Of a DNA stretch of 64,000 bases, positions 1 through 64,000 are shown in pieces. Origin of the DNA: Magnetospirillum moscoviense (GTDB lineage Bacteria > Pseudomonadota > Alphaproteobacteria > Rhodospirillales > Magnetospirillaceae); NCBI RefSeq assembly GCF_001650635.1, contig NZ_LWQU01000104.1, positions 124,001-188,000 of the forward strand, written 5' to 3'. Made by a program: the position numbers and the translations under genes. The notes below the pieces were generated by a model. That model saw nothing but the letters and a program-made list of their open reading frames with translations. It made no database searches and was not told the origin of the DNA. The stretch's first letter is position 1. Every line of letters begins with the position of its first letter.

Positions 1-53
1 AGTGTCGAATCACCGAAGACAGGACGCTCACCAGGGAAGAAAGCATGGCCCCC

Positions 54-1628
54 TCAGGCTACACGGGCAGAGTTTGGCCGACGAGGCACCCCTTGGGTCG
101 ATACCGAGACGATGTCGCCCTTGAATCCGTACTCTTGACGCAGCATCGGCTCGATGGCCTTGCGATAATAGCTACCAAGATGTTGGGTCACGATGATCGT
201 GTCAAGGTTGTGTGCCAATTCTCTGATGTCACAAGGGGATATCTTGTTTTCGTAATTCCGGTGCATGAATTCGTTCCAGTAATCATGGAAACCGGCAACG
301 TTGTTCCATGAACGGGTTGATAGCCGTTCAAGCACGGTATAGAAGTAATTGCCGCCGCCGAAGATGGCCCAACGGCCCCGATCCGCAAGTTTTGCGGCAT
401 CCATGATGATACGGTCGCGGCGTTCGTTCTGAAATTCCTTTATCCGCTCGATGTAGTCGATACTCATGTCGTAATCGATGCCACGCAGAATGCCGGCGGT
501 GTTGCGCAGGCCCTTGTAGTTCTCGTCCTCGGCCCGGATGCTAAGATAATCGTCAAAGTCGATATTAGTGGGCATGTGCCCGTTCTCGACACAATAATCG
601 TATAGTTCCGTTCCTGGGAATGGCACGAAGATGTAGAAGTGCAGGTTCTCCGGCGTCTGAGTCTTCACCCAGTCGAAGGTCAGTTCCAGGTCTTGGCGAG
701 ATTGACGGGGCAGGCCGAACATCAGGCCGGTATTGAAGGCGATGCCGCGATCCTTGCAGATACCGATGGCGCGGTTGATCTCTTCGACGGTGATGTCCTT
801 CCGCATGAAGTCGAGCAGGGCCTGGGAACCGGTTTCGGTGCCGAAGATGATGTCCTCGACCCCCATGTCGATCAGGTTGTCCGCGATCTCTTCATTGAAG
901 CAATCCACGCGCGAACGGACGAAATACTGAAAATCGGCACCGTGGGCCGCCATTATGGAGCGGAAGGTGGTGACCCGTTTGGCGCTGTAGGTGAAGGTGT
1001 CGTCCAGAAAGTTGATCATCTCGATGCCGTATTTCTTTTTCGCGGCGATGATTTCCTTGGCGACCTCCTCCGTGGGAAGAGGGACGACCTTGCGCGAGGT
1101 CGCGCAGAAATGGCACTTGTACGGGCAGCCCACCGCCAGCATCACCTCCAGCATTTTCTTTTCGCGGATGGTCGCTTCCTGACTGGGCGAGAAGTAGCGG
1201 CGGTAGTAGACGCTCTTGTCGGGGTGCTTTTTGCCCATGATGACCATGCTGTCCAGGCTGCGGTAGCCGTCAAGCAGGTCGGTGAAAATTCCCGCGCCAT
1301 CGCCGGTTACCAGGGCATTGAACAGGCCGGTCGATCTCAGGTCCTCCAGTCCGGCGCCGACGACGTGTGGACCGCCGACGACCACGGGAACCTTCATGGA
1401 CCGGGCAACGCGGGCCACCCGCACGCCGGTGCGTCGTTCGAAGGTCTTTATCGACAGCGCCACCAGATTGGGCTTGATCGCCTCGATCTTTTCGCCGATG
1501 GCGTCTTCATCGTCGCTGTCCGGGAAAAAGATGATATCGACGCTCCAACCGTGCGTTATCGCCATATGTCCCAGCAGCGAGGCGGGTTGGGACATATCTT
1601 CGGAAAAGATGCCGAACAGGAGCTTCAT
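54..1628 (-). CDS. B12-binding-domain-type radical SAM enzyme (no. 1)
   Basis: Radical SAM protein of 524 aa, with an N-terminal Rossmann-like domain of the cobalamin-binding type (about residues 1-130) and a central radical SAM barrel. The cluster-binding CxxxCxxC is visible at Cys168, Cys172 and Cys175 (GCPYKCHFC), followed by a conserved FLDDTF strand and a GTETGS strand. The DxHxxG cobalamin ligand motif is not seen, so B12 binding is unproven. Members of this architecture methylate or rearrange unactivated carbons; the substrate here is unknown, but the context is glycan assembly. I chose ATG at 1628 over GTG at 1631 because GGTGAG lies about 6 nt upstream. It is the last gene of the leftward unit; the 53 bases beyond it show no gene. 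Confidence 0.85.
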   Translation of the reverse strand: MKLLFGIFSEDMSQPASLLGHMAITHGWSVDIIFFPDSDDEDAIGEKIEAIKPNLVALSIKTFERRTGVRVARVARSMKVPVVVGGPHVVGAGLEDLRSTGLFNALVTGDGAGIFTDLLDGYRSLDSMVIMGKKHPDKSVYYRRYFSPSQEATIREKKMLEVMLAVGCPYKCHFCATSRKVVPLPTEEVAKEIIAAKKKYGIEMINFLDDTFTYSAKRVTTFRSIMAAHGADFQYFVRSRVDCFNEEIADNLIDMGVEDIIFGTETGSQALLDFMRKDITVEEINRAIGICKDRGIAFNTGLMFGLPRQSRQDLELTFDWVKTQTPENLHFYIFVPFPGTELYDYCVENGHMPTNIDFDDYLSIRAEDENYKGLRNTAGILRGIDYDMSIDYIERIKEFQNERRDRIIMDAAKLADRGRWAIFGGGNYFYTVLERLSTRSWNNVAGFHDYWNEFMHRNYENKISPCDIRELAHNLDTIIVTQHLGSYYRKAIEPMLRQEYGFKGDIVSVSTQGVPRRPNSARVA

Positions 1629-1711
1629 CACGATCTCACCGGCTGTAATTTAGAATAACTATTGTTTGCTGAAACGACGCGAAAGACAAGCTCGGGAAAG
1701 GCCTTGAACCA

Positions 1712-2485
1712 CTAGGGCTTTGTTGCCACTGCCTCGAACACGCCGGGAAGCCCGAAATATTCTCCGTCATAGAAACGCCGGGGTTCGGGGCCGGCATACC
1801 CCGCGACGCGGGTCTGGCCGTCTCCGGAGAGCCGGACATCGACGAAACCGCAGGCGTTCAATTCGGCGGTCAGCTCCGCCGGCTCAATCAGCAGGTCACC
1901 CTCGGCCTCGACCGGCAGGCCTTGTTCGTACCGCCAGGTCTTGTCGAAGATCTTGGGGATACGGGCGCGCGGGGAAAATCCCTTGGTAGCATTATGGCTG
2001 GTATACCAGCGATGAACCTGCCAGCCAACACCCGCCGCGTTGACATAAATCCGTCCGCCGGGCGCCAGAAGGCGGTAAAGCTCGCGCAAGGCGTGGCGCC
2101 ACGGCAGGATGGTCAGGACGTTGAACAGGAAGACACCGTCGAAATGACCGTCAGGATAATCCAGCCCGTCCAGGTCCATGCGCCGCGCGCGAAGATTGTC
2201 CAGCCCCAACGAGGCGATCAACCTCTTGAGCAGGATGATCCGCTCGCTGGACGGATCGATGGCCTCCACATGGGCGTTCATCCGGGACAGGCACAGGCTC
2301 CACTGGCCGAATCCGCAACCGGCATCCAGGACTCGGTTCAGTCCGGAAAAGCCGCATGCGGCCAGCCGGTCGGAATAGACGGACAGGTCCTGGGAAAAGC
2401 AACGTTGGAGGAATTCCCCGGTCGGTTGGTCCAGGTCGGGCAGGAACTCTTCGACCGTTCGGGTGATCACATCAACGCTCAACAT
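1712..2485 (-). CDS. Class I SAM-dependent methyltransferase
   Basis: Predicted protein of about 257 aa with a Rossmann methyltransferase core. Motif I (VLDAGCGFGQWS) is followed by an acidic ribose-binding strand (VEAIDPSSE), then by a motif IV-like segment (FDGVFLFNVL) and the LLAPGGRIYV strand typical of Methyltransf_11/25 enzymes. The start is ATG 2485, preceded by GGAG at about 7 nt; a longer reading begins at a TTG (2533) with no better site. The gene sits 72 nt after a formyltransferase and 83 nt before a radical SAM gene, so it probably methylates a sugar or lipid intermediate of the same pathway. The exact acceptor cannot be read from sequence. Confidence 0.8.
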   Translation of the reverse strand: MLSVDVITRTVEEFLPDLDQPTGEFLQRCFSQDLSVYSDRLAACGFSGLNRVLDAGCGFGQWSLCLSRMNAHVEAIDPSSERIILLKRLIASLGLDNLRARRMDLDGLDYPDGHFDGVFLFNVLTILPWRHALRELYRLLAPGGRIYVNAAGVGWQVHRWYTSHNATKGFSPRARIPKIFDKTWRYEQGLPVEAEGDLLIEPAELTAELNACGFVDVRLSGDGQTRVAGYAGPEPRRFYDGEYFGLPGVFEAVATKP

Positions 2486-2557
2486 CCTGATTCTCCAATA
2501 TCGGCGGCATTCTGGAAAAAATTGGGGAAACAAGTCAACCTAGTGTGGTCGGCACGG

Positions 2558-3490
2558 TTAAATCAATCGGTTGCGCAGACTGGCCCCGACAAGTGCCGAC
2601 GCGCGGCGCGCGTCAGGCTCACCCTCCAAGGACAGCTCGGTGAGGCGGATCAAGCCTTCGCCACAGGCGACGTCGATCCCGGCATTGCTGACGCGGCAGA
2701 CTTGGCCGGGGACGGCGAGAAAGGGGCTTGGCGCCTGAACCAGGGTGGTGCGCCAGACGGTCAGCCGCTCCCTCCCCTCCAAAGTGGTGAACGCACCATC
2801 AAAAGGTCGCGACGATGCCCGCACCAGCCGATGGACTTCCGTCGCCGGCCGGGTCCAGTCAATCTTTCCATCTTCTGGGCGTCGGGGATGGCAGCGCAGA
2901 GACACAGCCGGGTCGTCGGGCTGTCCAACCGGACTCAGGCGTCCTGAGGCGAGTCCGTCGATCGTGTCGGCGAACATGAACGGAATCCGGTCCTCGAGCC
3001 AGGCGTAGACGTCGCCGATGAAGGTGTCGTCAGTAAGCGGCAGGTGTTCGCGCAACAGCACCGGGCCGCTGTCAAGGTCTTCGGCCATTTGATGGATGCA
3101 AAGTCCCACATGAGGCTCGCCGTTCAGGATTGCCCAGTTGGGGCAGGCATTGCCGCGGTAGCGCGGCAGGTCGCCGGCATGGGCATTGAGGATGCCCAGG
3201 GGGAACTGGGCCAGAACCTCGGGCCGGAGAACCGTCAGCCAGTTGGCGGAAATGGCCACGTCGCAAGCCGCCAAGCGCAAGCGTTCAAGTCCCTGAGGAG
3301 TAGCGATGTCCAATCCCGAAAAGAAGGGTGCGCCCACCGTTTCGGCCAGCGCTTGGAAGTGCGCTTCGTCGCAGCGATAGAACGGCTCGGCCCGGCAGGT
3401 CCAAACCAAGCCAAGAGTGTGGCCGGCGCCGACGATGCGTCGTGCCGCTTCCAGCAGGGGACGGGTCCGCCCGATTACGGCAACGCGCAC
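2558..3490 (-). CDS. Formyl transferase, likely sugar N-formyltransferase
   Basis: Protein of 310 aa of the Fmt/ArnA formyltransferase fold, using N10-formyltetrahydrofolate. The catalytic Asn-His pair is in LNAHAGDLPRYRG, and the catalytic Asp is in the later EDLDSGPVL segment. The C-terminal part resembles the Fmt C-terminal OB domain. Housekeeping Fmt usually lies beside def, whereas this copy sits among glycan genes. An N-formylated amino sugar is therefore the likely product, as for WbkC in Brucella, whose O-antigen is N-formylperosamine. Gmd and a DegT aminotransferase in the same unit support that reading. Its start overlaps the end of the deacetylase-like gene by 16 nt. Confidence 0.8.
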   Translation of the reverse strand: MRVAVIGRTRPLLEAARRIVGAGHTLGLVWTCRAEPFYRCDEAHFQALAETVGAPFFSGLDIATPQGLERLRLAACDVAISANWLTVLRPEVLAQFPLGILNAHAGDLPRYRGNACPNWAILNGEPHVGLCIHQMAEDLDSGPVLLREHLPLTDDTFIGDVYAWLEDRIPFMFADTIDGLASGRLSPVGQPDDPAVSLRCHPRRPEDGKIDWTRPATEVHRLVRASSRPFDGAFTTLEGRERLTVWRTTLVQAPSPFLAVPGQVCRVSNAGIDVACGEGLIRLTELSLEGEPDARRASALVGASLRNRLI

Positions 3491-4221
3491 GGTGCCTCCC
3501 CTAGGTAAGCGTCGGTAATGGCCGAGATGGTCTGCCCGCCGCGGCCGATGGCCGACAGCAACGTCGATAAGGCAGTCCCGGCGCCGGGGTCCGGATTACA
3601 CCTCCTGCGGGCCAGTTCCGTCATCGGCCGACCGTCCAGTTCCTCCTTCAGGCGGCGGTAGGATGCGTTGGAATCCAGGTTGCACGCCACCCAGACCGGG
3701 TGGAAGTTATGGATAGCCAAGCCGTGGCGGGCCGGGCAGGGGCGTGCCCAGTCGCGGTCCGGCCAGTCGGCGTACAGGGCGTCCTCCCACAAATAGGGCA
3801 GGCGCGTCAGGCGGCGCGGCGGCGTGCCCAGCCATGTGTCAGTCGGTCGCAAGCCTGGGTGGTCGGGCAGAAGCACCGAAACATCGGTGGTGATCGTGGG
3901 GGCGCGGTCGCAGACCAGGGCGAGAAGCGGCGACGACTGGACGAGGGCGTGGGTGCGCATCGCGCGGGCTTCGGGGACGAAGGTCAGGCAGTGCTCGACC
4001 ACATCGGCGGGCGTGGCGCCATGCGAGCTGCCGGCCAGGAAATTGGGATGGATGCCGATCTCGAATAGCGGGTCGCGGCGCAGATCGTCAAGGGCATCGG
4101 CAGCGTGGGTGGCGAAAAAGGTGGCCGGAACTTGGGCCTTACGGCACATCTGGGCGCAGTGGGCAATGCACCAATCGGGCGCCCAGTCGATGTCAAAGGT
4201 GATGGCCCAGGTGGTGGACAT
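3475..4221 (-). CDS. Polysaccharide deacetylase-like (NodB-fold) protein
   Basis: A 248-aa protein with features of carbohydrate esterase 4/NodB-like enzymes. An N-terminal TFDIDWAPD strand supplies paired aspartates, EIGIHPNF resembles the metal-binding His segment, and HNFHPVWV resembles the later catalytic His strand. There is no signal peptide, so it probably acts in the cytoplasm on a nucleotide- or lipid-linked sugar. Removal of an N-acetyl group before N-formylation by the overlapping formyltransferase is an attractive inference. The family is divergent, so the exact activity is uncertain. Confidence 0.65.
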   Translation of the reverse strand: MSTTWAITFDIDWAPDWCIAHCAQMCRKAQVPATFFATHAADALDDLRRDPLFEIGIHPNFLAGSSHGATPADVVEHCLTFVPEARAMRTHALVQSSPLLALVCDRAPTITTDVSVLLPDHPGLRPTDTWLGTPPRRLTRLPYLWEDALYADWPDRDWARPCPARHGLAIHNFHPVWVACNLDSNASYRRLKEELDGRPMTELARRRCNPDPGAGTALSTLLSAIGRGGQTISAITDAYLGEAPCALP

Positions 4222-4232
4222 GGTGACGCAAT

Positions 4233-5399
4233 TCAGGGTTTCGGGGCGGAGAGGGAATCATCGACCCGGGGAAAGCAATACTTGATATAGAAGCTTTGCG
4301 GTATCCGGTCGAGACGCAAGAGCAACCAGAACAAGGGGCGAAGGCGCTCGAAGCTGCGCTTGTAGGTGGCGAAGTCGGTATATGGACGATAGGGGCGCGC
4401 CATCAGGGTCTGAAGAGTTTCGTCGTCGAAGCCCAGGCGCTTCTTGACCAGTTCGACGATTGACGTGTCGTGCTCGGCCGGCAGGGCCAGGAGACGCAGC
4501 CCTTCCTCTCGGCTCATTTGGCCTGAGCGCACCATGGCGGCGTAGCCGAGGATGCGGGTGTCTTCTCCCTTTGCCTGAGTGACATAGGAATGCTTGAAGG
4601 CCGCCATGCGATTTTCCAGATGGTGGCCGCCGTACCATTGCCAGCCCAGATTGCTGGACAGGAACGCCTTGGCCTCTTCCTTGTCATACTTCATGTAGTA
4701 AAGGGGCCGAAGCCGCTTGATATTTCGCAGGCCCGTCCAGCGGATGAATTGCCACAAACTCATATTTGGGAAAGTCTTCAGATGCTTGAGTTTGCCAAAG
4801 GTTTGATGGACGCTTTCGATATACTTACCGTCGAAATAGGACCAGCCTAGCGGTGCGAAGCCTTCGGTACGGAACGAATGGCCCTCAATGATGAACTTCA
4901 CGCCATGCTTTTCGGCTTGACGGTATAGCGTCGCCACAAAGGCGATGTCCGATGCGCAGTCGAGTTCACGTACGCCGGACAGCAGGAAGGCGCGGTAAAG
5001 GTCGTCGGCCTCGTGGTTGTCCATGACATGGGTGAACAGCGGCACCTTGAGCGCCGAGGTGACATTGAAGATGTTCTGGGTGGCTGTCGGTGAATTCCAA
5101 GTGTTATCATAATGTACCGCCAGGGGTCGAAGTCCATACTGGACAAGACGATAAAGCAAATAGCTGGAATCGCAGCCGCCACTCACCCCAACAATACAAT
5201 CATATTTTTTGCCCTGTCCGGCTTTTTTCATCTGGAGCACCATGCGCTCCAAGATTGCTTCGCCTCTGGAATCGTTTGGGTACTGTTCCTCCATCCGTTC
5301 CAAAATTCGGCAATAGTTGCAGACACCCTCGCCGTCAAATTCAATGGCCGGGAAGGTCTCGTCGTAAAGGCAGCGTCGGCAGTTCAGCAGATTGCTCAT
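4233..5399 (-). CDS. N-acetyl sugar amidotransferase (WbpG/PseA family)
   Basis: A 388-aa ATP pyrophosphatase-type amidotransferase. The PP-loop is at residues 73-78 (SGGCDS), preceded by two CxxC pairs (Cys7/Cys10 and Cys27/Cys30) typical of this family. In Pseudomonas aeruginosa, WbpG works with a HisH and HisF pair to convert an N-acetyl group of a UDP-sugar into an acetamidino group, using ammonia from glutamine. The same trio is present here: hisF2 overlaps this start by 4 nt (ATGA), and hisH follows upstream. This predicts an acetamidino (amidine) sugar in the glycan. Family identification is strong; the sugar is unknown. Confidence 0.88.
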   Translation of the reverse strand: MSNLLNCRRCLYDETFPAIEFDGEGVCNYCRILERMEEQYPNDSRGEAILERMVLQMKKAGQGKKYDCIVGVSGGCDSSYLLYRLVQYGLRPLAVHYDNTWNSPTATQNIFNVTSALKVPLFTHVMDNHEADDLYRAFLLSGVRELDCASDIAFVATLYRQAEKHGVKFIIEGHSFRTEGFAPLGWSYFDGKYIESVHQTFGKLKHLKTFPNMSLWQFIRWTGLRNIKRLRPLYYMKYDKEEAKAFLSSNLGWQWYGGHHLENRMAAFKHSYVTQAKGEDTRILGYAAMVRSGQMSREEGLRLLALPAEHDTSIVELVKKRLGFDDETLQTLMARPYRPYTDFATYKRSFERLRPLFWLLLRLDRIPQSFYIKYCFPRVDDSLSAPKP

Positions 5400-6178
5400 C
5401 GTGGATTTCCCGAAAACAAATCATCAAGCTCGGCACGACTTGGCAGGTTGATCAATACGCCGCGTTCGGGTCCTTGGAAGACGAACAAACTGCCTGCGGC
5501 GGCGGCGGCGGCGGCCGCTTCCAGAACTGGCCGCGCGAGGTCGGCCCGACAGCCCGCTCCGCCGCAAGCGATCACCGGCACCGAGACCGCAGCGGTCACC
5601 TGGCGGATCAGGTCGAGATCGTACCCGGACATGGTGCCATCGCGGTCGATTGAGGTCAGCAAGATTTCGCCGGCACCGGCTTCGGCCATGGCCGCCGCAT
5701 GCTTGACCGGGTCAATGCCAAGATCGGTGCGCCCGCCATTCGCCATAGCCCGGTAGCCGCGCATCCAGCGTCGCCGGACATCGATTGCGACGACAATCGC
5801 TTGGCTACCGAAGATGTCCGCGGCTTCGCGCACCAGACGGGGGTTGCGCGCCGCTTCGGTGTTGATGACCACCTTCTCGGCGCCGATGAACAGCAGCCGG
5901 CGGATGTCCTCGATGGAGCGGATGCCCCCGCCAACCGCCAGGGGGCCGGTGCATTCGTTGGCGATGCGTTCCACCAGGGCGAAATCAGGACCTCGGCGCT
6001 CAGGTGTGGCGGTGATATCAAGCAGGACGAGTTCATCGACTTCCAACAGATTGAAGATGCTGATGACGTTAACGGGGTCGCCCACATAGGTCGGCTTGCC
6101 GAAGCCTATCGTCTTCACCAGGCCGCCGTTTCGCAGCAGCAGGCAGGGTATTACCCGGGCACGGGTCATCGACGCCAT
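5396..6178 (-). CDS. hisF2: HisF2-type ammonia-channel partner of the sugar amidotransferase
   Basis: A (beta/alpha)8 HisF-like barrel of 260 aa. The first strand reads IPCLLLRNGG: Leu14 occupies the position of catalytic Asp11 of histidine-pathway HisF (IPCLDV). The second catalytic Asp is kept in VVAIDVRR. Loss of the first Asp argues against imidazole-glycerol-phosphate synthesis and for the WbpG-type role, passing ammonia from HisH. The C-terminal phosphate-binding region carries a run of eight alanines encoded by a GC-rich triplet repeat (about 5495-5518). The start overlaps the stop of hisH by 13 nt and the stop overlaps wbpG by 4 nt. Confidence 0.87.
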   Translation of the reverse strand: MASMTRARVIPCLLLRNGGLVKTIGFGKPTYVGDPVNVISIFNLLEVDELVLLDITATPERRGPDFALVERIANECTGPLAVGGGIRSIEDIRRLLFIGAEKVVINTEAARNPRLVREAADIFGSQAIVVAIDVRRRWMRGYRAMANGGRTDLGIDPVKHAAAMAEAGAGEILLTSIDRDGTMSGYDLDLIRQVTAAVSVPVIACGGAGCRADLARPVLEAAAAAAAAGSLFVFQGPERGVLINLPSRAELDDLFSGNPR

Positions 6179-6780
6179 TCCAGGAAATTGCGGAAGATCT
6201 GCGCCCCGTCCTGATGGCTCTTCTCGGGATGGAACTGAACGCCGGCCACCGAACCCTTCTCGACAGCCGAAGCGAAATTGTCGCCGTACCAGGTGCTTCC
6301 AGCGACATCGCCGTCAGGCACGCCGGTCGCTCGGAAAGAGTGGACGAAATAGTAGCGGGCGTCGGCACGCATGCCGGTGAACAGCCGGCTGGATGGCGAC
6401 GGTGTCACGGTGTTCCAGCCCATGTGAGGAACCGGCCGGCCAGCCTGGGGCTGAAATCGGTCCAGGCGGCCGCTGATCCAGGCCAACCCGGGCAGGTGGC
6501 CCTCGTCGCTTCGTTCCAGCAGCAATTGCATGCCCAGGCAGATGCCCAGCAATGGTACGCCGTCGCCCAGAGCACGTTGACGCAGGAGTTCGTCGAGGCC
6601 GCTGGCGCGCAAACGGTCCATGGCGGCGTCGAACGAACCCACGCCGGGAAGAAGCAGACGAGGCGCCTGAGCAATCACCTTTGGGTCGAAGGTGATGGTT
6701 GACTGGGCGTGGTGACGCCACAGGGCGGCCTGGACGGAACCGAGATTGCCAAGACCCAGGTTGACGATGGCGGCGTCCAT
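6166..6780 (-). CDS. hisH2: HisH2-type glutaminase subunit of the amidotransferase complex
   Basis: A 204-aa class I glutamine amidotransferase. The catalytic Cys81 is in GICLGM, and the His184-x-Glu186 pair is in QFHPEKS, so the triad is complete and it should hydrolyse glutamine to ammonia. HisH proteins pair with HisF; here the partner barrel has lost the histidine-pathway Asp, so the ammonia most likely goes on to the WbpG-type enzyme encoded next. The start codon overlaps the stop of the sulfotransferase gene (TGATG). Confidence 0.88.
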   Translation of the reverse strand: MDAAIVNLGLGNLGSVQAALWRHHAQSTITFDPKVIAQAPRLLLPGVGSFDAAMDRLRASGLDELLRQRALGDGVPLLGICLGMQLLLERSDEGHLPGLAWISGRLDRFQPQAGRPVPHMGWNTVTPSPSSRLFTGMRADARYYFVHSFRATGVPDGDVAGSTWYGDNFASAVEKGSVAGVQFHPEKSHQDGAQIFRNFLEWRR

Positions 6781-7835
6781 CAGTCCGGATCGATGCAGGC
6801 GGTTTCGGGACAGCTTTGGTAGGCGGCAAAGAGCCGACTAAGGTCGATCCAGCGTGGATCGGACCGATCGGGGCGTCGTGGCTCGAAGCTCGGGGGGATT
6901 GGACGGTCCGGCTGGGCTTCCAGTTCGATACCCAGCGCGGCGGCGGCGGCGGCGATCGTGTTCAAGGTGGCTGGCAAGTCGCGGCAGGCGTTCTCGTAGT
7001 TCAGGTGCACGACCCGCTCGGGCGCAACCTTGGCCAAGCCGGCATCAATGCGGCGGCGCAGGTGGTGGATTTGCCCTGCCACCTGGACCTCGGGACGGCG
7101 GCCCTCCAGCGCGGTTCGCTCGGGCGGGCTCGATCCCCACCAGACCTGCTCCGACCCGTAACGCTCCCGCCGGATCTTCAGCATGGACAGTGCGAGGTCG
7201 CAGGGGTCGCGCCGCATGTCGATGAACAGCGCTCGCGAAAACAGTGTCGCGAAGAAGTCGGCGTTGATGGTGAAAATGATCCCGCGAAACAGCAGCGGGG
7301 CCCGCCCGCCTACCGTCCACATGGCGGCCAGTTCGTCGAGCAGGCGGCCGGTGTCGGCCCGGCGCATGGCCTCGTCCGTAAGAAAGGCGTTCTCACCGAA
7401 AGGGAAAAATCTTTCCCAGAAATAGGCGAAATCGTGGGGACCGAAGATATCCTTGGAGATACCGGCCACGCTTTCGTAGCCAACGGAGCCGGCGCCCACC
7501 TGGTCGCGCATTGACCTCGAGGCGGCGATGCCGAAATGGGGAGCCCCCCACATCCGCGCGGCGATGTTGTCGGGATAGGTCAGCCGAAAGGCGTTGGCCA
7601 GCAGTTGAAGCATCATCGTCGTGCCCGACCGGGGCGTCCCACAAACCAGCAGCATGGGGACGCCGTCCGGCCGCGGCCGGCACAGTTCCTCGGGGACCGG
7701 ACGCTCAGCCAGGGCGGCGTTGGTGGCCAGCAACTGCGACAGGACGAAAGGATCTGGCCGCCATCGATCCGATCGGCGGGCATGTTCGTCCCAGTTTGGC
7801 GCGACCGGCGCGGCCAGGTCGTTAGCTGTTGTCAT
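6780..7835 (-). CDS. PAPS-dependent sulfotransferase-like protein
   Basis: Predicted 351-aa sulfotransferase-fold protein. The 5'-phosphosulfate-binding loop is at residues 66-73 (GTPRSGTT), and a FIDMRRDPCDLALS segment resembles the 3'-phosphate-binding region. It would transfer sulfate from PAPS to an acceptor hydroxyl or amine; this family can also act on protein-bound or lipid-bound substrates. I chose ATG 7835, which overlaps the stop of the upstream gene in an ATGA; the longer open frame upstream is antisense-like and was discarded. No signal peptide is present, so it should act in the cytoplasm before export. No PAPS synthesis genes are in the window. Confidence 0.78.
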   Translation of the reverse strand: MTTANDLAAPVAPNWDEHARRSDRWRPDPFVLSQLLATNAALAERPVPEELCRPRPDGVPMLLVCGTPRSGTTMMLQLLANAFRLTYPDNIAARMWGAPHFGIAASRSMRDQVGAGSVGYESVAGISKDIFGPHDFAYFWERFFPFGENAFLTDEAMRRADTGRLLDELAAMWTVGGRAPLLFRGIIFTINADFFATLFSRALFIDMRRDPCDLALSMLKIRRERYGSEQVWWGSSPPERTALEGRRPEVQVAGQIHHLRRRIDAGLAKVAPERVVHLNYENACRDLPATLNTIAAAAAALGIELEAQPDRPIPPSFEPRRPDRSDPRWIDLSRLFAAYQSCPETACIDPD

Positions 7836-8527
7836 CGGGTGAACTCTTCCCAATTGGCGATGATGCCGTCGGGCACCTCCTGTCGCGACAAGATACGCGG
7901 TGGATCGCCGAACTGGAAGGTTCCGGATGCCACGTTGCGCAGGACCAGGGATCGCATTCCCACCATGGCACCGGGGCCGATGGTCACGGCCTCGGCGATG
8001 GCGCTGGCGCTGCCGATGAAGCTGTACGAACCGATCCGCACGCCCGAATTGGTGGTGACCTGCGAGGTGATCAAGGCGCCGTCGCCGACCCGCGAATCCG
8101 CGCCGATCACGCTGTTCCACAAAACGATCACCCAGCGGCCCAGTCGAACGCCATTGGCGATGACGGCGCCGAAATGAATGATGGACCCGGCGCCGATGCT
8201 GGCGCTGGCGTAGACCTTTGCACCGGGATGGATCAAGGTGGCATAGCGGTCGTCGGGCAGATCGAGGCGGCACAGGATGGAGTGACGTGCGAGCCGGGTC
8301 GAATGCGAGCCGATAGCAAAGACGAAGCGGGCGTCGGGGTGTTCCGCGACCCGCTCCAATGGCCCCAACACCGGCAGGCCGGCGATGGTGGTGCCGGCGA
8401 GGTCGGGATTGTCGTCGAGAATCCCGCGCGGCGCCCAGGATCCCCCCGCCTGATTGATATCGACCAGCACGTCGATCAGTTCCGGGACTGCGGTGGCGCC
8501 CAGGAAAATCAGGGGGCCGCCGGTCAC
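7832..8527 (-). CDS. NeuD/PglD-type left-handed beta-helix acyltransferase
   Basis: A 231-aa protein with an N-terminal PglD/NeuD-type nucleotide-binding half (IFLGA, ILDDNPDLAG, FVFAIGS) and a C-terminal hexapeptide-repeat half (repeats such as IGAGSI, IGADSRVGDG and IGPGAMVGM). Such enzymes acetylate a sugar hydroxyl or amine using acetyl-CoA. The catalytic His of PglD-type enzymes is not obvious: the segment around FGAVIANG lacks the usual His. I chose GTG 8527, with GGAG about 8 nt upstream and a GTGA overlap with the carrier-protein stop. It may instead use an acyl group delivered by the neighbouring ligase and carrier protein. Confidence 0.75.
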   Translation of the reverse strand: MTGGPLIFLGATAVPELIDVLVDINQAGGSWAPRGILDDNPDLAGTTIAGLPVLGPLERVAEHPDARFVFAIGSHSTRLARHSILCRLDLPDDRYATLIHPGAKVYASASIGAGSIIHFGAVIANGVRLGRWVIVLWNSVIGADSRVGDGALITSQVTTNSGVRIGSYSFIGSASAIAEAVTIGPGAMVGMRSLVLRNVASGTFQFGDPPRILSRQEVPDGIIANWEEFTR

Positions 8528-8829
8528 GATGGTGGCTCCGTGGTGATGCGGGTCGCGATCCATGCGGTCAGCGAACCGAGGGTGGCCAGGGGATTTTCGG
8601 TTCCGAACGCATCCGGGTCGGTCGCGATGACGACAATTCGGCCTGTCCGGCGTTGCACCGCCGATTCCACCGCGCCGATCAGCATGACCAGGCCCAGCGA
8701 GTCGATCGTTCGCCCACTTCCGGTCAGAACGGTCTCGGGAGCGTCGACTAAGCGCATGCCAGGTGGAAGGGTGGCGTTTATCTCGGCGACCGCTTCGGTG
8801 ATGGCGCCTTGTGCGAGCGTGGACGGCAT
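8524..8829 (-). CDS. Acyl carrier protein (DltC-like)
   Basis: A 101-aa carrier protein. The phosphopantetheine site is Ser44 in the DSLGLV motif, with the expected hydrophobic helix after it. The start ATG is joined to the stop of the AMP ligase gene in TGATG, so the two are translationally coupled. This implies the ligase loads this carrier. DltC proteins are about 78 aa; this one has an extra loop (GRIVVIATDPDAFGTE) and a short tail. It could hold an amino acid or another acyl group for transfer by the NeuD-type enzyme next door or by the MBOAT protein further along the unit. Confidence 0.82.
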   Translation of the reverse strand: MPSTLAQGAITEAVAEINATLPPGMRLVDAPETVLTGSGRTIDSLGLVMLIGAVESAVQRRTGRIVVIATDPDAFGTENPLATLGSLTAWIATRITTEPPS

Positions 8830-10316
8830 CAAGGGTTCTCCTGGCCCTGTCGGTAGATGCGCTGGACGGCGGGGCGATCGATCTTGCCGCTCTTGTTGAG
8901 CGGCAGGTCGGTGACCTTGATCAGGGCGCTCGGCACCATGTAAGGCGGCAGGCGGGTGGCCAGTTGGGCTCGCGCATGGTCGAGATCCAGATCGGCCTCG
9001 CACTGGATCGCCGCCATCAGGAAGTCGCGACCACCGATGGATTCGACGAAGCATACCGCTTCGGTCAATCCAGGCAGGGTGCGCAGATTGGCCTCGATGT
9101 CCATCAATTCGATCCGGTAGCCGTTCAGCTTGATCTGCCAGTCCAGGCGGCCCTTACAGAAGGTCAGGCCATCGCGCTCGACCACGCGGTCGCCGGTTCG
9201 GTACCAGCGCACGTCATCATGCTCGATGAATCGCTCGGAGCCGATGCCGCCAAGATATCCCGGAGTAACCTGGACGCCACCGATCAGAAGCTCGCCGGCC
9301 TCGACCCGCGCCAGGGTGGCCGGAAGCGGCGTGCCGATAGGCGCGAAGCCGATATCCGAAAAGCGTTCGATATCTTCCACCGAACACGGATGCCAGAAAT
9401 TCTCGACGCCGGTTTCGGTCAGACCGTACCAGTTGGACACATGAGCGACGGCCATGTCGTCCAGGCAGAAACGCAGCAGGTCCAGGCGGAATGGTTCGCC
9501 GCACATGAACAGGACGCGGACAGACGAGGGAATGGGCCGGCCGTGGCCAACGGCGCGCAGCCGGGCCAGGATTGACGGGACCGAGGCAAGAACGGTGACG
9601 CCGTGGGTTCGCAAGTGGGCCAGCGGCAGCAATCGCTCGGCCTCGGTCAGGGCCGGCGCGAACGTTCCCTGCGCCAGCGGGCAGCAGAACAAATAGAAAA
9701 TCGAGATGTCGAACCCGAAATCATGATAGTCGGAAAACACATCGCCTTGTCGTAGCGGCAGAACCTGCATGGCATGGCGCACGAAGGGCTGGAAATTGGC
9801 ATGTGTCATCGGTACGCCTTTGGGCAGCCCGGTCGAGCCCGAGGTGAACATGACATAGGCCTCGGCGTCGTCATCGAAGCCATCGACCTCGAAATCAGTC
9901 TCGGCCTGGGCGTCGTAGGCCTCGGGCAAGGACAGAACGCGCACATCGCCGGCCTGCGCCCAACGTGTCAGCTGGTCCGGTAGCGGCCGGTCGGTCAGGA
10001 TCACCCCCGGCGTGGCCAGTTCCAACATCTGCAGCGTCCGCTCGGCGGGAAACTCCGGGTTCAGGGGCACCCAGCTGTTCTTCGACAGAAGAATTGCGTA
10101 GATCGCCGCGTAGGCGGGCAAGGACTTGCCGGAAAAGACAGCCACCCGGATCCCTTGGGTCCCGGACAGGCAGGTGTTGATACGGCGCATGACGGCGCCC
10201 AACTCGGCATAGGAACGGTTGACATCGCCGTGAATCCAGCATGGCCCTTCAGCCGCCTGAAGGGCGGTGAGCAGGTCGCGATAGAACACCGTCGATTCCG
10301 ATGGCATTGGAACCAT
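8829..10316 (-). CDS. AMP-dependent (amino) acid ligase, DltA/NRPS adenylation-like
   Basis: A 495-aa adenylation enzyme. Core motifs are clear: A3 around residues 156-166 (MFTSGSTGLPKG), A5 YGLTETG, A7 YRTGDR, A8 GRLDWQIKLNGYRIE, and the catalytic A10 lysine in NKSGKIDRP. Asp203, in GFDISIF, aligns with the Asp of the FD-x-S core motif that binds the substrate alpha-amino group in NRPS domains and DltA. An amino acid is therefore the likely substrate. The enzyme would adenylate it and load it on the coupled carrier protein. ATG 10316 lies 5 nt after the upstream stop; ATG 10307 is an alternative. The open frame continues upstream only as a shadow of the previous gene. Confidence 0.85.
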   Translation of the reverse strand: MVPMPSESTVFYRDLLTALQAAEGPCWIHGDVNRSYAELGAVMRRINTCLSGTQGIRVAVFSGKSLPAYAAIYAILLSKNSWVPLNPEFPAERTLQMLELATPGVILTDRPLPDQLTRWAQAGDVRVLSLPEAYDAQAETDFEVDGFDDDAEAYVMFTSGSTGLPKGVPMTHANFQPFVRHAMQVLPLRQGDVFSDYHDFGFDISIFYLFCCPLAQGTFAPALTEAERLLPLAHLRTHGVTVLASVPSILARLRAVGHGRPIPSSVRVLFMCGEPFRLDLLRFCLDDMAVAHVSNWYGLTETGVENFWHPCSVEDIERFSDIGFAPIGTPLPATLARVEAGELLIGGVQVTPGYLGGIGSERFIEHDDVRWYRTGDRVVERDGLTFCKGRLDWQIKLNGYRIELMDIEANLRTLPGLTEAVCFVESIGGRDFLMAAIQCEADLDLDHARAQLATRLPPYMVPSALIKVTDLPLNKSGKIDRPAVQRIYRQGQENP

Positions 10317-10321
10317 TCCGG

Positions 10322-11059
10322 TTAAGCCAGGGAATAGGCGCGATAAGGCGCGTCCACCCCATCGGCATGGTGGATGGTGCGTGTCCGAAGATCGATAATC
10401 GCCGACGATATCGTCGAGAACGCGCCAGTGCGCCAGATGCGTTCGCGCCGTGCGTCCTGGGGCCGCAGCGCCGCCTGGACCATGTCCAGGTCGTTGATGA
10501 GCGGCAACTGTTCGCGGGCGTAGTCGAGACGGTCGAAGCTGCTGGGATAGTCGGCGTGACATTTGGCGCCGTGGTCGAGCGCGACGAAATGATTGGTGAC
10601 TGCGTCGCGCACCGCCAGCGACCGGCGATGGGTCGCAGTCTTGTGCGTCTCGATCACAAAGGCCTGATCTTTGTCCATCAAGATAAGGTTGTAGCCCATC
10701 CAGGTCGGCTCGGCGGCGTGTGCCAGGACAGAAGCCGCCGCCTCGGCCGAGGCCAGGTCGGCGAAGCTCCCGGACAGGAAGCCGGTCGGGCTGATCAGGC
10801 CCCGGCGTTCCTCCGCCATCACTGCCCTGGACAGGTCGGACTTTCCGTCTTCGACAGCGCGCGTCCACTCGGGCGAATTGACGGCGGTGCTGACGAAGGC
10901 GACGCCGTGGCGGTTGACCGCCGCGCTGAAGTAGGTCAGGCCCCTGGAGCGGATGGCGACCAAGTCGGCGGTCCGCACGATGTCTTCGACCTCGGGGATT
11001 TCCTTGTCGCGGTTCTTTGTAAGGAGGCCAAGGTCACGCAGCACCAGCACAGTACACAT
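10322..11059 (-). CDS. Ntn-hydrolase-type amidohydrolase or acyltransferase (Met-Cys N-terminus)
   Basis: Predicted 245-aa protein starting Met-Cys-Thr-Val. Removal of Met would expose Cys as an N-terminal nucleophile, as in the Ntn hydrolases of the C45/acyl-CoA:6-APA acyltransferase and NRDE groups. A KNRDK element near residue 15 matches the NRD signature of those groups. The later GYNLILMDKDQAFVIE and DHGAKC segments fit the alpha-beta-beta-alpha fold. The start overlaps the stop of the 400-aa orphan (TGATG), and the AMP ligase follows 5 nt after its stop, so the three are probably co-translated. It may cleave or form an amide in the aminoacyl branch. The family call is by motif only. Confidence 0.6.
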   Translation of the reverse strand: MCTVLVLRDLGLLTKNRDKEIPEVEDIVRTADLVAIRSRGLTYFSAAVNRHGVAFVSTAVNSPEWTRAVEDGKSDLSRAVMAEERRGLISPTGFLSGSFADLASAEAAASVLAHAAEPTWMGYNLILMDKDQAFVIETHKTATHRRSLAVRDAVTNHFVALDHGAKCHADYPSSFDRLDYAREQLPLINDLDMVQAALRPQDARRERIWRTGAFSTISSAIIDLRTRTIHHADGVDAPYRAYSLA

Positions 11060-12261
11060 CAGCGACACCTCAGTTCGACTTCGCCTGGAAACGGTGCGGG
11101 TTGGGTGGCGTTCAAATATTCGCGGATTCGGTTGGCGAGATAGCAAAATTCCATGTAGGGCGAAACGTTGCCGCGATAGCGCAAGATCGACAGCCGGTTC
11201 AAGTCGAGCAGGATTTCGGCGTCGCGTTCCACCAGCACGCCGAAGAACACGAAGGGCACGAACCGTCGCGCGGTTTCTGAATACAGCGAGCTTTTCATCA
11301 TCTTTTGCGCCACCAGGCTGGTGCGATAGGCGTAGAGCCAGCGGAAGGCGTTGCAGGTGCCGCTGGTGCCCAGCACGGTCAGGCCCGGCAGCACCGGTGA
11401 CAGGGGGCGGCCATAATAGCCGGTCACCTGATGGTAGGTGTAGGGCGTGTCGGTGTCGTAGATGGTAACCATCAGCGACCGCGGACGGATGGTGCCGCCG
11501 CTGGCTTCGGCGATGCGACGGGTCAGCCGGCGCGACAGCACGGCGGCAATCTCGTTGCAGCGGATGGGGGCCAGCATTAGCCGCCGATGATAGCGTTCGA
11601 TGCGGGGCTTGCTGATGTCGGCCAGGACCAGACTGGTTTCCAGTTCCGTCTGGGTCAGGTCGTCCAAGCCGGTGAAGCATTGGATGCGCTCGCGCGAGCG
11701 CAGAAAGTACTCCCGCCGAATTTCGGCCGGGTACGAGGTGATTTCGTGCGGATCGACCATGACGTCGCCGACCCGGAACACCGCATGGTCCTCGTCCATG
11801 GTCAGGTCGAAGGCCTGGGACAGCATCTTCGATCCCAGGACCACCCCGTAGAACACCCCTTCCGAGCGCCAGGCGCTGGTATCCTCCAGGATCGCCGCCT
11901 TCACCTGCGGCTCGACCTGATGATGGCGGGCGATGTATTCGCGTACGATGGCTTCTTCCAGGTCCTCGATGCCGTTCAGCACCAAGGGGTCGGTCAGTTC
12001 GGCTCCGACGGTCAGCGAGCTGACGGACGTTCCCTGGAACAGCGAGTCGCCGTCCGGCTCGCCGTACCAAGCCTTCAACTCTTCGGTTCTGATCAGATCA
12101 GCGAGGATGGCGCGGGCCTGGGTCCATTGCTCGGCGTTTAGAGAATCAAGCCAAGCGCGCCCCGATTCGACGCCGGCCTGCAGGTCGGCATACCAATCGG
12201 CTTGATTTGTTTCTGTGCTGATGTCTTGCAGTTCACGAAGATAGTCGGCCAGCGAGATCAT
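11059..12261 (-). CDS. Conserved hypothetical protein of unknown family
   Basis: A 400-aa soluble protein that I do not recognise. It has no signal peptide or membrane segment. The sequence is mixed alpha/beta, with two cysteines in the C-terminal half (near TSGTCNAFRW and PYMEFCYL) and a Tyr-rich stretch (TYHQVTGYYG). It sits 1 nt after the radical SAM gene and is joined by TGATG to the Met-Cys Ntn-hydrolase gene, with the AMP ligase and carrier protein next. This places it in the aminoacylation branch of the locus. A substrate-supplying or acyl-transfer role is possible but unproven. Confidence 0.7.
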   Translation of the reverse strand: MISLADYLRELQDISTETNQADWYADLQAGVESGRAWLDSLNAEQWTQARAILADLIRTEELKAWYGEPDGDSLFQGTSVSSLTVGAELTDPLVLNGIEDLEEAIVREYIARHHQVEPQVKAAILEDTSAWRSEGVFYGVVLGSKMLSQAFDLTMDEDHAVFRVGDVMVDPHEITSYPAEIRREYFLRSRERIQCFTGLDDLTQTELETSLVLADISKPRIERYHRRLMLAPIRCNEIAAVLSRRLTRRIAEASGGTIRPRSLMVTIYDTDTPYTYHQVTGYYGRPLSPVLPGLTVLGTSGTCNAFRWLYAYRTSLVAQKMMKSSLYSETARRFVPFVFFGVLVERDAEILLDLNRLSILRYRGNVSPYMEFCYLANRIREYLNATQPAPFPGEVELRCR

Positions 12262-12262
12262 G

Positions 12263-14116
12263 TCACACCTGCTCGATCCGTCTGGTTTCGTAGTCGCGCC
12301 GCCGCAGGACCGCCTGGGCCAGCAGTGCCATGTCCTCCTTGGTGCGAAAGTGCTCGCGCTTGAGCGGCTCAGGCAGCGTCGCCACGTCGATCTCGGCCTT
12401 GCTTTCGAACGTCTTCACATAGGCCTCGGTGTTGAGGAGCATGTCTCGGATGTTGTCCTCGCCATAGCGCTCGACGAAATGCCGGCCCCAGGCGTTGCCG
12501 TACTTGTCGCAGAACATGGACCGGATCTGATCGGGGAACAGCGTGACGAAACCGATATCGGGTCGGCTGCGGACGATTTCGATCATCATTCGATGGGCGG
12601 CGGGAACGATGGTTGGCTTCCAGTCCTGGCCATCGACGGTATAGGGCAGACGCACCTGGAAATCCTGGGCCGGGACGCAGTCGAGGCCATAGGGGTTGTC
12701 GGGTGAGAAACTGATTTCCATCGGCGACTTTCGCGTCAAGTCGAAGGTGGCGATGGTCAGGGTGTGGATGTGGGGATTCTCGACGATGTAGCGGGTCAGC
12801 GCCTGGCGCTGTTCCTCGGTTTCGCCGGGAAAGCCAATCAGGATGAAGCAGAAATTGAGGACGCCCGCCTCGCCCGACAGTCGCAGCACCTCGTCGGTGT
12901 GGGACATGTCAGTCTTCTTGTTCATATCCTTGAGAATGGCCGGATCATTGGTTTCCAGGCCCCAATGGATCTTGCGGCATCCGCCGCGGAACAGCTGCTC
13001 CATGAAACCGGGTTTCGTGAAAGCCTTCTCGAGTCGGGCGAAGGTCTCCCACTTGATGTCCAGTCCGCGCCGTTCCACCTGCTCAGCGAACTCCAGCAGC
13101 AGGGATGGCGAGGAGGTGTCCTCCATGAACTTGAAGTATGTCGCCGCATGGCCGTGACGGGCGAGGGTCTGGTTCTGGATGTCGGCAATTTCGTCCAGCA
13201 GCTTTTCGACCTCGCGCACGCGGTAGCGGTTCGAGCCGAATGGAATGGCGCAGAAGGCGCAGTTGGCGTAGCAGCCGCGCGTCGTCTGAAGCGGAACCAG
13301 GAATTCGGGGAACAGGTACTGGCCGAAATCGATATCCGAGAAGTCCGCCTTGGGGATGTCGGTGGGGGCTAGCGAGGCCCCTGTCCGCGAGACCGATTCC
13401 ACCGAACGGGTCGAGGCCTCGATCACGTTGGTCAGGTCCGCCGCCCCGTCGCCCCGTAACACCTTGCGATGGATGGCCAGCAGCGGCAATTCCCCGTCCC
13501 ACAGGGCCAGATAGTCGTAGTAGCGGGCCAGCTCGGCGCTTTCCACCATGCTGTCGTAGCAGCGGGTGATGATCTGGCCGCCCAGCACGATCACCGCCGA
13601 CGGCATTAGCCGCCGCAGCACTGCGGCCAGCGTGAAAGAGGGAACGATCTGGTCCTGGAAGGTGACGGCGATTCCGACGATGCGCGGTTGGGCCGGCAAG
13701 ACCTCGGCCCGGACCAGATCCTCGAAGAAGGTGATGAACGGATTGGCGTCACGATCCTCCAGGCTGGCAAGGACGCCGCCGAAGTGAAGCCGGTTCCACT
13801 TCATCGCCAGCGACCGCAGGCCCACATGCAGCCCGTCGAAGGCGCGCGACTTCTCCAGCAGAGCCCGCTCCAGGTCGTTGTAGTAACTCAGGATGGTGAT
13901 GGGGTTCTCGTCACATTCCTGGCGGGTCAGGCGGGGCTGGCCGGGGCCGAGAAATCGATGGAAAAACTGGATGTTGGCGTCGATGACACGGGCAGAGAAT
14001 CCGTGCGCGGCCAAATGCCCCTTGAGCAGGGGGAGATTGAGCTGGGGGTGGAGGGGGCTTGACAACGGGGGGTTGATCAAAACCGAGTCATGCAGGTCAG
14101 GGGCCGCCGCGCCCAT
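12263..14116 (-). CDS. B12-binding-domain-type radical SAM enzyme (no. 2)
   Basis: A 617-aa radical SAM enzyme with a long N-terminal cobalamin-binding-type domain (residues 10-220, including VLGGQIITR) and the cluster motif at Cys282, Cys286 and Cys289 (GCYANCAFC). An HWGLETND strand and a FILIGFPGET segment follow, as in RlmN-unrelated class B radical SAM methylases and MiaB-like barrels. The canonical DxHxxG B12 motif is absent. The substrate is unknown. It lies 2 nt downstream of a methyltransferase and 1 nt upstream of the 400-aa orphan, so it is deeply embedded in the glycan unit. Confidence 0.85.
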   Translation of the reverse strand: MGAAAPDLHDSVLINPPLSSPLHPQLNLPLLKGHLAAHGFSARVIDANIQFFHRFLGPGQPRLTRQECDENPITILSYYNDLERALLEKSRAFDGLHVGLRSLAMKWNRLHFGGVLASLEDRDANPFITFFEDLVRAEVLPAQPRIVGIAVTFQDQIVPSFTLAAVLRRLMPSAVIVLGGQIITRCYDSMVESAELARYYDYLALWDGELPLLAIHRKVLRGDGAADLTNVIEASTRSVESVSRTGASLAPTDIPKADFSDIDFGQYLFPEFLVPLQTTRGCYANCAFCAIPFGSNRYRVREVEKLLDEIADIQNQTLARHGHAATYFKFMEDTSSPSLLLEFAEQVERRGLDIKWETFARLEKAFTKPGFMEQLFRGGCRKIHWGLETNDPAILKDMNKKTDMSHTDEVLRLSGEAGVLNFCFILIGFPGETEEQRQALTRYIVENPHIHTLTIATFDLTRKSPMEISFSPDNPYGLDCVPAQDFQVRLPYTVDGQDWKPTIVPAAHRMMIEIVRSRPDIGFVTLFPDQIRSMFCDKYGNAWGRHFVERYGEDNIRDMLLNTEAYVKTFESKAEIDVATLPEPLKREHFRTKEDMALLAQAVLRRRDYETRRIEQV

Positions 14117-14118
14117 GT

Positions 14119-14892
14119 TTAAATGGCCTCGAAGACATAAACGAAGACACCGCCGACATCGTCGGACTCTAGCGGCCCGATCTTGATCTTGCTGTCCAGG
14201 CGGAACCCATCGGCCAGCATTTCCGCCTCGAACAGGGCCTCATGACGCTTGAAGTCACCGATGCGGTACAAACCGGAGCGCAGGGCGCTGATCTCGATTT
14301 GGGCGACCTCGAAATGTTCGTTGCGCAGGGCGTGGTCGACGATGAAGCCGTGATAAGTGTAAAGCGCCCGCCGCCATTGGTCCTCGGTCTCGTAATGGGG
14401 CAGGAATTCGCCGCCCATCACATAATGCCCGCCGGCCTTCAGGTTCTTGCGGATGTTTCTGACCAGGGCGCCGGCCAAGGAGCTCGGGATGTGGTCGTGG
14501 GCGAACACCGACAAAGCGAGATCGTAGGCTCCGACTTCGCCGTGGGTCAGGGCATCGTCGCAAAAGACGCGGACATGGTGGCCGCCCTTCGCCTGCATGT
14601 GGTCTTCAAGAATGCGGCAGCATTCCTGGTCCAAATCGACGGCATCCACCGAAAGGTTCGGATAGCGCAGCAACTCCTCGGTTGCCAGGCCGGTGCCGGC
14701 ACCAAACTCCCACGCACGAGCCTGTCGCCGCTCGAGGCCAAGACGGACGAGAACGTCGTGAATCGCGTCGGTCATCTCCACATAGAACGGATGAGTCCGC
14801 TCTACCGCATGGTAGATGTCCAGATCGATATAGCGCGACATCTCGATCTTGGTGGCGTTACCCTTAAAAAGGTCTTGGCTCATGGTCATCAT
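14119..14892 (-). CDS. SAM-dependent methyltransferase
   Basis: About 257 aa with a class I methyltransferase fold: motif I is AWEFGAGTGLAT, motif II is VDAVDLDQE, and ALSVFAHDHI with LKAGGHYVMGGE are the later strands. The start codon overlaps the asparagine synthetase-like stop; ATG 14892, 14889 and 14883 are all possible, and the first two are coupled by overlap. No strong ribosome binding site is seen, so translation probably depends on coupling. The acceptor is unknown; small-molecule or sugar O-methylation is likely from the neighbours. Confidence 0.78.
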   Translation of the reverse strand: MMTMSQDLFKGNATKIEMSRYIDLDIYHAVERTHPFYVEMTDAIHDVLVRLGLERRQARAWEFGAGTGLATEELLRYPNLSVDAVDLDQECCRILEDHMQAKGGHHVRVFCDDALTHGEVGAYDLALSVFAHDHIPSSLAGALVRNIRKNLKAGGHYVMGGEFLPHYETEDQWRRALYTYHGFIVDHALRNEHFEVAQIEISALRSGLYRIGDFKRHEALFEAEMLADGFRLDSKIKIGPLESDDVGGVFVYVFEAI

Positions 14893-16814
14893 CGGTTCGG
14901 GGTGGTGGGGCGATGGTATGCACCGGCCGAATGGCCGCCGCCAAGAAAAATCTGACACCAGAATTCCAAGCTAAGCAGCGACCAGATCAGCAGCCGACGG
15001 TTGATGCGCCCATGGAGGTGATCCAAGATCAGCTCCTGGACGCTGCCACGGTCCAGGTAGTCGTAGATCATGGCGTTGCCTTGGATCAAGGTTTCTTTGA
15101 CGAAATCGATGCTCTCGCCCTTGAACCAGCTGGCGTCTGGCCCCGAGAAGCCCTGTTTGTTCGCGGAAGTGACCGATTCCGGCACATAACGCGACATGGC
15201 CTTGCGCAACAGCAGTTTGCCATCCTGGGTGCGGCTGAAATACCGTTCCGACTTGTTGCCGCTCTCGTTCTCGTTGAAGCCGACGACTTGGCCCAATTGG
15301 CCAAGCTTCATCCCGACGGGCAGGCGGGTGGCGAAGTCCACCAAGTCATTGTCGAGGAACGGGACGCGAATCTCGACGCCGTGTGCCATGCTGAGCTTGT
15401 CCTCGACGGTCAGCAGGCCGTGAAGGAAAGTCTTCGCCTCGAAATACAAGGAATAGTTCACATAATCTTCAGGTCGGCTGAGTCTGCTGGTCTCGGGTCC
15501 GAATACATTGCGGAACAGGCTTCTGGTGAAGTCACGATTGACGGATGGCCAAGACGGCGCCATGACGGCGCCCAGCAAGCCGTCAGGGATGAGCCTCTGC
15601 CAGTAGCGATAATAGTTCTCGACGTAATCCTCGAAGTCGCTGTTGACGACGGCTCTGTAATAGCGCCAGGGGTATCCGCCGAACAGCTCGTCTCCGCCGG
15701 TTCCAGCCAGAACAACCTTGTTGAAGGCAGAGGCCAGCCGCGCGGCGTAGAAATTGGGGTAGCTCTGGCCGACGCGAGGCTCCTCAAGATGCCAGATCAA
15801 CCGGGGCAGCACCCGTTCCATGTCGCCGGCCTTGAGTACCATCTCGTAATGCTCGGTCTTGAACAGGTACGACATGTACTCGGCGGCCTGTCGTTCATCG
15901 AAGCTAAGCTCGATGCCCGAGGCCGAACGCAGGTCGAAGCCAATGGTGAACGTGCGCATTCCCTGAGCGTGGCGTGTCGCCAAGGCGGTGATCGAGCCGG
16001 TATCCATGCCGCCGCTCAGGAAGCTCCCCACTTCGACGTCGGATACCATCTGCCGTTGGACCGCTTGGCGGAAGAGCATGTCGAATTGGTCGATATAGTC
16101 GGCTTCCGACAAGCGGGTGAGCGGCTCCTGAAATTGGAAGTCCCAATACCGTCGCGGCACGACCTCCCCCGACCGTTCAGCGGCGACGATCGCCACGGTC
16201 CCGGCGGGCAACATATGGACCCCCTTGAACAGGATGCGGTCCGAGAAGAAATTCTGGAATGTCAGATACTCGGCCAGCGCCTCGACATCCATTTCGGCGC
16301 GAAAGGCGGGATGTGGAAGGAATGCCTTCACTTCGGACGCAAACAACAGGGCATTGCCCCTTTTGGTCCAATAGAGAGGCTTTATGCCGTAACGGTCGCG
16401 GGCCAGCGTCAGTGTGCCCGTATCCGCATCCCAAAAGGCCAGCGCGAACATGCCGTTGAAGCGTTCGATTGCTGCGGCCTTCCACTGGCGCAAGGCGGCC
16501 AGAACGACCTCGGTGTCGCCCGTGCTGACGAAGTGGTGTCCCAGTCCTTCCAGTTCGGCGCGTAGAGCGGTGAAATTATAGATCTCGCCATTGTAGACCA
16601 GGCATGATCGCCCGTCCGCACTGGTCATCGGTTGATTCGATCGCTCTGAAAGGTCGATGATCGCCAGACGGCGGTGCCCCAGGCCCAAGGCGCCATCGAC
16701 ATATTGGGCCCCGCCGTCCGGACCTCGATGGGCGATGGTCGCGGTCATCGCGGCAAGCACAGTCCTGTCGGCCGGGGCGCCGTCCAGATTTAAGATGCCG
16801 ACGATGCCGCACAT
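14889..16814 (-). CDS. asnB: Asparagine synthetase (glutamine-hydrolysing) family protein
   Basis: A 641-aa AsnB-type protein. Cys2 (MCGIVG) is the glutaminase nucleophile and the N-terminal half is a class II glutaminase. The C-terminal half has an ATP-pyrophosphatase loop (FLSGGMDTGS) followed by a synthetase domain with a VPFLDNDLVDFA segment typical of the family. In surface-polysaccharide loci such enzymes often amidate uronic acids or other carboxylates rather than make free asparagine. The start is 2 nt after the aminotransferase stop. Whether the product is free asparagine or an amidated sugar or aminoacyl group is not decidable from sequence. Confidence 0.87.
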   Translation of the reverse strand: MCGIVGILNLDGAPADRTVLAAMTATIAHRGPDGGAQYVDGALGLGHRRLAIIDLSERSNQPMTSADGRSCLVYNGEIYNFTALRAELEGLGHHFVSTGDTEVVLAALRQWKAAAIERFNGMFALAFWDADTGTLTLARDRYGIKPLYWTKRGNALLFASEVKAFLPHPAFRAEMDVEALAEYLTFQNFFSDRILFKGVHMLPAGTVAIVAAERSGEVVPRRYWDFQFQEPLTRLSEADYIDQFDMLFRQAVQRQMVSDVEVGSFLSGGMDTGSITALATRHAQGMRTFTIGFDLRSASGIELSFDERQAAEYMSYLFKTEHYEMVLKAGDMERVLPRLIWHLEEPRVGQSYPNFYAARLASAFNKVVLAGTGGDELFGGYPWRYYRAVVNSDFEDYVENYYRYWQRLIPDGLLGAVMAPSWPSVNRDFTRSLFRNVFGPETSRLSRPEDYVNYSLYFEAKTFLHGLLTVEDKLSMAHGVEIRVPFLDNDLVDFATRLPVGMKLGQLGQVVGFNENESGNKSERYFSRTQDGKLLLRKAMSRYVPESVTSANKQGFSGPDASWFKGESIDFVKETLIQGNAMIYDYLDRGSVQELILDHLHGRINRRLLIWSLLSLEFWCQIFLGGGHSAGAYHRPTTPNR

Positions 16815-16816
16815 GG

Positions 16817-17968
16817 CTAGAGCGCCGCCAAGGCTTCGGTGACGCGCATGAAATCCTGGGCGGTCATGCGATTGTGCAATGGGATCGCCAGAGACCGGGT
16901 CGCACAGGCGCTGGCACCGGGGAACTGATTGTCGGTGTAGCCGAACCTTTGCCGGTAATATCCGAGCCTATGGATCGCATGGGTACCTGGTCTGGTCATA
17001 ATCCCCTGTTCTGCCAGTCGATCCATGATCACGGCCGCAGGTGCCGGAGATCTGGATTCATCCACCAAGGTGACATATGCCTGCCACCCGTGCCGGCAAT
17101 CGCCCGGAACCCCAGGCAGGGTGAGCCAGTTCATGGCGGACAGATGCTCACCATACCACGCGGCCCACTGGCTGCGCGCCGCAAGCATGGTATCGAGCCG
17201 CGCCAATTGGGCCAGTCCCACCGCCCCTTGCAAGTCCGTCATGCGATAGTTGTAGCCGAGAACCGGGAATTCAGGAAGCAGATGAGGGCGTGGTCCGTGG
17301 TGGCGTTCCTCCTCGGACTGGGTGGAGCCGTGGTTGCGCAACTGGCGGATGACGGCGGCAAGGTCATCGTCGTCGGTGGTGATCATTCCCCCTTCTCCGG
17401 TGGTGATGGTCTTGCGCGGATGGAAGGAAAAGACCCCGACCCGCCCCAGCGATCCAGCCGCACGTCCCCCGCGGGCGGCGCCGGCCGCGCAGGCCGCATC
17501 CTCGACGATCTCCACCCGGTCGGGCAAGCAGGCCCGCAGGGCGGCCACGTCCGCGCACAGCCCGAAAAGGTGGACGGCGACCACCGCACGCGTCCGGCCG
17601 GTGACCTTTCGGAGGGCGTCGTCGATGTCGATGTTGAAGGTTGCAGGATCGACGTCGCAAAGAATGGGGATGGCCCCACAATACAAGACGGCGTTGGCCG
17701 AAGCGATCCAGGTGAAGGACGGGACGATGACTTCATCCCCGGGGCCGATGCCCAGACTTAGCAAGGCAAGGTGAAGTCCGGTGGTGCACGATGTCACGGC
17801 GATGGCGTGGGAAACACCGTGGCGGCGTGCGAATCGGCGTTCGAACTCGGCAACCTTCGGACCCTGGGTCAGCCAGCCGCTGTCCAAGACGTCGCGCAGC
17901 AGTTCCAGCTCTTCCGACCCGACAACCGGGGTGGCAATTGCGATCGTGGATGTGTCCGTTTGGGTCAT
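16817..17968 (-). CDS. DegT/DnrJ/EryC1/StrS-family PLP aminotransferase
   Basis: A 383-aa sugar aminotransferase. The PLP lysine is Lys186 (HPRKTITTGEGG), the cofactor Asp is Asp157 in VEDAAC, and the N-terminal GWLTQGPKV segment is typical of GDP-perosamine synthase and related enzymes. It would aminate a 4-keto-6-deoxy nucleotide sugar. With gmd supplying GDP-4-keto-6-deoxymannose in the same unit, GDP-perosamine is the leading hypothesis, and the downstream formyltransferase would then make N-formylperosamine. The start overlaps the stop of the SGNH-like gene in ATGA. Confidence 0.87.
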   Translation of the reverse strand: MTQTDTSTIAIATPVVGSEELELLRDVLDSGWLTQGPKVAEFERRFARRHGVSHAIAVTSCTTGLHLALLSLGIGPGDEVIVPSFTWIASANAVLYCGAIPILCDVDPATFNIDIDDALRKVTGRTRAVVAVHLFGLCADVAALRACLPDRVEIVEDAACAAGAARGGRAAGSLGRVGVFSFHPRKTITTGEGGMITTDDDDLAAVIRQLRNHGSTQSEEERHHGPRPHLLPEFPVLGYNYRMTDLQGAVGLAQLARLDTMLAARSQWAAWYGEHLSAMNWLTLPGVPGDCRHGWQAYVTLVDESRSPAPAAVIMDRLAEQGIMTRPGTHAIHRLGYYRQRFGYTDNQFPGASACATRSLAIPLHNRMTAQDFMRVTEALAAL

Positions 17969-19572
17969 GGCACCTTATTCTCGAGGCGGTTGGCCAAGTC
18001 ACGTTCCAGGCGGTTCAATGACTCTTCGACCTCCGTGATGGCCGCGTTCGAGTGGATGTTGGGGGACGGCCCCAGGTGCCGGGGCTTTGTCAATCGCGTG
18101 ATCCGCCACAATAGCAGGGCCAGGACGATCAAGGCGGTAGCGCCGACGGCAACGGCGAGGCGCAGGGTGGTCAGTTCGCGGTTCTTGGCGGTCTGGACCC
18201 GCTGGTAGACGCGCTGGTCGTAATCGGGCATGCGCGCCAGAAAGTCGGCGTTGGCGGCGGCGCGCTCCGACATCAGGATGGCCGAACGGTCGAGAGGATG
18301 GTCCGCCGGTGATCCGGGGGGGGAGGGGCGCGACTCGGTCGGTCCCACCTTTGGGGCGGAGGGAGATGGCGGCGGCGGTTTGGGCAGGCGATCGCCAAGG
18401 CCGGCGGCCGTTACGAACTGCCTTCCGGTAAACTGGGTGACAAGGCGCTTGATTTCATCCATTCGCAAAATCGGTCGCAACGTGGGGTCGCTCTCACCGA
18501 TCTTCTGAAGGATGCGCAGATAGGTGACGTCGGCACCATGGATGTCGTCGAGGAATTCGCACTCGCTGGATCCCAGGGGGCGAGGGTCGTGAAAATCCCA
18601 CAGCGACGGCACCTCCTTCTTCATCGTCGCACGCCACTCGGCGATATAGGCGAAGCCGGGGTCCTGTTCATAGGCGCGGGCCATGGCGGGCGAAATGGGC
18701 GGAATGATGGGAACCACGCGGGTTCCATCCTTCTCGAGGCGCGCGATCATGTCCTTGAGCGCCTCGATATTGCGAGGGTCGATGGATTGGCCCGACCGAT
18801 AGGCGCCGTGGGGCAGGTTTTTCTTACGGGCCAGGTCGGCGGCGAAATCACAGGCCCGTCCCGGCAGGTCGGTCTTGGCCAGCCATAGGTAATAATAGGA
18901 GCCGTCCGAGCCAAAACCCGTGTCGGCCATCGCCGCGCCATAGCCGATGCGGATCAATCCGTCGGCATTGGCGTTCACGCGCCCAAGAAGAACGTCCAGG
19001 TAGCGTGATGGTGTCAGAGACCCGGACTTCATCAGGGTCGTCGGCAGCGTCAGTCTGCGGATGGTGTTGGCGGTCGGATCGATTCCCCAGCGCGGGCGAT
19101 CCTTGGCCGGCTTCTGCGTGGCGATCGGCCCCGCCGACTCGGCCGGGCCGGGGGGGGCGCGCATGAACCACCAGTAATCCAGGAACAACAGCAGATAGCG
19201 TGGACGGGCGACGTCGGCCAGGGCCCGCCTCCGCTCCTCGAACATGCCGCGGTCGATATAGCCCGAGTGGCCGAGAGCCCCTCCCAGGCTGAAGAACGAG
19301 CGCGAGAACGCATAATCACGCAGATGGAACGAGCGGGATGAGCCGATGACGAAAATCTCTGGATCGAGGGCTCGGATGATTTCGGGTCGTGGGTCATTGA
19401 TGGTCATGGCGTTGAATACGGTGTTGCCCTTCGCCCAAAGGGCACGGACCGTCTCTTCGCTCATCAATTCGTTGATGCGGGCCATGAACAGCAGGTTCGC
19501 TGCGCCAACCGTTGCCAGCAGCACAAGCGGTGCTCCGATGGCGATCCAGAGATAACGGCGCATACTCGTCAC
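17965..19572 (-). CDS. Membrane-anchored SGNH-like (DltD/AlgJ-like) protein with C-terminal PDY tail
   Basis: A 535-aa protein. A TM anchor (about residues 7-25) precedes a periplasmic domain with FVIGSSRS (Ser at 78-79) and a late DDIH at 342-345. These look like the Ser and the Asp-x-x-His of SGNH enzymes such as DltD. A Pro-rich linker (about 395-430) leads to the shared tail: PDY at 449, Arg454, Arg471, TM 472-491, then a positively charged region and a heptad-like cytoplasmic helix. It lies next to an MBOAT gene, as DltD lies near DltB and AlgJ near AlgI. GTG 19572 has GGAC about 7 nt upstream; ATG 19563 is the alternative. It probably helps move an acyl group onto an exported glycan. 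Confidence 0.72.
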   Translation of the reverse strand: MTSMRRYLWIAIGAPLVLLATVGAANLLFMARINELMSEETVRALWAKGNTVFNAMTINDPRPEIIRALDPEIFVIGSSRSFHLRDYAFSRSFFSLGGALGHSGYIDRGMFEERRRALADVARPRYLLLFLDYWWFMRAPPGPAESAGPIATQKPAKDRPRWGIDPTANTIRRLTLPTTLMKSGSLTPSRYLDVLLGRVNANADGLIRIGYGAAMADTGFGSDGSYYYLWLAKTDLPGRACDFAADLARKKNLPHGAYRSGQSIDPRNIEALKDMIARLEKDGTRVVPIIPPISPAMARAYEQDPGFAYIAEWRATMKKEVPSLWDFHDPRPLGSSECEFLDDIHGADVTYLRILQKIGESDPTLRPILRMDEIKRLVTQFTGRQFVTAAGLGDRLPKPPPPSPSAPKVGPTESRPSPPGSPADHPLDRSAILMSERAAANADFLARMPDYDQRVYQRVQTAKNRELTTLRLAVAVGATALIVLALLLWRITRLTKPRHLGPSPNIHSNAAITEVEESLNRLERDLANRLENKVP

Positions 19573-19581
19573 GGTGTGGTC

Positions 19582-21123
19582 CTAGAACTGCCAATAGATG
19601 AATTCGGAAGTATTCCCGAAATTGTAGAGTCCGTAGAGCAGGAACACCATCGTGACCACCGCCCAGGCCAGGGTCGGCCGCCACGCCAACGTCAAGCCGG
19701 TCCAGCGAAGGATGCTGCGGTCGTCCAGGTCTCCGTAAACGAGGCTGCAGGCGGGGCGATAGCGGCGCAGCCAGGCCTGAGTATTCGGTAGCCCCAGGCA
19801 GATGGCAACGCCCATGGCCAGCCAGGCGAAAGTGAGTCCGGTCGGAAAGCCCCGGGCGACCATGTTGCCCTCAGTCCACCGAAATCCCAGCGCCTCGGCC
19901 GCCGCGGACAGCGGACCCAATGCCTCGCGGTACGATGCGGGCAGAACCAGGCGGTCCCCCATGCCAATCATGCCTTGCCAGATGTTCAACACAGCATGCA
20001 GGCTGTCAGCGCGAAACAAGGTCCATGCGACCATCACGCCGATCATCGATAGCGCCCATCCCGCCCAGGCCGGAATGCGAAGGCGGGTGTCTCCCAGGTC
20101 GCGCCAGGCGTGGTTGAGCATCAGCATGACGCCGTGCAGTCCTCCCCACAAAACGAAAGTCCAACTGGCGCCGTGCCATAATCCGCCCAACAGCATCACG
20201 GCAGAGACGTTGACATAACGGCGCAAGCGACCATGCCGGTTGCCGCCAAGCGCGACGTAAAGGTAGTCACGAAGAAACCGCGACAGCGAAATATGCCAGC
20301 GCCTCCAGAAATCGATGATGCTTGTCGCCTTGTAGGGTGAGTTGAAGTTGACCGGGAGCCGCACGCCGAACATGCGCGCCAAGCCAAGAGCCATATCCGA
20401 GTATCCGGAAAAGTCGAAATAGATCTGCAAGGTGTAGGCGATAACCCCCGTCCATGCCTCGACGAGAGAGAGCGGGGTGGATGTGTCGGCGATCTGAAAG
20501 ACCGGCGACGCGATCGAGGCGAATGTATCGGCCAGCACCTGCTTCTTGAACAGGCCGGCGGCGAACATGGTCATGCCCACGGCCACGTTGGTTGTACCGA
20601 TGCGAAACGCCCTGCTGTCCTTGAATTGGCCGATCACCTCGGTGAAGCGGACGATCGGACCGGCGATCAGCTGAGGGAAGAAGGCGACATAGAGAAGGTA
20701 TTCGGCGAAACCGCGTGGCGAGACGTTCTTTCGGTAGACATCGACCAGGAAGCTGATTTGATGGAAGGTGTAGAACGAAATCCCCAACGGAATGACCAAC
20801 GCCTCGGCTGAAGGAAGGCCGATGGTGGTCGCGAAGAACACCCGATACTTGAAATGGGCCAGGGCCAGAAGGTTGATGGCGATGCCGAAGCCAAGAAGGG
20901 CGCGGCTCCGTGTGGTGAACACGGCGTTGCCGACCATGTAGTTGAACAGGACGGAGGCGCCGAGAAGGAGAATATTGTCTGGTTCCCAGAGGTAATAGAA
21001 CGCGAAGGAAGACGAAACCAGCACCATGAGCGCCGGGACACGACCGAAGCGCCGCACGAGCGCCACCGCCAGCACGGTGGCAGGCAGGAAGCCCAGAAGG
21101 AATTCATAGGAGTTGAAAAGCAT
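19582..21123 (-). CDS. MBOAT family O-acyltransferase (AlgI/DltB/PatA-like)
   Basis: A 513-aa polytopic inner-membrane protein of the MBOAT family. His317, in LWHGASW, is the conserved catalytic His, and His277, in RRWHISL, is the second conserved His region. It has the PLGISFYTFHQISF signature and about ten membrane helices. MBOAT proteins of this branch pass an acyl group across the membrane: acetyl in AlgI and PatA, D-alanyl from DltC in DltB. The SGNH-like PDY-tail gene follows 9 nt downstream and a small PDY-tail gene precedes it by 11 nt, so the three form a compact membrane subset. Confidence 0.88.
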   Translation of the reverse strand: MLFNSYEFLLGFLPATVLAVALVRRFGRVPALMVLVSSSFAFYYLWEPDNILLLGASVLFNYMVGNAVFTTRSRALLGFGIAINLLALAHFKYRVFFATTIGLPSAEALVIPLGISFYTFHQISFLVDVYRKNVSPRGFAEYLLYVAFFPQLIAGPIVRFTEVIGQFKDSRAFRIGTTNVAVGMTMFAAGLFKKQVLADTFASIASPVFQIADTSTPLSLVEAWTGVIAYTLQIYFDFSGYSDMALGLARMFGVRLPVNFNSPYKATSIIDFWRRWHISLSRFLRDYLYVALGGNRHGRLRRYVNVSAVMLLGGLWHGASWTFVLWGGLHGVMLMLNHAWRDLGDTRLRIPAWAGWALSMIGVMVAWTLFRADSLHAVLNIWQGMIGMGDRLVLPASYREALGPLSAAAEALGFRWTEGNMVARGFPTGLTFAWLAMGVAICLGLPNTQAWLRRYRPACSLVYGDLDDRSILRWTGLTLAWRPTLAWAVVTMVFLLYGLYNFGNTSEFIYWQF

Positions 21124-21134
21124 GGGCGCCTTCG

Positions 21135-21611
21135 TCAGAAAATGCCTGAACGTCGCCGCCGCGACGGCTGGACGGGTGGAGCCATAAGCTGGTCAAGACG
21201 ATCGAATTCGCCGTCAAGGTCATGTATGCCCTGGGCATGTGCTCTTGCCCGCAGGTCGGACAAGCGGCGGGTCAGACGCCATCGGCGATGAGCGGTCCTG
21301 CCTCGTTCCCACCAGGACAGGGATTGGTGCGGCTGTCCGATCCGCCTTCCCAGCATCCACCACGCCGCCGATCCCAGGCCAAGGATCACGACAAGGCCGC
21401 CCACCAGCAGGCGCTGGACCTGAAGCTGTCCTTGGTTGACCTGCTGCAAGCGGGCATACAGCCGCATCTGGTAGTCGGGGATCTCGCGCCGCCACTGCTC
21501 GATCTCCTGGGCACGTAGCTCCCGCAACTCCTCGGGGGACCATGTCCTCTGGGCCCAGGCCGAGGTGCTGATCAACAGCGAAAGGAAGACGAGAAGGCGC
21601 AGGCGGTGCAT
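21135..21611 (-). CDS. Small PDY-tail membrane protein B
   Basis: A predicted 158-aa protein. Residues 1-20 look like a signal peptide ending AWAQ. A short periplasmic charged helix (EELRELRAQEIEQWRR) leads into the shared module: P45-D-Y, Arg50, Tyr52, Arg67, then a TM helix at about 68-87 and a long Arg-rich cytoplasmic tail. I chose ATG 21611, 10 nt after the GT4 stop; the 265-aa open frame above it is a shadow of the GT. I know no family with this sequence. Its position just before the MBOAT gene recalls small partner proteins such as DltX, but no homology is claimed. Confidence 0.72.
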   Translation of the reverse strand: MHRLRLLVFLSLLISTSAWAQRTWSPEELRELRAQEIEQWRREIPDYQMRLYARLQQVNQGQLQVQRLLVGGLVVILGLGSAAWWMLGRRIGQPHQSLSWWERGRTAHRRWRLTRRLSDLRARAHAQGIHDLDGEFDRLDQLMAPPVQPSRRRRSGIF

Positions 21612-21621
21612 GGCGTCAGGA

Positions 21622-23001
21622 TCAGGTCGAAGTGAATGGGGACGGGGGTTCGACGGCAGTGGGACGCGCGGTCGTCCGGCTGGACTCCACATCCTCCAGG
21701 ACCTCGATGACCTGATCGGTGACGTGTTCGACGTCGTGAGTGCTGGCCACATAGGCAAGCGCAGCCGCCGAGCACGACTCCCACGCCTGGACGTCGGTGG
21801 CCAGGTGTCTGATTTGACGGATGAGCGCCTGCAGGTCGTTTCCGGCGCATACCCCGCATCCGTGCTCCGACAACACGCCGTCGGGATCAACCGCCAGCGA
21901 GGCCACGGGAGTGCCGGCGCGGAATGCCTCAAGGAACACGTTGGGAAATCCCTCGAATCGAGACGTATTCAGCAGCAGCAGGCTGCGCTCGACCTCGACG
22001 GGCACATCGTGCCGTTTCAGGTGCGGGATGATGGTGACGTTGGCGGGCTTGCCTTTGGCCAGCTGCTCCTCGACCTCGGGCCGGTTGGGGTTGACCACCA
22101 GCAAGAAATCGAGGTCGGGGCAGGCCCGGGCAACCTCGATGGCCAGAAGAGGTCGCTTGACCATGTCGGCCTTGCCGATCCACAGGATCTGCTTGCGCTC
22201 CTGCCGGGCCGGAAGGTCACCTCCGCGAAGGGAAAGGTTGATCGGATTGACGATGACACGCGAGTGTCGGCCAAAATACTCCATGGCCGCCGCCTGCTGC
22301 ACCTTGTTCTGAACGATGATCCGGTCCGCCGTGGTGATGCAGAAATGGCAATGTCCGGCTCGGCAGCCGTAGTAGTTCCTAATGCTCGAATGTGGAATGT
22401 ATTGAGGGTCGAAGTCCGAGTCGCTGGCACCGAAAAGAACGAATCGTTTGTCGGTTATCTCACAGAAAGCAGCCAGTTCCGCCATTAATTCGCTTGCGCC
22501 GAATCCGACGAAAATATCCGCGTCAATCTGGCGATACGTGCTGATACGCCAGGGGGATTGACAATATGGACTGGCAAGAAAAGCCAGGTGGTTTTCCGTT
22601 CTGGCCCACTGTCGATAGAGCCGGATGGCCGTCGGCAGCGCTCTGACACGGTCGATGGCTTCCTGGATCGCCATGATGGCGTGATAGAGAGGCCTCGTCG
22701 ATTTCCGGTGGGAAAGGGCAATCACCCGGCCATGGCCCTTCCACTGCGGCAGTAACGACCACATCGGCTTCGCGGCGCTCCGTTGCACCCGTTGCCGGGG
22801 GTATGAGATCAGCTGAATGCCATCAATCAGTTGCCGTGCCGGCTGCCCGTGGTTGAAGACGACGAATCGCACATCGAAGCCCGGCCGCTTGGCCAGGGTG
22901 GTGGCGATCATGTGGGCCTGAACCTCCATGCCACCGAACGGGAAGTTGGTTTCGGGATTGAACAGGGTATAGGAATAGGGCACGACGAAGCAGACTTTCA
23001 T
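21622..23001 (-). CDS. GT4-type glycosyltransferase
   Basis: A 459-aa GT-B fold glycosyltransferase. The N-terminal half opens with MKVCFVVPYSYT and a glycine-rich acceptor loop (NFPFGGMEVQAH). The C-terminal half has the donor site ILWIGKADMVKRP and the EX7E-like segment RFEGFPNVFLEAFRAG. It likely transfers a hexose from a nucleotide donor to the growing lipid-linked glycan on the cytoplasmic face. An unusual Cys-rich insert (YYGCRAGHCHFCIT) lies in the linker. ATG 23001, with GGAG about 9 nt upstream, is preferred to the longer reading. Confidence 0.85.
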   Translation of the reverse strand: MKVCFVVPYSYTLFNPETNFPFGGMEVQAHMIATTLAKRPGFDVRFVVFNHGQPARQLIDGIQLISYPRQRVQRSAAKPMWSLLPQWKGHGRVIALSHRKSTRPLYHAIMAIQEAIDRVRALPTAIRLYRQWARTENHLAFLASPYCQSPWRISTYRQIDADIFVGFGASELMAELAAFCEITDKRFVLFGASDSDFDPQYIPHSSIRNYYGCRAGHCHFCITTADRIIVQNKVQQAAAMEYFGRHSRVIVNPINLSLRGGDLPARQERKQILWIGKADMVKRPLLAIEVARACPDLDFLLVVNPNRPEVEEQLAKGKPANVTIIPHLKRHDVPVEVERSLLLLNTSRFEGFPNVFLEAFRAGTPVASLAVDPDGVLSEHGCGVCAGNDLQALIRQIRHLATDVQAWESCSAAALAYVASTHDVEHVTDQVIEVLEDVESSRTTARPTAVEPPSPFTST

Positions 23002-23056
23002 CCGGGCGGTCTCCGCCCGTTGCGGATCCGGGGCCTGGCGCATGCGTCTGCGGGTC

Positions 23057-24058
23057 TCATGACTTCATTCCCGCCCGCTCGCGCCGAGCCGCCACGTCCG
23101 ACTTGTGCGCGGTCCGCCATGCGATCAACCGAGCCAAGCCCTCTTCCAGTGGGATCGCTGCGTTGAAGCCGATTTCGGCTCGGGCTCGCTTGGGGCAGCC
23201 GATACGGTTGCGCACCAGGGTCGCCTGGCTGCGTGGCGCGAATTGGACAGGTTGGGTGCAGCCGGTAATCCGGACCAGGATTTCGGCCAACTCCTTGAGG
23301 CTGGTTCGAACCCCTGTGCCGACATTGTAAAAGCGGTCGGCTGTATCGGCGCGCATGGCGCAGACATTGGCGGTGGCGCAATCCTCGACCGCGATGAAGT
23401 CGAAAGCCTCACTGCCGTCGCCGAATATTGTCGGACCTTCGCCGCGGTCGATGGCGTCGAGCATCTTCATGATCACGGCGATATAGGCGCCGAGATAGTC
23501 CTGACGAGGCCCATAAACGTTCATGTAGCGCAATCCGACAGCCGGCAATCCGTAGCGGCTGGCGAAGGCGCGCAGCATGGCTTCGCCGGCGATCTTCGTG
23601 GCGCCATAGAAGTTCCGATTCTCAAACGGGTGGTCTTCGTCCATGGGTTCGCGCACGGCGTCTCCGTACACCGACGCCGAGGACGAATAGACCAGGCGTT
23701 TGATCCCGGCGGCTACGCAGGCCTCGAGCACGTTGAACGTGCCGCGGATGTTCACGTCGAAGGCCGCGCGGGGAAAGTCATGGCATTGCAACAGCCAAAG
23801 GGCAGCAAAATGAAAAACGCCGTCGGCGCCATCGAGTGCGGCCCTCAGGATGTCGGATTGGCAAATGTCGCCGCCGACGTCGAAAATCCGCACCCGGGGA
23901 TCGCGCAGTGCTTGCGCCAGGTTCTCGGCATGGCCGCGCACGAAATTGTCGAAGATGACGATCTCGCCGACATCCTCACGGACCAGGTGATCGACGGTAT
24001 GTGATCCGATCAGTCCGGCGCCGCCAATGACGACCAATCGTTTGCCACGAATGTCCAT
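23057..24058 (-). CDS. NAD-dependent nucleotide-sugar epimerase/dehydratase
   Basis: A 333-aa extended SDR protein. The NAD-binding GGAGLIG is at about residues 12-18, the Ser-Tyr-x3-Lys catalytic set is in SSSASVYG and NFYGATK, and GLRYMNVYGPRQ follows. It belongs to the GalE/UDP-glucuronate epimerase branch, and its substrate is probably a UDP-sugar. A 135-nt spacer separates it from the small PDY-tail gene upstream, one of the larger gaps in the unit; no promoter motif stands out there. Confidence 0.85.
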   Translation of the reverse strand: MDIRGKRLVVIGGAGLIGSHTVDHLVREDVGEIVIFDNFVRGHAENLAQALRDPRVRIFDVGGDICQSDILRAALDGADGVFHFAALWLLQCHDFPRAAFDVNIRGTFNVLEACVAAGIKRLVYSSSASVYGDAVREPMDEDHPFENRNFYGATKIAGEAMLRAFASRYGLPAVGLRYMNVYGPRQDYLGAYIAVIMKMLDAIDRGEGPTIFGDGSEAFDFIAVEDCATANVCAMRADTADRFYNVGTGVRTSLKELAEILVRITGCTQPVQFAPRSQATLVRNRIGCPKRARAEIGFNAAIPLEEGLARLIAWRTAHKSDVAARRERAGMKS

Positions 24059-24193
24059 TCTTCCGCCTTCATGTCCCCGTCAGCCGCCAGCGGCAGACGC
24101 CTTCGGGACCATCATCCACGAATACCAATCGTGATAAAGCTTCGTCGCCTTCGGAGCAACACGACAGTTTGGGGGGGTGGGATCGACGCCGGC

Positions 24194-24607
24194 TCATCTC
24201 GGCTCTCGGACCGCTTTCAACAAGGCAATCTGACGGGCCTCGATTTCGGCGATCTCGGCCTCGAACGATGGTCTGGCGCTGGCGACGCGCAAGTCGCGCA
24301 CCCGGCGACGGGCCCGTGCCAGCAGCCACCACACCCCAGCCAGCGCCACCAGGGCCGCTGCCGTCAGAAAGCCGCCGATGCGGCGCTGTTTGACGGTCTT
24401 GGTATTGATGGCGGCAACGGTATCGTAAAGTCGGCGCTGGAAATGTGGATTGACCTTCATCCACAATTGGTTGTCATGGGCGCGTTCTCGCATCATTTCT
24501 GCGGCTCGGCCGGTGTCGCCGGCGGTCGAACCCGCCTGGCCGCCCGTGACCGGCAGGACCCAAAGCGCCAGGACCAACATCAATCGTGTCAGAGGACTAG
24601 ACGTCAT
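24194..24607 (-). CDS. Small PDY-tail membrane protein C
   Basis: A 137-aa protein with a signal peptide (about 1-25) and a short periplasmic segment. It carries the shared module in variant form: P54-H-F, Arg59, Tyr61, Asn68, Arg76, TM about 77-97, then a strongly basic stretch (ARARRRVRDLR) and a Glu-rich cytoplasmic helix. Its start lies inside the end of the polytopic PDY-tail gene (11-nt overlap), so the two PDY proteins are co-translated. No known family is recognised. It may be a paired subunit for the larger protein. Confidence 0.75.
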   Translation of the reverse strand: MTSSPLTRLMLVLALWVLPVTGGQAGSTAGDTGRAAEMMRERAHDNQLWMKVNPHFQRRLYDTVAAINTKTVKQRRIGGFLTAAALVALAGVWWLLARARRRVRDLRVASARPSFEAEIAEIEARQIALLKAVREPR

Positions 24608-26771
24608 GGCGTGCCCTCAATGCGGCAAGCTCGCTGGCAAGCCGGGTGGCTTCGGCCTTGAGCGTCGGGTCTGCATGCGATGAGCCGAGATGCGCCTCGA
24701 TTCTGCTCTTGCGATATTCGGCCCGGAGTATCCGCAGCCGATCGATCCAATCCGGTCGGCGGTCGGCGGCGCCTCCACCCAGGACCCTTAAGTCATGGTT
24801 CAGCCGGTTTGCTGACCGCGCCAGGAACAGAACGACCGTCAGCAGCAGGACGCCGAGCCCCCAAAGGACGCGAGTGCTGCCGATAAGGCTGTTGTTGATG
24901 GCGTCGGCGCGGGCCTGCAGGCGCATTTCGTAGTCGGGAATGGTGTCCAGCCAGGGGTCGCGGGGGGGCTCGACAGACGCCAGCGCCTGCCCCGCGGCCA
25001 CTGGCAGCGGGGCTCCGGTCTCATCCACCACGGGGCGCGGCTGGGCCTGGGCCTCGCCACGGGTGATGGCCTGCCACGTCGGGGCAGGCGTGGGCGCGGT
25101 GGATACGCGCCGGATGCCGCCGTCCCAATCGGCCACGTTGAACGGGTCGCGGATCCGGCAATGCCCGTCCCTCTCCAGCCAGGCCGGATAGTAGGAGGTG
25201 ATGAGGTTGAACCCGAGCACCTTATAGTAGGCATCGGGCCGGTAGGTCTGCCCGGTCTCGGCCAGATACTTGGTCAGCATCTCGCCTTCGATGGTGTGCA
25301 TGGTCCGGGCGGAATTGGGGCCAGTCAGCCTGAACAGCACGATCTGCTTGTCCTGGGCGGTAAAGGTCACGACGATCTGCTCCAGCTCTGGCGTTTCGTC
25401 GGTGCGCAACGCGAGTTTTTCCACCTTGAAGGGAAGGTTCGGACCCGACGTCTCAGGACCGAAACGGACCCCGGACCAGGCGAACAATCGCTCCTCGGTC
25501 AGTTGGTGCACGTTGTTTTCGGTGTCGTTGCCCCAGACGAACATCGTCAGCCGCGGATAGGGCGAGCGCAGGAAACCATCGATCGTGTCTTCGACGTACG
25601 CGAAGCAGCGATCATATTGGAAACCATAATAGGCGTTGAAGCCGAACAGCAGACCGGTATTGAAGTTGCCGGTCAGCATTTTCTCGATGTTGCGGTGGGT
25701 GCGCTCGGCGAGGTTGTCGGAGTTTCCTTTCAGCGACACCAGATGGAGCGTCGGATCGAACAGGACGAAGGCGGTGAGCGCCGGGACGACCCAGGGGCAA
25801 CGGGCGAAGGGCAGGCGTTCTCGCAGGAATGCCACCGCCCCCCGGAACCCATCATAGGTCAGGATCATCAGGAACGGTGCTAGGTAACACAGATACCGAG
25901 GGCTGGTGGTCAGGTTGCGCCACAGGTAAACATACATCAGTACGGGCAGTACCCACAAAAGGCGGCGGCCCACCGCCGCCGGCTCATGTCGGACGCGCCA
26001 TGCTTCAAACAGAATGAACGGTGATACTAAAACTAAGTTGAAGGTAAAGGTCTTGGACCATATGTCGGTGCGCCAATCGGTGAACTCCATGGCTTGGGAC
26101 AGCGATAGCGTGTTACGAAGCAAGGCGAGCAAGGTGGTGCCGTGGGCCATGAGAACGGCCTGACCGATCACCAAGTAGGATAGGCCGAAAATTAGAGAAT
26201 CGACGAACCATCGGCGCCAGTCGGGCCGGTCGATCCACAGGATCAAGACGGCGACGGCAGCCAGGGGCAGTGCGTCCATTCGCGCCCGCGCCGCCACGAT
26301 CAGCAATCCCGCCGCGAGCGGCAGAAATAGACGCCTTTTAACGAGAAAAAAATAGGCGGCAGCGACGAATGGATAGCCCAATGTGGTGTCGCTGGGAAAC
26401 TGGATGGTGATCAGCCAATATGGAATGGCCAGGGTCAACACCACGAATCCGCCCAGATTCATGGGGCGGAAATGGCGGACAAAGCCATAGGTGAACAAGA
26501 ACGCCACCGGTGCCATGATAATAATGCTGGCATGCCAGACATCCCATGGCTGCATTTGCAGGCGGTTGGCGAAAAACAAGAGGACGGACTGAACAAAGGC
26601 GCGCCGGGTCGTCAAGTCGTTGTCGTAGGAAAGGCCCTCAAGGGTATCCCAGATCAGTCGTGCCTCGTAACCCTCGACCGGGTGAACGTGAAGCAGCGGA
26701 GAAAAGCAGTAGAGAATGCCGACGAGAGTCAAGGCCAGGGGCCAGGGGCGCAATGAGAGATGGCTCGACAT
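24597..26771 (-). CDS. Polytopic membrane protein with periplasmic domain and C-terminal PDY tail (possible GT-C enzyme)
   Basis: Predicted 724 aa. About ten to twelve N-terminal membrane helices (residues 10-360) precede a large periplasmic region (about 365-605) and a Pro-rich linker. The shared module follows: P612-D-Y, Arg617, Asn626, Arg634, TM 635-653, and a cytoplasmic coiled-coil-like tail. The polytopic part resembles GT-C glycosyltransferases in layout (VEGYEARLIWD on the first external loop), but I see no definite catalytic signature. Start ATG 26771 has GGGG about 8 nt upstream. It is 123 nt from gmd and may be the first membrane gene of the unit. Confidence 0.72.
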   Translation of the reverse strand: MSSHLSLRPWPLALTLVGILYCFSPLLHVHPVEGYEARLIWDTLEGLSYDNDLTTRRAFVQSVLLFFANRLQMQPWDVWHASIIIMAPVAFLFTYGFVRHFRPMNLGGFVVLTLAIPYWLITIQFPSDTTLGYPFVAAAYFFLVKRRLFLPLAAGLLIVAARARMDALPLAAVAVLILWIDRPDWRRWFVDSLIFGLSYLVIGQAVLMAHGTTLLALLRNTLSLSQAMEFTDWRTDIWSKTFTFNLVLVSPFILFEAWRVRHEPAAVGRRLLWVLPVLMYVYLWRNLTTSPRYLCYLAPFLMILTYDGFRGAVAFLRERLPFARCPWVVPALTAFVLFDPTLHLVSLKGNSDNLAERTHRNIEKMLTGNFNTGLLFGFNAYYGFQYDRCFAYVEDTIDGFLRSPYPRLTMFVWGNDTENNVHQLTEERLFAWSGVRFGPETSGPNLPFKVEKLALRTDETPELEQIVVTFTAQDKQIVLFRLTGPNSARTMHTIEGEMLTKYLAETGQTYRPDAYYKVLGFNLITSYYPAWLERDGHCRIRDPFNVADWDGGIRRVSTAPTPAPTWQAITRGEAQAQPRPVVDETGAPLPVAAGQALASVEPPRDPWLDTIPDYEMRLQARADAINNSLIGSTRVLWGLGVLLLTVVLFLARSANRLNHDLRVLGGGAADRRPDWIDRLRILRAEYRKSRIEAHLGSSHADPTLKAEATRLASELAALRARHDV

Positions 26772-26894
26772 TATGCTTGCCCCGCATTGCCCGGCTGAGT
26801 GGGGTGTTGCCAAAACCGAACCAAGCTGGTCCTCCCGTCTAAACGACCGCCCTTGCAATACCCTGACTTCTAACTCGACGAAAGGTGTGCAGCG

Positions 26895-27938
26895 CTAGCG
26901 GATGCCGTCAGGTCCAAGTTCCGCCGCCATCATCTCGGTGACGAGTTCTTGGAAGCCGATGGTCGATTGCCAGCCCAGAACATTACGGGCCTTGGTGGCG
27001 TCACCGATGAGCAGGTCGACCTCGGTCGGGCGGAAATAGCGCGGGTCGATGCGGACGCGCACGGTTCCGGTCGCTTTTTCCAGGCCAAACTCATCGACGC
27101 CGTGGCCGCTCCAGACGATTTCGGTGCCCACATGGGCGAAGGCACGCTCGACGAATTCACGGACGCTGTGGCCCTCGCCGGTAGCCAGGACATAATCGTC
27201 GGGTGTCGATTGCTGCAAAATCCGCCACATACCCTCGACATAGTCACGGGCATGGCCCCAGTCGCGGATGGCATCCAGATTGCCCAGGTAGAGCACGTCC
27301 TGCCGTCCGCCATGAATGGCCGAGACCGCACGTGTTATCTTGCGGGTGACGAAGGTCTCGCCGCGAATCGGGCTCTCGTGGTTGAACAGGATGCCGTTCG
27401 ACGCGTGGATGCCATAGGCTTCCCGGTAGTTGACGGTGATCCAATAGGCGTAAAGCTTGGCGGCCCCGTAGGGCGAGCGCGGGTAGAACGGCGTGGTTTC
27501 CCGTTGCGGCGTTTCGGCCACCTTGCCGAACAGTTCCGATGTCGATGCCTGATAGAAGCGGACATGGCGGGTCATGCCCAGGATGCGGACCGCCTCGAGC
27601 AGGCGGAGCGTGCCGAGAGCGTCCGAATTGGCAGTGTATTCCGGGCTTTCAAAGCTGACCTGGACGTGACTTTGTGCTGCCAGGTTGTAGATCTCGGTCG
27701 GCTGGGTTTCCTGGATGATTCGAATCAGGCTGGTGGCGTCGGTCAGGTCGCCATAGTGAAGGAAAAGCCGTGTTCCCGCCTCATGCGGGTCATGGTACAG
27801 GTGATCGATGCGTCCGGTGTTGAACGATGACGAGCGTCGTTTGATACCATGGACGACATATCCCTTGGCCAGAAGCAATTCGGCCAAATACGCGCCATCT
27901 TGGCCGGTGATACCGGTGATCAGAGCAGTTGGGGTCAT
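26895..27938 (-). CDS. gmd: GDP-mannose 4,6-dehydratase
   Basis: A 347-aa extended SDR enzyme that converts GDP-D-mannose to GDP-4-keto-6-deoxy-D-mannose. The NADP-binding [12 protein letters not shown], the [15 protein letters not shown] segment, the Thr/Ser-Glu-Tyr-Lys site (STSELFG and [10 protein letters not shown]), and [18 protein letters not shown] are all characteristic of Gmd. Its product is the branch point for GDP-perosamine, GDP-rhamnose and GDP-fucose. It is the first gene of the leftward unit, with a TTGACA-type promoter 39 nt before the start. A Gmd-like paralogue starts on the other strand 191 nt away. Confidence 0.95.
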
Positions 27939-27976
27939 ACCTGCCGACAGTCAGGAGAGATTTCAAGTCAATGGCC

Positions 27977-28005
27977 GTGTTAGAGAATTTGCCGGGCACT
28001 GTCAA
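27977..28005 (-). promoter_or_regulatory. Putative sigma-70-type promoter for gmd and the leftward glycan unit
   Basis: On the minus strand TTGACA (28005-28000), a perfect -35, is followed after 17 nt by TAACAC (27982-27977), a partial match to the -10 box. The start of gmd lies 39 nt downstream. Spacing and direction fit a housekeeping promoter that could drive the whole leftward unit. Inferred from sequence only. Confidence 0.5.
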
Positions 28006-28129
28006 GTTGAGGCGGTGGCGACGCGCGCAAACGGTCAGGGGCGGAAGGTATTGTTCCGCTGGCGGCGGAGGTGGTAGGTTGCGCAGCCCTTAGCGGGCTG
28101 GCCGGAACCGCTTGCTTGATCGACCGGGA

Positions 28130-29098
28130 ATGAGTACGACGCGTAAGGCGCTAATTGTTGGGGTGAGCGGCCAGGACGGCGGCTATTTGGCCCGCCATCT
28201 TCTGAGCCTCGGATACACCGTTGTCGGGACCACGCGCGGCGCGGCCGAAGGCCTACCGGACAATCTGGTCCGCCTTGGCATTGGCTCGCGGGTCTCCATG
28301 GTTCGACTTGACCCGCATTCGACCGATCATGTCGTGGCGGTTCTCGACCGGCTGTGCCCCGACGAATTGTACATGCTGTCGGGCCAATCTTCCGTGGGCC
28401 GCTCATTCGATGATCCGCTCGGCACGTTCCAAGACAATGCAGGTGCCTGTGTCGCCGTTCTCGAAGCCTTGCGCCGCCATCCCAAGGTTCACGCCTTCTT
28501 CGCGGGATCTTCCGAATGCTTCGGGAACACCGATGTTCCGGCCGATTGCCGGACCCGGTTCGCCCCGCTCAGTCCCTATGGAACCAGTAAGTCCTTCGCC
28601 TTTTGGCAGGTGGCGACCTACAGGGCGGCGTACGGCCTGCACGTCTCGACCGGGATCTTGTTCAGCCATGAATCCCCGCTTCGCCGCGCGGGGTTCGTGA
28701 CGCCGCGAATCATTTCAGGGGCCGTGCGCATCGCCGCCGGTGTCGAGGAGCGGCTGACGCTCGGTCCGCTCTATCCCGTAAGGGATTGGGGGTGGGCTCC
28801 GGAATTTGTCGAGGCGATGCATCTCATGGTGCGGGCCGAAACGCCTTCGGATCAGATCATCGCCACCGGACGTAGCGTGTCGCTGGAATACTTCGTCGAG
28901 CGGGTTTTCGCCGCGGTCGGACTCGATTGGCGCGACCATGTGGACGTGCGCCCCGAACGAGAACGGCACACCAATATCGCCCGCAGTCTGGCCGACGTGA
29001 CGCAGACCCGTGATCGGCTGGGCTGGGTGGCTTCCATGGATGTCGATGCAGTGGTGGACCGGCTGGTCGAATGTGAACGAAAGGGTGACACGGGATGA
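28130..29098 (+). CDS. Gmd-like nucleotide-sugar dehydratase/reductase (paralogue)
   Basis: A predicted 322-aa SDR protein of the GDP-mannose 4,6-dehydratase family, with VGVSGQDGGYLAR at the N-terminus, GSSECFG and YGTSKSFAFW as the catalytic segments, and ILFSHESPLRRAGFVTPRI as the family signature. It lacks the [14 protein letters not shown] region of true Gmd, having TTRGAAEGL instead, so cofactor or substrate details differ. It may act after Gmd, for example as a reductase or epimerase, or on another GDP-sugar. ATG 28130 is chosen; a TTG at 28112 is possible. Its stop overlaps the next start by 4 nt. Confidence 0.82.
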   Translation: MSTTRKALIVGVSGQDGGYLARHLLSLGYTVVGTTRGAAEGLPDNLVRLGIGSRVSMVRLDPHSTDHVVAVLDRLCPDELYMLSGQSSVGRSFDDPLGTFQDNAGACVAVLEALRRHPKVHAFFAGSSECFGNTDVPADCRTRFAPLSPYGTSKSFAFWQVATYRAAYGLHVSTGILFSHESPLRRAGFVTPRIISGAVRIAAGVEERLTLGPLYPVRDWGWAPEFVEAMHLMVRAETPSDQIIATGRSVSLEYFVERVFAAVGLDWRDHVDVRPERERHTNIARSLADVTQTRDRLGWVASMDVDAVVDRLVECERKGDTG

Positions 29099-30816
29099 CC
29101 GACTCGCAGGACAAGACTGCTGGCCCGCAGAAGCGCCAGCGAACGCTGGTGTTCACCGCGACATACAATGAGCGCTCGAACATCGATATCCTGCTGCAGC
29201 GTATCTTCGCCGCCGGTCCGGAGTTCGACGTCTTGGTGGTGGACGACAATTCCACCGATGGGACCGGGCGCCATCTGGAAGAGTTGGCAAAGGCCGATCC
29301 CCGCATACATGTGGTCCATCGCCCGGCCAAGCTTGGCCTGGGAACCGCGCACCAACTGGGCATGGTCTACGCGGTGCAATACAATTACGACCGTCTGGTC
29401 ACTATGGATGCCGACCTGTCCCACGACCCGGCGTCGATTCCGGCCCTGCTCGAGCAGTTGGAGCAAGGGGCGGATCTGGTGATCGGTTCGCGCTATGCCC
29501 CGGGCGGTTCCAGCGATTACGAAGGCTATCGTCGGTTCATCAGTGTGTCCGCCAACACCTTGGCCAGGCTGCTACTGGGTATTCCACTTCACGAGTTCAC
29601 CACTTCTTTCCGGGCATTCCGTGTCGATATGCTGCGCTCGCGCCGGTGCGCCAAGCTGAAGGCCGGGGGCTATTCATATTTCATGGAGACGGTCTACCGA
29701 CTGCACCGGGCAGGCTTCCAGGTGGCCGAGGTGCCCATCCAATTCCGTGACCGCCATTCGGGTGTGTCGAAGATTCCGAAGTTCGAGGTCTTCCGCGGCA
29801 TTGCCAAGCTGATGCATCTGGCCGGGTCTCGCATGATCGGTCGGCCCTCCGTTCCCGCCGTCAACATCGAATCCCGCTGTTCCGGGTGCGGATCGACCTA
29901 CCTGATGCAGTATCACGCGCCATCGACCGATGGTGATGGCGGTGCCGAGGCCTATCGCTGCTCAAGCATGGGGCATGCCAGCAAACCGCAGGTGGCGCTG
30001 TGTCTGCATTGCGGCCTGATGCAGGTCCCGCCCGAGGCGCAGCCCGCCAACCTGGACGATCTCTATGCGGACGTCGAGGACCCGTTGTACCTACAAAACG
30101 CCAAGGCGCGCGAGATCACCTTCGAGCGGCTGTTCGACCGCATCGAGCAACATCTGGGCGCGAAGGGGCGGTTGCTGGAGGTTGGTGCCTATTGTGGCTT
30201 GTTTTTGGAGGTCGCGGCTCGCCGGGGCTGGTCGGTCGAGGGAATCGAGCCATCCCGGTGGGCGTCGGGCATCGCCGTCCAGCGCACCGGGGCAAAGGTT
30301 CACCAGGGAACCGTGGAGACGGCGTGGGAGGCCTTGTCTCCTCCCTACGACGTGGTGGTCGCGTGGGACGTGCTCGAACATTTGCGGGAGCCCTATGCGT
30401 TCCTGGCCCAGGCCAACGGACTGCTGAAGGAAAACGGCATCTTGTGCTTTTCCACGCTGGACGCGGCGGCGTTGTTTCCCCAGGTGATGGGGCGGCGCTG
30501 GCCCTGGTTGATGGACATGCATCTTTATTATTTCACGCGTCCGTTGCTGCGGCGCTGGCTGTTGCGGGCCGGTTTTGCCGAACTCTTCAACGCGGATTAC
30601 CGCCACTACACCACCATCCAATATCTGTGGCACAAGATCGTGGCGCTTCTGCCGGGTCCGCTCGGCGCCGTCGTGCGACCGGTGGGGGCCGTTCTGCCGA
30701 CCCGGTGGGCGGTGCCGATCAGCTTGGGCGACGTAGTGCTGTTCGGCGCCCGCAAGATCGATGCCCCGGCACCGGGGCCGCTGGCCGAAAGCATCTTGAA
30801 GGTCGAGGTCAATTGA
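29095..30816 (+). CDS. Fusion: polyprenol-phosphate-sugar synthase-type GT2, Cys-rich linker, methyltransferase
   Basis: A 573-aa protein. Residues 15-245 are a GT2 domain of the dolichol-phosphate mannose synthase type (VVDDNSTDG at 48-56, DADLSHDP at 105-112, RDRHSGVSKI). Residues 262-306 hold two CxxC pairs (Cys262/265, Cys303/306), as in a small metal-binding linker. Residues 340-530 are a class I methyltransferase (LLEVGAYCGLFLE, AWDVLEHLREP). It probably charges undecaprenyl phosphate with a sugar and also methylates a sugar. No membrane helices follow the GT2 core, unlike many bacterial versions. It overlaps the Gmd-like gene in ATGA. Confidence 0.85.
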   Translation: MTDSQDKTAGPQKRQRTLVFTATYNERSNIDILLQRIFAAGPEFDVLVVDDNSTDGTGRHLEELAKADPRIHVVHRPAKLGLGTAHQLGMVYAVQYNYDRLVTMDADLSHDPASIPALLEQLEQGADLVIGSRYAPGGSSDYEGYRRFISVSANTLARLLLGIPLHEFTTSFRAFRVDMLRSRRCAKLKAGGYSYFMETVYRLHRAGFQVAEVPIQFRDRHSGVSKIPKFEVFRGIAKLMHLAGSRMIGRPSVPAVNIESRCSGCGSTYLMQYHAPSTDGDGGAEAYRCSSMGHASKPQVALCLHCGLMQVPPEAQPANLDDLYADVEDPLYLQNAKAREITFERLFDRIEQHLGAKGRLLEVGAYCGLFLEVAARRGWSVEGIEPSRWASGIAVQRTGAKVHQGTVETAWEALSPPYDVVVAWDVLEHLREPYAFLAQANGLLKENGILCFSTLDAAALFPQVMGRRWPWLMDMHLYYFTRPLLRRWLLRAGFAELFNADYRHYTTIQYLWHKIVALLPGPLGAVVRPVGAVLPTRWAVPISLGDVVLFGARKIDAPAPGPLAESILKVEVN

Positions 30817-30830
30817 CAGGAGGGGGGGGT

Positions 30831-30859
30831 AAATACTATACAATTTAAGTCAAGTATTT
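30831..30859. repeat. AT-rich inverted repeat upstream of the third radical SAM gene
   Basis: AAATACT (30831-30837) and AGTATTT (30853-30859) form a 7-bp inverted repeat with a 15-nt spacer, in a sharply AT-rich patch of otherwise GC-rich DNA. It sits 59 nt before the radical SAM start at 30918 and after the end of the fusion gene. It could be an operator or part of a promoter; the spacing of the half-sites (about two helical turns) suits a dimeric regulator. Confidence 0.45.
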
Positions 30860-30917
30860 CCCTTTCGGGTGTAGGGGCATTCATGACGTCGCACCCCGAG
30901 ACAAGGATGTGGAATCG

Positions 30918-32405
30918 ATGAAGATTTTGATGATCAATCCTCCGGATGAGAACACGGTTATCGAGAATCCGGATTCACACAGCGAGGACGGTACTTTTCT
31001 GGAGGCCGATGATTTCGGTGAGTTTCCGCCTCTCGGCATGCTCTATGTGCTGTCCTACCTGGAAAAGAACACCAGCGGACACGAGTTGCATTTCATCGAT
31101 TGCATCGCCCAAGGTATCCGTCAGGCTGCCATCCCTAAACTGATCGAGGACATTCGTCCCGATGTGGTCGGTATCACCAGCTTCACCATTTCACTGGTGG
31201 ATTGCTGCAAGGTGGCCGAGACGGTCCGCCGAATAGTGCCCCACGCCCATATCTGCTTAGGTGGCCACCATCCCATCGCCTATCCGTTCGAGGCGGCCCA
31301 ACTTCCGCAATTCGATTCCATCGTGGTCGGCGAGGGCGAGTACGCGTTCACCGCGCTGGTCAACGCGCTAGAGGCCGATGAGGACATCACCAAGATTCTT
31401 GGCGTCTACACCCGGGAATCCATCGCGGAGTGGCAGGATCAGCAGTTTCGCGACAAGCGCTTCCTGGCGCGTGTTTCGGTGCCGCCGGCCTATGTCGAGG
31501 ATGTCGATGCTCTTCCGCCGGTGAGCCGCAAATGGATTCGCCATTTACGCTACCAGAGCATTCTGGGCGTTACTGCGGACATGGCGACCATCTTGTCGTC
31601 GCGCGGCTGTCCCTATCTGTGCACGTTCTGCGACGTCCCCTACAAGCGCTACCGGCAGCGTTCCCATGAAAAGGTGGTCGATGAAATCGAGGAATGCCTG
31701 GCCATGGGCTACAAGGAATTCCGCTTTTACGACGACCTGTTCAACATCACCCCGAAGAAAATCATTGAGTTCTGCGACGAGTTGGACCGGCGCGGGCTGA
31801 AGATCGAGTGGGAGTTCCGCGGACGGGTCAATACCGTCACCTACGACTCGCTGAAGCGGGCCAAGCAAAGCGGTCTGCGGATGATTTCCTTCGGCGTGGA
31901 GACCGGTTCCGACGAAGGCCTGAAGGCTCTCAAGAAGGGAACCAATACCGAGAAGGTCCGCAATGCCTTCCGCTGGTGCCGCGAGCTCGGAATCTTGACC
32001 GTGGCCGACTACATCATTGGTCTGCCGCACGAACGATCGCCGGCCGATGTCCGTGCCAACATCGACTTCCTGGTTGGTCTCGACCCCGATTATGCGCAGG
32101 TGTCGGTCCTCAAGCTGTACCCCAACACCGAGATGTACGATCAGGCGGTGGCCAAGGGTATCGTTGCCCCGGGGCGGTGGCAGGGATTCGCCCTCAACCC
32201 GCATCGGGGATTCGTCGTCGATCACTGGACCGAGTTCATGGACCTGGACACGCTGATCGGGTTGCAGAAATGGGCGTATCGGCGCTTTTATCTGCGCCCC
32301 AGGTATATCGTGCGGAGCGCCTTCAATACGCGTTCGTTCTACGAATTCTACTCGAAGGCCAAAGGGGCGATGAAGATATTGAAGGCCAATCGACGGGTGG
32401 CGTGA
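30918..32405 (+). CDS. B12-binding-domain-type radical SAM enzyme (no. 3)
   Basis: A predicted 495-aa protein. The cobalamin-binding-type N-domain starts MKILMINPP and includes CLGGHHPIAYP; the cluster motif is Cys231, Cys235 and Cys238 (GCPYLCTFC), followed by EFRFYDDLFNI, FGVETGSDEG and DYIIGLPHE. The domain order matches radical SAM no. 1. DxHxxG is absent. ATG 30918 is chosen over GTG 30909 because AGGA lies about 10 nt upstream. The following SGNH gene overlaps its stop (GTGA), which suggests a shared pathway on a glycan or lipid. Confidence 0.85.
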   Translation: MKILMINPPDENTVIENPDSHSEDGTFLEADDFGEFPPLGMLYVLSYLEKNTSGHELHFIDCIAQGIRQAAIPKLIEDIRPDVVGITSFTISLVDCCKVAETVRRIVPHAHICLGGHHPIAYPFEAAQLPQFDSIVVGEGEYAFTALVNALEADEDITKILGVYTRESIAEWQDQQFRDKRFLARVSVPPAYVEDVDALPPVSRKWIRHLRYQSILGVTADMATILSSRGCPYLCTFCDVPYKRYRQRSHEKVVDEIEECLAMGYKEFRFYDDLFNITPKKIIEFCDELDRRGLKIEWEFRGRVNTVTYDSLKRAKQSGLRMISFGVETGSDEGLKALKKGTNTEKVRNAFRWCRELGILTVADYIIGLPHERSPADVRANIDFLVGLDPDYAQVSVLKLYPNTEMYDQAVAKGIVAPGRWQGFALNPHRGFVVDHWTEFMDLDTLIGLQKWAYRRFYLRPRYIVRSAFNTRSFYEFYSKAKGAMKILKANRRVA

Positions 32406-33589
32406 GAACAGTGGGGGAATCGCGCAACCGTCCGGCGGTGGTCACGGCGGCAATTGTTGTGATCGCGGTCGTCACTCTGGGCCTGGCCGAGGGTATGGCC
32501 AGGCTTGTATCGGCCTTGGAGCGGAGCGAGATTCCAGCCGTTGCGCGCCTGGTCAACGCGCGGCTTCAGCTCAACCCCTACCAGGAACCCTCGGATCGCT
32601 ACCCGAGGCACTGGCGGCTGCGGACCGGATGGTACGCAGACTCGCGTGATCTGGCGGCGATAAAGCGCGCCAGCGGCCGCGAGGAAGGGGCGCGCTTCCT
32701 GGAGCAGGCGTCGTCGATCGGCTTCGGTCTGCCGTTGGTTGTCAATTCGGACGGCTTCAAGGGGCCCGACCTGCTGGCTGAAAGAACCATGCCCCGGCTG
32801 CTGGCGGTTGGAGATTCGGTGACCTTCGGGGTCGCGGGCTGGGATTATGTGCGGGCGATGGAAGCCAGCCTCGCCCTCGAGGGCTTGCGCATGGAAGGGG
32901 TCAATGCCGGTGTCGAGGGCTATTCCACCCTCAACGCGCTGCATGAACGTCCGCGCCTTGTCGCCATTCGCGCTGATGTCTGCCTGCTGATGATCGGCTG
33001 GAACGATCTGTTCGCCGAGGACGGACGTTACGGCACGCTGGGGGGGCATTTCCATTTTGCTGGCATGATCCGCCGAGTATCCCGGTTTCTTGCCGACAGT
33101 GACCGCTCCGCCGCCGACAAGGCTCTGCGCGACCGGCCCAAGCGCCCGGTGGTCGATGATGCCGATGTGCGCCGATATCAAGGCTATCGTCCGGCTTTCG
33201 TGGATGATCTCGAACGTCTGGGGGTGACTTTGGAACAGGGCGGTTGCCGGATCGCCATCTCCACTTTGGCCGGCCTGTACACCGACAACGAGCCGCCTTC
33301 GGCCAAGGCGCTGGCTATTGGCCACCTGCCCGCCTTCACCGACAACCCCTATGTACTGGCGGCCATGACCGCCGGGACCAACAACGCGCTACGCGGGCTG
33401 GCCGCCCGTCACGGATGGCATCTTGTCGATATCGCGGCCTGGGCGGATCGAACTGCACACCCCCGTGCCGATTGGTTTTCGGACGGTGTCCACCTGTGGG
33501 CCTGGGCGCTGGCTCGCCTTGGGGACGAACTCGCCAGGGAACTTCGCTCGGATCTGTTCAGCCCGGGACTTGCGCCCCCCGGTCAATAA
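32402..33589 (+). CDS. SGNH/GDSL-type hydrolase with N-terminal membrane anchor
   Basis: About 395 aa. An N-terminal TM helix (about residues 12-30) suggests periplasmic display. The four SGNH blocks are visible: GDS at 137-139 (Ser139 nucleophile), Gly in VNAGVEGYS, Asn201 in IGWND, and Asp361-x-x-His364 in SDGVHLW. It would hydrolyse or transfer ester groups on a glycan. GTG 32402 overlaps the radical SAM stop in GTGA; another GTG is at 32411. It carries no PDY tail, unlike the other SGNH-like protein of the window. Confidence 0.82.
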
Positions 33590-33646
33590 CATGGCCCGGT
33601 GGGTCACATCCATGTCATCGACAGGGCTTTCCTGGCAGGTCCGGTC

Positions 33647-35230
33647 TCAGTGCCGGAAGTGCCGCATCCCGGTGAATACCATCGCCAGGCCCTTCTCGTC
33701 GGCCGCGGCGATCACCTCGGCGTCGCGCATCGAGCCACCGGGTTGGATGATCGCCGTGGCGCCCGCGGCGGCCGCCGCCAGCAGGCCGTCGGCGAACGGG
33801 AAGAAGGCGTCCGACGCCACCACCGAACCGATGGTGCCGGGGGGCTGGGCCTGACCGGCGGCGGTCGCCGCTTCCTGGCTCTTCCAGGCGGCGATGCGGC
33901 TGGAATCGACCCGGCTCATCTGGCCGGCGCCGATGCCCACGGTGCAGCCGTCCTTGACATAGATGATGGCGTTGGACTTGACGTGCTTGCAGACGCGGAA
34001 GGCGAACAAAAGGTCTTTCACTTCCTGCTCGGTCGGCGCCCGCTTGGTCACCACCTTCAATTCGTCCAGCGACACGCGACCGTTATCCTTGTTCTGGAAC
34101 AGATAGCCGCCCGACACCGCGCGCAGCGTCATGCCGGCGCTGGTGGGATCGGGCATCCCCCCGGTGACCAGCAGGCGCAGGTTCTTCTTGGAGGCGAAGG
34201 CGGCCACCGCGGCCTCGTCGGCCTCGGGGGCGATGACGACTTCGGTGAACAGCTTGCAGATCTCTTCGGCGGTGGCGCCGTCCAGCTTGCGGTTGATGGC
34301 GATGATGCCGCCGAAGGCCGAGACCGGGTCGCAGGCCAAGGCCGCCTTGTAGGCCGACACGATGTCGGGGCCGGAAGCGACGCCGCACGGATTGGCGTGC
34401 TTGATGATGGCGACGGTGGGGGCCTCGAACTCGGCGGCCAGCTCGAAGGCGGCGTCGGTGTCGTTCAGGTTGTTGTAGCTGAGCTCCTTGCCCTGCAACT
34501 GGCGGGCGGTGGCGATGCCTGGGCGCTGGTCGCCGGTGACGTAGAAGGCGGCCTGCTGGTGCGGGTTCTCGCCATAGCGCAGCGACTGCTTCAACTGTCC
34601 GGCCACCACGACGCGGCGCGGGAAGGTGTCCCCCAGCTCACGCGCGAACCACTGGCTGATGGCGGCGTCATAGGCGCCGGTGCGGGCGTAGGCGGTGGCG
34701 GCCAGGTGCTTGCGCAGGCCCAAGGTGGTGGCGCCGGCATGGGCGGTCATCTCCTCCATCACCCGCTGGTAATCCTCGACATCGACGACCACCGCCACCG
34801 AATCGTGGTTCTTCGAGGCGGCGCGGATCATCGCCGGCCCGCCGATATCGATGTTCTCGATGGTGGTGTCGTAATCGGCGCCCTTGGCGACGGTCGCCTC
34901 GAACGGATAGAGGTTGACCACCAAAAGGTCGATGGGATTGATGCCGTGCTCGGCCATCGCCGCCTCATGTTCCGCATTGCCGCGAATGCCCAACAGGCCG
35001 CCATGCACCTTGGGGTGCAGGGTCTTGACCCGGCCGTCCAGCATTTCCGGGAAGCCGGTATAGTCGGCGACTTCCACCACCGTCAGGCCGGCATCGCGGA
35101 GCGCCTTGCAGGTGCCCCCGGTCGACAGGATCTCGACATCGCGTTCGGCCAGGAAGCGGGCGAACTCGACCAGGCCGGTCTTGTCGGAGACCGAGAACAA
35201 GGCGCGGCGGATCGGGCGAAGATCGGACAT
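33647..35230 (-). CDS. purH: Bifunctional AICAR formyltransferase/IMP cyclohydrolase
   Basis: A 527-aa PurH, the last two steps of IMP synthesis. The N-terminal MGS-like cyclohydrolase domain includes [14 protein letters not shown] and [14 protein letters not shown]. The formyltransferase domain includes the RYGENPHQ motif and KHANPCGVA, with the catalytic Lys-His pair. The start ATG 35230 has GGAGG about 7 nt upstream. Length is normal for the family. It stands alone between two units and is convergent with the SGNH gene (57-nt gap, no obvious terminator). Confidence 0.96.
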
Positions 35231-35274
35231 GAAAAGGCCTCCGGCAGGCGGTCAGGAATGAGAATGGCCGGGGT

Positions 35275-35304
35275 ATAGCACAGCTGTCGTTCCGGGTAAG
35301 GCAA
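35275..35304 (-). promoter_or_regulatory. purH: Possible purH promoter
   Basis: On the minus strand TTGCCT (35304-35299), then 18 nt, then TGCTAT (35280-35275). This resembles a housekeeping promoter 45 nt before the purH start, in the 145-nt divergent gap. Moderate fit only. Confidence 0.35.
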
Positions 35305-35375
35305 AAAGTGTTCTGGGCCATTGACTTGCCGGGGCGGATCGGGCCACGCTCGGGGCCATTTTTTCGAGGATCGCC

Positions 35376-36602
35376 ATGAAATGCGTGGTGTCCCTGGTCC
35401 CGCTGGCGATGGAACGGGACACCAGGACGATCAAGATCGCCGCTTCGTTCGCGCGGCTGGGTTGGCGCTCGGTGGTGGCCGAGGCCCAGCCCAGCCGCCG
35501 ACGCGACCATGGGCCGGTCGAACTGCTGGGCCTGACCTTCAGCCGCGCTTCGGCGGCACCGCCGGCCGACCGCCGCCCGGCCGCCGGCCGGGTTTCGCCC
35601 TGGCGGCAATGGCTGGGCGAGCGGGCGCACTTCCTGGCCTTCGTGGTGCGCTATTTCGTGGTGCTGCCGCTGGTGGCGTTGTGGCGGGTGCCCCGGGCCG
35701 ATCTTTATTACCTGCACGAATACCGATTGTTTCCCACCGTGTGGCTGTTGCGGCGCCTGCGTCGCCCGGTGCCGTTCATCTATGATGCCCACGACGTCTA
35801 TCCCGAGGTCTGGGAATCCGGGCAATTAAGTCCGTTTTGGCGCGCGCGTTTCGTGCCGTTCCTGCTGGCGATGGAACGCGCCTGCGCCCGCGAGGCGGCG
35901 GCGGTGGTCACCGTCGGGGCCGGCGTCGCCCAGGCCATTGGCCGCTGGCTGTCGGTAAGCCCGGTGGTGTTGCGCAATTGCCATGACGATCGCCTGCGCC
36001 AGTCGCCGGCCACGACCTTGCGTCAGCAGCTCGGCCTGGGGCCGGAAGCGCTGCTGGTGGCGGTGATCGGGCATCGCAAGCCGGGACAGGCGCTGGAACC
36101 GCTGGCCGCCGCGCTGGCCGCGCTGCCGGCCCATCTGCACGTCGCCTTCGTCGGCTCGTTCTACGAGGCCGAGGTCGCCGCCTTGGCGGAGCGCTACGGT
36201 TTGACCGGCCGATTGCACACTCCCGGCCCGATGGCGTCGGAGCGGATGGTGGGTTTCGTCGCCGATGCCGACGCCTCGGCGCTGCTGTATTGGGGACATT
36301 CCTCGAACACCCGCTACATTCTGCCCAACGGCTTCTTCCAAGCGGTGGCGGCCGGGTTGCCGCTGCTCTATCCCGATTTGCCCGAGTTGACCGGAACCAT
36401 CGGTTGCCGCAAGGTCGGCTGGTGCATCGATCCGCGTGACCGGGACTCGCTGGAGAAGGCCCTGGGCGAACTGGTCGAATCGGACCAGGCCTTGCGCCAG
36501 TCGTTGCGCGCCGAGGTGGCGGCGTTGGCGGCGACACTGACCTGGGAAGGCGAGGAGCAGGTTTTGTCGTCCCTGGTGCGGAATGTTGTGAAGGAAGGTT
36601 AG
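35376..36602 (+). CDS. GT4-like glycosyltransferase
   Basis: A 408-aa GT-B fold enzyme. The N-terminal half has the start MKCVVSLVP, an HEYRLFPT segment and IYDAHDVYPEVWE. The C-terminal half carries LLVAVIGHRKPGQALEP, then a donor site PNGFFQAVAAGLPLLY. It is probably a cytoplasmic glycan glycosyltransferase. GAGG lies 6 nt before ATG 35376. It is 2 nt from the bi-domain oxidoreductase gene, so the two form an operon. Confidence 0.8.
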   Translation: MKCVVSLVPLAMERDTRTIKIAASFARLGWRSVVAEAQPSRRRDHGPVELLGLTFSRASAAPPADRRPAAGRVSPWRQWLGERAHFLAFVVRYFVVLPLVALWRVPRADLYYLHEYRLFPTVWLLRRLRRPVPFIYDAHDVYPEVWESGQLSPFWRARFVPFLLAMERACAREAAAVVTVGAGVAQAIGRWLSVSPVVLRNCHDDRLRQSPATTLRQQLGLGPEALLVAVIGHRKPGQALEPLAAALAALPAHLHVAFVGSFYEAEVAALAERYGLTGRLHTPGPMASERMVGFVADADASALLYWGHSSNTRYILPNGFFQAVAAGLPLLYPDLPELTGTIGCRKVGWCIDPRDRDSLEKALGELVESDQALRQSLRAEVAALAATLTWEGEEQVLSSLVRNVVKEG

Positions 36603-36604
36603 GG

Positions 36605-38722
36605 ATGAAGCAGGTGCTGATCCGTTCGGGCAAGGCCGTCGTCGAGGAGGTCCCGGCCCCGTTGGCCGGGCCGGGCGAGATTCTGGTCGCCGTCGCGGCG
36701 TCGTGCGTGTCGGTCGGCACCGAGGCGTCCAGTCTGGCCCTGTCGGGGATGCCGCTTTACCGCCGGGCGCTGAAGCAGCCGCAGCATGTCAAGCGGGTGC
36801 TGGACATCGCCCGCGAGCAAGGGGTGCGCACCGCCATCGAGCGGGTGCGCGGCAAGATCGAGGGCGGCCAGCCTACCGGCTATTCGGCGGCCGGCACCGT
36901 GGTCGCCGTCGGCGATCAGGTCGAAGGGTTCCAGGTGGGCGACCGCGTCGCCTGCGCCGGCGCCAGCATAGCCAACCACGCCCAATTCATCGCCGTCCCG
37001 GTCAACCTGGCCGCCCGCATCCCCGACAGCGTCGATGTGGCGGATGCCTGCACCGTCACCCTGGGGGCCATCGCCCTGCAGGGCGTGCGCCGCGCCGCCC
37101 CCAGCCTGGGCGAGACCATCGCGGTGATCGGCCTGGGCGTGCTGGGCCTGATGACCGTGCAGATGCTGAAGGCGGCCGGCGCCCGCGTCGGTGGCATCGA
37201 CCCCGATCCCCGCCGCCGCGCCGTCGCGGCGGAACTGGGCGCGGCCTTCGTGCTGGACCCGGCCGACGACGTCGCCGGCGCCATCGCCCGGCGCACCGAC
37301 GGGTTCGGCGCCGACGCGGCGATCATCTGCGCCGCCTCGCCGTCCGACGCCATCGTCGCCCAGGCGGCGCAAAGCTGTCGCAAGAAGGGCCGGGTGGTGC
37401 TGGTCGGCGATGTCGGATTGAAACTCGACCGCGCCGATTTTTATGCCAAGGAACTGGATTTCCTGATCTCGTGTTCCTATGGTCCGGGCCGCTATGACCC
37501 GGTGTTTGAACAAGGCGGTCGCGATTATCCCCTGCCCTATGTGCGCTGGACCGAGACCCGCAACATGGAGGCCTATCTGGCCCTGCTGGCCGACGGCGCC
37601 GTGCGGCTGGCTCCGCTGGCCCCGGTCAGTTTCCCCATCGAGCAGGCGCCGGTCGCCTATGGCGCCCTGACGGACGGCGCTGACCGGCCGCTTCTGGTCC
37701 TGCTGACCTATCCCGATCAGGCCGCGCCCGAGCGCCGTGTCGCCACCCGCGCGGCCCGCCCGGGCCGCGACGGCGCCATCGGGGTCGGCATCCTGGGGGC
37801 CGGCTCGTTCCTGCAGGCGGTCCACATCCCCAACATGCTGGCGATGCCCGAACGCTTCCGCATGGTCGGCGTAATGAACCGCACCGGCGCCTCGGCCAAG
37901 GCGGTGGCCGACCGCGTCGGTGCCGCCTATGCCGCCACCGATGCCGACGCCATCCTGGGCGATCCGGCGGTCGGGCTGGTGGTGATCGGCACCCGCCACG
38001 ATCTGCACGGGCCGCTGGTGCTGGCGGCGTTGCGCGCCGGCAAGGCGGTGCTGGTGGAAAAGCCCCTGTGCCTGACCGGGGCCGAACTGGACGCCATCGA
38101 GGATTTCATCCGCGCCCATCCCGACGGACCGCTGCTGCTGACCGGCTTTAATCGCCGCTTCTCGCCGGCGGTGCGCCGCTTAAACGAGATTCTGGCCGGG
38201 CGCAGCACCCCGATCATGGCTAATTACCGCATGAATGCCGGCTTCCTGGCCGCCGACCATTGGACCCAGGGGCCGGAAGGCGGCGGGCGCAATCTGGGCG
38301 AGGCCTGCCACGTCTATGACCTGTTCTGCGTCCTGACCGGCAGCCTGGCGGTCAAGATCGAGGCCCAGGCGATCCGCGCCGGCGCCAAGCACTGGCGGGC
38401 CGACGACAATTTCGTCGCCACCTTGTCCTTCGCCGACGGCTCGGTGTGCAGCCTGACCTATAGCGCATTGGGGGCCAAGGACCATCCCAAGGAACGGCTT
38501 GAGGTCTTTGCCGACGGAATGGTCGCCAGCCTGGACGATTACCGCTCCCTGACCTTGGCAGGCACCCGGGCCAAGGGCTGGGCCGGCAACCAGGACAAGG
38601 GGCACAAGGCGCTGATGGCGGCGCTGGCCAAGGGGCTGGCCGACGGTGTCTGGCCGATTTCGGTGGAACAGCAGGTGGCGGCGACGCGGGCGGCGCTGGC
38701 GGTTCAGGCGCTGATCGCCTGA
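36605..38722 (+). CDS. Bi-domain oxidoreductase (zinc-type dehydrogenase fused to Gfo/Idh/MocA)
   Basis: A 705-aa protein with two Rossmann dehydrogenase halves. Residues about 1-375 are a medium-chain dehydrogenase-like half ([13 protein letters not shown], then [10 protein letters not shown]). Residues about 390-700 are a Gfo/Idh/MocA half ([17 protein letters not shown], the EKP motif in VLVEKPLCL, then FNRRFSP). Such fusions occur in polysaccharide and sialic/nonulosonic acid loci, and they probably oxidise and reduce adjacent carbons on one sugar. Its last 19 nt overlap the end of the convergent chemoreceptor gene. Confidence 0.85.
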
Positions 38723-40038
38723 TCCATCGCCTCGGCCAACTCGCGCAGGCCTTCGAGAATCTGGGCCGAGCAGGCGCCGACAGTCTCCATCTGGGCCAAG
38801 GCGTCGGCCAGGCGGCCGTCCTTCAAGGCATCGACGATGGCGCCGCCGGCCTGATGCAGGGCGCGGTTGGGTTCTTCCAGCCGGGCGAAGGACGGGTGGG
38901 CGCGGACCCTCTCGGGATGGTTGCCGTGATACCAGCGCCCGAAGCGGGTGGCCGTCGGGTCGCGGATCTCGTCCTCGCGCAGTTCGCTCTTGCCGATGAA
39001 GGATTGGGCCAGGCGCTTGCGCCACAGCATGTGATCGCTCATGGCCAGGCGGATGTCCTTGTTGGGGACGTCCTTGGCCGAGACGGTGGCCAGACCCTGC
39101 ACCACCAGCTTGTGGGAATGATCGACCACCTCGGTCAGGGCCATGATGCCCTGGTGGCTGCGCTCGGTCATGGCGGCGATGGTGGCGCTGTCGCCGGCGA
39201 TGGCGCCGGCGCTTTGCTTCTGGCTTTCGACGTGGCCGGTGACGTCTTGCATCAGGGCGGTGGTGTGGTCGGCATGCTCGGACACGGTGCGCATGTCGCG
39301 GCCGGCCTCGGCGACGACGGCGCGGCCTTCCTGCACGGCGGCGGCGCTGGCTTCCATGCCGCCGACGATGGCGTCCATGCCGGCGCGCAGGGAATCGGTG
39401 CGGCCGCGAATGGTTTCGGCGACCTCGCGGGTCTTGTTGGCCAGCTTCTTGACCTCGTCGGCGACCACGGCGAAGCCCTTGCCGGCGGCGCCGGCCCGGG
39501 TCGCCTCGATGGCGGCGTTCAAGGCCAGCAGGTTGGTCTGGCGCGAGATCGCCTCGACCGAGCGGGCCATGGTGGCGATTTCGTCGGAAATGGCCGCCAG
39601 GGTGCCGACCCGGGTCTGGGCGTCATCGACGGCGTGGGCGATCGCCTCGATGCTGGTCTCGGCCCGGGCCGACGCCTCGATCGAGCGCAGCGCCGCCTGG
39701 GCGGTCGAGCGGGCCTCTTCCAAGGTGGTCTCGCTGGCGGCGGCGACCTCGTCCACCGAGCCGGTCATCGCCCCGGTCGAATCGGCGATGGCCTGACCGC
39801 GTTCGGCGATGTCGCTGATCTCGCGGCCCAGGGCGATCACCGACAGAACTTCCTCGTTCAGCGCGATGGAATAGGCGACGGTGCGGTTCATCGAATCCAG
39901 CGCCTGGCGTTGCAAGGTGTCGGCCAGGGCGCGCACCGCCCGGCCCAACCGGTCGGCGCCGGCCGGCACGCTGTCGTAGCGTCCGTCGGCGATCAGCTGC
40001 AATGCCGCTTCAATCGCGTCGATATCGATGGTGTCCAC
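38704..40038 (-). CDS. Soluble methyl-accepting chemotaxis protein with C-terminal CZB-like domain
   Basis: A 444-aa receptor with no membrane helices, so cytoplasmic. The signalling hairpin tip is in [16 protein letters not shown]. The C-terminal domain resembles the zinc-binding CZB sensor: DHMLWRKRL supplies the first His, and GRWYH with HPSF and LHQAG supplies others. However, the usual Cys-x-x-Gly-x-Trp-Tyr is T-R-F-G-R-W-Y here, so the key ligand Cys is a Thr. The start is GTG 40038, with a G-rich site about 9 nt upstream. It probably senses an internal signal and couples to CheA/CheW encoded elsewhere. Confidence 0.88.
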
Positions 40039-40122
40039 GCCGGATCATCCCCCTCCCAGCATCCCCACACAGGGGTTAGCAGATTGAGCGCGTGCGCGAA
40101 AGGGCCTCGCGGGGGCTTTGAA

Positions 40123-40146
40123 AAACTGAACTGGTTGGTTTAGTTT
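40123..40146. promoter_or_regulatory. Likely TetR-regulator operator palindrome
   Basis: AAACTnAAC, six central bases, then GTTnAGTTT: all eight specified positions on each side are symmetric. It ends 6 nt before the start codon of the TetR-family gene, in the divergent gap with the chemoreceptor gene. A 24-bp palindrome next to the regulator's own start is typical of autorepression by this family. No ribosome binding site fits between it and the ATG, so the mRNA may be leaderless or near so. Confidence 0.65.
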
Positions 40147-40152
40147 AGATTT

Positions 40153-40773
40153 ATGACCAAAGTACTTTCCCCTCGCTCGGCCGCCAAACGCGCAGCCATT
40201 CTCGACGCCGCGCAAGTCTGCTTCTGCGAGCAAGGCTATGCCGCCACCAGCATGGACATGGTGGCGGCCTCGGCCGGGGTGTCGAAGGCGACCATCTACG
40301 CCCATTTCGCCAGCAAGGACGATCTGTTCGGGGCCATCATCTGCCGCCGCTGCGACGATCAGGCGGAAGGCCTCGGCGGGCTGGTCCTGGCCGCCAAGGG
40401 CGACGGCCGCACGGCGCTGGCCGCCATCGCGCGGGCCTTGATGGATCTGTTCCTGGCCCCCGAGGTGATGGCACTTTATCGGGTGGTGGTGGCGGAATCG
40501 CCCCGTCACCCCGATTTGGCCCGCATCTATTACGAACAGGGTCCATGGCGCGGCAAGCAGCGCGTCGCCGAGGTGCTGGCGGCGTTGGACCGCCAGGGCC
40601 AATTGGTCGTGCCCGATCCGTGGCAGGCCACCGATTTGTTCGTCAACATGCTGCGTGGCGAGGTGTTCCACCGCGCCCTGCTGGGGCTCGAGCCGGCCGA
40701 GCGGCCGACCGCCGAGACCACCATCGCCGAATCAGTCCGGGTGATGCTGGCGGCCTACGGCCCGCACCCATAA
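40153..40773 (+). CDS. TetR/AcrR-family transcriptional regulator
   Basis: A 206-aa regulator. The N-terminal helix-turn-helix spans about residues 13-52 (ILDAAQVCFCEQGY, then ASAGVSKATIYAHFASKDDLF). The C-terminal ligand and dimer domain has no named match. The palindrome just upstream indicates autoregulation. The nearest divergent gene is the chemoreceptor, so that gene may also be controlled. Its last 42 nt overlap the end of the convergent GT9 gene. The ligand is unknown. Confidence 0.9.
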   Translation: MTKVLSPRSAAKRAAILDAAQVCFCEQGYAATSMDMVAASAGVSKATIYAHFASKDDLFGAIICRRCDDQAEGLGGLVLAAKGDGRTALAAIARALMDLFLAPEVMALYRVVVAESPRHPDLARIYYEQGPWRGKQRVAEVLAALDRQGQLVVPDPWQATDLFVNMLRGEVFHRALLGLEPAERPTAETTIAESVRVMLAAYGPHP

Positions 40774-41703
40774 GGCTTCGGCAGCCGCACTCACCTTGTC
40801 CACCGACAGGTCGCGCATCAGGCATTCCTGGCTTTTGTAATCGTAATCGGGCGCATGGCAGATGTCGGTGAACGAGCGCGGCCCGCGCACCGAGGCGCAA
40901 TGCTCGCCCCATGGTCCATAGAATACCTCGGAGCTGGGGCCGAACAGGCCTAGCGTCGGCAGGCCGGTGGCCGCCGCGATATGCATCAGGCCGGAATCGT
41001 TGCCGACATAGAAGGCGGCCCGCTTCAGCACCGCCGGCACCGTGCCCAGATCGACGGTGCCGATCAGGTCGATCAGGCGTTCGGGCGGGACACGATCCAG
41101 CAGCGCCTGGACCGAGGCGCGCTCGGACGCCGCGCCGAACACCGCCACGCAGGCGCCGGGCAGGATGCCGCCCTCGACCGTCAGCCGGGCGACCAGGTCG
41201 GCGAAATTCTCGGCCGGCCATTGCTTGCCCCCCCAATTGGCGGTGGGGCCGACCGCCAGGACCTGTGGGCCGGCCGGCAGCAGGCGGGCGGCCTGGTCGT
41301 CCTGCGCGGGCGTGGTCCACACCACCGGGGCCTGAGGGGTATCCAGGCCCAGCACGCCGGCCAGATGGACCAGCCGGTGCTGTTCTTCCCACGAGGATTT
41401 GATGATGCTGCGCTTCAGCGTCGGCAGCAGCCAGCCCAGCGCCGATCCGCGCAGATCGACCACCATCTGCCAGCGATGGCCGACGGTCAGCTTCCACAAT
41501 TCCAGCCAATGGCGCGAGCGGCGCTGCTTGACCATGGGGATGACCCGCTCGACGAACGGGGCGGCGGCGAACAGCGGCGCCGCCGGGGCACCGCAGGCCA
41601 CCCAGAAGCGGGCCTGGGGGTATTGGCGGGCAAGGTAGGCCAGCAATCCGGTCGACAGCACCGCGTCGCCGATACGGCTGGCGGTGACGAACAGGATGCG
41701 CAA
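40732..41703 (-). CDS. GT9 family (heptosyltransferase-type) glycosyltransferase
   Basis: A 323-aa ADP-heptose-type transferase. It opens LRILFVTASRIGDAVLSTGL (GDA motif) and has TANWGGKQWPAENFADL and GNDSGLMHIAAATGLPTLGLFGP in the donor half. It probably adds a heptose or related sugar in LPS core. The start is a TTG at 41703, 3 nt after the stop of the UDP-sugar dehydrogenase gene; no ATG fits the conserved N-terminus. Convergent overlap with tetR of 42 nt. Confidence 0.85.
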   Translation of the reverse strand: MRILFVTASRIGDAVLSTGLLAYLARQYPQARFWVACGAPAAPLFAAAPFVERVIPMVKQRRSRHWLELWKLTVGHRWQMVVDLRGSALGWLLPTLKRSIIKSSWEEQHRLVHLAGVLGLDTPQAPVVWTTPAQDDQAARLLPAGPQVLAVGPTANWGGKQWPAENFADLVARLTVEGGILPGACVAVFGAASERASVQALLDRVPPERLIDLIGTVDLGTVPAVLKRAAFYVGNDSGLMHIAAATGLPTLGLFGPSSEVFYGPWGEHCASVRGPRSFTDICHAPDYDYKSQECLMRDLSVDKVSAAAEALWVRAVGRQHHPD

Positions 41704-41706
41704 GGG

Positions 41707-42972
41707 CTAAAGCCGCCAGACCCGGATGCCGTCGGGCATCTCGGTGTTGCGCCACATCCCCTTGATGTCGGCGACCAGGCCGTTTCTGGCCACCAGCTTG
41801 GCGAAGGCTTCCGGGCCGAAGCCGGCATAGGCATCGTGCGGCACCGCGCCGACCACGCAATCATAGCCCGAAGCGCCGTCCAGGCCGGCCATCAGCTCGA
41901 CATCGTATTCGTGCCGGGCTTCGTCGATGTCGGCGAAGGGGTCGTGGATATCGACGGTGTGGCCGCGCTGGATCAGGCCGCGGATGACGTCGATGACCTT
42001 GCTGTTGCGCAGGTCGGGCACGTTTTCCTTGAAGGTCAGGCCCAGCATCAGCACGCGCGACTTGGGCGCCAATTGCTCGGAGATGCGGGCCGCCATCCAC
42101 GGGCCCATGCCGTCATTGATGCGCCGGCCCGACAGGATGATTTCGGGGTGATGGCCGTTATTCAGGGCGCAGGTGGCCAGATAGAACGGATCGACGCCGA
42201 TGCAATGGCCGCCGACCAGGCCCGGCTTGAAGTTCAGGAAGTTCCACTTGGTGGCCGAGGCCTCAAGCACGTCGTGGATCGAGATGCCCAGCTTCTGGAA
42301 GATCATCGCCAGTTCGTTGACGAAGGCGATGTTGATGTCGCGCTGGGAATTCTCGATGACCTTGGCCGCTTCGGCCACCTTGATCGAGGCGGCGCGGAAC
42401 ACGCCGCCGGTGGTCACCGCGCCGTAGATGCCGGCCAGCGTCTCGGTGATGGCCGGGGTTTGCCCGGCGATGACCTTGGTGATGCGATCGACGGTGTGTT
42501 CCTTGTCGCCGGGATTGATGCGCTCGGGGCTGTAGCCCAGGAAGAAGTCGGCGCCGCATTTCAGGCCCGAGACCCGTTCCAGCTCGGGTCCGCAGATATC
42601 CTCGGTGACGCCGGGATAGACGGTGCTTTCGAACACCACCACCGCGCCCTTGCCCATGGCTTTGCCGACGGTGGCGCAGGCCTTCAGCACCGGGCCGAGG
42701 TCGGGGCGGTTTTCCAGATCGACCGGGGTCGGCACGGTGACGATATAGACGTCCTTGCCCTTGATCTCGGCCTGATCGGCGGTCAGATGGATGGTCGAGG
42801 CGCGCAGGCGGTCGGCCTCGATCTCGCCGGTGCGGTCATGGCCGGACTTCAGTTCCTTGACCCGGTCGGTCGAGATGTCGAAACCGATGGTCGGGAAATG
42901 GCGGGCGATGCCGACCGCGAGGGGCAGGCCGACATAGCCCAGGCCGATGACGACGACGGACGTGGTGTGCAT
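41707..42972 (-). CDS. UDP-N-acetyl-hexosamine 6-dehydrogenase-type enzyme
   Basis: A 421-aa nucleotide-sugar dehydrogenase of the TviB/WbpO/WbpA branch, using NAD to oxidise C6 of a UDP-N-acetylhexosamine to a uronic acid. The N-terminal VIGLGYVGLPLAVG is the NAD-binding site. The catalytic Cys is in GGHCIGVDP, and the ESTVYPG and FSPER-type (LGYSPERINPGD) segments are conserved. It lies 5 nt after pheA. The product would be a HexNAcA donor for a surface glycan. Confidence 0.9.
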   Translation of the reverse strand: MHTTSVVVIGLGYVGLPLAVGIARHFPTIGFDISTDRVKELKSGHDRTGEIEADRLRASTIHLTADQAEIKGKDVYIVTVPTPVDLENRPDLGPVLKACATVGKAMGKGAVVVFESTVYPGVTEDICGPELERVSGLKCGADFFLGYSPERINPGDKEHTVDRITKVIAGQTPAITETLAGIYGAVTTGGVFRAASIKVAEAAKVIENSQRDINIAFVNELAMIFQKLGISIHDVLEASATKWNFLNFKPGLVGGHCIGVDPFYLATCALNNGHHPEIILSGRRINDGMGPWMAARISEQLAPKSRVLMLGLTFKENVPDLRNSKVIDVIRGLIQRGHTVDIHDPFADIDEARHEYDVELMAGLDGASGYDCVVGAVPHDAYAGFGPEAFAKLVARNGLVADIKGMWRNTEMPDGIRVWRL

Positions 42973-42977
42973 TTTTC

Positions 42978-43847
42978 TTACTCCCCGGCGACGCGCTGCG
43001 CCAGACGGAACGGATGGGCAGGATAGACGCCGAGGATGCGGACCTCGTGGCTGAAGAATTCCAGCTCTTCCAGGGCCAGGCGCAGCAGGCGCTGGGCCGG
43101 GTGTCCCTCGACATCGACATAGAACTGGGCGGCGACGAATTCGCCGCCGACCATGTAGCTTTCCAGCTTGGTGATGTTCAAGCCGTTGGTGGCGAAGCCG
43201 CCCAGCGCCTTATAAAGCGCCGCCGGACGGTTGCGCACCCGAAAGACGAAGGTGGTGACGTTGGGCTGGTTGGGATTGGGTTCGATGGCGTCGCGCGACA
43301 GCACCATGAAGCGGGTGGTGTTGTGCTCGGCGTCCTCGATGTTGGCCTTCAGGGACACCAGCCCATAGGTCTCGGCCGCCAGTTCCGAGGCGATGGCTGC
43401 GCGGGTCAGATCGCCCGACTTGGCGACCTCCGAGGCGGCGCCGGCGGTGTCGGCGCCGACGATCACCGTCAGGCCCATGCTGCGGATCAGGTTGCGGCAC
43501 TGGCCCAGGGCGTGGACATGGCTTTCCACCGAGCGGATGCCGTCCAGCGTCGCGCCCTTGGGGGCCAGCAGGTGGTGGTTGATGCGCTCGAAATGCTCGC
43601 CGATGATGTGCAGGCCGGAATAGGGCATCAGGTGATGCACGTCGGCGACGCGGCCGGCCAGCGAATTGTCGATCGGGATCATGGCATAGCGGGCACGGCC
43701 CTCGCGCACGGCGGCGAAGGAATCCTCGAAGGTCATGCAGGGCAGCGGCACCATGGCCGGAAAGGCGTTCTTGCACGCCAGGTGCGAATAGGCGCCCGGC
43801 AGGCCCTGGAAAGCGATAGCGCGCGAAGGCTCGGTATGGTCGGTCAT
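42978..43847 (-). CDS. pheA: Prephenate dehydratase
   Basis: A 289-aa monofunctional PheA without a chorismate mutase domain. The catalytic domain opens [12 protein letters not shown] and has the conserved [11 protein letters not shown] Thr-Arg-Phe. The C-terminal ACT domain ([17 protein letters not shown]) and its LESYM region give feedback control by phenylalanine. The start overlaps the kdsB stop in ATGA, and this kdsB-pheA coupling is common in alphaproteobacteria. Confidence 0.94.
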
Positions 43848-44590
43848 GGTCCGGCGGCAATCAGGGCACGAGCCCGTTCAAGATCGGCCGGAGTATCGAC
43901 ACCCAGCGGAACCGTGTCAACCAAGGCGCAATCGATGCGCATGCCGTTTTCCAGGGCGCGCAGCTGCTCCAGCTTCTCGCGCCGTTCCAGCACGCCCTGC
44001 GGCAGGACCACGAAGCGGGCCAGCGCCTCGCGGCGATAGGCGTAAAGGCCGATATGATGATAGTGCGGGCCAGCCCCCGACGGGCAGGTGGCGCGGGTGA
44101 AATACAGCGCCCGGGCGATGCGGCTGCCGGGTGCAAAGCCGCACACCGCCTTGACCACGTTGGGGTTGGTGCGCTCTTCCTCGAGCTCGATTTCGGCCAC
44201 CAGGGTCGAGATGTCGACGCCCGGCTGGTCCAAGGGCTCGAACACCGCGCGGATGATGGCCGGGTCAAGGGTCGGCAGGTCGCCCTGGACGTTGACCACC
44301 GCACCGAACTGGCGCTCGGGGTCGATCTTTTCCAACGCCTCCCACACCCGGTCGGACCCCGACGGATGATCGGGGTCGGTCAGCACCGCCGTGCCGCCAT
44401 GGGCTTTGATGGCATCGGCGATCTCGGGATCGGCGGCGGCCACCACCACCGGGCCGATGCCGGCGGCAACCGAACGGCGCCACACATGCACGATCATCGG
44501 TTCGCCGCAGATGTCGGCCAGCGGCTTGTTGGGCAGCCGGGTGGCGGGCAGGCGGGCGGGGATGACGATCACCGGGTTCAAGGACGACAT
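43844..44590 (-). CDS. kdsB: 3-deoxy-manno-octulosonate cytidylyltransferase
   Basis: A 248-aa KdsB, which makes CMP-Kdo from CTP and Kdo for LPS. The start is [20 protein letters not shown], with the CTP-binding Arg and Lys; [13 protein letters not shown] is the metal site. The length is typical. Divergent from the HisN-type phosphatase with a 131-nt gap in which I see no definite promoter. Confidence 0.94.
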
Positions 44591-44721
44591 CGGGTGCTCC
44601 TGGCACGGTCGGGGTGGGACAAATCCTATACCGGCGGAAGGGGCTTAGAAATCCCCATTCGGGTCTGGTCGGATCGCTGATTTCACGCCAGACTGCACCC
44701 AACCGAACATCAAGGTCGATC

Positions 44722-45501
44722 ATGCAGGCCGTTCCCACCGAATTCGTCACCCTTGCCCACGCCTTGGCCGACGCCGCCCGCCCGGTGGTGAAGCGCTATT
44801 TCCGCACGCCGGTCGCCGTCGACGTCAAGGCCGACGATTCGCCGGTCACCATCGCCGACCGCGAGGTCGAGGCGGCGATGCGGGTGCTGATCAAGGAACG
44901 CTTCCCCGAGCACGGCATCTTCGGCGAGGAACACGGCCAGGAAAATACCGGCGCCGAATGGGTGTGGGTGCTGGACCCGATCGACGGCACCAAGGCCTTC
45001 ATCACCGGCAAGCCCAGCTTCGGCACCCTGATCGGCCTGTGCCATCGCGGCCGTCCGGTGCTGGGGGTGATTGACCAGGCCATCCTGGGCGAACGCTGGA
45101 TCGGCGGCCTGGACCATGCCACCACCTTGAACGGTGCGCCCGCCCGGGTGCGCGCCTGCGACGACCTGCAAAAGGCCTATGCCTATACCACCGGGCCGGA
45201 ACATTTCGACGCCGCCACCTTGCCGGCCTGGAACCGCATCGCCGCATCCGTGCGTCAGCCGCGCTATGGCTGCGATTGCTATGCCTATGCCCTGCTGGCC
45301 TCGGGCTTCGTCGATCTGGTGGTGGAAGCCGGCCTCAAACCCTATGATTACTGCGCCCTGGTGCCGGTGATCGAACAGGCCGGCGGCACCGTCACCGACT
45401 GGACGGGGCGCGCGGTCACCATCGCGTCGGACGGCACCATCTGCGCGGCCGGCGACAGCCGTGCCCACGCCCAGGCGTTGAAGGTGCTTGCCGCGTCTTG
45501 A
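44722..45501 (+). CDS. hisN: Inositol monophosphatase-family protein, probable histidinol-phosphatase
   Basis: A 259-aa IMPase-fold phosphatase. The metal site is seen as GEEHG (Glu), DPIDGTKAF (two Asp), and the late KPYDYCALVPV Asp. The HisN subgroup in alphaproteobacteria has this length and the KAFITGKPSFGTLIGL segment. A CysQ-like or inositol phosphatase role is possible. I chose ATG 44722 (MQAVPTEF); upstream readings extend into non-conserved DNA. Confidence 0.85.
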   Translation: MQAVPTEFVTLAHALADAARPVVKRYFRTPVAVDVKADDSPVTIADREVEAAMRVLIKERFPEHGIFGEEHGQENTGAEWVWVLDPIDGTKAFITGKPSFGTLIGLCHRGRPVLGVIDQAILGERWIGGLDHATTLNGAPARVRACDDLQKAYAYTTGPEHFDAATLPAWNRIAASVRQPRYGCDCYAYALLASGFVDLVVEAGLKPYDYCALVPVIEQAGGTVTDWTGRAVTIASDGTICAAGDSRAHAQALKVLAAS

Positions 45502-45523
45502 TGTTGGCGCCACACTCCGGCCC

Positions 45524-47290
45524 ATGCGCATCCTGGCCTTCCTGCTCGCCCTGCTGATCGCCCTGCCGGCCGCCGCCGAACCCCGGCACGGCCTGGCCAT
45601 GCATGGCGCCCTGAAATATCCGGCCGGCTTTTCCCATTTCGACACTGTGGTGCCCAACGCGCCCAAGGGCGGCGAGCTGAAGCTGGCCGACACCGATCCG
45701 TTCGATTCCTTCAATCCCTATATCGCCAAGGGCCAGGCCCCCGACGGGATCGGGTTGGCCTATGACAGCTTGATGGTGCCGTCCGACGACGAGCCCTTCT
45801 CGATGTACGGGCTGGTGGCCGAAAGTGTCGAGACCCCGCCCGACCGGTCGTGGGTGATCTTCACCCTGCGCCGGGAAGCGCGTTTCCATGACGGAAGGGG
45901 CGTGACGCCCGAGGACGTGATCTTCTCGCTGGAGATATTGCGCACCAAGGGCGCACCCAGCTACCGCTTCTATTATGCGGGCGTCGAGCGGGCGGAAAAG
46001 ATCGGCGAGCGCGCCGTCAAGTTCACCTTCAAGCCCGGCGACAACCGCGAGATGCCGCTGATCCTGGGCGAGCTTCCCATCCTGCCCAAGCATTACTGGC
46101 AGGGCCGCGCCTTCGAGGAAACGACGCTGGAACCGCCTTTGTCCAGCGGCCCCTATCGCGTCGCCAAGTTCGAGCCCGGCCGCTTCGTCACCTATGAACG
46201 GGTCAAGGATTACTGGGCCAAGGATTTGCCCGTGCGCAAAGGCCAGTTCAATTTCGACCGCGTCCGCTACGACGTCTATCGCGATTCAACGGTGGCGCTG
46301 GAAGCCCTGAAGGCCGGCGAATACGACATCCGGCCCGAGAACGAGGCCAAGAAATGGGCCTCGGGCTATCAGGATTGGGCCGCCTTGAAGGATGGCCGCG
46401 CCCGCAAGGAAAATTTCGCCCATCAGCGCCCGGCCGGCATGCAGGGCTTCGCCTTCAATCTGCGAAGGCCCCTGTTCGCCGACATCCGGGTGCGCGAGGC
46501 GCTGGGTCTGGCCTTCGATTTCGAATGGGCCAACCGCACGCTGTTTTCCGGCCAGTACACCCGCACCCAATCCTATTTCGACAATTCCGAGCTGGCCGCG
46601 CGCGGCTTGCCCGACGCGGCCGAGCTGAAAATCCTGGAACCCCTGCGCGGCCAGGTCCCCGACGCGGTCTTCACCAGCGAATTCCACAGCCCGGTCACCG
46701 ACGGGACCGGCTATGCCCGGGCCAATCTGAAACGGGCGGTGGCGTTGCTGGAAGCGGCCGGCTGGCAGGTGGTTGACGGCAAACTGGTCGATGGTGCCGG
46801 CCAGCCCTTCATGTTCGAGGTTCTGCTGAACTCGCCGGCCTTCGAGCGCATCGCCCTGCCCTGGGCCCGCAACCTGGCCCGGCTGGGCATCGCGGCCAAG
46901 GTCCGCACCGTCGATTCCACCCAATACGTCAACCGGGTGCGCGGCCACGATTTCGACGTCATCGTCATGAGCTGGGGGGCATCCCTGTCGCCTGGCAACG
47001 AGCAGGCCAGCTACTGGACCAGCCAGGCGGCCGAGCAGAAGGGGGCGCGCAATGTCGGCGGCATCAAGAACCCAGCCATCGACAAGCTGGTCGATCTGGT
47101 GATCGCGGCGCCCGACCGCGATCAGCTGGTGACGCGGACCCGGGCGCTGGACCGGGTGTTGCTGTGGAACCATTACGTGGTGCCGCAATGGCATATCCCC
47201 TATGATCGCGTCGCCTTCTGGGACAAATTCGGCATGCCGAAATCGGTTCCGATGAAGGGTTGGCAGATGCACACCTGGTGGATGAAATAA
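45524..47290 (+). CDS. yejA: Oligopeptide ABC transporter periplasmic binding protein (YejA-like)
   Basis: A 588-aa solute-binding protein with a clear signal peptide (about 1-19, ending AAAEP). It belongs to family 5 of extracellular solute-binding proteins (SBP_bac_5), with KGGELKLADTDPFDSFNPYI and PYRVAKFEPGR as family segments. YejA binds oligopeptides such as microcin C. Two permease genes and an ATPase gene follow closely: this is the complete yejABEF order. Confidence 0.9.
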   Translation: MRILAFLLALLIALPAAAEPRHGLAMHGALKYPAGFSHFDTVVPNAPKGGELKLADTDPFDSFNPYIAKGQAPDGIGLAYDSLMVPSDDEPFSMYGLVAESVETPPDRSWVIFTLRREARFHDGRGVTPEDVIFSLEILRTKGAPSYRFYYAGVERAEKIGERAVKFTFKPGDNREMPLILGELPILPKHYWQGRAFEETTLEPPLSSGPYRVAKFEPGRFVTYERVKDYWAKDLPVRKGQFNFDRVRYDVYRDSTVALEALKAGEYDIRPENEAKKWASGYQDWAALKDGRARKENFAHQRPAGMQGFAFNLRRPLFADIRVREALGLAFDFEWANRTLFSGQYTRTQSYFDNSELAARGLPDAAELKILEPLRGQVPDAVFTSEFHSPVTDGTGYARANLKRAVALLEAAGWQVVDGKLVDGAGQPFMFEVLLNSPAFERIALPWARNLARLGIAAKVRTVDSTQYVNRVRGHDFDVIVMSWGASLSPGNEQASYWTSQAAEQKGARNVGGIKNPAIDKLVDLVIAAPDRDQLVTRTRALDRVLLWNHYVVPQWHIPYDRVAFWDKFGMPKSVPMKGWQMHTWWMK

Positions 47291-47294
47291 CGCC

Positions 47295-48389
47295 ATGCTC
47301 GCCTATGCCATCCGCCGCCTGATCCTGATCCCGGTCACCTTGCTGGGGATCTTGCTGGTCAATTTCGCCATCGCCCAGCTGGCCCCGGGCGGCCCGGTCG
47401 AGCAGGCCATCGCCCGCATCGAGGGCCATGCCGGGGCGGCATCGCGCATCGGCGGCGCCGGTTCGGACATTCAGGCCGCCGGCCCGGCGCGCGAGGGCAC
47501 CACCGGCGCCTATCGCGGCGCCCAAGGCCTGGATGCCAAATACATCGCCGAGATCGAGAAGCAGTTCGGCTTCGACAAGGCAGCGCACCAGCGTTTCCTG
47601 ATCATGGTCGGCAATTACCTGACCTTCGATTTCGGCAAAAGCTTCTATCGCGACGTGCCGGTGGTCGATCTGGTGCTGGAAAAGATGCCGGTGTCGGTGT
47701 CGCTGGGCCTGTGGACCACCTTGATCATCTATCTGGTGTCGATCCCGTTGGGCATCGCCAAGGCCCGGCGTGACGGCGGCACTTTCGACGTCGCCACCTC
47801 GTGGGCGGTGATCGTCGGCTATGCCGTGCCGGGCTTCCTGTTCGCCATCATGCTGATCGTGCTGTTCGCCGGCGGGCGTTATGTCCAGTGGTTCCCCTTA
47901 AAGGGCCTGACCGGGCCGGACTGGGACACTCTGTCGGCAGGGGGCAAGGTCCTGGATTACCTGTGGCACCTGACGCTGCCGGTCGCCGCCATGGTCATCG
48001 GCGGCTTCGCCAGCCTGACCATGCTGACCAAGAACTCGTTCCTGGAAGAGATCAACAAGCAATATGTGATCACCGCCAGGGCCAAGGGCCTGACCGAAAA
48101 CCAGGTGCTTTACCGCCACATCTTCCGAAACGCCATGCTGCTGGTGATCGCCGGCTTTCCGTCGGCGCTGGTCGGCATCTTGTTCGCCTCGTCGATTCTG
48201 ATCGAGATCATCTTTTCGCTGGACGGCTTGGGCCTGTTGGGCTTCGAGGCGGTCAGCAACCGCGACTATCCGGTGATGTTCGGCACCCTTTACCTGTTCA
48301 CCCTGCTGGGGCTGGTGCTGAACCTGATCGGCGACCTGATGTATCACTGGGTCGATCCGCGCATCGATTTCGGGCGGAGGGGCGAATGA
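47295..48389 (+). CDS. yejB: Oligopeptide ABC transporter permease (YejB-like)
   Basis: A 364-aa inner-membrane permease of the DppB type with about six helices. The cytoplasmic EAA loop is seen around YVITARAKGLTENQVLYRHIFRNA. It has a periplasmic insert after helix 1 (about residues 45-95), as in YejB. The next gene starts in ATGA overlap with this stop. Confidence 0.92.
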   Translation: MLAYAIRRLILIPVTLLGILLVNFAIAQLAPGGPVEQAIARIEGHAGAASRIGGAGSDIQAAGPAREGTTGAYRGAQGLDAKYIAEIEKQFGFDKAAHQRFLIMVGNYLTFDFGKSFYRDVPVVDLVLEKMPVSVSLGLWTTLIIYLVSIPLGIAKARRDGGTFDVATSWAVIVGYAVPGFLFAIMLIVLFAGGRYVQWFPLKGLTGPDWDTLSAGGKVLDYLWHLTLPVAAMVIGGFASLTMLTKNSFLEEINKQYVITARAKGLTENQVLYRHIFRNAMLLVIAGFPSALVGILFASSILIEIIFSLDGLGLLGFEAVSNRDYPVMFGTLYLFTLLGLVLNLIGDLMYHWVDPRIDFGRRGE

Positions 48390-49402
48390 CCCCGTTGACC
48401 CGGCGCCGCCTTGAAACCTTTTGCCGCAACCGTCGCGGCTTCTGGTCCTTGTGGATCTTCCTGGCCGTGCTGGCCCTGTCGCTGGCGGCCGAGCTGATCG
48501 CCAACGATCGCCCGATCCTGGTGCGTTATGACGGCGCCTTCTATGTGCCGATGATCAAGGATTATCCGGAAGTCACCTTCGGGGGCGACTTCAAGACCGC
48601 CACCGATTACCGCGACCCCACCGTCGCCGAACTGATCGATGCCAAGGGCTGGGCGCTGTGGCCGCCGGTGCGCTATTCCTTCGGCACCATCAATTACCTT
48701 GAACCGCGTCCCCATCCGGCCCCGCCCGGCGGCGGCAACTGGCTGGGCACCGACGACCAGGGCCGCGACGTGCTGGCCCGGCTGATCTATGGGCTCAGGC
48801 TGTCCTTGCTGTTCGGCCTGGCCCTGACCCTGGTCAGTTCCGTCCTGGGCGTGGCGGCTGGTGCGGTGCAGGGCTATTTCGGCGGCCGGGTCGATCTGGT
48901 CGGCCAGCGTTTCCTGGAAATCTGGGGCGGCCTGCCGCATCTGTTGATCCTGATCATCGTCGCCTCGGTGATCTCTCCCGGCTTCTGGACCTTGCTGGCG
49001 GTGATGCTGCTGTTTTCCTGGACCAATCTGGTCGGCGTGGTCCGGGCCGAGTTCCTGCGGGCGCGCAATTTCGACTATGTCCGCGCCGCCCGGGCCTTGG
49101 GCATGAACGATGCCCGCATCATGGTCCGCCACGTCCTGCCCAACGCCGCCGTCGCCACGCTGACCTTCATGCCGTTCATCCTGAACGGCTCGATCGTGTC
49201 GCTGACGGCGCTGGATTTCCTGGGTCTCGGCCTGCCGCCGGGCTCGCCGTCGCTGGGCGAGCTGTTGAGCCAGGGCAAATCCAACCTGCACGCGCCCTGG
49301 CTGGGCATCACCGGCTTCCTGCTGGTGGCGGTGATCCTGTCCTTGCTGGTGTTCATCGGCGAGGCGGTGCGCGATGCCTTCGACCCCAGGAAGACCACAT
49401 GA
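48386..49402 (+). CDS. yejE: Oligopeptide ABC transporter permease (YejE-like)
   Basis: A 338-aa DppC-type permease. It has an N-terminal helix, a periplasmic insert (about 55-130) with YLEPRPHPAPP, the GTDDQGRDVLARLIYGLR signature, and the EAA-loop region YVRAARALGMNDARIMVRHVLPNA. I chose ATG 48386 in overlap with yejB; a longer open frame upstream only shadows yejB. It overlaps yejF by 4 nt. Confidence 0.92.
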   Translation: MTPLTRRRLETFCRNRRGFWSLWIFLAVLALSLAAELIANDRPILVRYDGAFYVPMIKDYPEVTFGGDFKTATDYRDPTVAELIDAKGWALWPPVRYSFGTINYLEPRPHPAPPGGGNWLGTDDQGRDVLARLIYGLRLSLLFGLALTLVSSVLGVAAGAVQGYFGGRVDLVGQRFLEIWGGLPHLLILIIVASVISPGFWTLLAVMLLFSWTNLVGVVRAEFLRARNFDYVRAARALGMNDARIMVRHVLPNAAVATLTFMPFILNGSIVSLTALDFLGLGLPPGSPSLGELLSQGKSNLHAPWLGITGFLLVAVILSLLVFIGEAVRDAFDPRKTT

Positions 49403-51009
49403 CCCTGCCCCCGCTGCTGGAAGTCACCGATCTCTGCGTCCGTTTCGGCCAGGGCGACGGCGCGGTCGATGCGGTCAAGGGCATCGGCTTCACCCTGGAA
49501 CGGGGCGAGACCCTGGCGCTGGTGGGCGAGTCCGGTTCGGGCAAGTCGGTGACCGCGTTGTCGATCCTGCAATTGCTGCCCTATCCGCGGGCAAGCCATC
49601 CCGGCGGCTCGATCCGCCTGAACGGGCAGGAACTGGTGGGCGCGCCCGAGCCGGTGATGCGCGCCGTGCGTGGCGACCGCGTCGCCATGGTGTTCCAGGA
49701 ACCGATGACCAGCCTGAACCCACTGCATTCCATCGCGGCGCAGGTGGGCGAGGTCCTTGAAATCCATAAGGGCCTGCAGGGCGATGCCTTGCGCGCCCGG
49801 GTGGTCGAGCTTTTGACCCTGGTCGGCCTGCCCAACCCGGAACGCCGGCTTGCGGCGCTTCCGCACGAACTGTCGGGCGGCCAGCGCCAGCGGGTGATGA
49901 TCGCCATGGCCCTGGCCTGCGAGCCCGACATCCTGATCGCCGACGAGCCGACCACCGCGCTGGACGTCACCATCCAGGCGCAGATCCTGGCGCTGTTGAA
50001 GGATCTGCAGGCGCGCTTAGGCATGGCGCTGTTGTTCATCACCCACGATCTGGGCATCGTCCGGCGCATGGCCGACCGGGTTTGCGTCATGAACCAGGGC
50101 GAGATCGTCGAGACCGGTCCGGTCGAGCAGGTGTTCACCGCGCCGGCCCATCCCTATACCGTCCGCCTGCTGGCCGCCGAGCCCAAGGGCCGACCGCCGG
50201 CCCGCGACGATGCGGCCGAACCGGTCCTGGAACTTACCGATCTCAGGGTCCATTTCCCGTTGAAGGCCGGCATCTGGGGCCGCACCATCGACCACGTCAA
50301 GGCGGTCGACGGGGTGTCGCTGACGCTGCGCCGCGGGCGCACCTTGGGGGTGGTGGGCGAATCCGGGTCGGGCAAGACCACCCTGGGGCTGGCGCTGTTG
50401 CGGCTGCAAGACAGCCAGGGCGCGATCCGCTTCGACGGCACCGACCTGCAGGGACTGCCGGCCGGCCGGCTGCGGCCGCTGCGCCGGCACATGCAGATGG
50501 TGTTCCAGGACCCCTATGGGTCGTTAAGCCCGCGCCTGTCGGTGGCCCAGATCATCGGCGAGGGTCTTGAGGTCCACCACATCGGCGCCGATGCGGCCGA
50601 GCGGCGCGCCCTGATCGACCAGGCCCTGACCGAGGTCGGCCTGGACCCGGCCACCGCCGACCGTTATCCCCATGAATTCTCGGGCGGTCAGCGTCAGCGC
50701 ATCGCCATCGCCCGCGCCCTGGTGCTGAAGCCGAAATTGATGGTGCTGGACGAGCCGACCAGCGCGCTGGACGTCTCGGTGCAGGCGCAGATCGTCGATC
50801 TGTTGCGCGACCTGCAAATCCGGCATGGCATCGCCTATCTGTTCATCAGCCACGATTTGCGCGTAGTGCGTGCCCTGGCCGACGAGGTGATGGTGATGAA
50901 GGATGGATTGGTGGTCGAGGCCGGCCCGGCCGAAACGCTGTTTCAGGCGCCCCGGACCGATTACACCCGCGCCCTGATGGCGGCGGCCTTCGACCTGAGT
51001 GTGGTGTGA
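49399..51009 (+). CDS. yejF: Oligopeptide ABC transporter duplicated ATPase (YejF-like)
   Basis: A 536-aa ATPase with two fused nucleotide-binding domains. Walker A is GESGSGKS and GESGSGKT; the signatures are LSGGQRQRV and FSGGQRQRI; Walker B is DILIADEP and LMVLDEP. Each half has the oligopeptide-type C-terminal extension. It energises the YejBE channel. A hairpin lies just after the stop. Confidence 0.93.
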   Translation: MTLPPLLEVTDLCVRFGQGDGAVDAVKGIGFTLERGETLALVGESGSGKSVTALSILQLLPYPRASHPGGSIRLNGQELVGAPEPVMRAVRGDRVAMVFQEPMTSLNPLHSIAAQVGEVLEIHKGLQGDALRARVVELLTLVGLPNPERRLAALPHELSGGQRQRVMIAMALACEPDILIADEPTTALDVTIQAQILALLKDLQARLGMALLFITHDLGIVRRMADRVCVMNQGEIVETGPVEQVFTAPAHPYTVRLLAAEPKGRPPARDDAAEPVLELTDLRVHFPLKAGIWGRTIDHVKAVDGVSLTLRRGRTLGVVGESGSGKTTLGLALLRLQDSQGAIRFDGTDLQGLPAGRLRPLRRHMQMVFQDPYGSLSPRLSVAQIIGEGLEVHHIGADAAERRALIDQALTEVGLDPATADRYPHEFSGGQRQRIAIARALVLKPKLMVLDEPTSALDVSVQAQIVDLLRDLQIRHGIAYLFISHDLRVVRALADEVMVMKDGLVVEAGPAETLFQAPRTDYTRALMAAAFDLSVV

Positions 51010-51015
51010 TGGCCG

Positions 51016-51045
51016 ACCAGGGGGCGGACGGCGAAATCCCCTGGT
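51016..51045. terminator. Hairpin between convergent yejF and phosphatase genes
   Basis: ACCAGGGG (51016-51023) and CCCCTGGT (51038-51045) make a perfect 8-bp stem with a 14-nt loop in the 38-nt gap between two convergent stops. There is no T-run, so it may stop polymerase weakly or protect 3' ends in both directions. Confidence 0.45.
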
Positions 51046-51047
51046 GA

Positions 51048-52754
51048 TCAGCCCGCCGACAGCGGCCTGAAGGCGACGAAGGTCATGTCGTCGCGGCGGC
51101 GTTCGTCGCCGCGCCATTGGCCCAGGCGCTGGAACAGCAGATCCATCTGCTCGGTCAGCGGCCGGTCGGCATTCTCGGCCAGCATCTGCTGCAGGCGGCG
51201 GCGTCCGAACAGACGGCGGTTCTCGCCGCCGACCTGGTCGATCACCCCGTCGGTGAACAGATAGAACGCGGTGCCCGGCTCGCAGGCCAATTGGTGCGAG
51301 GTAAAGCGGTAATCCTCGGGGCTGTCCTGATAGCCTAGGCTCATGCGGTCGCCGCGCAGCAGCTCGATCTCGCCGCCCTTGCCCACCAGCAAGGGCAGGT
51401 TGGCGCCGGCCCAGGTGACGGTGCCGGAACCGCGATCGATCACGCAGATGCCGGCATCCAGGCCGTCATTGGACACCGCCGTCTCGCGGTCCTGGCGCAA
51501 CGCCGATTTCACCAGCCGGTTCAACTGGGTCAAAATCTCGGCCGGGTCGTCGTGGCCGTGATGGTGCAGCACGCGCGAGAAGCTGGACGCCACCACCGCC
51601 GTCATGAAGGCGCCGGGCACGCCGTGGCCGGTACAGTCCATCACCGCGATGACGCCGCGATTGCCGAAGGTGCCGGCCCAGTAATAATCGCCGCCGACCA
51701 TGTCCAGCGGTTGCCAGCCGATGGCCAATTCATCCACCAGCCCGGCCAGCGCGCCCTGGTCGGGCAGCAGCGCGGTCTGAATGCGGCTGGCATAACGGAT
51801 GCCGTCATTGATATCGCGCGAGGCACGTTCCAGCTCGGCGTTGGCGATGTTCAGCTGGGCCAGGGCGCGTTCCACCCCTTCCTTCTCGCGGGCCAGCTCG
51901 GCGGTGCGCTCGGCGACGCGGCGCTCCAGCGTGCGGGCCAGGCTGGCCAGCTCGCCCTCGGCCTTGTCGCGGGCGTCCAGGTTGGATTGCGCCCCCGTCA
52001 ACATGGCGTTGACATTGCCGACCAGCAGCCCCAGCTCGTCGCGGTCGTGGTGGCGCGGCAGGCTGACCAGGGCGGCGCCGGGCTTCGACGGGTCGACCCG
52101 GCCGATCGCCGCCGAGATCCTCAAAAGCGGTTTGGTGATCAGGATGTAGAAGACCGCCACCATCAGCACGCACAGCAGGGTGGCCCGCACCGCACCGGAC
52201 CAGATGGTGGCGGTGACCTGGCTGAGCCAGCTATTCATCAAGGTGTTGGAATCCAGGGTCAGTTCCAACGTGCCGACGGTGGTCAGGCTGCCGTCGGGGG
52301 CGCGTGATTCCAGGGTCTGGCGGTGGCGGGTGACGTCGCCGAACAGCCGTTCGGCGGTGTCCGGCATCGGCGACACCGTCTTGGCCCGCACCATATGGCC
52401 CAGATTGCCGCCGAAATTGTCGAGAAGCCGCACCTCGGTCACCGCCTCGGCGCGGAACAGCCCGCCCACCACCTCGCCGGCCAGGTCGGCCGACAATTGA
52501 TAGGCGGCCTCGATGGCCAGGCCGCGCACCAACTGCAGGTCGTCCTGGGTGGATTGCAGCGTGCGGGCGTGCAGGCGCTGATATTCGGCGTAAAGTTCCC
52601 AGCCGCTGATGCCCAGCCCGACGCCCAGGGCGATCACCAGGGTCGCGAAGGCCTGCTTGAACGACAATCCGTCAAGCACCCCCACCTGCCCGGGCGGCCG
52701 GGCAGTGAGCGGATCAGACGGAGAGGGGGCGGGCTGCAAGCGGGAGATTTCCAT
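51048..52754 (-). CDS. Membrane HAMP-SpoIIE (PP2C-type) serine phosphatase
   Basis: A 568-aa sensor phosphatase. TM1 is about residues 30-50 and TM2 about 188-208, with a periplasmic sensor region between them. A HAMP-like segment and a coiled coil (about 210-310) lead to a SpoIIE domain (about 320-565), with MDCTGHGVPGA and GVIDQVGG as metal sites. RsbU-type proteins of this layout dephosphorylate an anti-sigma-factor antagonist. No partner anti-sigma genes are adjacent in the window. Confidence 0.88.
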   Translation of the reverse strand: MEISRLQPAPSPSDPLTARPPGQVGVLDGLSFKQAFATLVIALGVGLGISGWELYAEYQRLHARTLQSTQDDLQLVRGLAIEAAYQLSADLAGEVVGGLFRAEAVTEVRLLDNFGGNLGHMVRAKTVSPMPDTAERLFGDVTRHRQTLESRAPDGSLTTVGTLELTLDSNTLMNSWLSQVTATIWSGAVRATLLCVLMVAVFYILITKPLLRISAAIGRVDPSKPGAALVSLPRHHDRDELGLLVGNVNAMLTGAQSNLDARDKAEGELASLARTLERRVAERTAELAREKEGVERALAQLNIANAELERASRDINDGIRYASRIQTALLPDQGALAGLVDELAIGWQPLDMVGGDYYWAGTFGNRGVIAVMDCTGHGVPGAFMTAVVASSFSRVLHHHGHDDPAEILTQLNRLVKSALRQDRETAVSNDGLDAGICVIDRGSGTVTWAGANLPLLVGKGGEIELLRGDRMSLGYQDSPEDYRFTSHQLACEPGTAFYLFTDGVIDQVGGENRRLFGRRRLQQMLAENADRPLTEQMDLLFQRLGQWRGDERRRDDMTFVAFRPLSAG

Positions 52755-52803
52755 CGACGGAGGGGCCTGGTCGAGACCCCTCCATAGATAGCGCGTTTTG
52801 GCC

Positions 52804-52823
52804 CCGGCGCAAACAGCCGCCGG
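52804..52823 (-). terminator. Hairpin abutting the pfp stop
   Basis: CCGGCG (52804-52809) and CGCCGG (52818-52823) form a 6-bp stem with an 8-nt loop directly after the pfp stop codon on the minus strand. No T-run follows, so terminator function is uncertain. Confidence 0.3.
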
Positions 52824-54038
52824 TTATTTGCTCAACACCTTCGGCACGTGATTGGTCCGCAGTCGGAAGGCGTCGGGCATGCCCGAACCCAACAGCGGGC
52901 GCAGATACATGCGAAAGGCGTCGGTGACGCCGTTGCCCTCGGCGTTGATGAATTCGTCCTCCATCACCCGGGTCTTGCCGGCCACCGCTTCCAGCGGCTG
53001 CAGCTTGTACTCGACCGAATAGAAGCCGGTGCGCTCGATCGCCACCGAGCCGTCCTGCTGGCCCCACATGGCGTATTGCACGGCCTTCTCGCCGACCTCG
53101 CGGGCCTCGCGCTGGTCGACGTCGGAAACGCAGCCGACGAAGGACCGTTGCAGATAGCCGAAGGTGTCGGCGCGCACCCGTTTGATGCCCAGCTTGGTCT
53201 TGATCTCCTCGGCCAGCAGGTCGCCCAGGGCGCCGGTGCCCGACAGCTGGACGTTGCCGTGGGCGTCGTGTTCGACCTCCTTGGCCAGTTGGGTGATGAT
53301 CGGCTGGCCCTTGTCGTCGTGGATGCCTTCCGACACAGCGATGACGCAGCGGCCGTACTTATCCTGGGTGGCCTTGACGTCGGCCAGGAACTTGTCGAGC
53401 ACGAAGGTCCGTTCCGGCACATAGATCAGGTGCGGGCCGTCATCGGGGAACTTCTTGCCCAGCGCCGAGGCGGCGGTCAGGAAGCCGGCATGGCGACCCA
53501 TCACCACGGCCAGATAGACGCCGGTCAGAGCGGCATTGTCCAGATTGGCGCCCATGAAGCCCTGCGCCACGAAGCGCGCCGCCGACGGGAAGCCCGGGGT
53601 GTGGTCGTTGCCGACCAGATCGTTGTCGATGGTCTTGGGGATGTGGATGCAGCGCAACGGATAGCCGGCGCGGCGGGCTTCTTCCGAGACGATCCTGACG
53701 GTGTCGGACGAATCGTTGCCGCCGATATAGAAGAAATAGGCGATGCCGTGCGCCTGCAGGACCTTGAAGATTTCCTGGCAATATTTGAGGTCGGGCTTGT
53801 CGCGGGTCGAGCCCAGCGCCGAGGACGGCGTACCGGCGACCATTTCCAGGTTGTGGGTGGTTTCCTGGGTGAGATCCAGGAAGTCCTCGTTGATGATGCC
53901 GCGCACGCCGTGATAGGCGCCGTAGACCAGATCGACGTTGCGGAATTTTCTGGCCTCGAGCACGACGCCGGCCATGCTTTGGTTGATGACCGCAGTCGGC
54001 CCGCCACCTTGGGCCACCAGCACCTTACCGTGCAACAT
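52824..54038 (-). CDS. pfp: Pyrophosphate-dependent 6-phosphofructokinase
   Basis: A 404-aa PFK-family enzyme. The phosphoryl-donor loop reads IGGNDSSDT, with Asp where ATP-PFKs have Gly (GGDGT), which marks use of PPi. PKTIDNDLVGND and MGRHAGFLTA are the substrate and PPi-site motifs. It catalyses reversible phosphorylation of fructose-6-phosphate, useful in both glycolysis and gluconeogenesis. The start ATG 54038 has GGGAGGT just upstream. Confidence 0.9.
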   Translation of the reverse strand: MLHGKVLVAQGGGPTAVINQSMAGVVLEARKFRNVDLVYGAYHGVRGIINEDFLDLTQETTHNLEMVAGTPSSALGSTRDKPDLKYCQEIFKVLQAHGIAYFFYIGGNDSSDTVRIVSEEARRAGYPLRCIHIPKTIDNDLVGNDHTPGFPSAARFVAQGFMGANLDNAALTGVYLAVVMGRHAGFLTAASALGKKFPDDGPHLIYVPERTFVLDKFLADVKATQDKYGRCVIAVSEGIHDDKGQPIITQLAKEVEHDAHGNVQLSGTGALGDLLAEEIKTKLGIKRVRADTFGYLQRSFVGCVSDVDQREAREVGEKAVQYAMWGQQDGSVAIERTGFYSVEYKLQPLEAVAGKTRVMEDEFINAEGNGVTDAFRMYLRPLLGSGMPDAFRLRTNHVPKVLSK

Positions 54039-54090
54039 GGGACCTCCCTTTCTGCCTTGTCTTTGTCTTTTCAGTGTGTTCGCCGATGAC

Positions 54091-54103
54091 GATAGGCCCT
54101 ATC
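54091..54103. repeat. Short perfect palindrome upstream of pfp
   Basis: GATAGG, C, CCTATC is a 13-bp palindrome about 53 nt before the pfp start. The flanks extend it imperfectly (CGCCG on one side, CGGCG on the other). It may be an operator for a dimeric regulator. No partner copy is seen elsewhere in the window. Confidence 0.35.
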
Positions 54104-54274
54104 GCGGCGCAGCAACCAGGGGGAAAATGATCTCTGATTCTTCTGAGTGGGGAGGCTTTAGGAAACGAGCCGCCCCTTCGGGCGACGGCCGGGCGGGTGC
54201 GCCGTCCCCACCCGCTCGATCACCCTCTTGCCGACGACAGGCCAAGACGACATAATGCCGGTCCCTTCGGGGAT

Positions 54275-54348
54275 GCGGGTGTAGCTCAATGGTAGAGCAG
54301 AAGCTTCCCAAGCTTACGACGAGGGTTCGATTCCCTTCACCCGCTCCA
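54275..54348 (+). tRNA. tRNA-Gly (anticodon CCC)
   Basis: A 74-nt tRNA with CCA encoded. Acceptor stem GCGGGTG pairs with CACCCGC. The D arm has GCTC/GAGC; the anticodon loop TTCCCAA gives CCC; the T arm has GAGGG/CCCTT around TTCGATT. Its 3' end lies about 120 nt before an integrase remnant, so it is the likely attachment site of a former mobile element. Confidence 0.93.
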
Positions 54349-54355
54349 AGCGCTT

Positions 54356-54383
54356 CTCTCAACGTTTTCAACACGTTAGAGAG
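54356..54383. repeat. Hairpin or inverted repeat just after tRNA-Gly
   Basis: CTCTCAACGT (54356-54365) can pair with ACGTTAGAGAG (54373-54383), leaving one bulged base and a 7-nt loop. It sits 8 nt after the tRNA. It may be the tRNA terminator or a recombinase arm site of the decayed element; no T-run follows. Confidence 0.4.
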
Positions 54384-54467
54384 ACAGTCCGCCGGGTGAT
54401 AAGCTCCCAAACACCCCTGAATCAGCCGCTTTGTCACAGTTTTGGCACAGCGAGGCTCGATTCAACC

Positions 54468-54806
54468 TTGGCAAGCATCAGAAAACGCTCGGGAAATTGG
54501 CAGGTTCAGGTACGCCGCGCCGATCAAAAAACCATTTCGCGCACATTCGCGAAGAAGGTTGATGCGGTCGCGTGGGCGCGTGGCAAGGAGGCTGAACTCG
54601 ATGTTGCCGAGCAGCCCGAACACGTGGTCGAACTGGCGACCACCACGCTCGCTGACCTGATCGAACGGTATCGCGATACGGTGACCCCGAACAAGAAGAG
54701 TGCATATCAAGAGCGGTATCGGCTAAATCGCCTGCTGCGGCACTCCGTCTGCAAACTGACCTTGGATCGGCTGACCACAGGTGCCTTCTCGCCCAGGAGC
54801 GGCTAG
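54468..54806 (+). pseudogene. Truncated tyrosine-type phage integrase (N-terminal part)
   Basis: About 112 aa from a TTG start. It opens ASIRKRSGNWQVQVRRADQ, typical of the arm-binding N-terminus of tRNA-targeting integrases. Then TLADLIERYRD begins the core-binding domain, followed by a few residues of RYRLNRLLRHSV. The reading breaks at 54806, well before the catalytic domain with its Arg and Tyr residues (usual length about 330-420 aa). Together with tRNA-Gly just upstream, this marks the remains of an integrated element. It cannot be active. Confidence 0.75.
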
Positions 54807-54961
54807 GTCAGGACGGCGACTGGCAGCAGGCGGTCGAGGACGCCATGGCGGAATTCACCAGCCTGGAAGCCGGTGAGTTCGATAGCGTCCGTTGGTTCGC
54901 GACTGGTGTCCTGACCGGGATGTTGGCGCTGCGCCTGTACACGGGGCAGCGGGCATCATGA
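54788..54961 (+). pseudogene. 3' fragment of an unrelated coding frame
   Basis: A frame overlapping the end of the integrase reads LAQERLGQDGDW, then AVEDAMAEFTSLEAGEF, and ends TGVLTGMLALRLYTG, stopping at 54961. It has no start of its own and looks like the 3' part of a gene joined by deletion to the integrase. The hydrophobic stretch near the end may be a membrane segment. Family unknown. Confidence 0.4.
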
Positions 54962-55464
54962 CCAGCTACTTCCACACCACGTCCAAGAGATTGGCGAAGC
55001 GGGTGTGGGAGGCATTGGGCGGGACAATTCGGCATATCCGGCAGACCGGGGAGGTACGGTACGACCATGGGGTACTCCCTCCGCTCGTCCAGTTCCCGGA
55101 TATCCTTTTGAGGTTCGGGAGGGGCTTTCGATTGGCGAATGGCCATCACCAGCTCAATGAGGACAGCCGCATCATTCAGCATGGAAAACAGCTCTTTGAT
55201 CGCATTGACAAGCGTGGTCGCCGTGATGACGCGCTGGTCACCCTGGGGATCGCGAAAGAGACGATCGATCGCATTTCCGATCGGTGTCCACGCGCCGAGC
55301 GCCATGCCGATCAAAACTGCATAGTGAATATCATCGTGGCCACATTCGGCGCTGGTCATCTCAAGGGCCTCAAGCCTCCGAATGGTCAGCTCGAGTTCTT
55401 CCCGTAAGGCGCCGGCGTTCTGCCAGCTTTCCTCGGATGACAGAGAATTACGGTGACAGTGCAC
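54808..55464 (-). CDS. Hypothetical protein, doubtful and probably chimeric
   Basis: A 218-aa frame from a GTG at 55464. Residues about 20-115 are helical and protein-like (REELELTIRRLEALE, ATTLVNAIKELFSMLNDAAVLIELV), whereas the last 80 residues look like the antisense of the opposite fragments. A real gene 5' part may be fused to foreign DNA here. No family or function is recognised. Confidence 0.35.
   Translation of the reverse strand: MHCHRNSLSSEESWQNAGALREELELTIRRLEALEMTSAECGHDDIHYAVLIGMALGAWTPIGNAIDRLFRDPQGDQRVITATTLVNAIKELFSMLNDAAVLIELVMAIRQSKAPPEPQKDIRELDERREYPMVVPYLPGLPDMPNCPAQCLPHPLRQSLGRGVEVAGHDARCPVYRRSANIPVRTPVANQRTLSNSPASRLVNSAMASSTACCQSPS
54958..55407 (+). other. Possible coding frame starting in ATGA overlap with the fragment
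   Basis: From ATG 54958, coupled to the stop of the preceding fragment, a frame begins MTSYFHTTSKRLAKRVWEAL. The first 35-40 residues look protein-like; the rest resembles the antisense of the minus-strand frame at 55464. I see a 5' gene piece that has lost its natural 3' end. No family is recognised. Confidence 0.3.
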
Positions 55465-55559
55465 TAAATACCCAGACTCAGTGCATCATAACACCTTGAT
55501 TTCAAACAAGAGAAGGTTCGCCGCTAGCCTCCTCCCACCCGCCACTTTCCTTTCGAAAC

Positions 55560-55580
55560 AGTCCCCAACGGGGGCTTTTT
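55560..55580 (+). terminator. Rho-independent terminator
   Basis: AGTCCCC, loop AAC, GGGGGCT, then a T-run: a 7-bp stem with one G-T pair followed by five Ts. It would stop rightward transcripts from the remnant region. Confidence 0.6.
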
Positions 55581-55700
55581 CATGGGCCTGCGGGATTTTT
55601 CCAACCAGTCCGGGTCGCGCGCGGGTGCGCGCACGAGGCCTTGGCCTGTCCCGCGGCCGGCGAATGCTGCGCTGCCCCGCTTCGGGTCGCGCCACCCGAC

Positions 55701-55735
55701 AAAAAAGCCGCGCCCCGAGGGGTGCGGCTTTTTGC
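55701..55735. terminator. Bidirectional rho-independent terminator after bactofilin
   Basis: A run of six A, then GCCGC plus CCCC pairing with GGGG plus GCGGC, then a run of five T. The stem has T-runs on both strands. It lies 23 nt after the bactofilin stop on the minus strand and fits as the end of that operon. Confidence 0.75.
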
Positions 55736-55757
55736 TGTCGGCCTGAAACGCCGACGG

Positions 55758-56261
55758 TCAGTTGATGGTGGCGGGGGCGGTCTCGTCGGTCGTCGCCTCG
55801 ATCACCGCAGCCTGGGCCACCGGGGCGGCGGGCGCGGGCAGGGCGGCGCCGTTGCTCTTCTTCGGAGCCTCGGCGGCGGCCTCGGCCGGGGCGCCGGCAT
55901 TCTTGCGGGCGAAATGGCCTTCGACCTCGGCGCCGGCCTCGATCTCCAGGCTGCAATGGGTGATGTCGCCGATCACCTTGGCGGAATGGGCGATCGAGAT
56001 GGTGGTGGCGGTGATCTTGCCGCGCAGTTCGCCGTGCACATGCACGGTCTCGGCGGTCACCTCGCCGGAAATGCGGGCCCCTTCGCCGACCACCAGATTC
56101 TGACAGGCGATATCGCCTTCGACCTGGCCGTCGATCTGCATCTCGCCCTGGGTGAAGATGTCGCCGACGATACGGACGTCGGGACCGATCACCGACAGCG
56201 GGACTGCCGATTTGGCGTGGCCGCCGCCCATGGGGTTGACCTTAGCGAGCTTTCGGAACAT
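55758..56261 (-). CDS. Bactofilin
   Basis: A 167-aa bactofilin, a nucleotide-free cytoskeletal polymer. The beta-helix core (about residues 18-115) has the repeat pattern GDIFTQGEMQIDGQVEGDI and GELRGKITATTISI; the flanks are an N-terminal polar segment and an Ala/Pro-rich tail. ATG 56261 is chosen (MFRKLAK). It overlaps the end of the LytM peptidase gene by 20 nt. The bactofilin and LytM pair is a known partnership in cell-shape and stalk formation. Confidence 0.9.
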   Translation of the reverse strand: MFRKLAKVNPMGGGHAKSAVPLSVIGPDVRIVGDIFTQGEMQIDGQVEGDIACQNLVVGEGARISGEVTAETVHVHGELRGKITATTISIAHSAKVIGDITHCSLEIEAGAEVEGHFARKNAGAPAEAAAEAPKKSNGAALPAPAAPVAQAAVIEATTDETAPATIN

Positions 56262-57447
56262 CACGACCTGCCGAGATGAATTTGACCGGGTCCTTGGGAG
56301 CATTGTTGACGCGCACTTCATAGTGCAGATGCGCGCCGGTGGAACGCCCGGAATTGCCCACCAAGCCAATGACCGTCGAGCGCGTCACCTTCTGGCCGTC
56401 CTTGACCTTGATGCGCGACAGATGGGCGTAGCGGCTGGAAATGCCGTTGCCATGGTCGATCTCGACGGTGTTGCCGTAGCGGTCCCATGGTTCGGCCAGG
56501 GTGATGATGCCGTCGCCGGCGGCATAGACCGGCGTGCCGATCGGTGCGCCCAGATCGACGCCTTCATGGATGCCGCTGCGATTGTTCAGCGGATCGTTGC
56601 GGGTGCCGTAGCCGCTGTTGAATTCATAGCCGCCGCGGATTGGCTCGGCCAGCGGCAGGCGCTGCAAGGTGGCCTTGACGCCCTTCCATTGGGCCATCCG
56701 CTCGACCAGCGCGCCCATGCTGACATCTTCCACCGCGCCGGCCGGGGCCGGGATGAACGGGCCGCCCAGACCGGGCGAACGCTTGGCCTGCGACAGCACG
56801 CGGGCCGGGTCCAGTCCCAGCTTGGAAATCTGCTTCTCGGTCTCGGCGATGCGCGAGCCGGCGGCATCCGAGGTCTTTTCGATGGCCTTGACCGAGGTGT
56901 TGCGCAGCCGCTCGAGCGAGGCTTCCAGCTCGCGCACCTGGTCGCGCACGGCGCCGGCCTCGTTGGCGCCGGGCTGGCCCTTTTCGTCATAGGCCGGTTC
57001 CGGCACCACGCGGCCGCGCGCCAAAGCCGGCGCGCCCTTGCCGGGGCGGTCCTTGGCCAGGGCGTCGTTGGATTCCGCCAGGGTCTTCAGGTTGGTGTGG
57101 ACGGTATCGACCTCGCGGGCGATGTCGCCGACCAGCCGCTCGGCCGAGTTCAGGCGGTGCTGGGCGGCGCGGTACGACGCCATCATCTCTTCCAGCGTGC
57201 GTTCCTTGGCGGCCAGTTCGTCGGGCTGGCGGGTCAGCAAAGTGGTGGCGGTGCCGGCCCAGAAGGCCAGGGCGGCGACGCTGGCCACCAGCATCAGCTG
57301 GCGCTTGCGAGTCACGGTGAAATGTTCGGCGCTGCCATCCGGGCGGCGCACAAAGACCTGCCACTCGGGCAGAATCTGCGCTGCCAGGCGTTTTGCGATC
57401 TTGGAGTTTTTACCCCTCGCGATGAGGCCCAGTTTCCTGTCCACCAC
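56242..57447 (-). CDS. LytM/M23-family peptidase with N-terminal TM and coiled coil
   Basis: A 401-aa protein. A cytoplasmic N-terminus (about 1-48) leads to a TM helix (about 50-70). A long coiled coil (about 75-215) follows, and the M23 domain spans about 285-390. The metal site is intact: HEGVD supplies His-x3-Asp and HLHYE the His-x-His. It should cut peptidoglycan cross-links. It starts at GTG 57447 or 57444. It is coupled to bactofilin, which may position it. Confidence 0.9.
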   Translation of the reverse strand: MVDRKLGLIARGKNSKIAKRLAAQILPEWQVFVRRPDGSAEHFTVTRKRQLMLVASVAALAFWAGTATTLLTRQPDELAAKERTLEEMMASYRAAQHRLNSAERLVGDIAREVDTVHTNLKTLAESNDALAKDRPGKGAPALARGRVVPEPAYDEKGQPGANEAGAVRDQVRELEASLERLRNTSVKAIEKTSDAAGSRIAETEKQISKLGLDPARVLSQAKRSPGLGGPFIPAPAGAVEDVSMGALVERMAQWKGVKATLQRLPLAEPIRGGYEFNSGYGTRNDPLNNRSGIHEGVDLGAPIGTPVYAAGDGIITLAEPWDRYGNTVEIDHGNGISSRYAHLSRIKVKDGQKVTRSTVIGLVGNSGRSTGAHLHYEVRVNNAPKDPVKFISAGRDVPKAR

Positions 57448-57578
57448 CTTGGTATCTTCCCCCTGCCGTGTCGCGGATGTTGGATTCTCTGGTACGGCGA
57501 TGGCGAGTGTACTCAGGCGATGTGCGTTAATCTATAGGTAATGACTCCAAACGATCGGTTAATTCGAAAAGCTTGATG

Positions 57579-59606
57579 TCACCTGCCTTCCCGCCACCAT
57601 GCGGCCAGGATTGCACCAAGTGATAGGAACAAAAGCAAGATGGGTGTGAAAAAGGGAACATCGCGAGCGCCGGTGACGACGAATTCGTCGCGGGCGACCA
57701 CGCCGATCCAGCCATTTCCGGCGGTCGCGCCGCCGCCCGCGACGCGGCGGATGTCGGGAATGCCGTCCTTGGCGAGCTGGGTGGTCGAGCCCCGGCTGGC
57801 CGCCGCGATCGGGGCCAGGATGGCGGCGGTGGCGGTCAGTTCGCCCATTTCCAGCGGGCTGGCCCCGCCATGCGCCGCCACGGTGTGGAAGGCGCCGGCG
57901 CTGATCCGCCACAAGCCTGGCTGATCGGCCGGCAGGCTGGCGTGGAACGCGCCGTCGGTCCCTGGGACCAGGGGATGGTCGGCACTGCTGCCGTCGGGGC
58001 GGGTGACGGTGATCGGGCCGGCCTGGTCGGCCAGGGTGCGCCGGGTCACCTCCAGCCGGCCGGCGCGGATCTCGGCGGCCAGCGCCTCCTCCTCCAGTTC
58101 GGGCTCCTGCATCAGCCAATGGGCCAGCCGGCGCAGCAATTCGTCGTGCGGGCCGCCGCCCTCGTGGCCGCGGGCCCACAGCCAGGCGGTGTCCGACAGC
58201 AGCAGGCCGACGCGGCCTTCGCCCACCCGGTTCAGCACCAACAGCGGCCGGCCGTCGGTGCCGGTCAGCACGGTCTGGCCCGCGCTGGGCCCCACCGCGA
58301 TTTGGCGCACCCACGGCCCCCAGCCGGCTTCCGCCGCCGCCAGCGGGCCGCTGACCGGGTGGCGCCGCCCGATCTCGGCCAGGCGCGGGCGGAAGCTTTT
58401 CTCGATGACCTGGCCGGTGGGGGCAGCCGGCAGCACCGCGCCCAGCGAGGATTCCGAAAGCGCGCCGGGCTCGGCGAATTCCGGCCCCACCGACACCAGA
58501 AGTGCTCCGCCCTTGCGGACGTAATCGGCCAGCGCCTGGTAATAGCCGCCGGTCAGGATGCCGCGGCCGCGATAGCGATCGAACACCACCAGATCGAAGT
58601 CGGGCAGCTTTTCCTCGAACAATTCGCGGACCGGGAAGGTGATCAGCGACAATTCGCGGATCGGCGTCAGATCGTCCTTTTCCGGCGGGCGCAGGATGGT
58701 GAAATGGACCAGATCGACCGAGGGGTCGGCCTTCAGCAGGTTGCGCCAGGCCCGCTCGCCGGCATGGGGCTCGCCCGAGACCAGCAGCACCTTCAGCCGG
58801 TCGCGCACCCCCGACACCGAGACCAGTTGGCGGTTGTTGGCGTCGGACAGCTCGCCGGCGGCCGCCTCGGCGGCCAGCTCGACCAGATTGGTCCCGCCAT
58901 GGCGGATGGGGATATCCAAATGCAGGTCGCGATTGACCGGCTGGGCCGAATCGATCAGCGGGGTGCCGTCGATGGCGACAGTCAGCCGCACCGGGGCCGT
59001 CTGGCCGGGATCGTCGATGCGCAGCGTGATCGGTGCACTTTTGCCGACCAGGGCGAAGCCGGGCTGGCGGACGATGGTCAGGCGGCGGTCGCGTTCGGTG
59101 GCGGTGCCGGTCAGCAGGACGTGCAGGGGCGCGTCCAGGCGGGGCGGGGGGCTGGCATCGTGGATGCGGCCGTCGGTGATGGCGACGATGCCGGCCAGCC
59201 GGCGCCGTCCGATCTCGGCCAGGGCGCGGTCGGCGGCTTCGAACAGGCGGGTGCCCTGGTCGGTGCCGGCCACCCGCTCGACCCGGACCTCAAGGTTGGG
59301 CAGGCGGGCCAGGCGCTCGCGCACCCCAGCCAGCGCCGCTTCGGCGCGCTCGGCCCGGCCGTCGATGCGGTTGGACGGGCTGTCATCCATCAGCACCAGG
59401 GCGATGTCGGGCAGGGATTGGCGCTCGGCCACCGTCAGGCGCGGGCCGGCCAGGGCGGCGGTCAGCACGGCGAACAAGGCCAGCCGCCACCAGGCACCCC
59501 GGGCGCGCCGCAGCACCGCGAAGGCGGCGACGGCCAGGAAGGCCAAGGCCAGCACCGCCAGGTGCGACCAGTCCAGCAGCGGCGCGAAATGCAGGCTGGC
59601 GTTCAT
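57579..59606 (-). CDS. Large membrane protein with vWA-like and GATase-like regions
   Basis: A 675-aa inner-membrane protein. Two TM helices near the N-terminus (about 14-60) precede a vWA-like segment (DIALVLMDDSPSNRID, GIVAITDGRIHDA). A GATase-like fold (FDLVVFDRYRGRGI, GGALLVSVGPEFA) follows, and a final TM helix lies at about 650-668. It is usually encoded beside MoxR and DUF58 genes, as here, with presumed envelope or chaperone-linked functions. It starts in ATGA overlap with the DUF4159 gene. Confidence 0.8.
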   Translation of the reverse strand: MNASLHFAPLLDWSHLAVLALAFLAVAAFAVLRRARGAWWRLALFAVLTAALAGPRLTVAERQSLPDIALVLMDDSPSNRIDGRAERAEAALAGVRERLARLPNLEVRVERVAGTDQGTRLFEAADRALAEIGRRRLAGIVAITDGRIHDASPPPRLDAPLHVLLTGTATERDRRLTIVRQPGFALVGKSAPITLRIDDPGQTAPVRLTVAIDGTPLIDSAQPVNRDLHLDIPIRHGGTNLVELAAEAAAGELSDANNRQLVSVSGVRDRLKVLLVSGEPHAGERAWRNLLKADPSVDLVHFTILRPPEKDDLTPIRELSLITFPVRELFEEKLPDFDLVVFDRYRGRGILTGGYYQALADYVRKGGALLVSVGPEFAEPGALSESSLGAVLPAAPTGQVIEKSFRPRLAEIGRRHPVSGPLAAAEAGWGPWVRQIAVGPSAGQTVLTGTDGRPLLVLNRVGEGRVGLLLSDTAWLWARGHEGGGPHDELLRRLAHWLMQEPELEEEALAAEIRAGRLEVTRRTLADQAGPITVTRPDGSSADHPLVPGTDGAFHASLPADQPGLWRISAGAFHTVAAHGGASPLEMGELTATAAILAPIAAASRGSTTQLAKDGIPDIRRVAGGGATAGNGWIGVVARDEFVVTGARDVPFFTPILLLFLSLGAILAAWWREGR

Positions 59607-62284
59607 CGGCCCAGCCTTTCCAGGATCGCCGGCAGGTGGACCTGATCGGCCTTGTAATTGCCGGTCAGGGCGTACATCACCAGATTGACGCCGAAGCGCA
59701 GCGCCATCTCGCGTTGGCGCTCGCCGCCGGGGACGCAGGCGTAAAGCGGGCGGTCGCGCTCGTCGGTGGCCCAGGCGCCGGCCCAATCGTTGGCCCCGGC
59801 CACCACCGGCGACACGCCGTCCTGGCCGCCGGCGCGGGGATCGCCGACCCAGGCAGTCCCGTTCCACCGCCCGGGCAACTCGCGCAGCAGATAGAACGAG
59901 CGGGTCAGCACATGTTCCGGCCCGACCGGCACCAGGCCGGGCAAGGCCAGATCGGCGGTGAGCGCACGGGCGCCGTCGGCCTCGCCGCCGGCATTGGTTC
60001 CGTCGCCGGCACTGTCCAGCACGATCATGCCGCCGGCCCGCAGATAGGCGGTCAGGCGGGCGATGGCCGCCGGCGAGGGCGGCTTTTGCGCCACCCCCAC
60101 CGGCCAATAGATCAGCGGGTAGAGATGGACCGGGTCGGATTCGAGATCAAGGCCGACCGGTGCGGCCAGCCGGGCGGTCGAGCGTTGGCCGACCAGCTTC
60201 GACAAGGCCTTCAGACCGGCGGCACTTTTGCGGTCGGTCTCGCCGTCATGGGTGCGCACCCAGGCCAGCCGGGTCGACAACGCCGCCTCGGGCGGGGCGG
60301 GATCGGCGGCTTGGGCTGGCAGGGCGGCGGCGGTCAAGGCGAAGGCCGCCAGCACCGCGCGGGTCAGCAGGCCGCGCAGACCCAGCGACACGATCAGGTC
60401 CAGCAGGACCAGCAGGCCGGCGGCCAGCAGCAGCGGCCCGCGCAGGTCGCGCTCGCCGGGCTTTTGGCTCGACAGCGCGGCGGATTTCACCCCGGGCACC
60501 GCCGTCAGCGGGCGCAAGGGTCCGATCAGCGGCGCCAGATTGACCGCCTGGCGCCAGGGGCCGGAGCCGTAGAAGCCGGGCGGGTGGCGCGGTCCGGCCG
60601 GCGCGCCCTCGGGCCGGGCCACCGCCAGCGGGCCGGGCGGGGTCAATCGGCCGAAACCGTCCAGCGTCTCGATGGGCATGGCCGGCCCGGCCGGCCGATC
60701 GGCGACCAGGCCGGTGGACAAGTGGGTCAGCCGGCGGGTCATCTCGACGAACAGGCCGGACAGCGGCAGGTTGCTCCATTCGGCGTTGGCGGTGGTGTGG
60801 ATCAGCGCCAGCCAGCCCTTGCCCTGGCGCCGTCCGGTCACCAGCGGCGTGCCGTCGGCCAGGCTGGCCCAGGTCCGTTCGGCCAGGTCCGGCACCGGCT
60901 CGGCCAGCACCTGCGAGGCGACGCGGATGTCGGGATCGGCGGCCAGTCCGGCGAAGGGGCCGTGATCGGGGAATGCGGCCAGGCCTTGCGGATTGGTCCA
61001 GCTCATGGCGCCGCCCAGGCTGCGGCCGCCATTGCGCAAGGCCACCGGGGCCAGCGGGTCGGCGGTGGCCCGGACAGCGATGGTACTGCCAGCGATAGCG
61101 CGCGCGGTCTCGGGGCCGGCGAAGCGGACCAGCACGCCGCCGGCCTCGACCCATTCGGTCAGCCGGCGAGTCATGCTGGCCGAGGGCGGCGGCAGATCGG
61201 CCAGCACCAGCATCGCCACGCCGCGATCCATCAGGGTGCCGACCTCGCCGCGATGCAGGTCGGCGAACGGCGCCAGGGCGCGTTCCAGGTAATAAAGCGG
61301 CGCCAGCAGCGGCACCGCCGCCTCGTCCAGCGCCACCAGTCCGACCGGGCGACGGCGCCAGCGTTCATCCAGCAAGGCGGTGGTGCCGGCCCCCATCATC
61401 CCATCGACATCCAGCCGGGCCACCTGGTTCCTTAGGTCGGCCGGCAGGCGGATCTCGACGGTCGCCTCGGTGCGGCCGGCCGGCAATTCGGTCTCGGCGC
61501 GGGCCAGCACCCGCCCGGCCGGATCGGCGGCCCGGACGGCGATGCGCTCGGGCTCGGGCAGGGCCTGGGCGCGGACCAGCCGGGCGGTCAGGCGGTCGGC
61601 GGCGCCCGATTCCTCGGGCGGGGACAGCAGCAGGGGCGCGCGGCCGAACACCAGCTCGACGCCGCCGCCCAGGGTTTGCAGCGCCCGCATCAGCTCTTGG
61701 CCGGCGCCGTCTTCCAGCCCGTCGGTCAGCCAGACGACTTCGGTGACAGTGTCGCGCGACCATGCCGCCACCGCCTTTCGCACCTCGGCCCGCGCCGTCG
61801 GCCACGGCTTCGGTTCCAGCGCGGCCAGGCGCGCCAGCGCCTCGGTGGCGGTCAGCCAATCGTCGGACAGGAACGGCGGCGCGGTGGCGACCAGGCGAAC
61901 CGGCCGGCCCAGGCGGTCGGCCTGGCGCAGGATCGTCTCGGCGAAGGATTGGCGGTCGCGCCAGTCGGCGGCCGCCGCCCAGCCATCGTCGATCACCAGC
62001 ACCAGCGGCGAGTTGGCGTGGTGTGCGCGCGGATGGGCCACCGGCCCGGCGGCGGCGGCTACCAGCAAGATCACCGCCAGCAGGCGCAGTGCCAGCATCC
62101 ACCACGGCGTGCGCGCCGTGCTGTCCTCGGCCGAACCCAGCACGGCCAGCAGGGCCAGCGGCGGGAAGGATTGGAGCCGCGGTGCGGGCGGCAACAGGCG
62201 CAGCAGCAGCCACAGGATCGGAGCCAGGGCCAGCGCCCCCAAGGCCCACGGCGCGGTGAAGCCGATGGCGCCCAGCTCTAGCAT
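59603..62284 (-). CDS. BatA-like N-terminal, DUF4159 C-terminal membrane protein
   Basis: An 893-aa protein. The N-terminal BatA-like part has a first TM helix (about 10-30) and a second (about 60-82), then a vWA-like domain (LVLVIDDGWAAAADW, VVWLTDGLEDGA). A middle TM region lies near 620-660. The C-terminal part has the DUF4159 signature (LYPLIYWPVGV, GGMIVLDSAGDGT, then SFYLLRELPGRW). It overlaps DUF58 by 7 nt. The role is linked to MoxR complexes; the mechanism is unknown. Confidence 0.85.
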   Translation of the reverse strand: MLELGAIGFTAPWALGALALAPILWLLLRLLPPAPRLQSFPPLALLAVLGSAEDSTARTPWWMLALRLLAVILLVAAAAGPVAHPRAHHANSPLVLVIDDGWAAAADWRDRQSFAETILRQADRLGRPVRLVATAPPFLSDDWLTATEALARLAALEPKPWPTARAEVRKAVAAWSRDTVTEVVWLTDGLEDGAGQELMRALQTLGGGVELVFGRAPLLLSPPEESGAADRLTARLVRAQALPEPERIAVRAADPAGRVLARAETELPAGRTEATVEIRLPADLRNQVARLDVDGMMGAGTTALLDERWRRRPVGLVALDEAAVPLLAPLYYLERALAPFADLHRGEVGTLMDRGVAMLVLADLPPPSASMTRRLTEWVEAGGVLVRFAGPETARAIAGSTIAVRATADPLAPVALRNGGRSLGGAMSWTNPQGLAAFPDHGPFAGLAADPDIRVASQVLAEPVPDLAERTWASLADGTPLVTGRRQGKGWLALIHTTANAEWSNLPLSGLFVEMTRRLTHLSTGLVADRPAGPAMPIETLDGFGRLTPPGPLAVARPEGAPAGPRHPPGFYGSGPWRQAVNLAPLIGPLRPLTAVPGVKSAALSSQKPGERDLRGPLLLAAGLLVLLDLIVSLGLRGLLTRAVLAAFALTAAALPAQAADPAPPEAALSTRLAWVRTHDGETDRKSAAGLKALSKLVGQRSTARLAAPVGLDLESDPVHLYPLIYWPVGVAQKPPSPAAIARLTAYLRAGGMIVLDSAGDGTNAGGEADGARALTADLALPGLVPVGPEHVLTRSFYLLRELPGRWNGTAWVGDPRAGGQDGVSPVVAGANDWAGAWATDERDRPLYACVPGGERQREMALRFGVNLVMYALTGNYKADQVHLPAILERLGR

Positions 62285-63135
62285 GGCAGGCCGTTTCGCG
62301 GCGACGCCAGCCGGCGGTAAAGGGCCAGCAGGGCGGTCTGTGGCGGCTGGTCGCTATGGTGGCAGGAAAAGCTCCAGCCGGCGGCGCGGGCGATGGCCAC
62401 CAATCCGTCGCGGTGGGCGGTCATCCGCTGCTGGTAGCCATCGCGCAGGTCCTGCGCCCGCCGGGCCAGGAACTCGGCGCCGCTTTCCGGGTCGGTGAAG
62501 CGGATGCGGCCGTCGAACGGCAGGGTTTCCTCGGCCGGGTCCAGCACCTGCAACAGGTGGCCGCCGGCCCGGCCGCCGGCCCAGGCGCGGACCCGGGCGG
62601 CGATCATGTCCAACGGCTCGAGGAAATCCGACACCAGCACCATCTCGACGCCCTTGGGCGGCGGGGCGGCGGGCGGCGCGGGCGTTGCCGCCAGCGCGGC
62701 GGCCAAGCGCGACAGGGCCTGCGGCCCGTGGCCGGTCGGCAGCCAGCCGGCGGCGGCCACCCGTTCGCCGCCGCGCAGCAGGCAGGCGGCCAAGGCCAGG
62801 GTCAGCACCAGGGCGCGTTCGGCCTTGGTCGGCAGGTTCGGATCCGAGCGCCATTCCATCGAGGCGGTGCCGTCGCACCACAGCCACACCGTCTGGGCGG
62901 CAGCCCACTCGGTCTGGCGCACGAACAGGTCCTGGCCGCGCGCCGATTGCCGCCAGTCGATGGCCGAGGCCGGGTCGCCGGTCTGGGCATGGCGGAACTG
63001 CCAGAAGGATTCGCCCGGTCCGGCCCGGCGTCGCCCATGTGCGCCGCCGGTCACGGCGGCGGCCACCCGTTCGGCCGCCACCAGCAAGGGCGGCAGCCGG
63101 GCGGCCAATTGCCGGGCGGCGCCCTCGGTGGTCAC
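62278..63135 (-). CDS. DUF58 domain protein
   Basis: A 285-aa protein. The family signature GDPASAIDWRQSARGQDLFVRQ is at about residues 54-75, and a vWA-like MIDAS-type segment (WLWCDGTASMEW) follows. No TM helix. It is normally paired with MoxR, which may act on its metal-binding site. It starts with GTG 63135 in GTGA overlap with moxR. Confidence 0.88.
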   Translation of the reverse strand: MTTEGAARQLAARLPPLLVAAERVAAAVTGGAHGRRRAGPGESFWQFRHAQTGDPASAIDWRQSARGQDLFVRQTEWAAAQTVWLWCDGTASMEWRSDPNLPTKAERALVLTLALAACLLRGGERVAAAGWLPTGHGPQALSRLAAALAATPAPPAAPPPKGVEMVLVSDFLEPLDMIAARVRAWAGGRAGGHLLQVLDPAEETLPFDGRIRFTDPESGAEFLARRAQDLRDGYQQRMTAHRDGLVAIARAAGWSFSCHHSDQPPQTALLALYRRLASPRNGLPC

Positions 63136-64000
63136 CCGATGGTCTCGATCAGGCGGGCGATGATGTGACCGACGCTGATGCCGTCGGCGCGGGCGGCGAA
63201 GCCCACCGCCATGCGATGGCGCAGCACCGGCGGGGCCAGGGCGACGACGTCGTCGACCGACGGCGACGGCCGGCCGTCCAACAGGGCGCGGGCGCGGGCG
63301 GCCAGCATCAGCGCTTGGGCGGCACGCGGGCCGGGACCCCAGGCGACGTGGCGGCGCACTTCATCCAGGGCCGAGGTCTCGGGCCGGCCGGCGCGGACCA
63401 GGGCCAGGATCGCCTCGACCACGCTTTCGCCGACCGGCAGGCGGCGCACCAGATCCTGCGCCTCCACCAGTTCGGCGGCGGTCAGGACCGCCTGCGGCGG
63501 CGCCTCGGCCGGGCCGGTGGTGGCGATCAGCATGTGGCGCTCGGCCGCAAGGTCGGGATAGCCGACATCGATCTGCAGCAGGAAACGATCCAGTTGCGCC
63601 TCGGGCAGCGGATAGGTGCCTTCCTGCTCCAGCGGGTTCTGGGTGGCGACGACGTGGAACGGCTTGGGCAAATCGTGGTAATGGCCGGCCACCGAGACGC
63701 GGCCTTCCTGCATCGCCTGCAGCAGCGCCGATTGGGCGCGCGGGCTGGCGCGGTTGATCTCGTCGGCCATCAGAAGCTGGCAGAACACCGGCCCCTTCAG
63801 GAAGCGGAAGGCCCGCGCCCCGCCGGCCGCCTGCTCCAGCACTTCCGAGCCCAGGATGTCGGCCGGCATCAGATCGGGGGTGAACTGCACCCGCTTGTCG
63901 GTCAATCCCAGGGTGATCCCCAACGTCTGCACCAGCCGGGTCTTGGCCAGGCCGGGCACGCCGATCAACAGGGCGTGACCCCCCGCCAGCAGCGTGATAA
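63132..64000 (-). CDS. MoxR-type AAA+ ATPase (5' end outside the window)
   Basis: A partial gene; the N-terminus lies beyond 64000. Walker A reads GVPGLAKT, Walker B LLMADEINRA, and sensor 1 ATQNPLEQEGTYPLPEAQ, all typical of MoxR. The lid domain follows. It probably acts as a chaperone for the DUF58, DUF4159 and membrane proteins encoded downstream in the same direction. The window includes about 289 codons. Confidence 0.9.
   Translation of the reverse strand, partial: ITLLAGGHALLIGVPGLAKTRLVQTLGITLGLTDKRVQFTPDLMPADILGSEVLEQAAGGARAFRFLKGPVFCQLLMADEINRASPRAQSALLQAMQEGRVSVAGHYHDLPKPFHVVATQNPLEQEGTYPLPEAQLDRFLLQIDVGYPDLAAERHMLIATTGPAEAPPQAVLTAAELVEAQDLVRRLPVGESVVEAILALVRAGRPETSALDEVRRHVAWGPGPRAAQALMLAARARALLDGRPSPSVDDVVALAPPVLRHRMAVGFAARADGISVGHIIARLIETIG

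Follow-up and report, generated by a model that had tools for sequence, protein, structure and literature searches.

With GTP and a pair of metal ions, CofE, the F420 gamma-glutamyl ligase, makes an acyl phosphate from a carboxylate and joins it to the amine of glutamate (PMC10861534). In the literature surveyed, no role of its fold other than the synthesis of the F420 tail has been described. A short peptide (a dipeptide) amide-linked to an amino sugar has been found in the sulfonated peptidylamido-glycan of C. difficile type B flagellin, and the authors of that work were aware, in 2016, of no Gram-negative glycan bearing a peptidyl substituent (PMC5207245). This is a Gram-positive precedent for a peptide amide on a sugar, and no homology to the genes described here is claimed. 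We analysed a 64,000-nt stretch of Magnetospirillum moscoviense DNA (contig NZ_LWQU01000104.1, positions 124,001 to 188,000; hereafter the window). Our boldest reading, to which we give a probability of roughly 0.4, is that the CofE fold acts here as a GTP-dependent ligase outside F420 synthesis, within an undescribed six-gene cassette. In several Gram-negative phyla, this cassette would attach an amino-acid or peptidyl group, C-methylated and amide-linked, to sugars of the cell surface, which are probably nonulosonic acids.

A first-pass annotation of the window had singled out positions 10322 to 12261, where an orphan protein of 400 aa was described as coupled to a Met-Cys Ntn-hydrolase-like protein and an AMP ligase by a 1-nt overlap or a 5-nt gap. 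Translation of the open reading frames and reading of the junctions agree with this description: the orphan stop codon and the Ntn start codon overlap by 1 nt (TGATG), and a 5-nt spacer separates the Ntn stop codon from the ligase start (TAA CCGGA ATG, with an alternative ATG at 10307). That interval covers the orphan and Ntn genes, and the ligase gene lies just outside it. The run extends further on both sides (Table 1). The radical-SAM gene lies upstream of the orphan across a 1-nt gap and is preceded, across a 2-nt gap, by the methyltransferase gene, whose start codon is uncertain, the open frame extending to 14958; the carrier-protein gene lies downstream of the AMP ligase. Since NeuD-like, sulfotransferase, HisH, HisF and WbuX genes continue the run after the carrier gene, the locus is a glycan island.

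Table 1. Genes of the cassette and its immediate neighbours in the window.
Feature	Position	Strand	Evidence
Orphan, 400 aa, divergent CofE-fold protein (GTP-dependent amide ligase-like)	11059..12261	-	AF2, Foldseek, VIA, hhalign
Predicted Cys-type Ntn hydrolase/acyltransferase (C45/AAT-like), 245 aa, nucleophile Cys2	10322..11059	-	AF2, VIA
Predicted stand-alone amino-acid adenylation enzyme, 495 aa from ATG 10316	8829..10316	-	TIGR01733
Acyl/peptidyl carrier protein, motif TIDSLGL	8557..8829	-	DS motif
B12-binding-type radical SAM protein, 617 aa	12263..14116	-	PF04055, CxxxCxxC
SAM-dependent methyltransferase	14119..14913	-	Methyltransf_25, E 3e-10
NeuD/PglD-type hexapeptide acetyltransferase, neighbour, not core	7832..8563	-	TIGR03570, E 1.5e-42
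WbuX-HisF-HisH sugar amidotransferase set, neighbour, not core	4233..6780	-	TIGR03573, E 2.6e-62

Relatives of the orphan were gathered by scanning the whole collection once and searching several clades. They were found in a Magnetovibrio MAG (L003), in a Rhodospirillales MAG (L010 and L018, two contigs that both break inside the orphan gene), in Omnitrophota (L005, L007), in Desulfobacterota (L006, L009) and in Nitrospirota (L008, L020, L021). The neighbourhood survey, which the first-pass annotation had proposed as a check for conserved pairing, showed that all nine complete loci, the window included, hold the same six genes, coding for the adenylation ligase, the carrier protein, the B12 radical-SAM enzyme, the CofE-like protein, the Cys-Ntn hydrolase/acyltransferase and the methyltransferase, mostly overlapping or lying less than 35 nt apart. 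The proposed extent of three genes therefore did not hold, and a unit of two or three genes was rejected, since the six recur in every complete locus. At most about 2% of the genomes sampled, across four phyla, have a homologue of the orphan: 2 of 99 near relatives (the window's own genome counted), 2 of 334 Omnitrophota, 1 of 345 Desulfobacterota and 3 of 245 Nitrospirota genomes, and among the last the orphan and the Ntn protein co-occur in the identical three. The gene set is not a chance assembly, because full-length orphan relatives are 47-58% identical across genomes and phyla, and Met1-Cys2 and the KNRDK motif of the Ntn protein are invariant. Moreover, the cross-locus pairwise identities of the orphan, Ntn, radical-SAM and methyltransferase proteins correlate (r 0.62-0.73; 0.40 for the orphan against the adenylation enzyme), as expected for genes mostly inherited together. 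The orphan and its partners are thus genuine, conserved genes, and in our reading the cassette is horizontally spread.

The first-pass annotation had placed the orphan in no known family. At the level of sequence this stands, as no match was found in Pfam, NCBIfam, PHROGs, PDB sequences, plasmids or viral contigs; at the level of fold it fails. The AlphaFold2 model, computed with 11 relatives in the input, reached a pLDDT of 81.5 and a pTM of 0.87. The only good Foldseek matches of this model were five CofE chains (best E 5.9e-3, probability 1.0), and VIA aligned it to three CofE entries with Z scores of 11.1, 10.5 and 10.5, the next unrelated fold reaching 3.9; weak matches at Z 3-4 (Argonaute, endonuclease V) were treated as noise. 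A single fold was thus matched, that of CofE, instead of a housekeeping fold without link to acyl chemistry. The best alignment covers 188 of 233 residues with an rmsd of 4.2 and 16% identity; the CofE-like region spans residues 80-373 of the model (about 190 aligned), and the N terminus carries an additional helical region of about 80 aa relative to CofE.

Profile comparison led to the same family. When the orphan alignment was compared by hhalign with a CofE alignment of 31 sequences (30 PF01996 proteins and 2g9i), the score was 34.4, which none of 200 column shuffles reached (best 24.1); the reversed alignment scored 16.6, and two unrelated cassette alignments scored no more than 20.2. The 31-sequence alignment was needed for this result: a single-sequence hhalign comparison with one CofE was not significant, and the global mode gave no usable alignment. 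In one-model searches run with no filters, the CofE profile reached E 4.6e-7 with the orphan of L009 and E 0.03 with that of the window, so that significance depends on the member, and PF01996 matched none of the 11 members of the orphan family.

The order of motifs is common to the two families. V-V-x-x-x-K-x-x-S near orphan residue 140 corresponds to TQKIVSK of CofE; D215-x-S217 corresponds to D109-x-S111, both invariant, with the hhalign register two residues off; D269-T270 corresponds to D150-T151, both aspartates being invariant; G298 and G301 correspond to G166 and G169; and P232 and P336 correspond to P122 and P214, each invariant in its own set. D109 and D150 of 2g9i are presumably acidic residues of the metal/GTP site. 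Compared with CofE and the N-domain of FbiB (PF01996; 2g9i, 2phn, 7uld), the orphan is alike in fold and motif order, and perhaps in the places of the key aspartates, whereas it differs in its low identity, its score below the PF01996 cut-off, its N-terminal helical addition, a genome with no F420 pathway and its setting in a glycan cassette. Because of the fold, the profile match, the motif order and the chemistry of CofE, we read the orphan as a divergent CofE-fold ligase: it very probably shares the fold and homology of CofE, and it is probably an active ligase. That it is instead a CofE-fold protein without ligase activity, serving as a scaffold or as a partner of the carrier protein, seems to us quite unlikely; its distance in sequence from CofE, the extra N-terminal helices and the C-terminal half, the weakest part of the profile match, would fit such a role, but its polar motifs (RTEELKAWY, DPHEI, DISKP, RCNE and DTDTPY) are very strongly conserved over four phyla, as in an enzyme.

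A role as a true F420 gamma-glutamyl ligase, for which the fold alone would speak, was rejected and is hardly credible: PF01996 misses the orphan, searches with PF01996 and CofD gave no match in the window's genome, and the genes around it are those of glycan synthesis. As a separate observation, five other loci (L047, L049, L050, L051 and L052), from small alphaproteobacterial genomes of 1.1-2.2 Mb, encode low-scoring PF01996 proteins (98-131 bits, well below ordinary CofE), which possibly have another CofE role.

The Met-Cys start and the NRD element noted earlier in the Ntn-like protein are both present, with M-C at the N terminus and NRD at residues 16-18, and N156 is invariant as well among the ten relatives. 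Its AF2 model (pLDDT 92.3) was aligned by VIA to isopenicillin N acyltransferase (2x1c) at Z 20.8-20.9, to NAAA at 20.6 and to CV2077 at 20.1, which are ties under VIA's own rule, and Cys2 aligns with the catalytic Cys103 of isopenicillin N acyltransferase. Judged from this model, the protein has a Cys-Ntn fold with an N-terminal nucleophile cysteine. It resembles isopenicillin N acyltransferase/C45, NAAA and bile salt hydrolases in fold (Z about 18-21) and in N-R-D, and bile salt hydrolases in the cysteine directly after Met1; unlike the C45 family, it is short, lacks a propeptide, falls below the C45 model cut-off and is fused to the methyltransferase in three loci (L006, L008 and L020), where one ORF of about 500 aa encodes both. 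The window copy stays below the curated cut-offs (PF03417, 21.4 of 23.2 bits; NF040521, E 2e-9, 37 of 85 bits), and the L020 copy passes that of PF03417.

The AMP ligase matched TIGR01733 at E 8e-73, under the model cut-off, and its PDB homologues are NRPS A-domains and DltA. The aspartate that anchors the alpha-amino group (D200 of P0003) is invariant in nine adenylation enzymes, and by its sequence the protein is classed as an amino-acid adenylation enzyme. Comparison by motif with the GrsA positions gives the pocket code D-I/L-F-S/A-F-C-F/W-V-E, which suggests a small pocket and names no amino acid. The DS[LMVI] motif was found in all eight aligned copies of the carrier protein and also in L021; the L020 copy matches PF00550 (E 1e-9), and the window copy has no Pfam match. 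Adenylation enzyme and carrier resemble the DltA/DltC pair in the A-domain fold family, the conserved alpha-amino aspartate and the adjacent carrier, but the pocket code, the lack of D-alanylation partners and a score below the DltA cut-off set the enzyme apart from DltA. The CofE fold, the AAT-like Ntn protein and the adenylation enzyme with its carrier together support the amide and acyl chemistry that the first-pass annotation had expected of a small module.

The radical-SAM protein matched PF04055 (E 3.5e-16) with the motif RGCYANCAFC, and CxxxCxxC is present in all nine orthologues, which are 47-68% identical and adjoin the orphan in all loci. Its B12-binding Pfam match is below cut-off, and its nearest models are a RiPP C-methyltransferase (TIGR03975, the best NCBIfam match, 116 bits) and a P-methyltransferase, both under their cut-offs. 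Methyltransferase orthologues occur in all cassettes. Two more B12-binding-type radical-SAM genes lie in the same island (window 54-1631 and 30909-32405), one of them adjoined by a methyltransferase gene (1712-2533), and radical-SAM enzymes may therefore act at several modification steps in this island.

Nonulosonate genes were found within about 10 kb of the cassette in six of ten loci: PseB, a cytidylyltransferase and NeuB in L003, a PseB relative in L018, NeuB and a PseF-like enzyme in L005, NeuC in L007, a PseF-like enzyme in L009 and PseI in L020. In L003 and L018 the sugar genes are interleaved between the orphan and Ntn genes, those of L003 including a PIG-L deacetylase and a formyltransferase. 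Furthermore, orthologues of the NeuD/PglD-type acetyltransferase adjoin the cassette in L003 and L006, and the WbuX-HisF-HisH set is also near it in L003 and L008. No nonulosonate genes were seen at L006, L008 and L021, and none of the genes within 10 kb of the window cassette is a nonulosonate synthase; the contig does carry two NeuB homologues at a distance of about 80-95 kb upstream of the window (C104:28699-29493 and 41692-42327), which might supply its island with nonulosonic acid. The neighbouring sugar genes point to an N-acyl group that is replaced or added on an amino sugar. It is unlikely that the product is instead a free small molecule, such as a secreted amino-acid natural product, with the glycan neighbourhood incidental: an A-domain, a carrier, a B12 radical-SAM enzyme and a methyltransferase are typical natural-product parts and the distribution is patchy, but glycan genes surround most loci with long flanks, besides being interleaved in the two named above. 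Searches of the open literature for a CofE-like ligase, or for a radical-SAM enzyme, in pathways to nonulosonates or O antigen yielded nothing relevant.

Several other genes recur near the cassette. Formyltransferase-like genes occur at no fewer than four loci (window 2558-3490, L003 12414-13103, L008 7072-7842 and L009 1991-2767) and perhaps N-formylate the sugar that the cassette would decorate. DUF4910/M28-like and AAC(3)-type acetyltransferase genes accompany it in L005 (5838-7937) and L020 (5974-7359, 14652-15440). At 17965-21123 of the window, a 535-aa protein without Pfam match is encoded beside an MBOAT O-acyltransferase, and the two resemble a polysaccharide O-acetylation pair.

From the gene content, co-occurrence, predicted folds and conserved motifs described above, we infer GTP use, a substrate, an order of steps and a sugar acceptor. 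The adenylation enzyme would activate a small alpha-amino acid and load it onto the carrier protein, and the B12 radical-SAM enzyme would C-methylate it. With GTP, the orphan would convert a carboxylate into an acyl phosphate and then into an amide, adding a second residue or an amine cap. The Cys-Ntn protein would then take the acyl group off the carrier and pass it to the sugar amine, or remove the cap, and the methyltransferase would methylate the exposed amine. Isopenicillin N acyltransferase acts on acyl-CoA, likewise a pantetheine thioester. We put at about even odds that the cassette builds an amino-acid-derived amide and places it on an amino sugar, in many cases probably a nonulosonic acid, of a glycan at the cell surface, and the balance is the same for amide decoration of a sugar as such. 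The ligase reaction of the orphan is the least certain step, because a carrier thioester and a GTP ligase are redundant for a single amide.

The main rival to this course takes its logic from butirosin. The butirosin side chain (BtrI/J/H/G) is made from a carrier-bound amino acid and transferred to an amino sugar; its carrier-bound acyl group is capped with an amide-linked gamma-Glu by BtrJ and uncapped by BtrG. By analogy, the CofE-like ligase would cap the carrier-bound amine with a glutamyl-type group, the Ntn hydrolase would uncap it after transfer, and methylation would follow. An amide-adding ligase and a partner of amidohydrolase fold occur together in every case, and the Ntn-methyltransferase fusion fits amine release followed by methylation; on the other side, the loci were not found to share a separate acyltransferase, and the closest Ntn fold is that of an acyltransferase. 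The butirosin ligase is an ATP-grasp enzyme and its hydrolase and transferase have other folds, so that the likeness is one of logic only. We hold this protection and deprotection to be possible, at well below even odds, and retain the decoration of a surface sugar as the preferred reading.

If that reading is true, the known chemistry of this ligase fold would be extended by a CofE relative that works, in glycan islands, alongside a carrier protein and a B12 radical-SAM enzyme; an unseen kind of sugar decoration would be predicted in several Gram-negative phyla, and the cassette would be a defined, portable gene set open to expression and assay.
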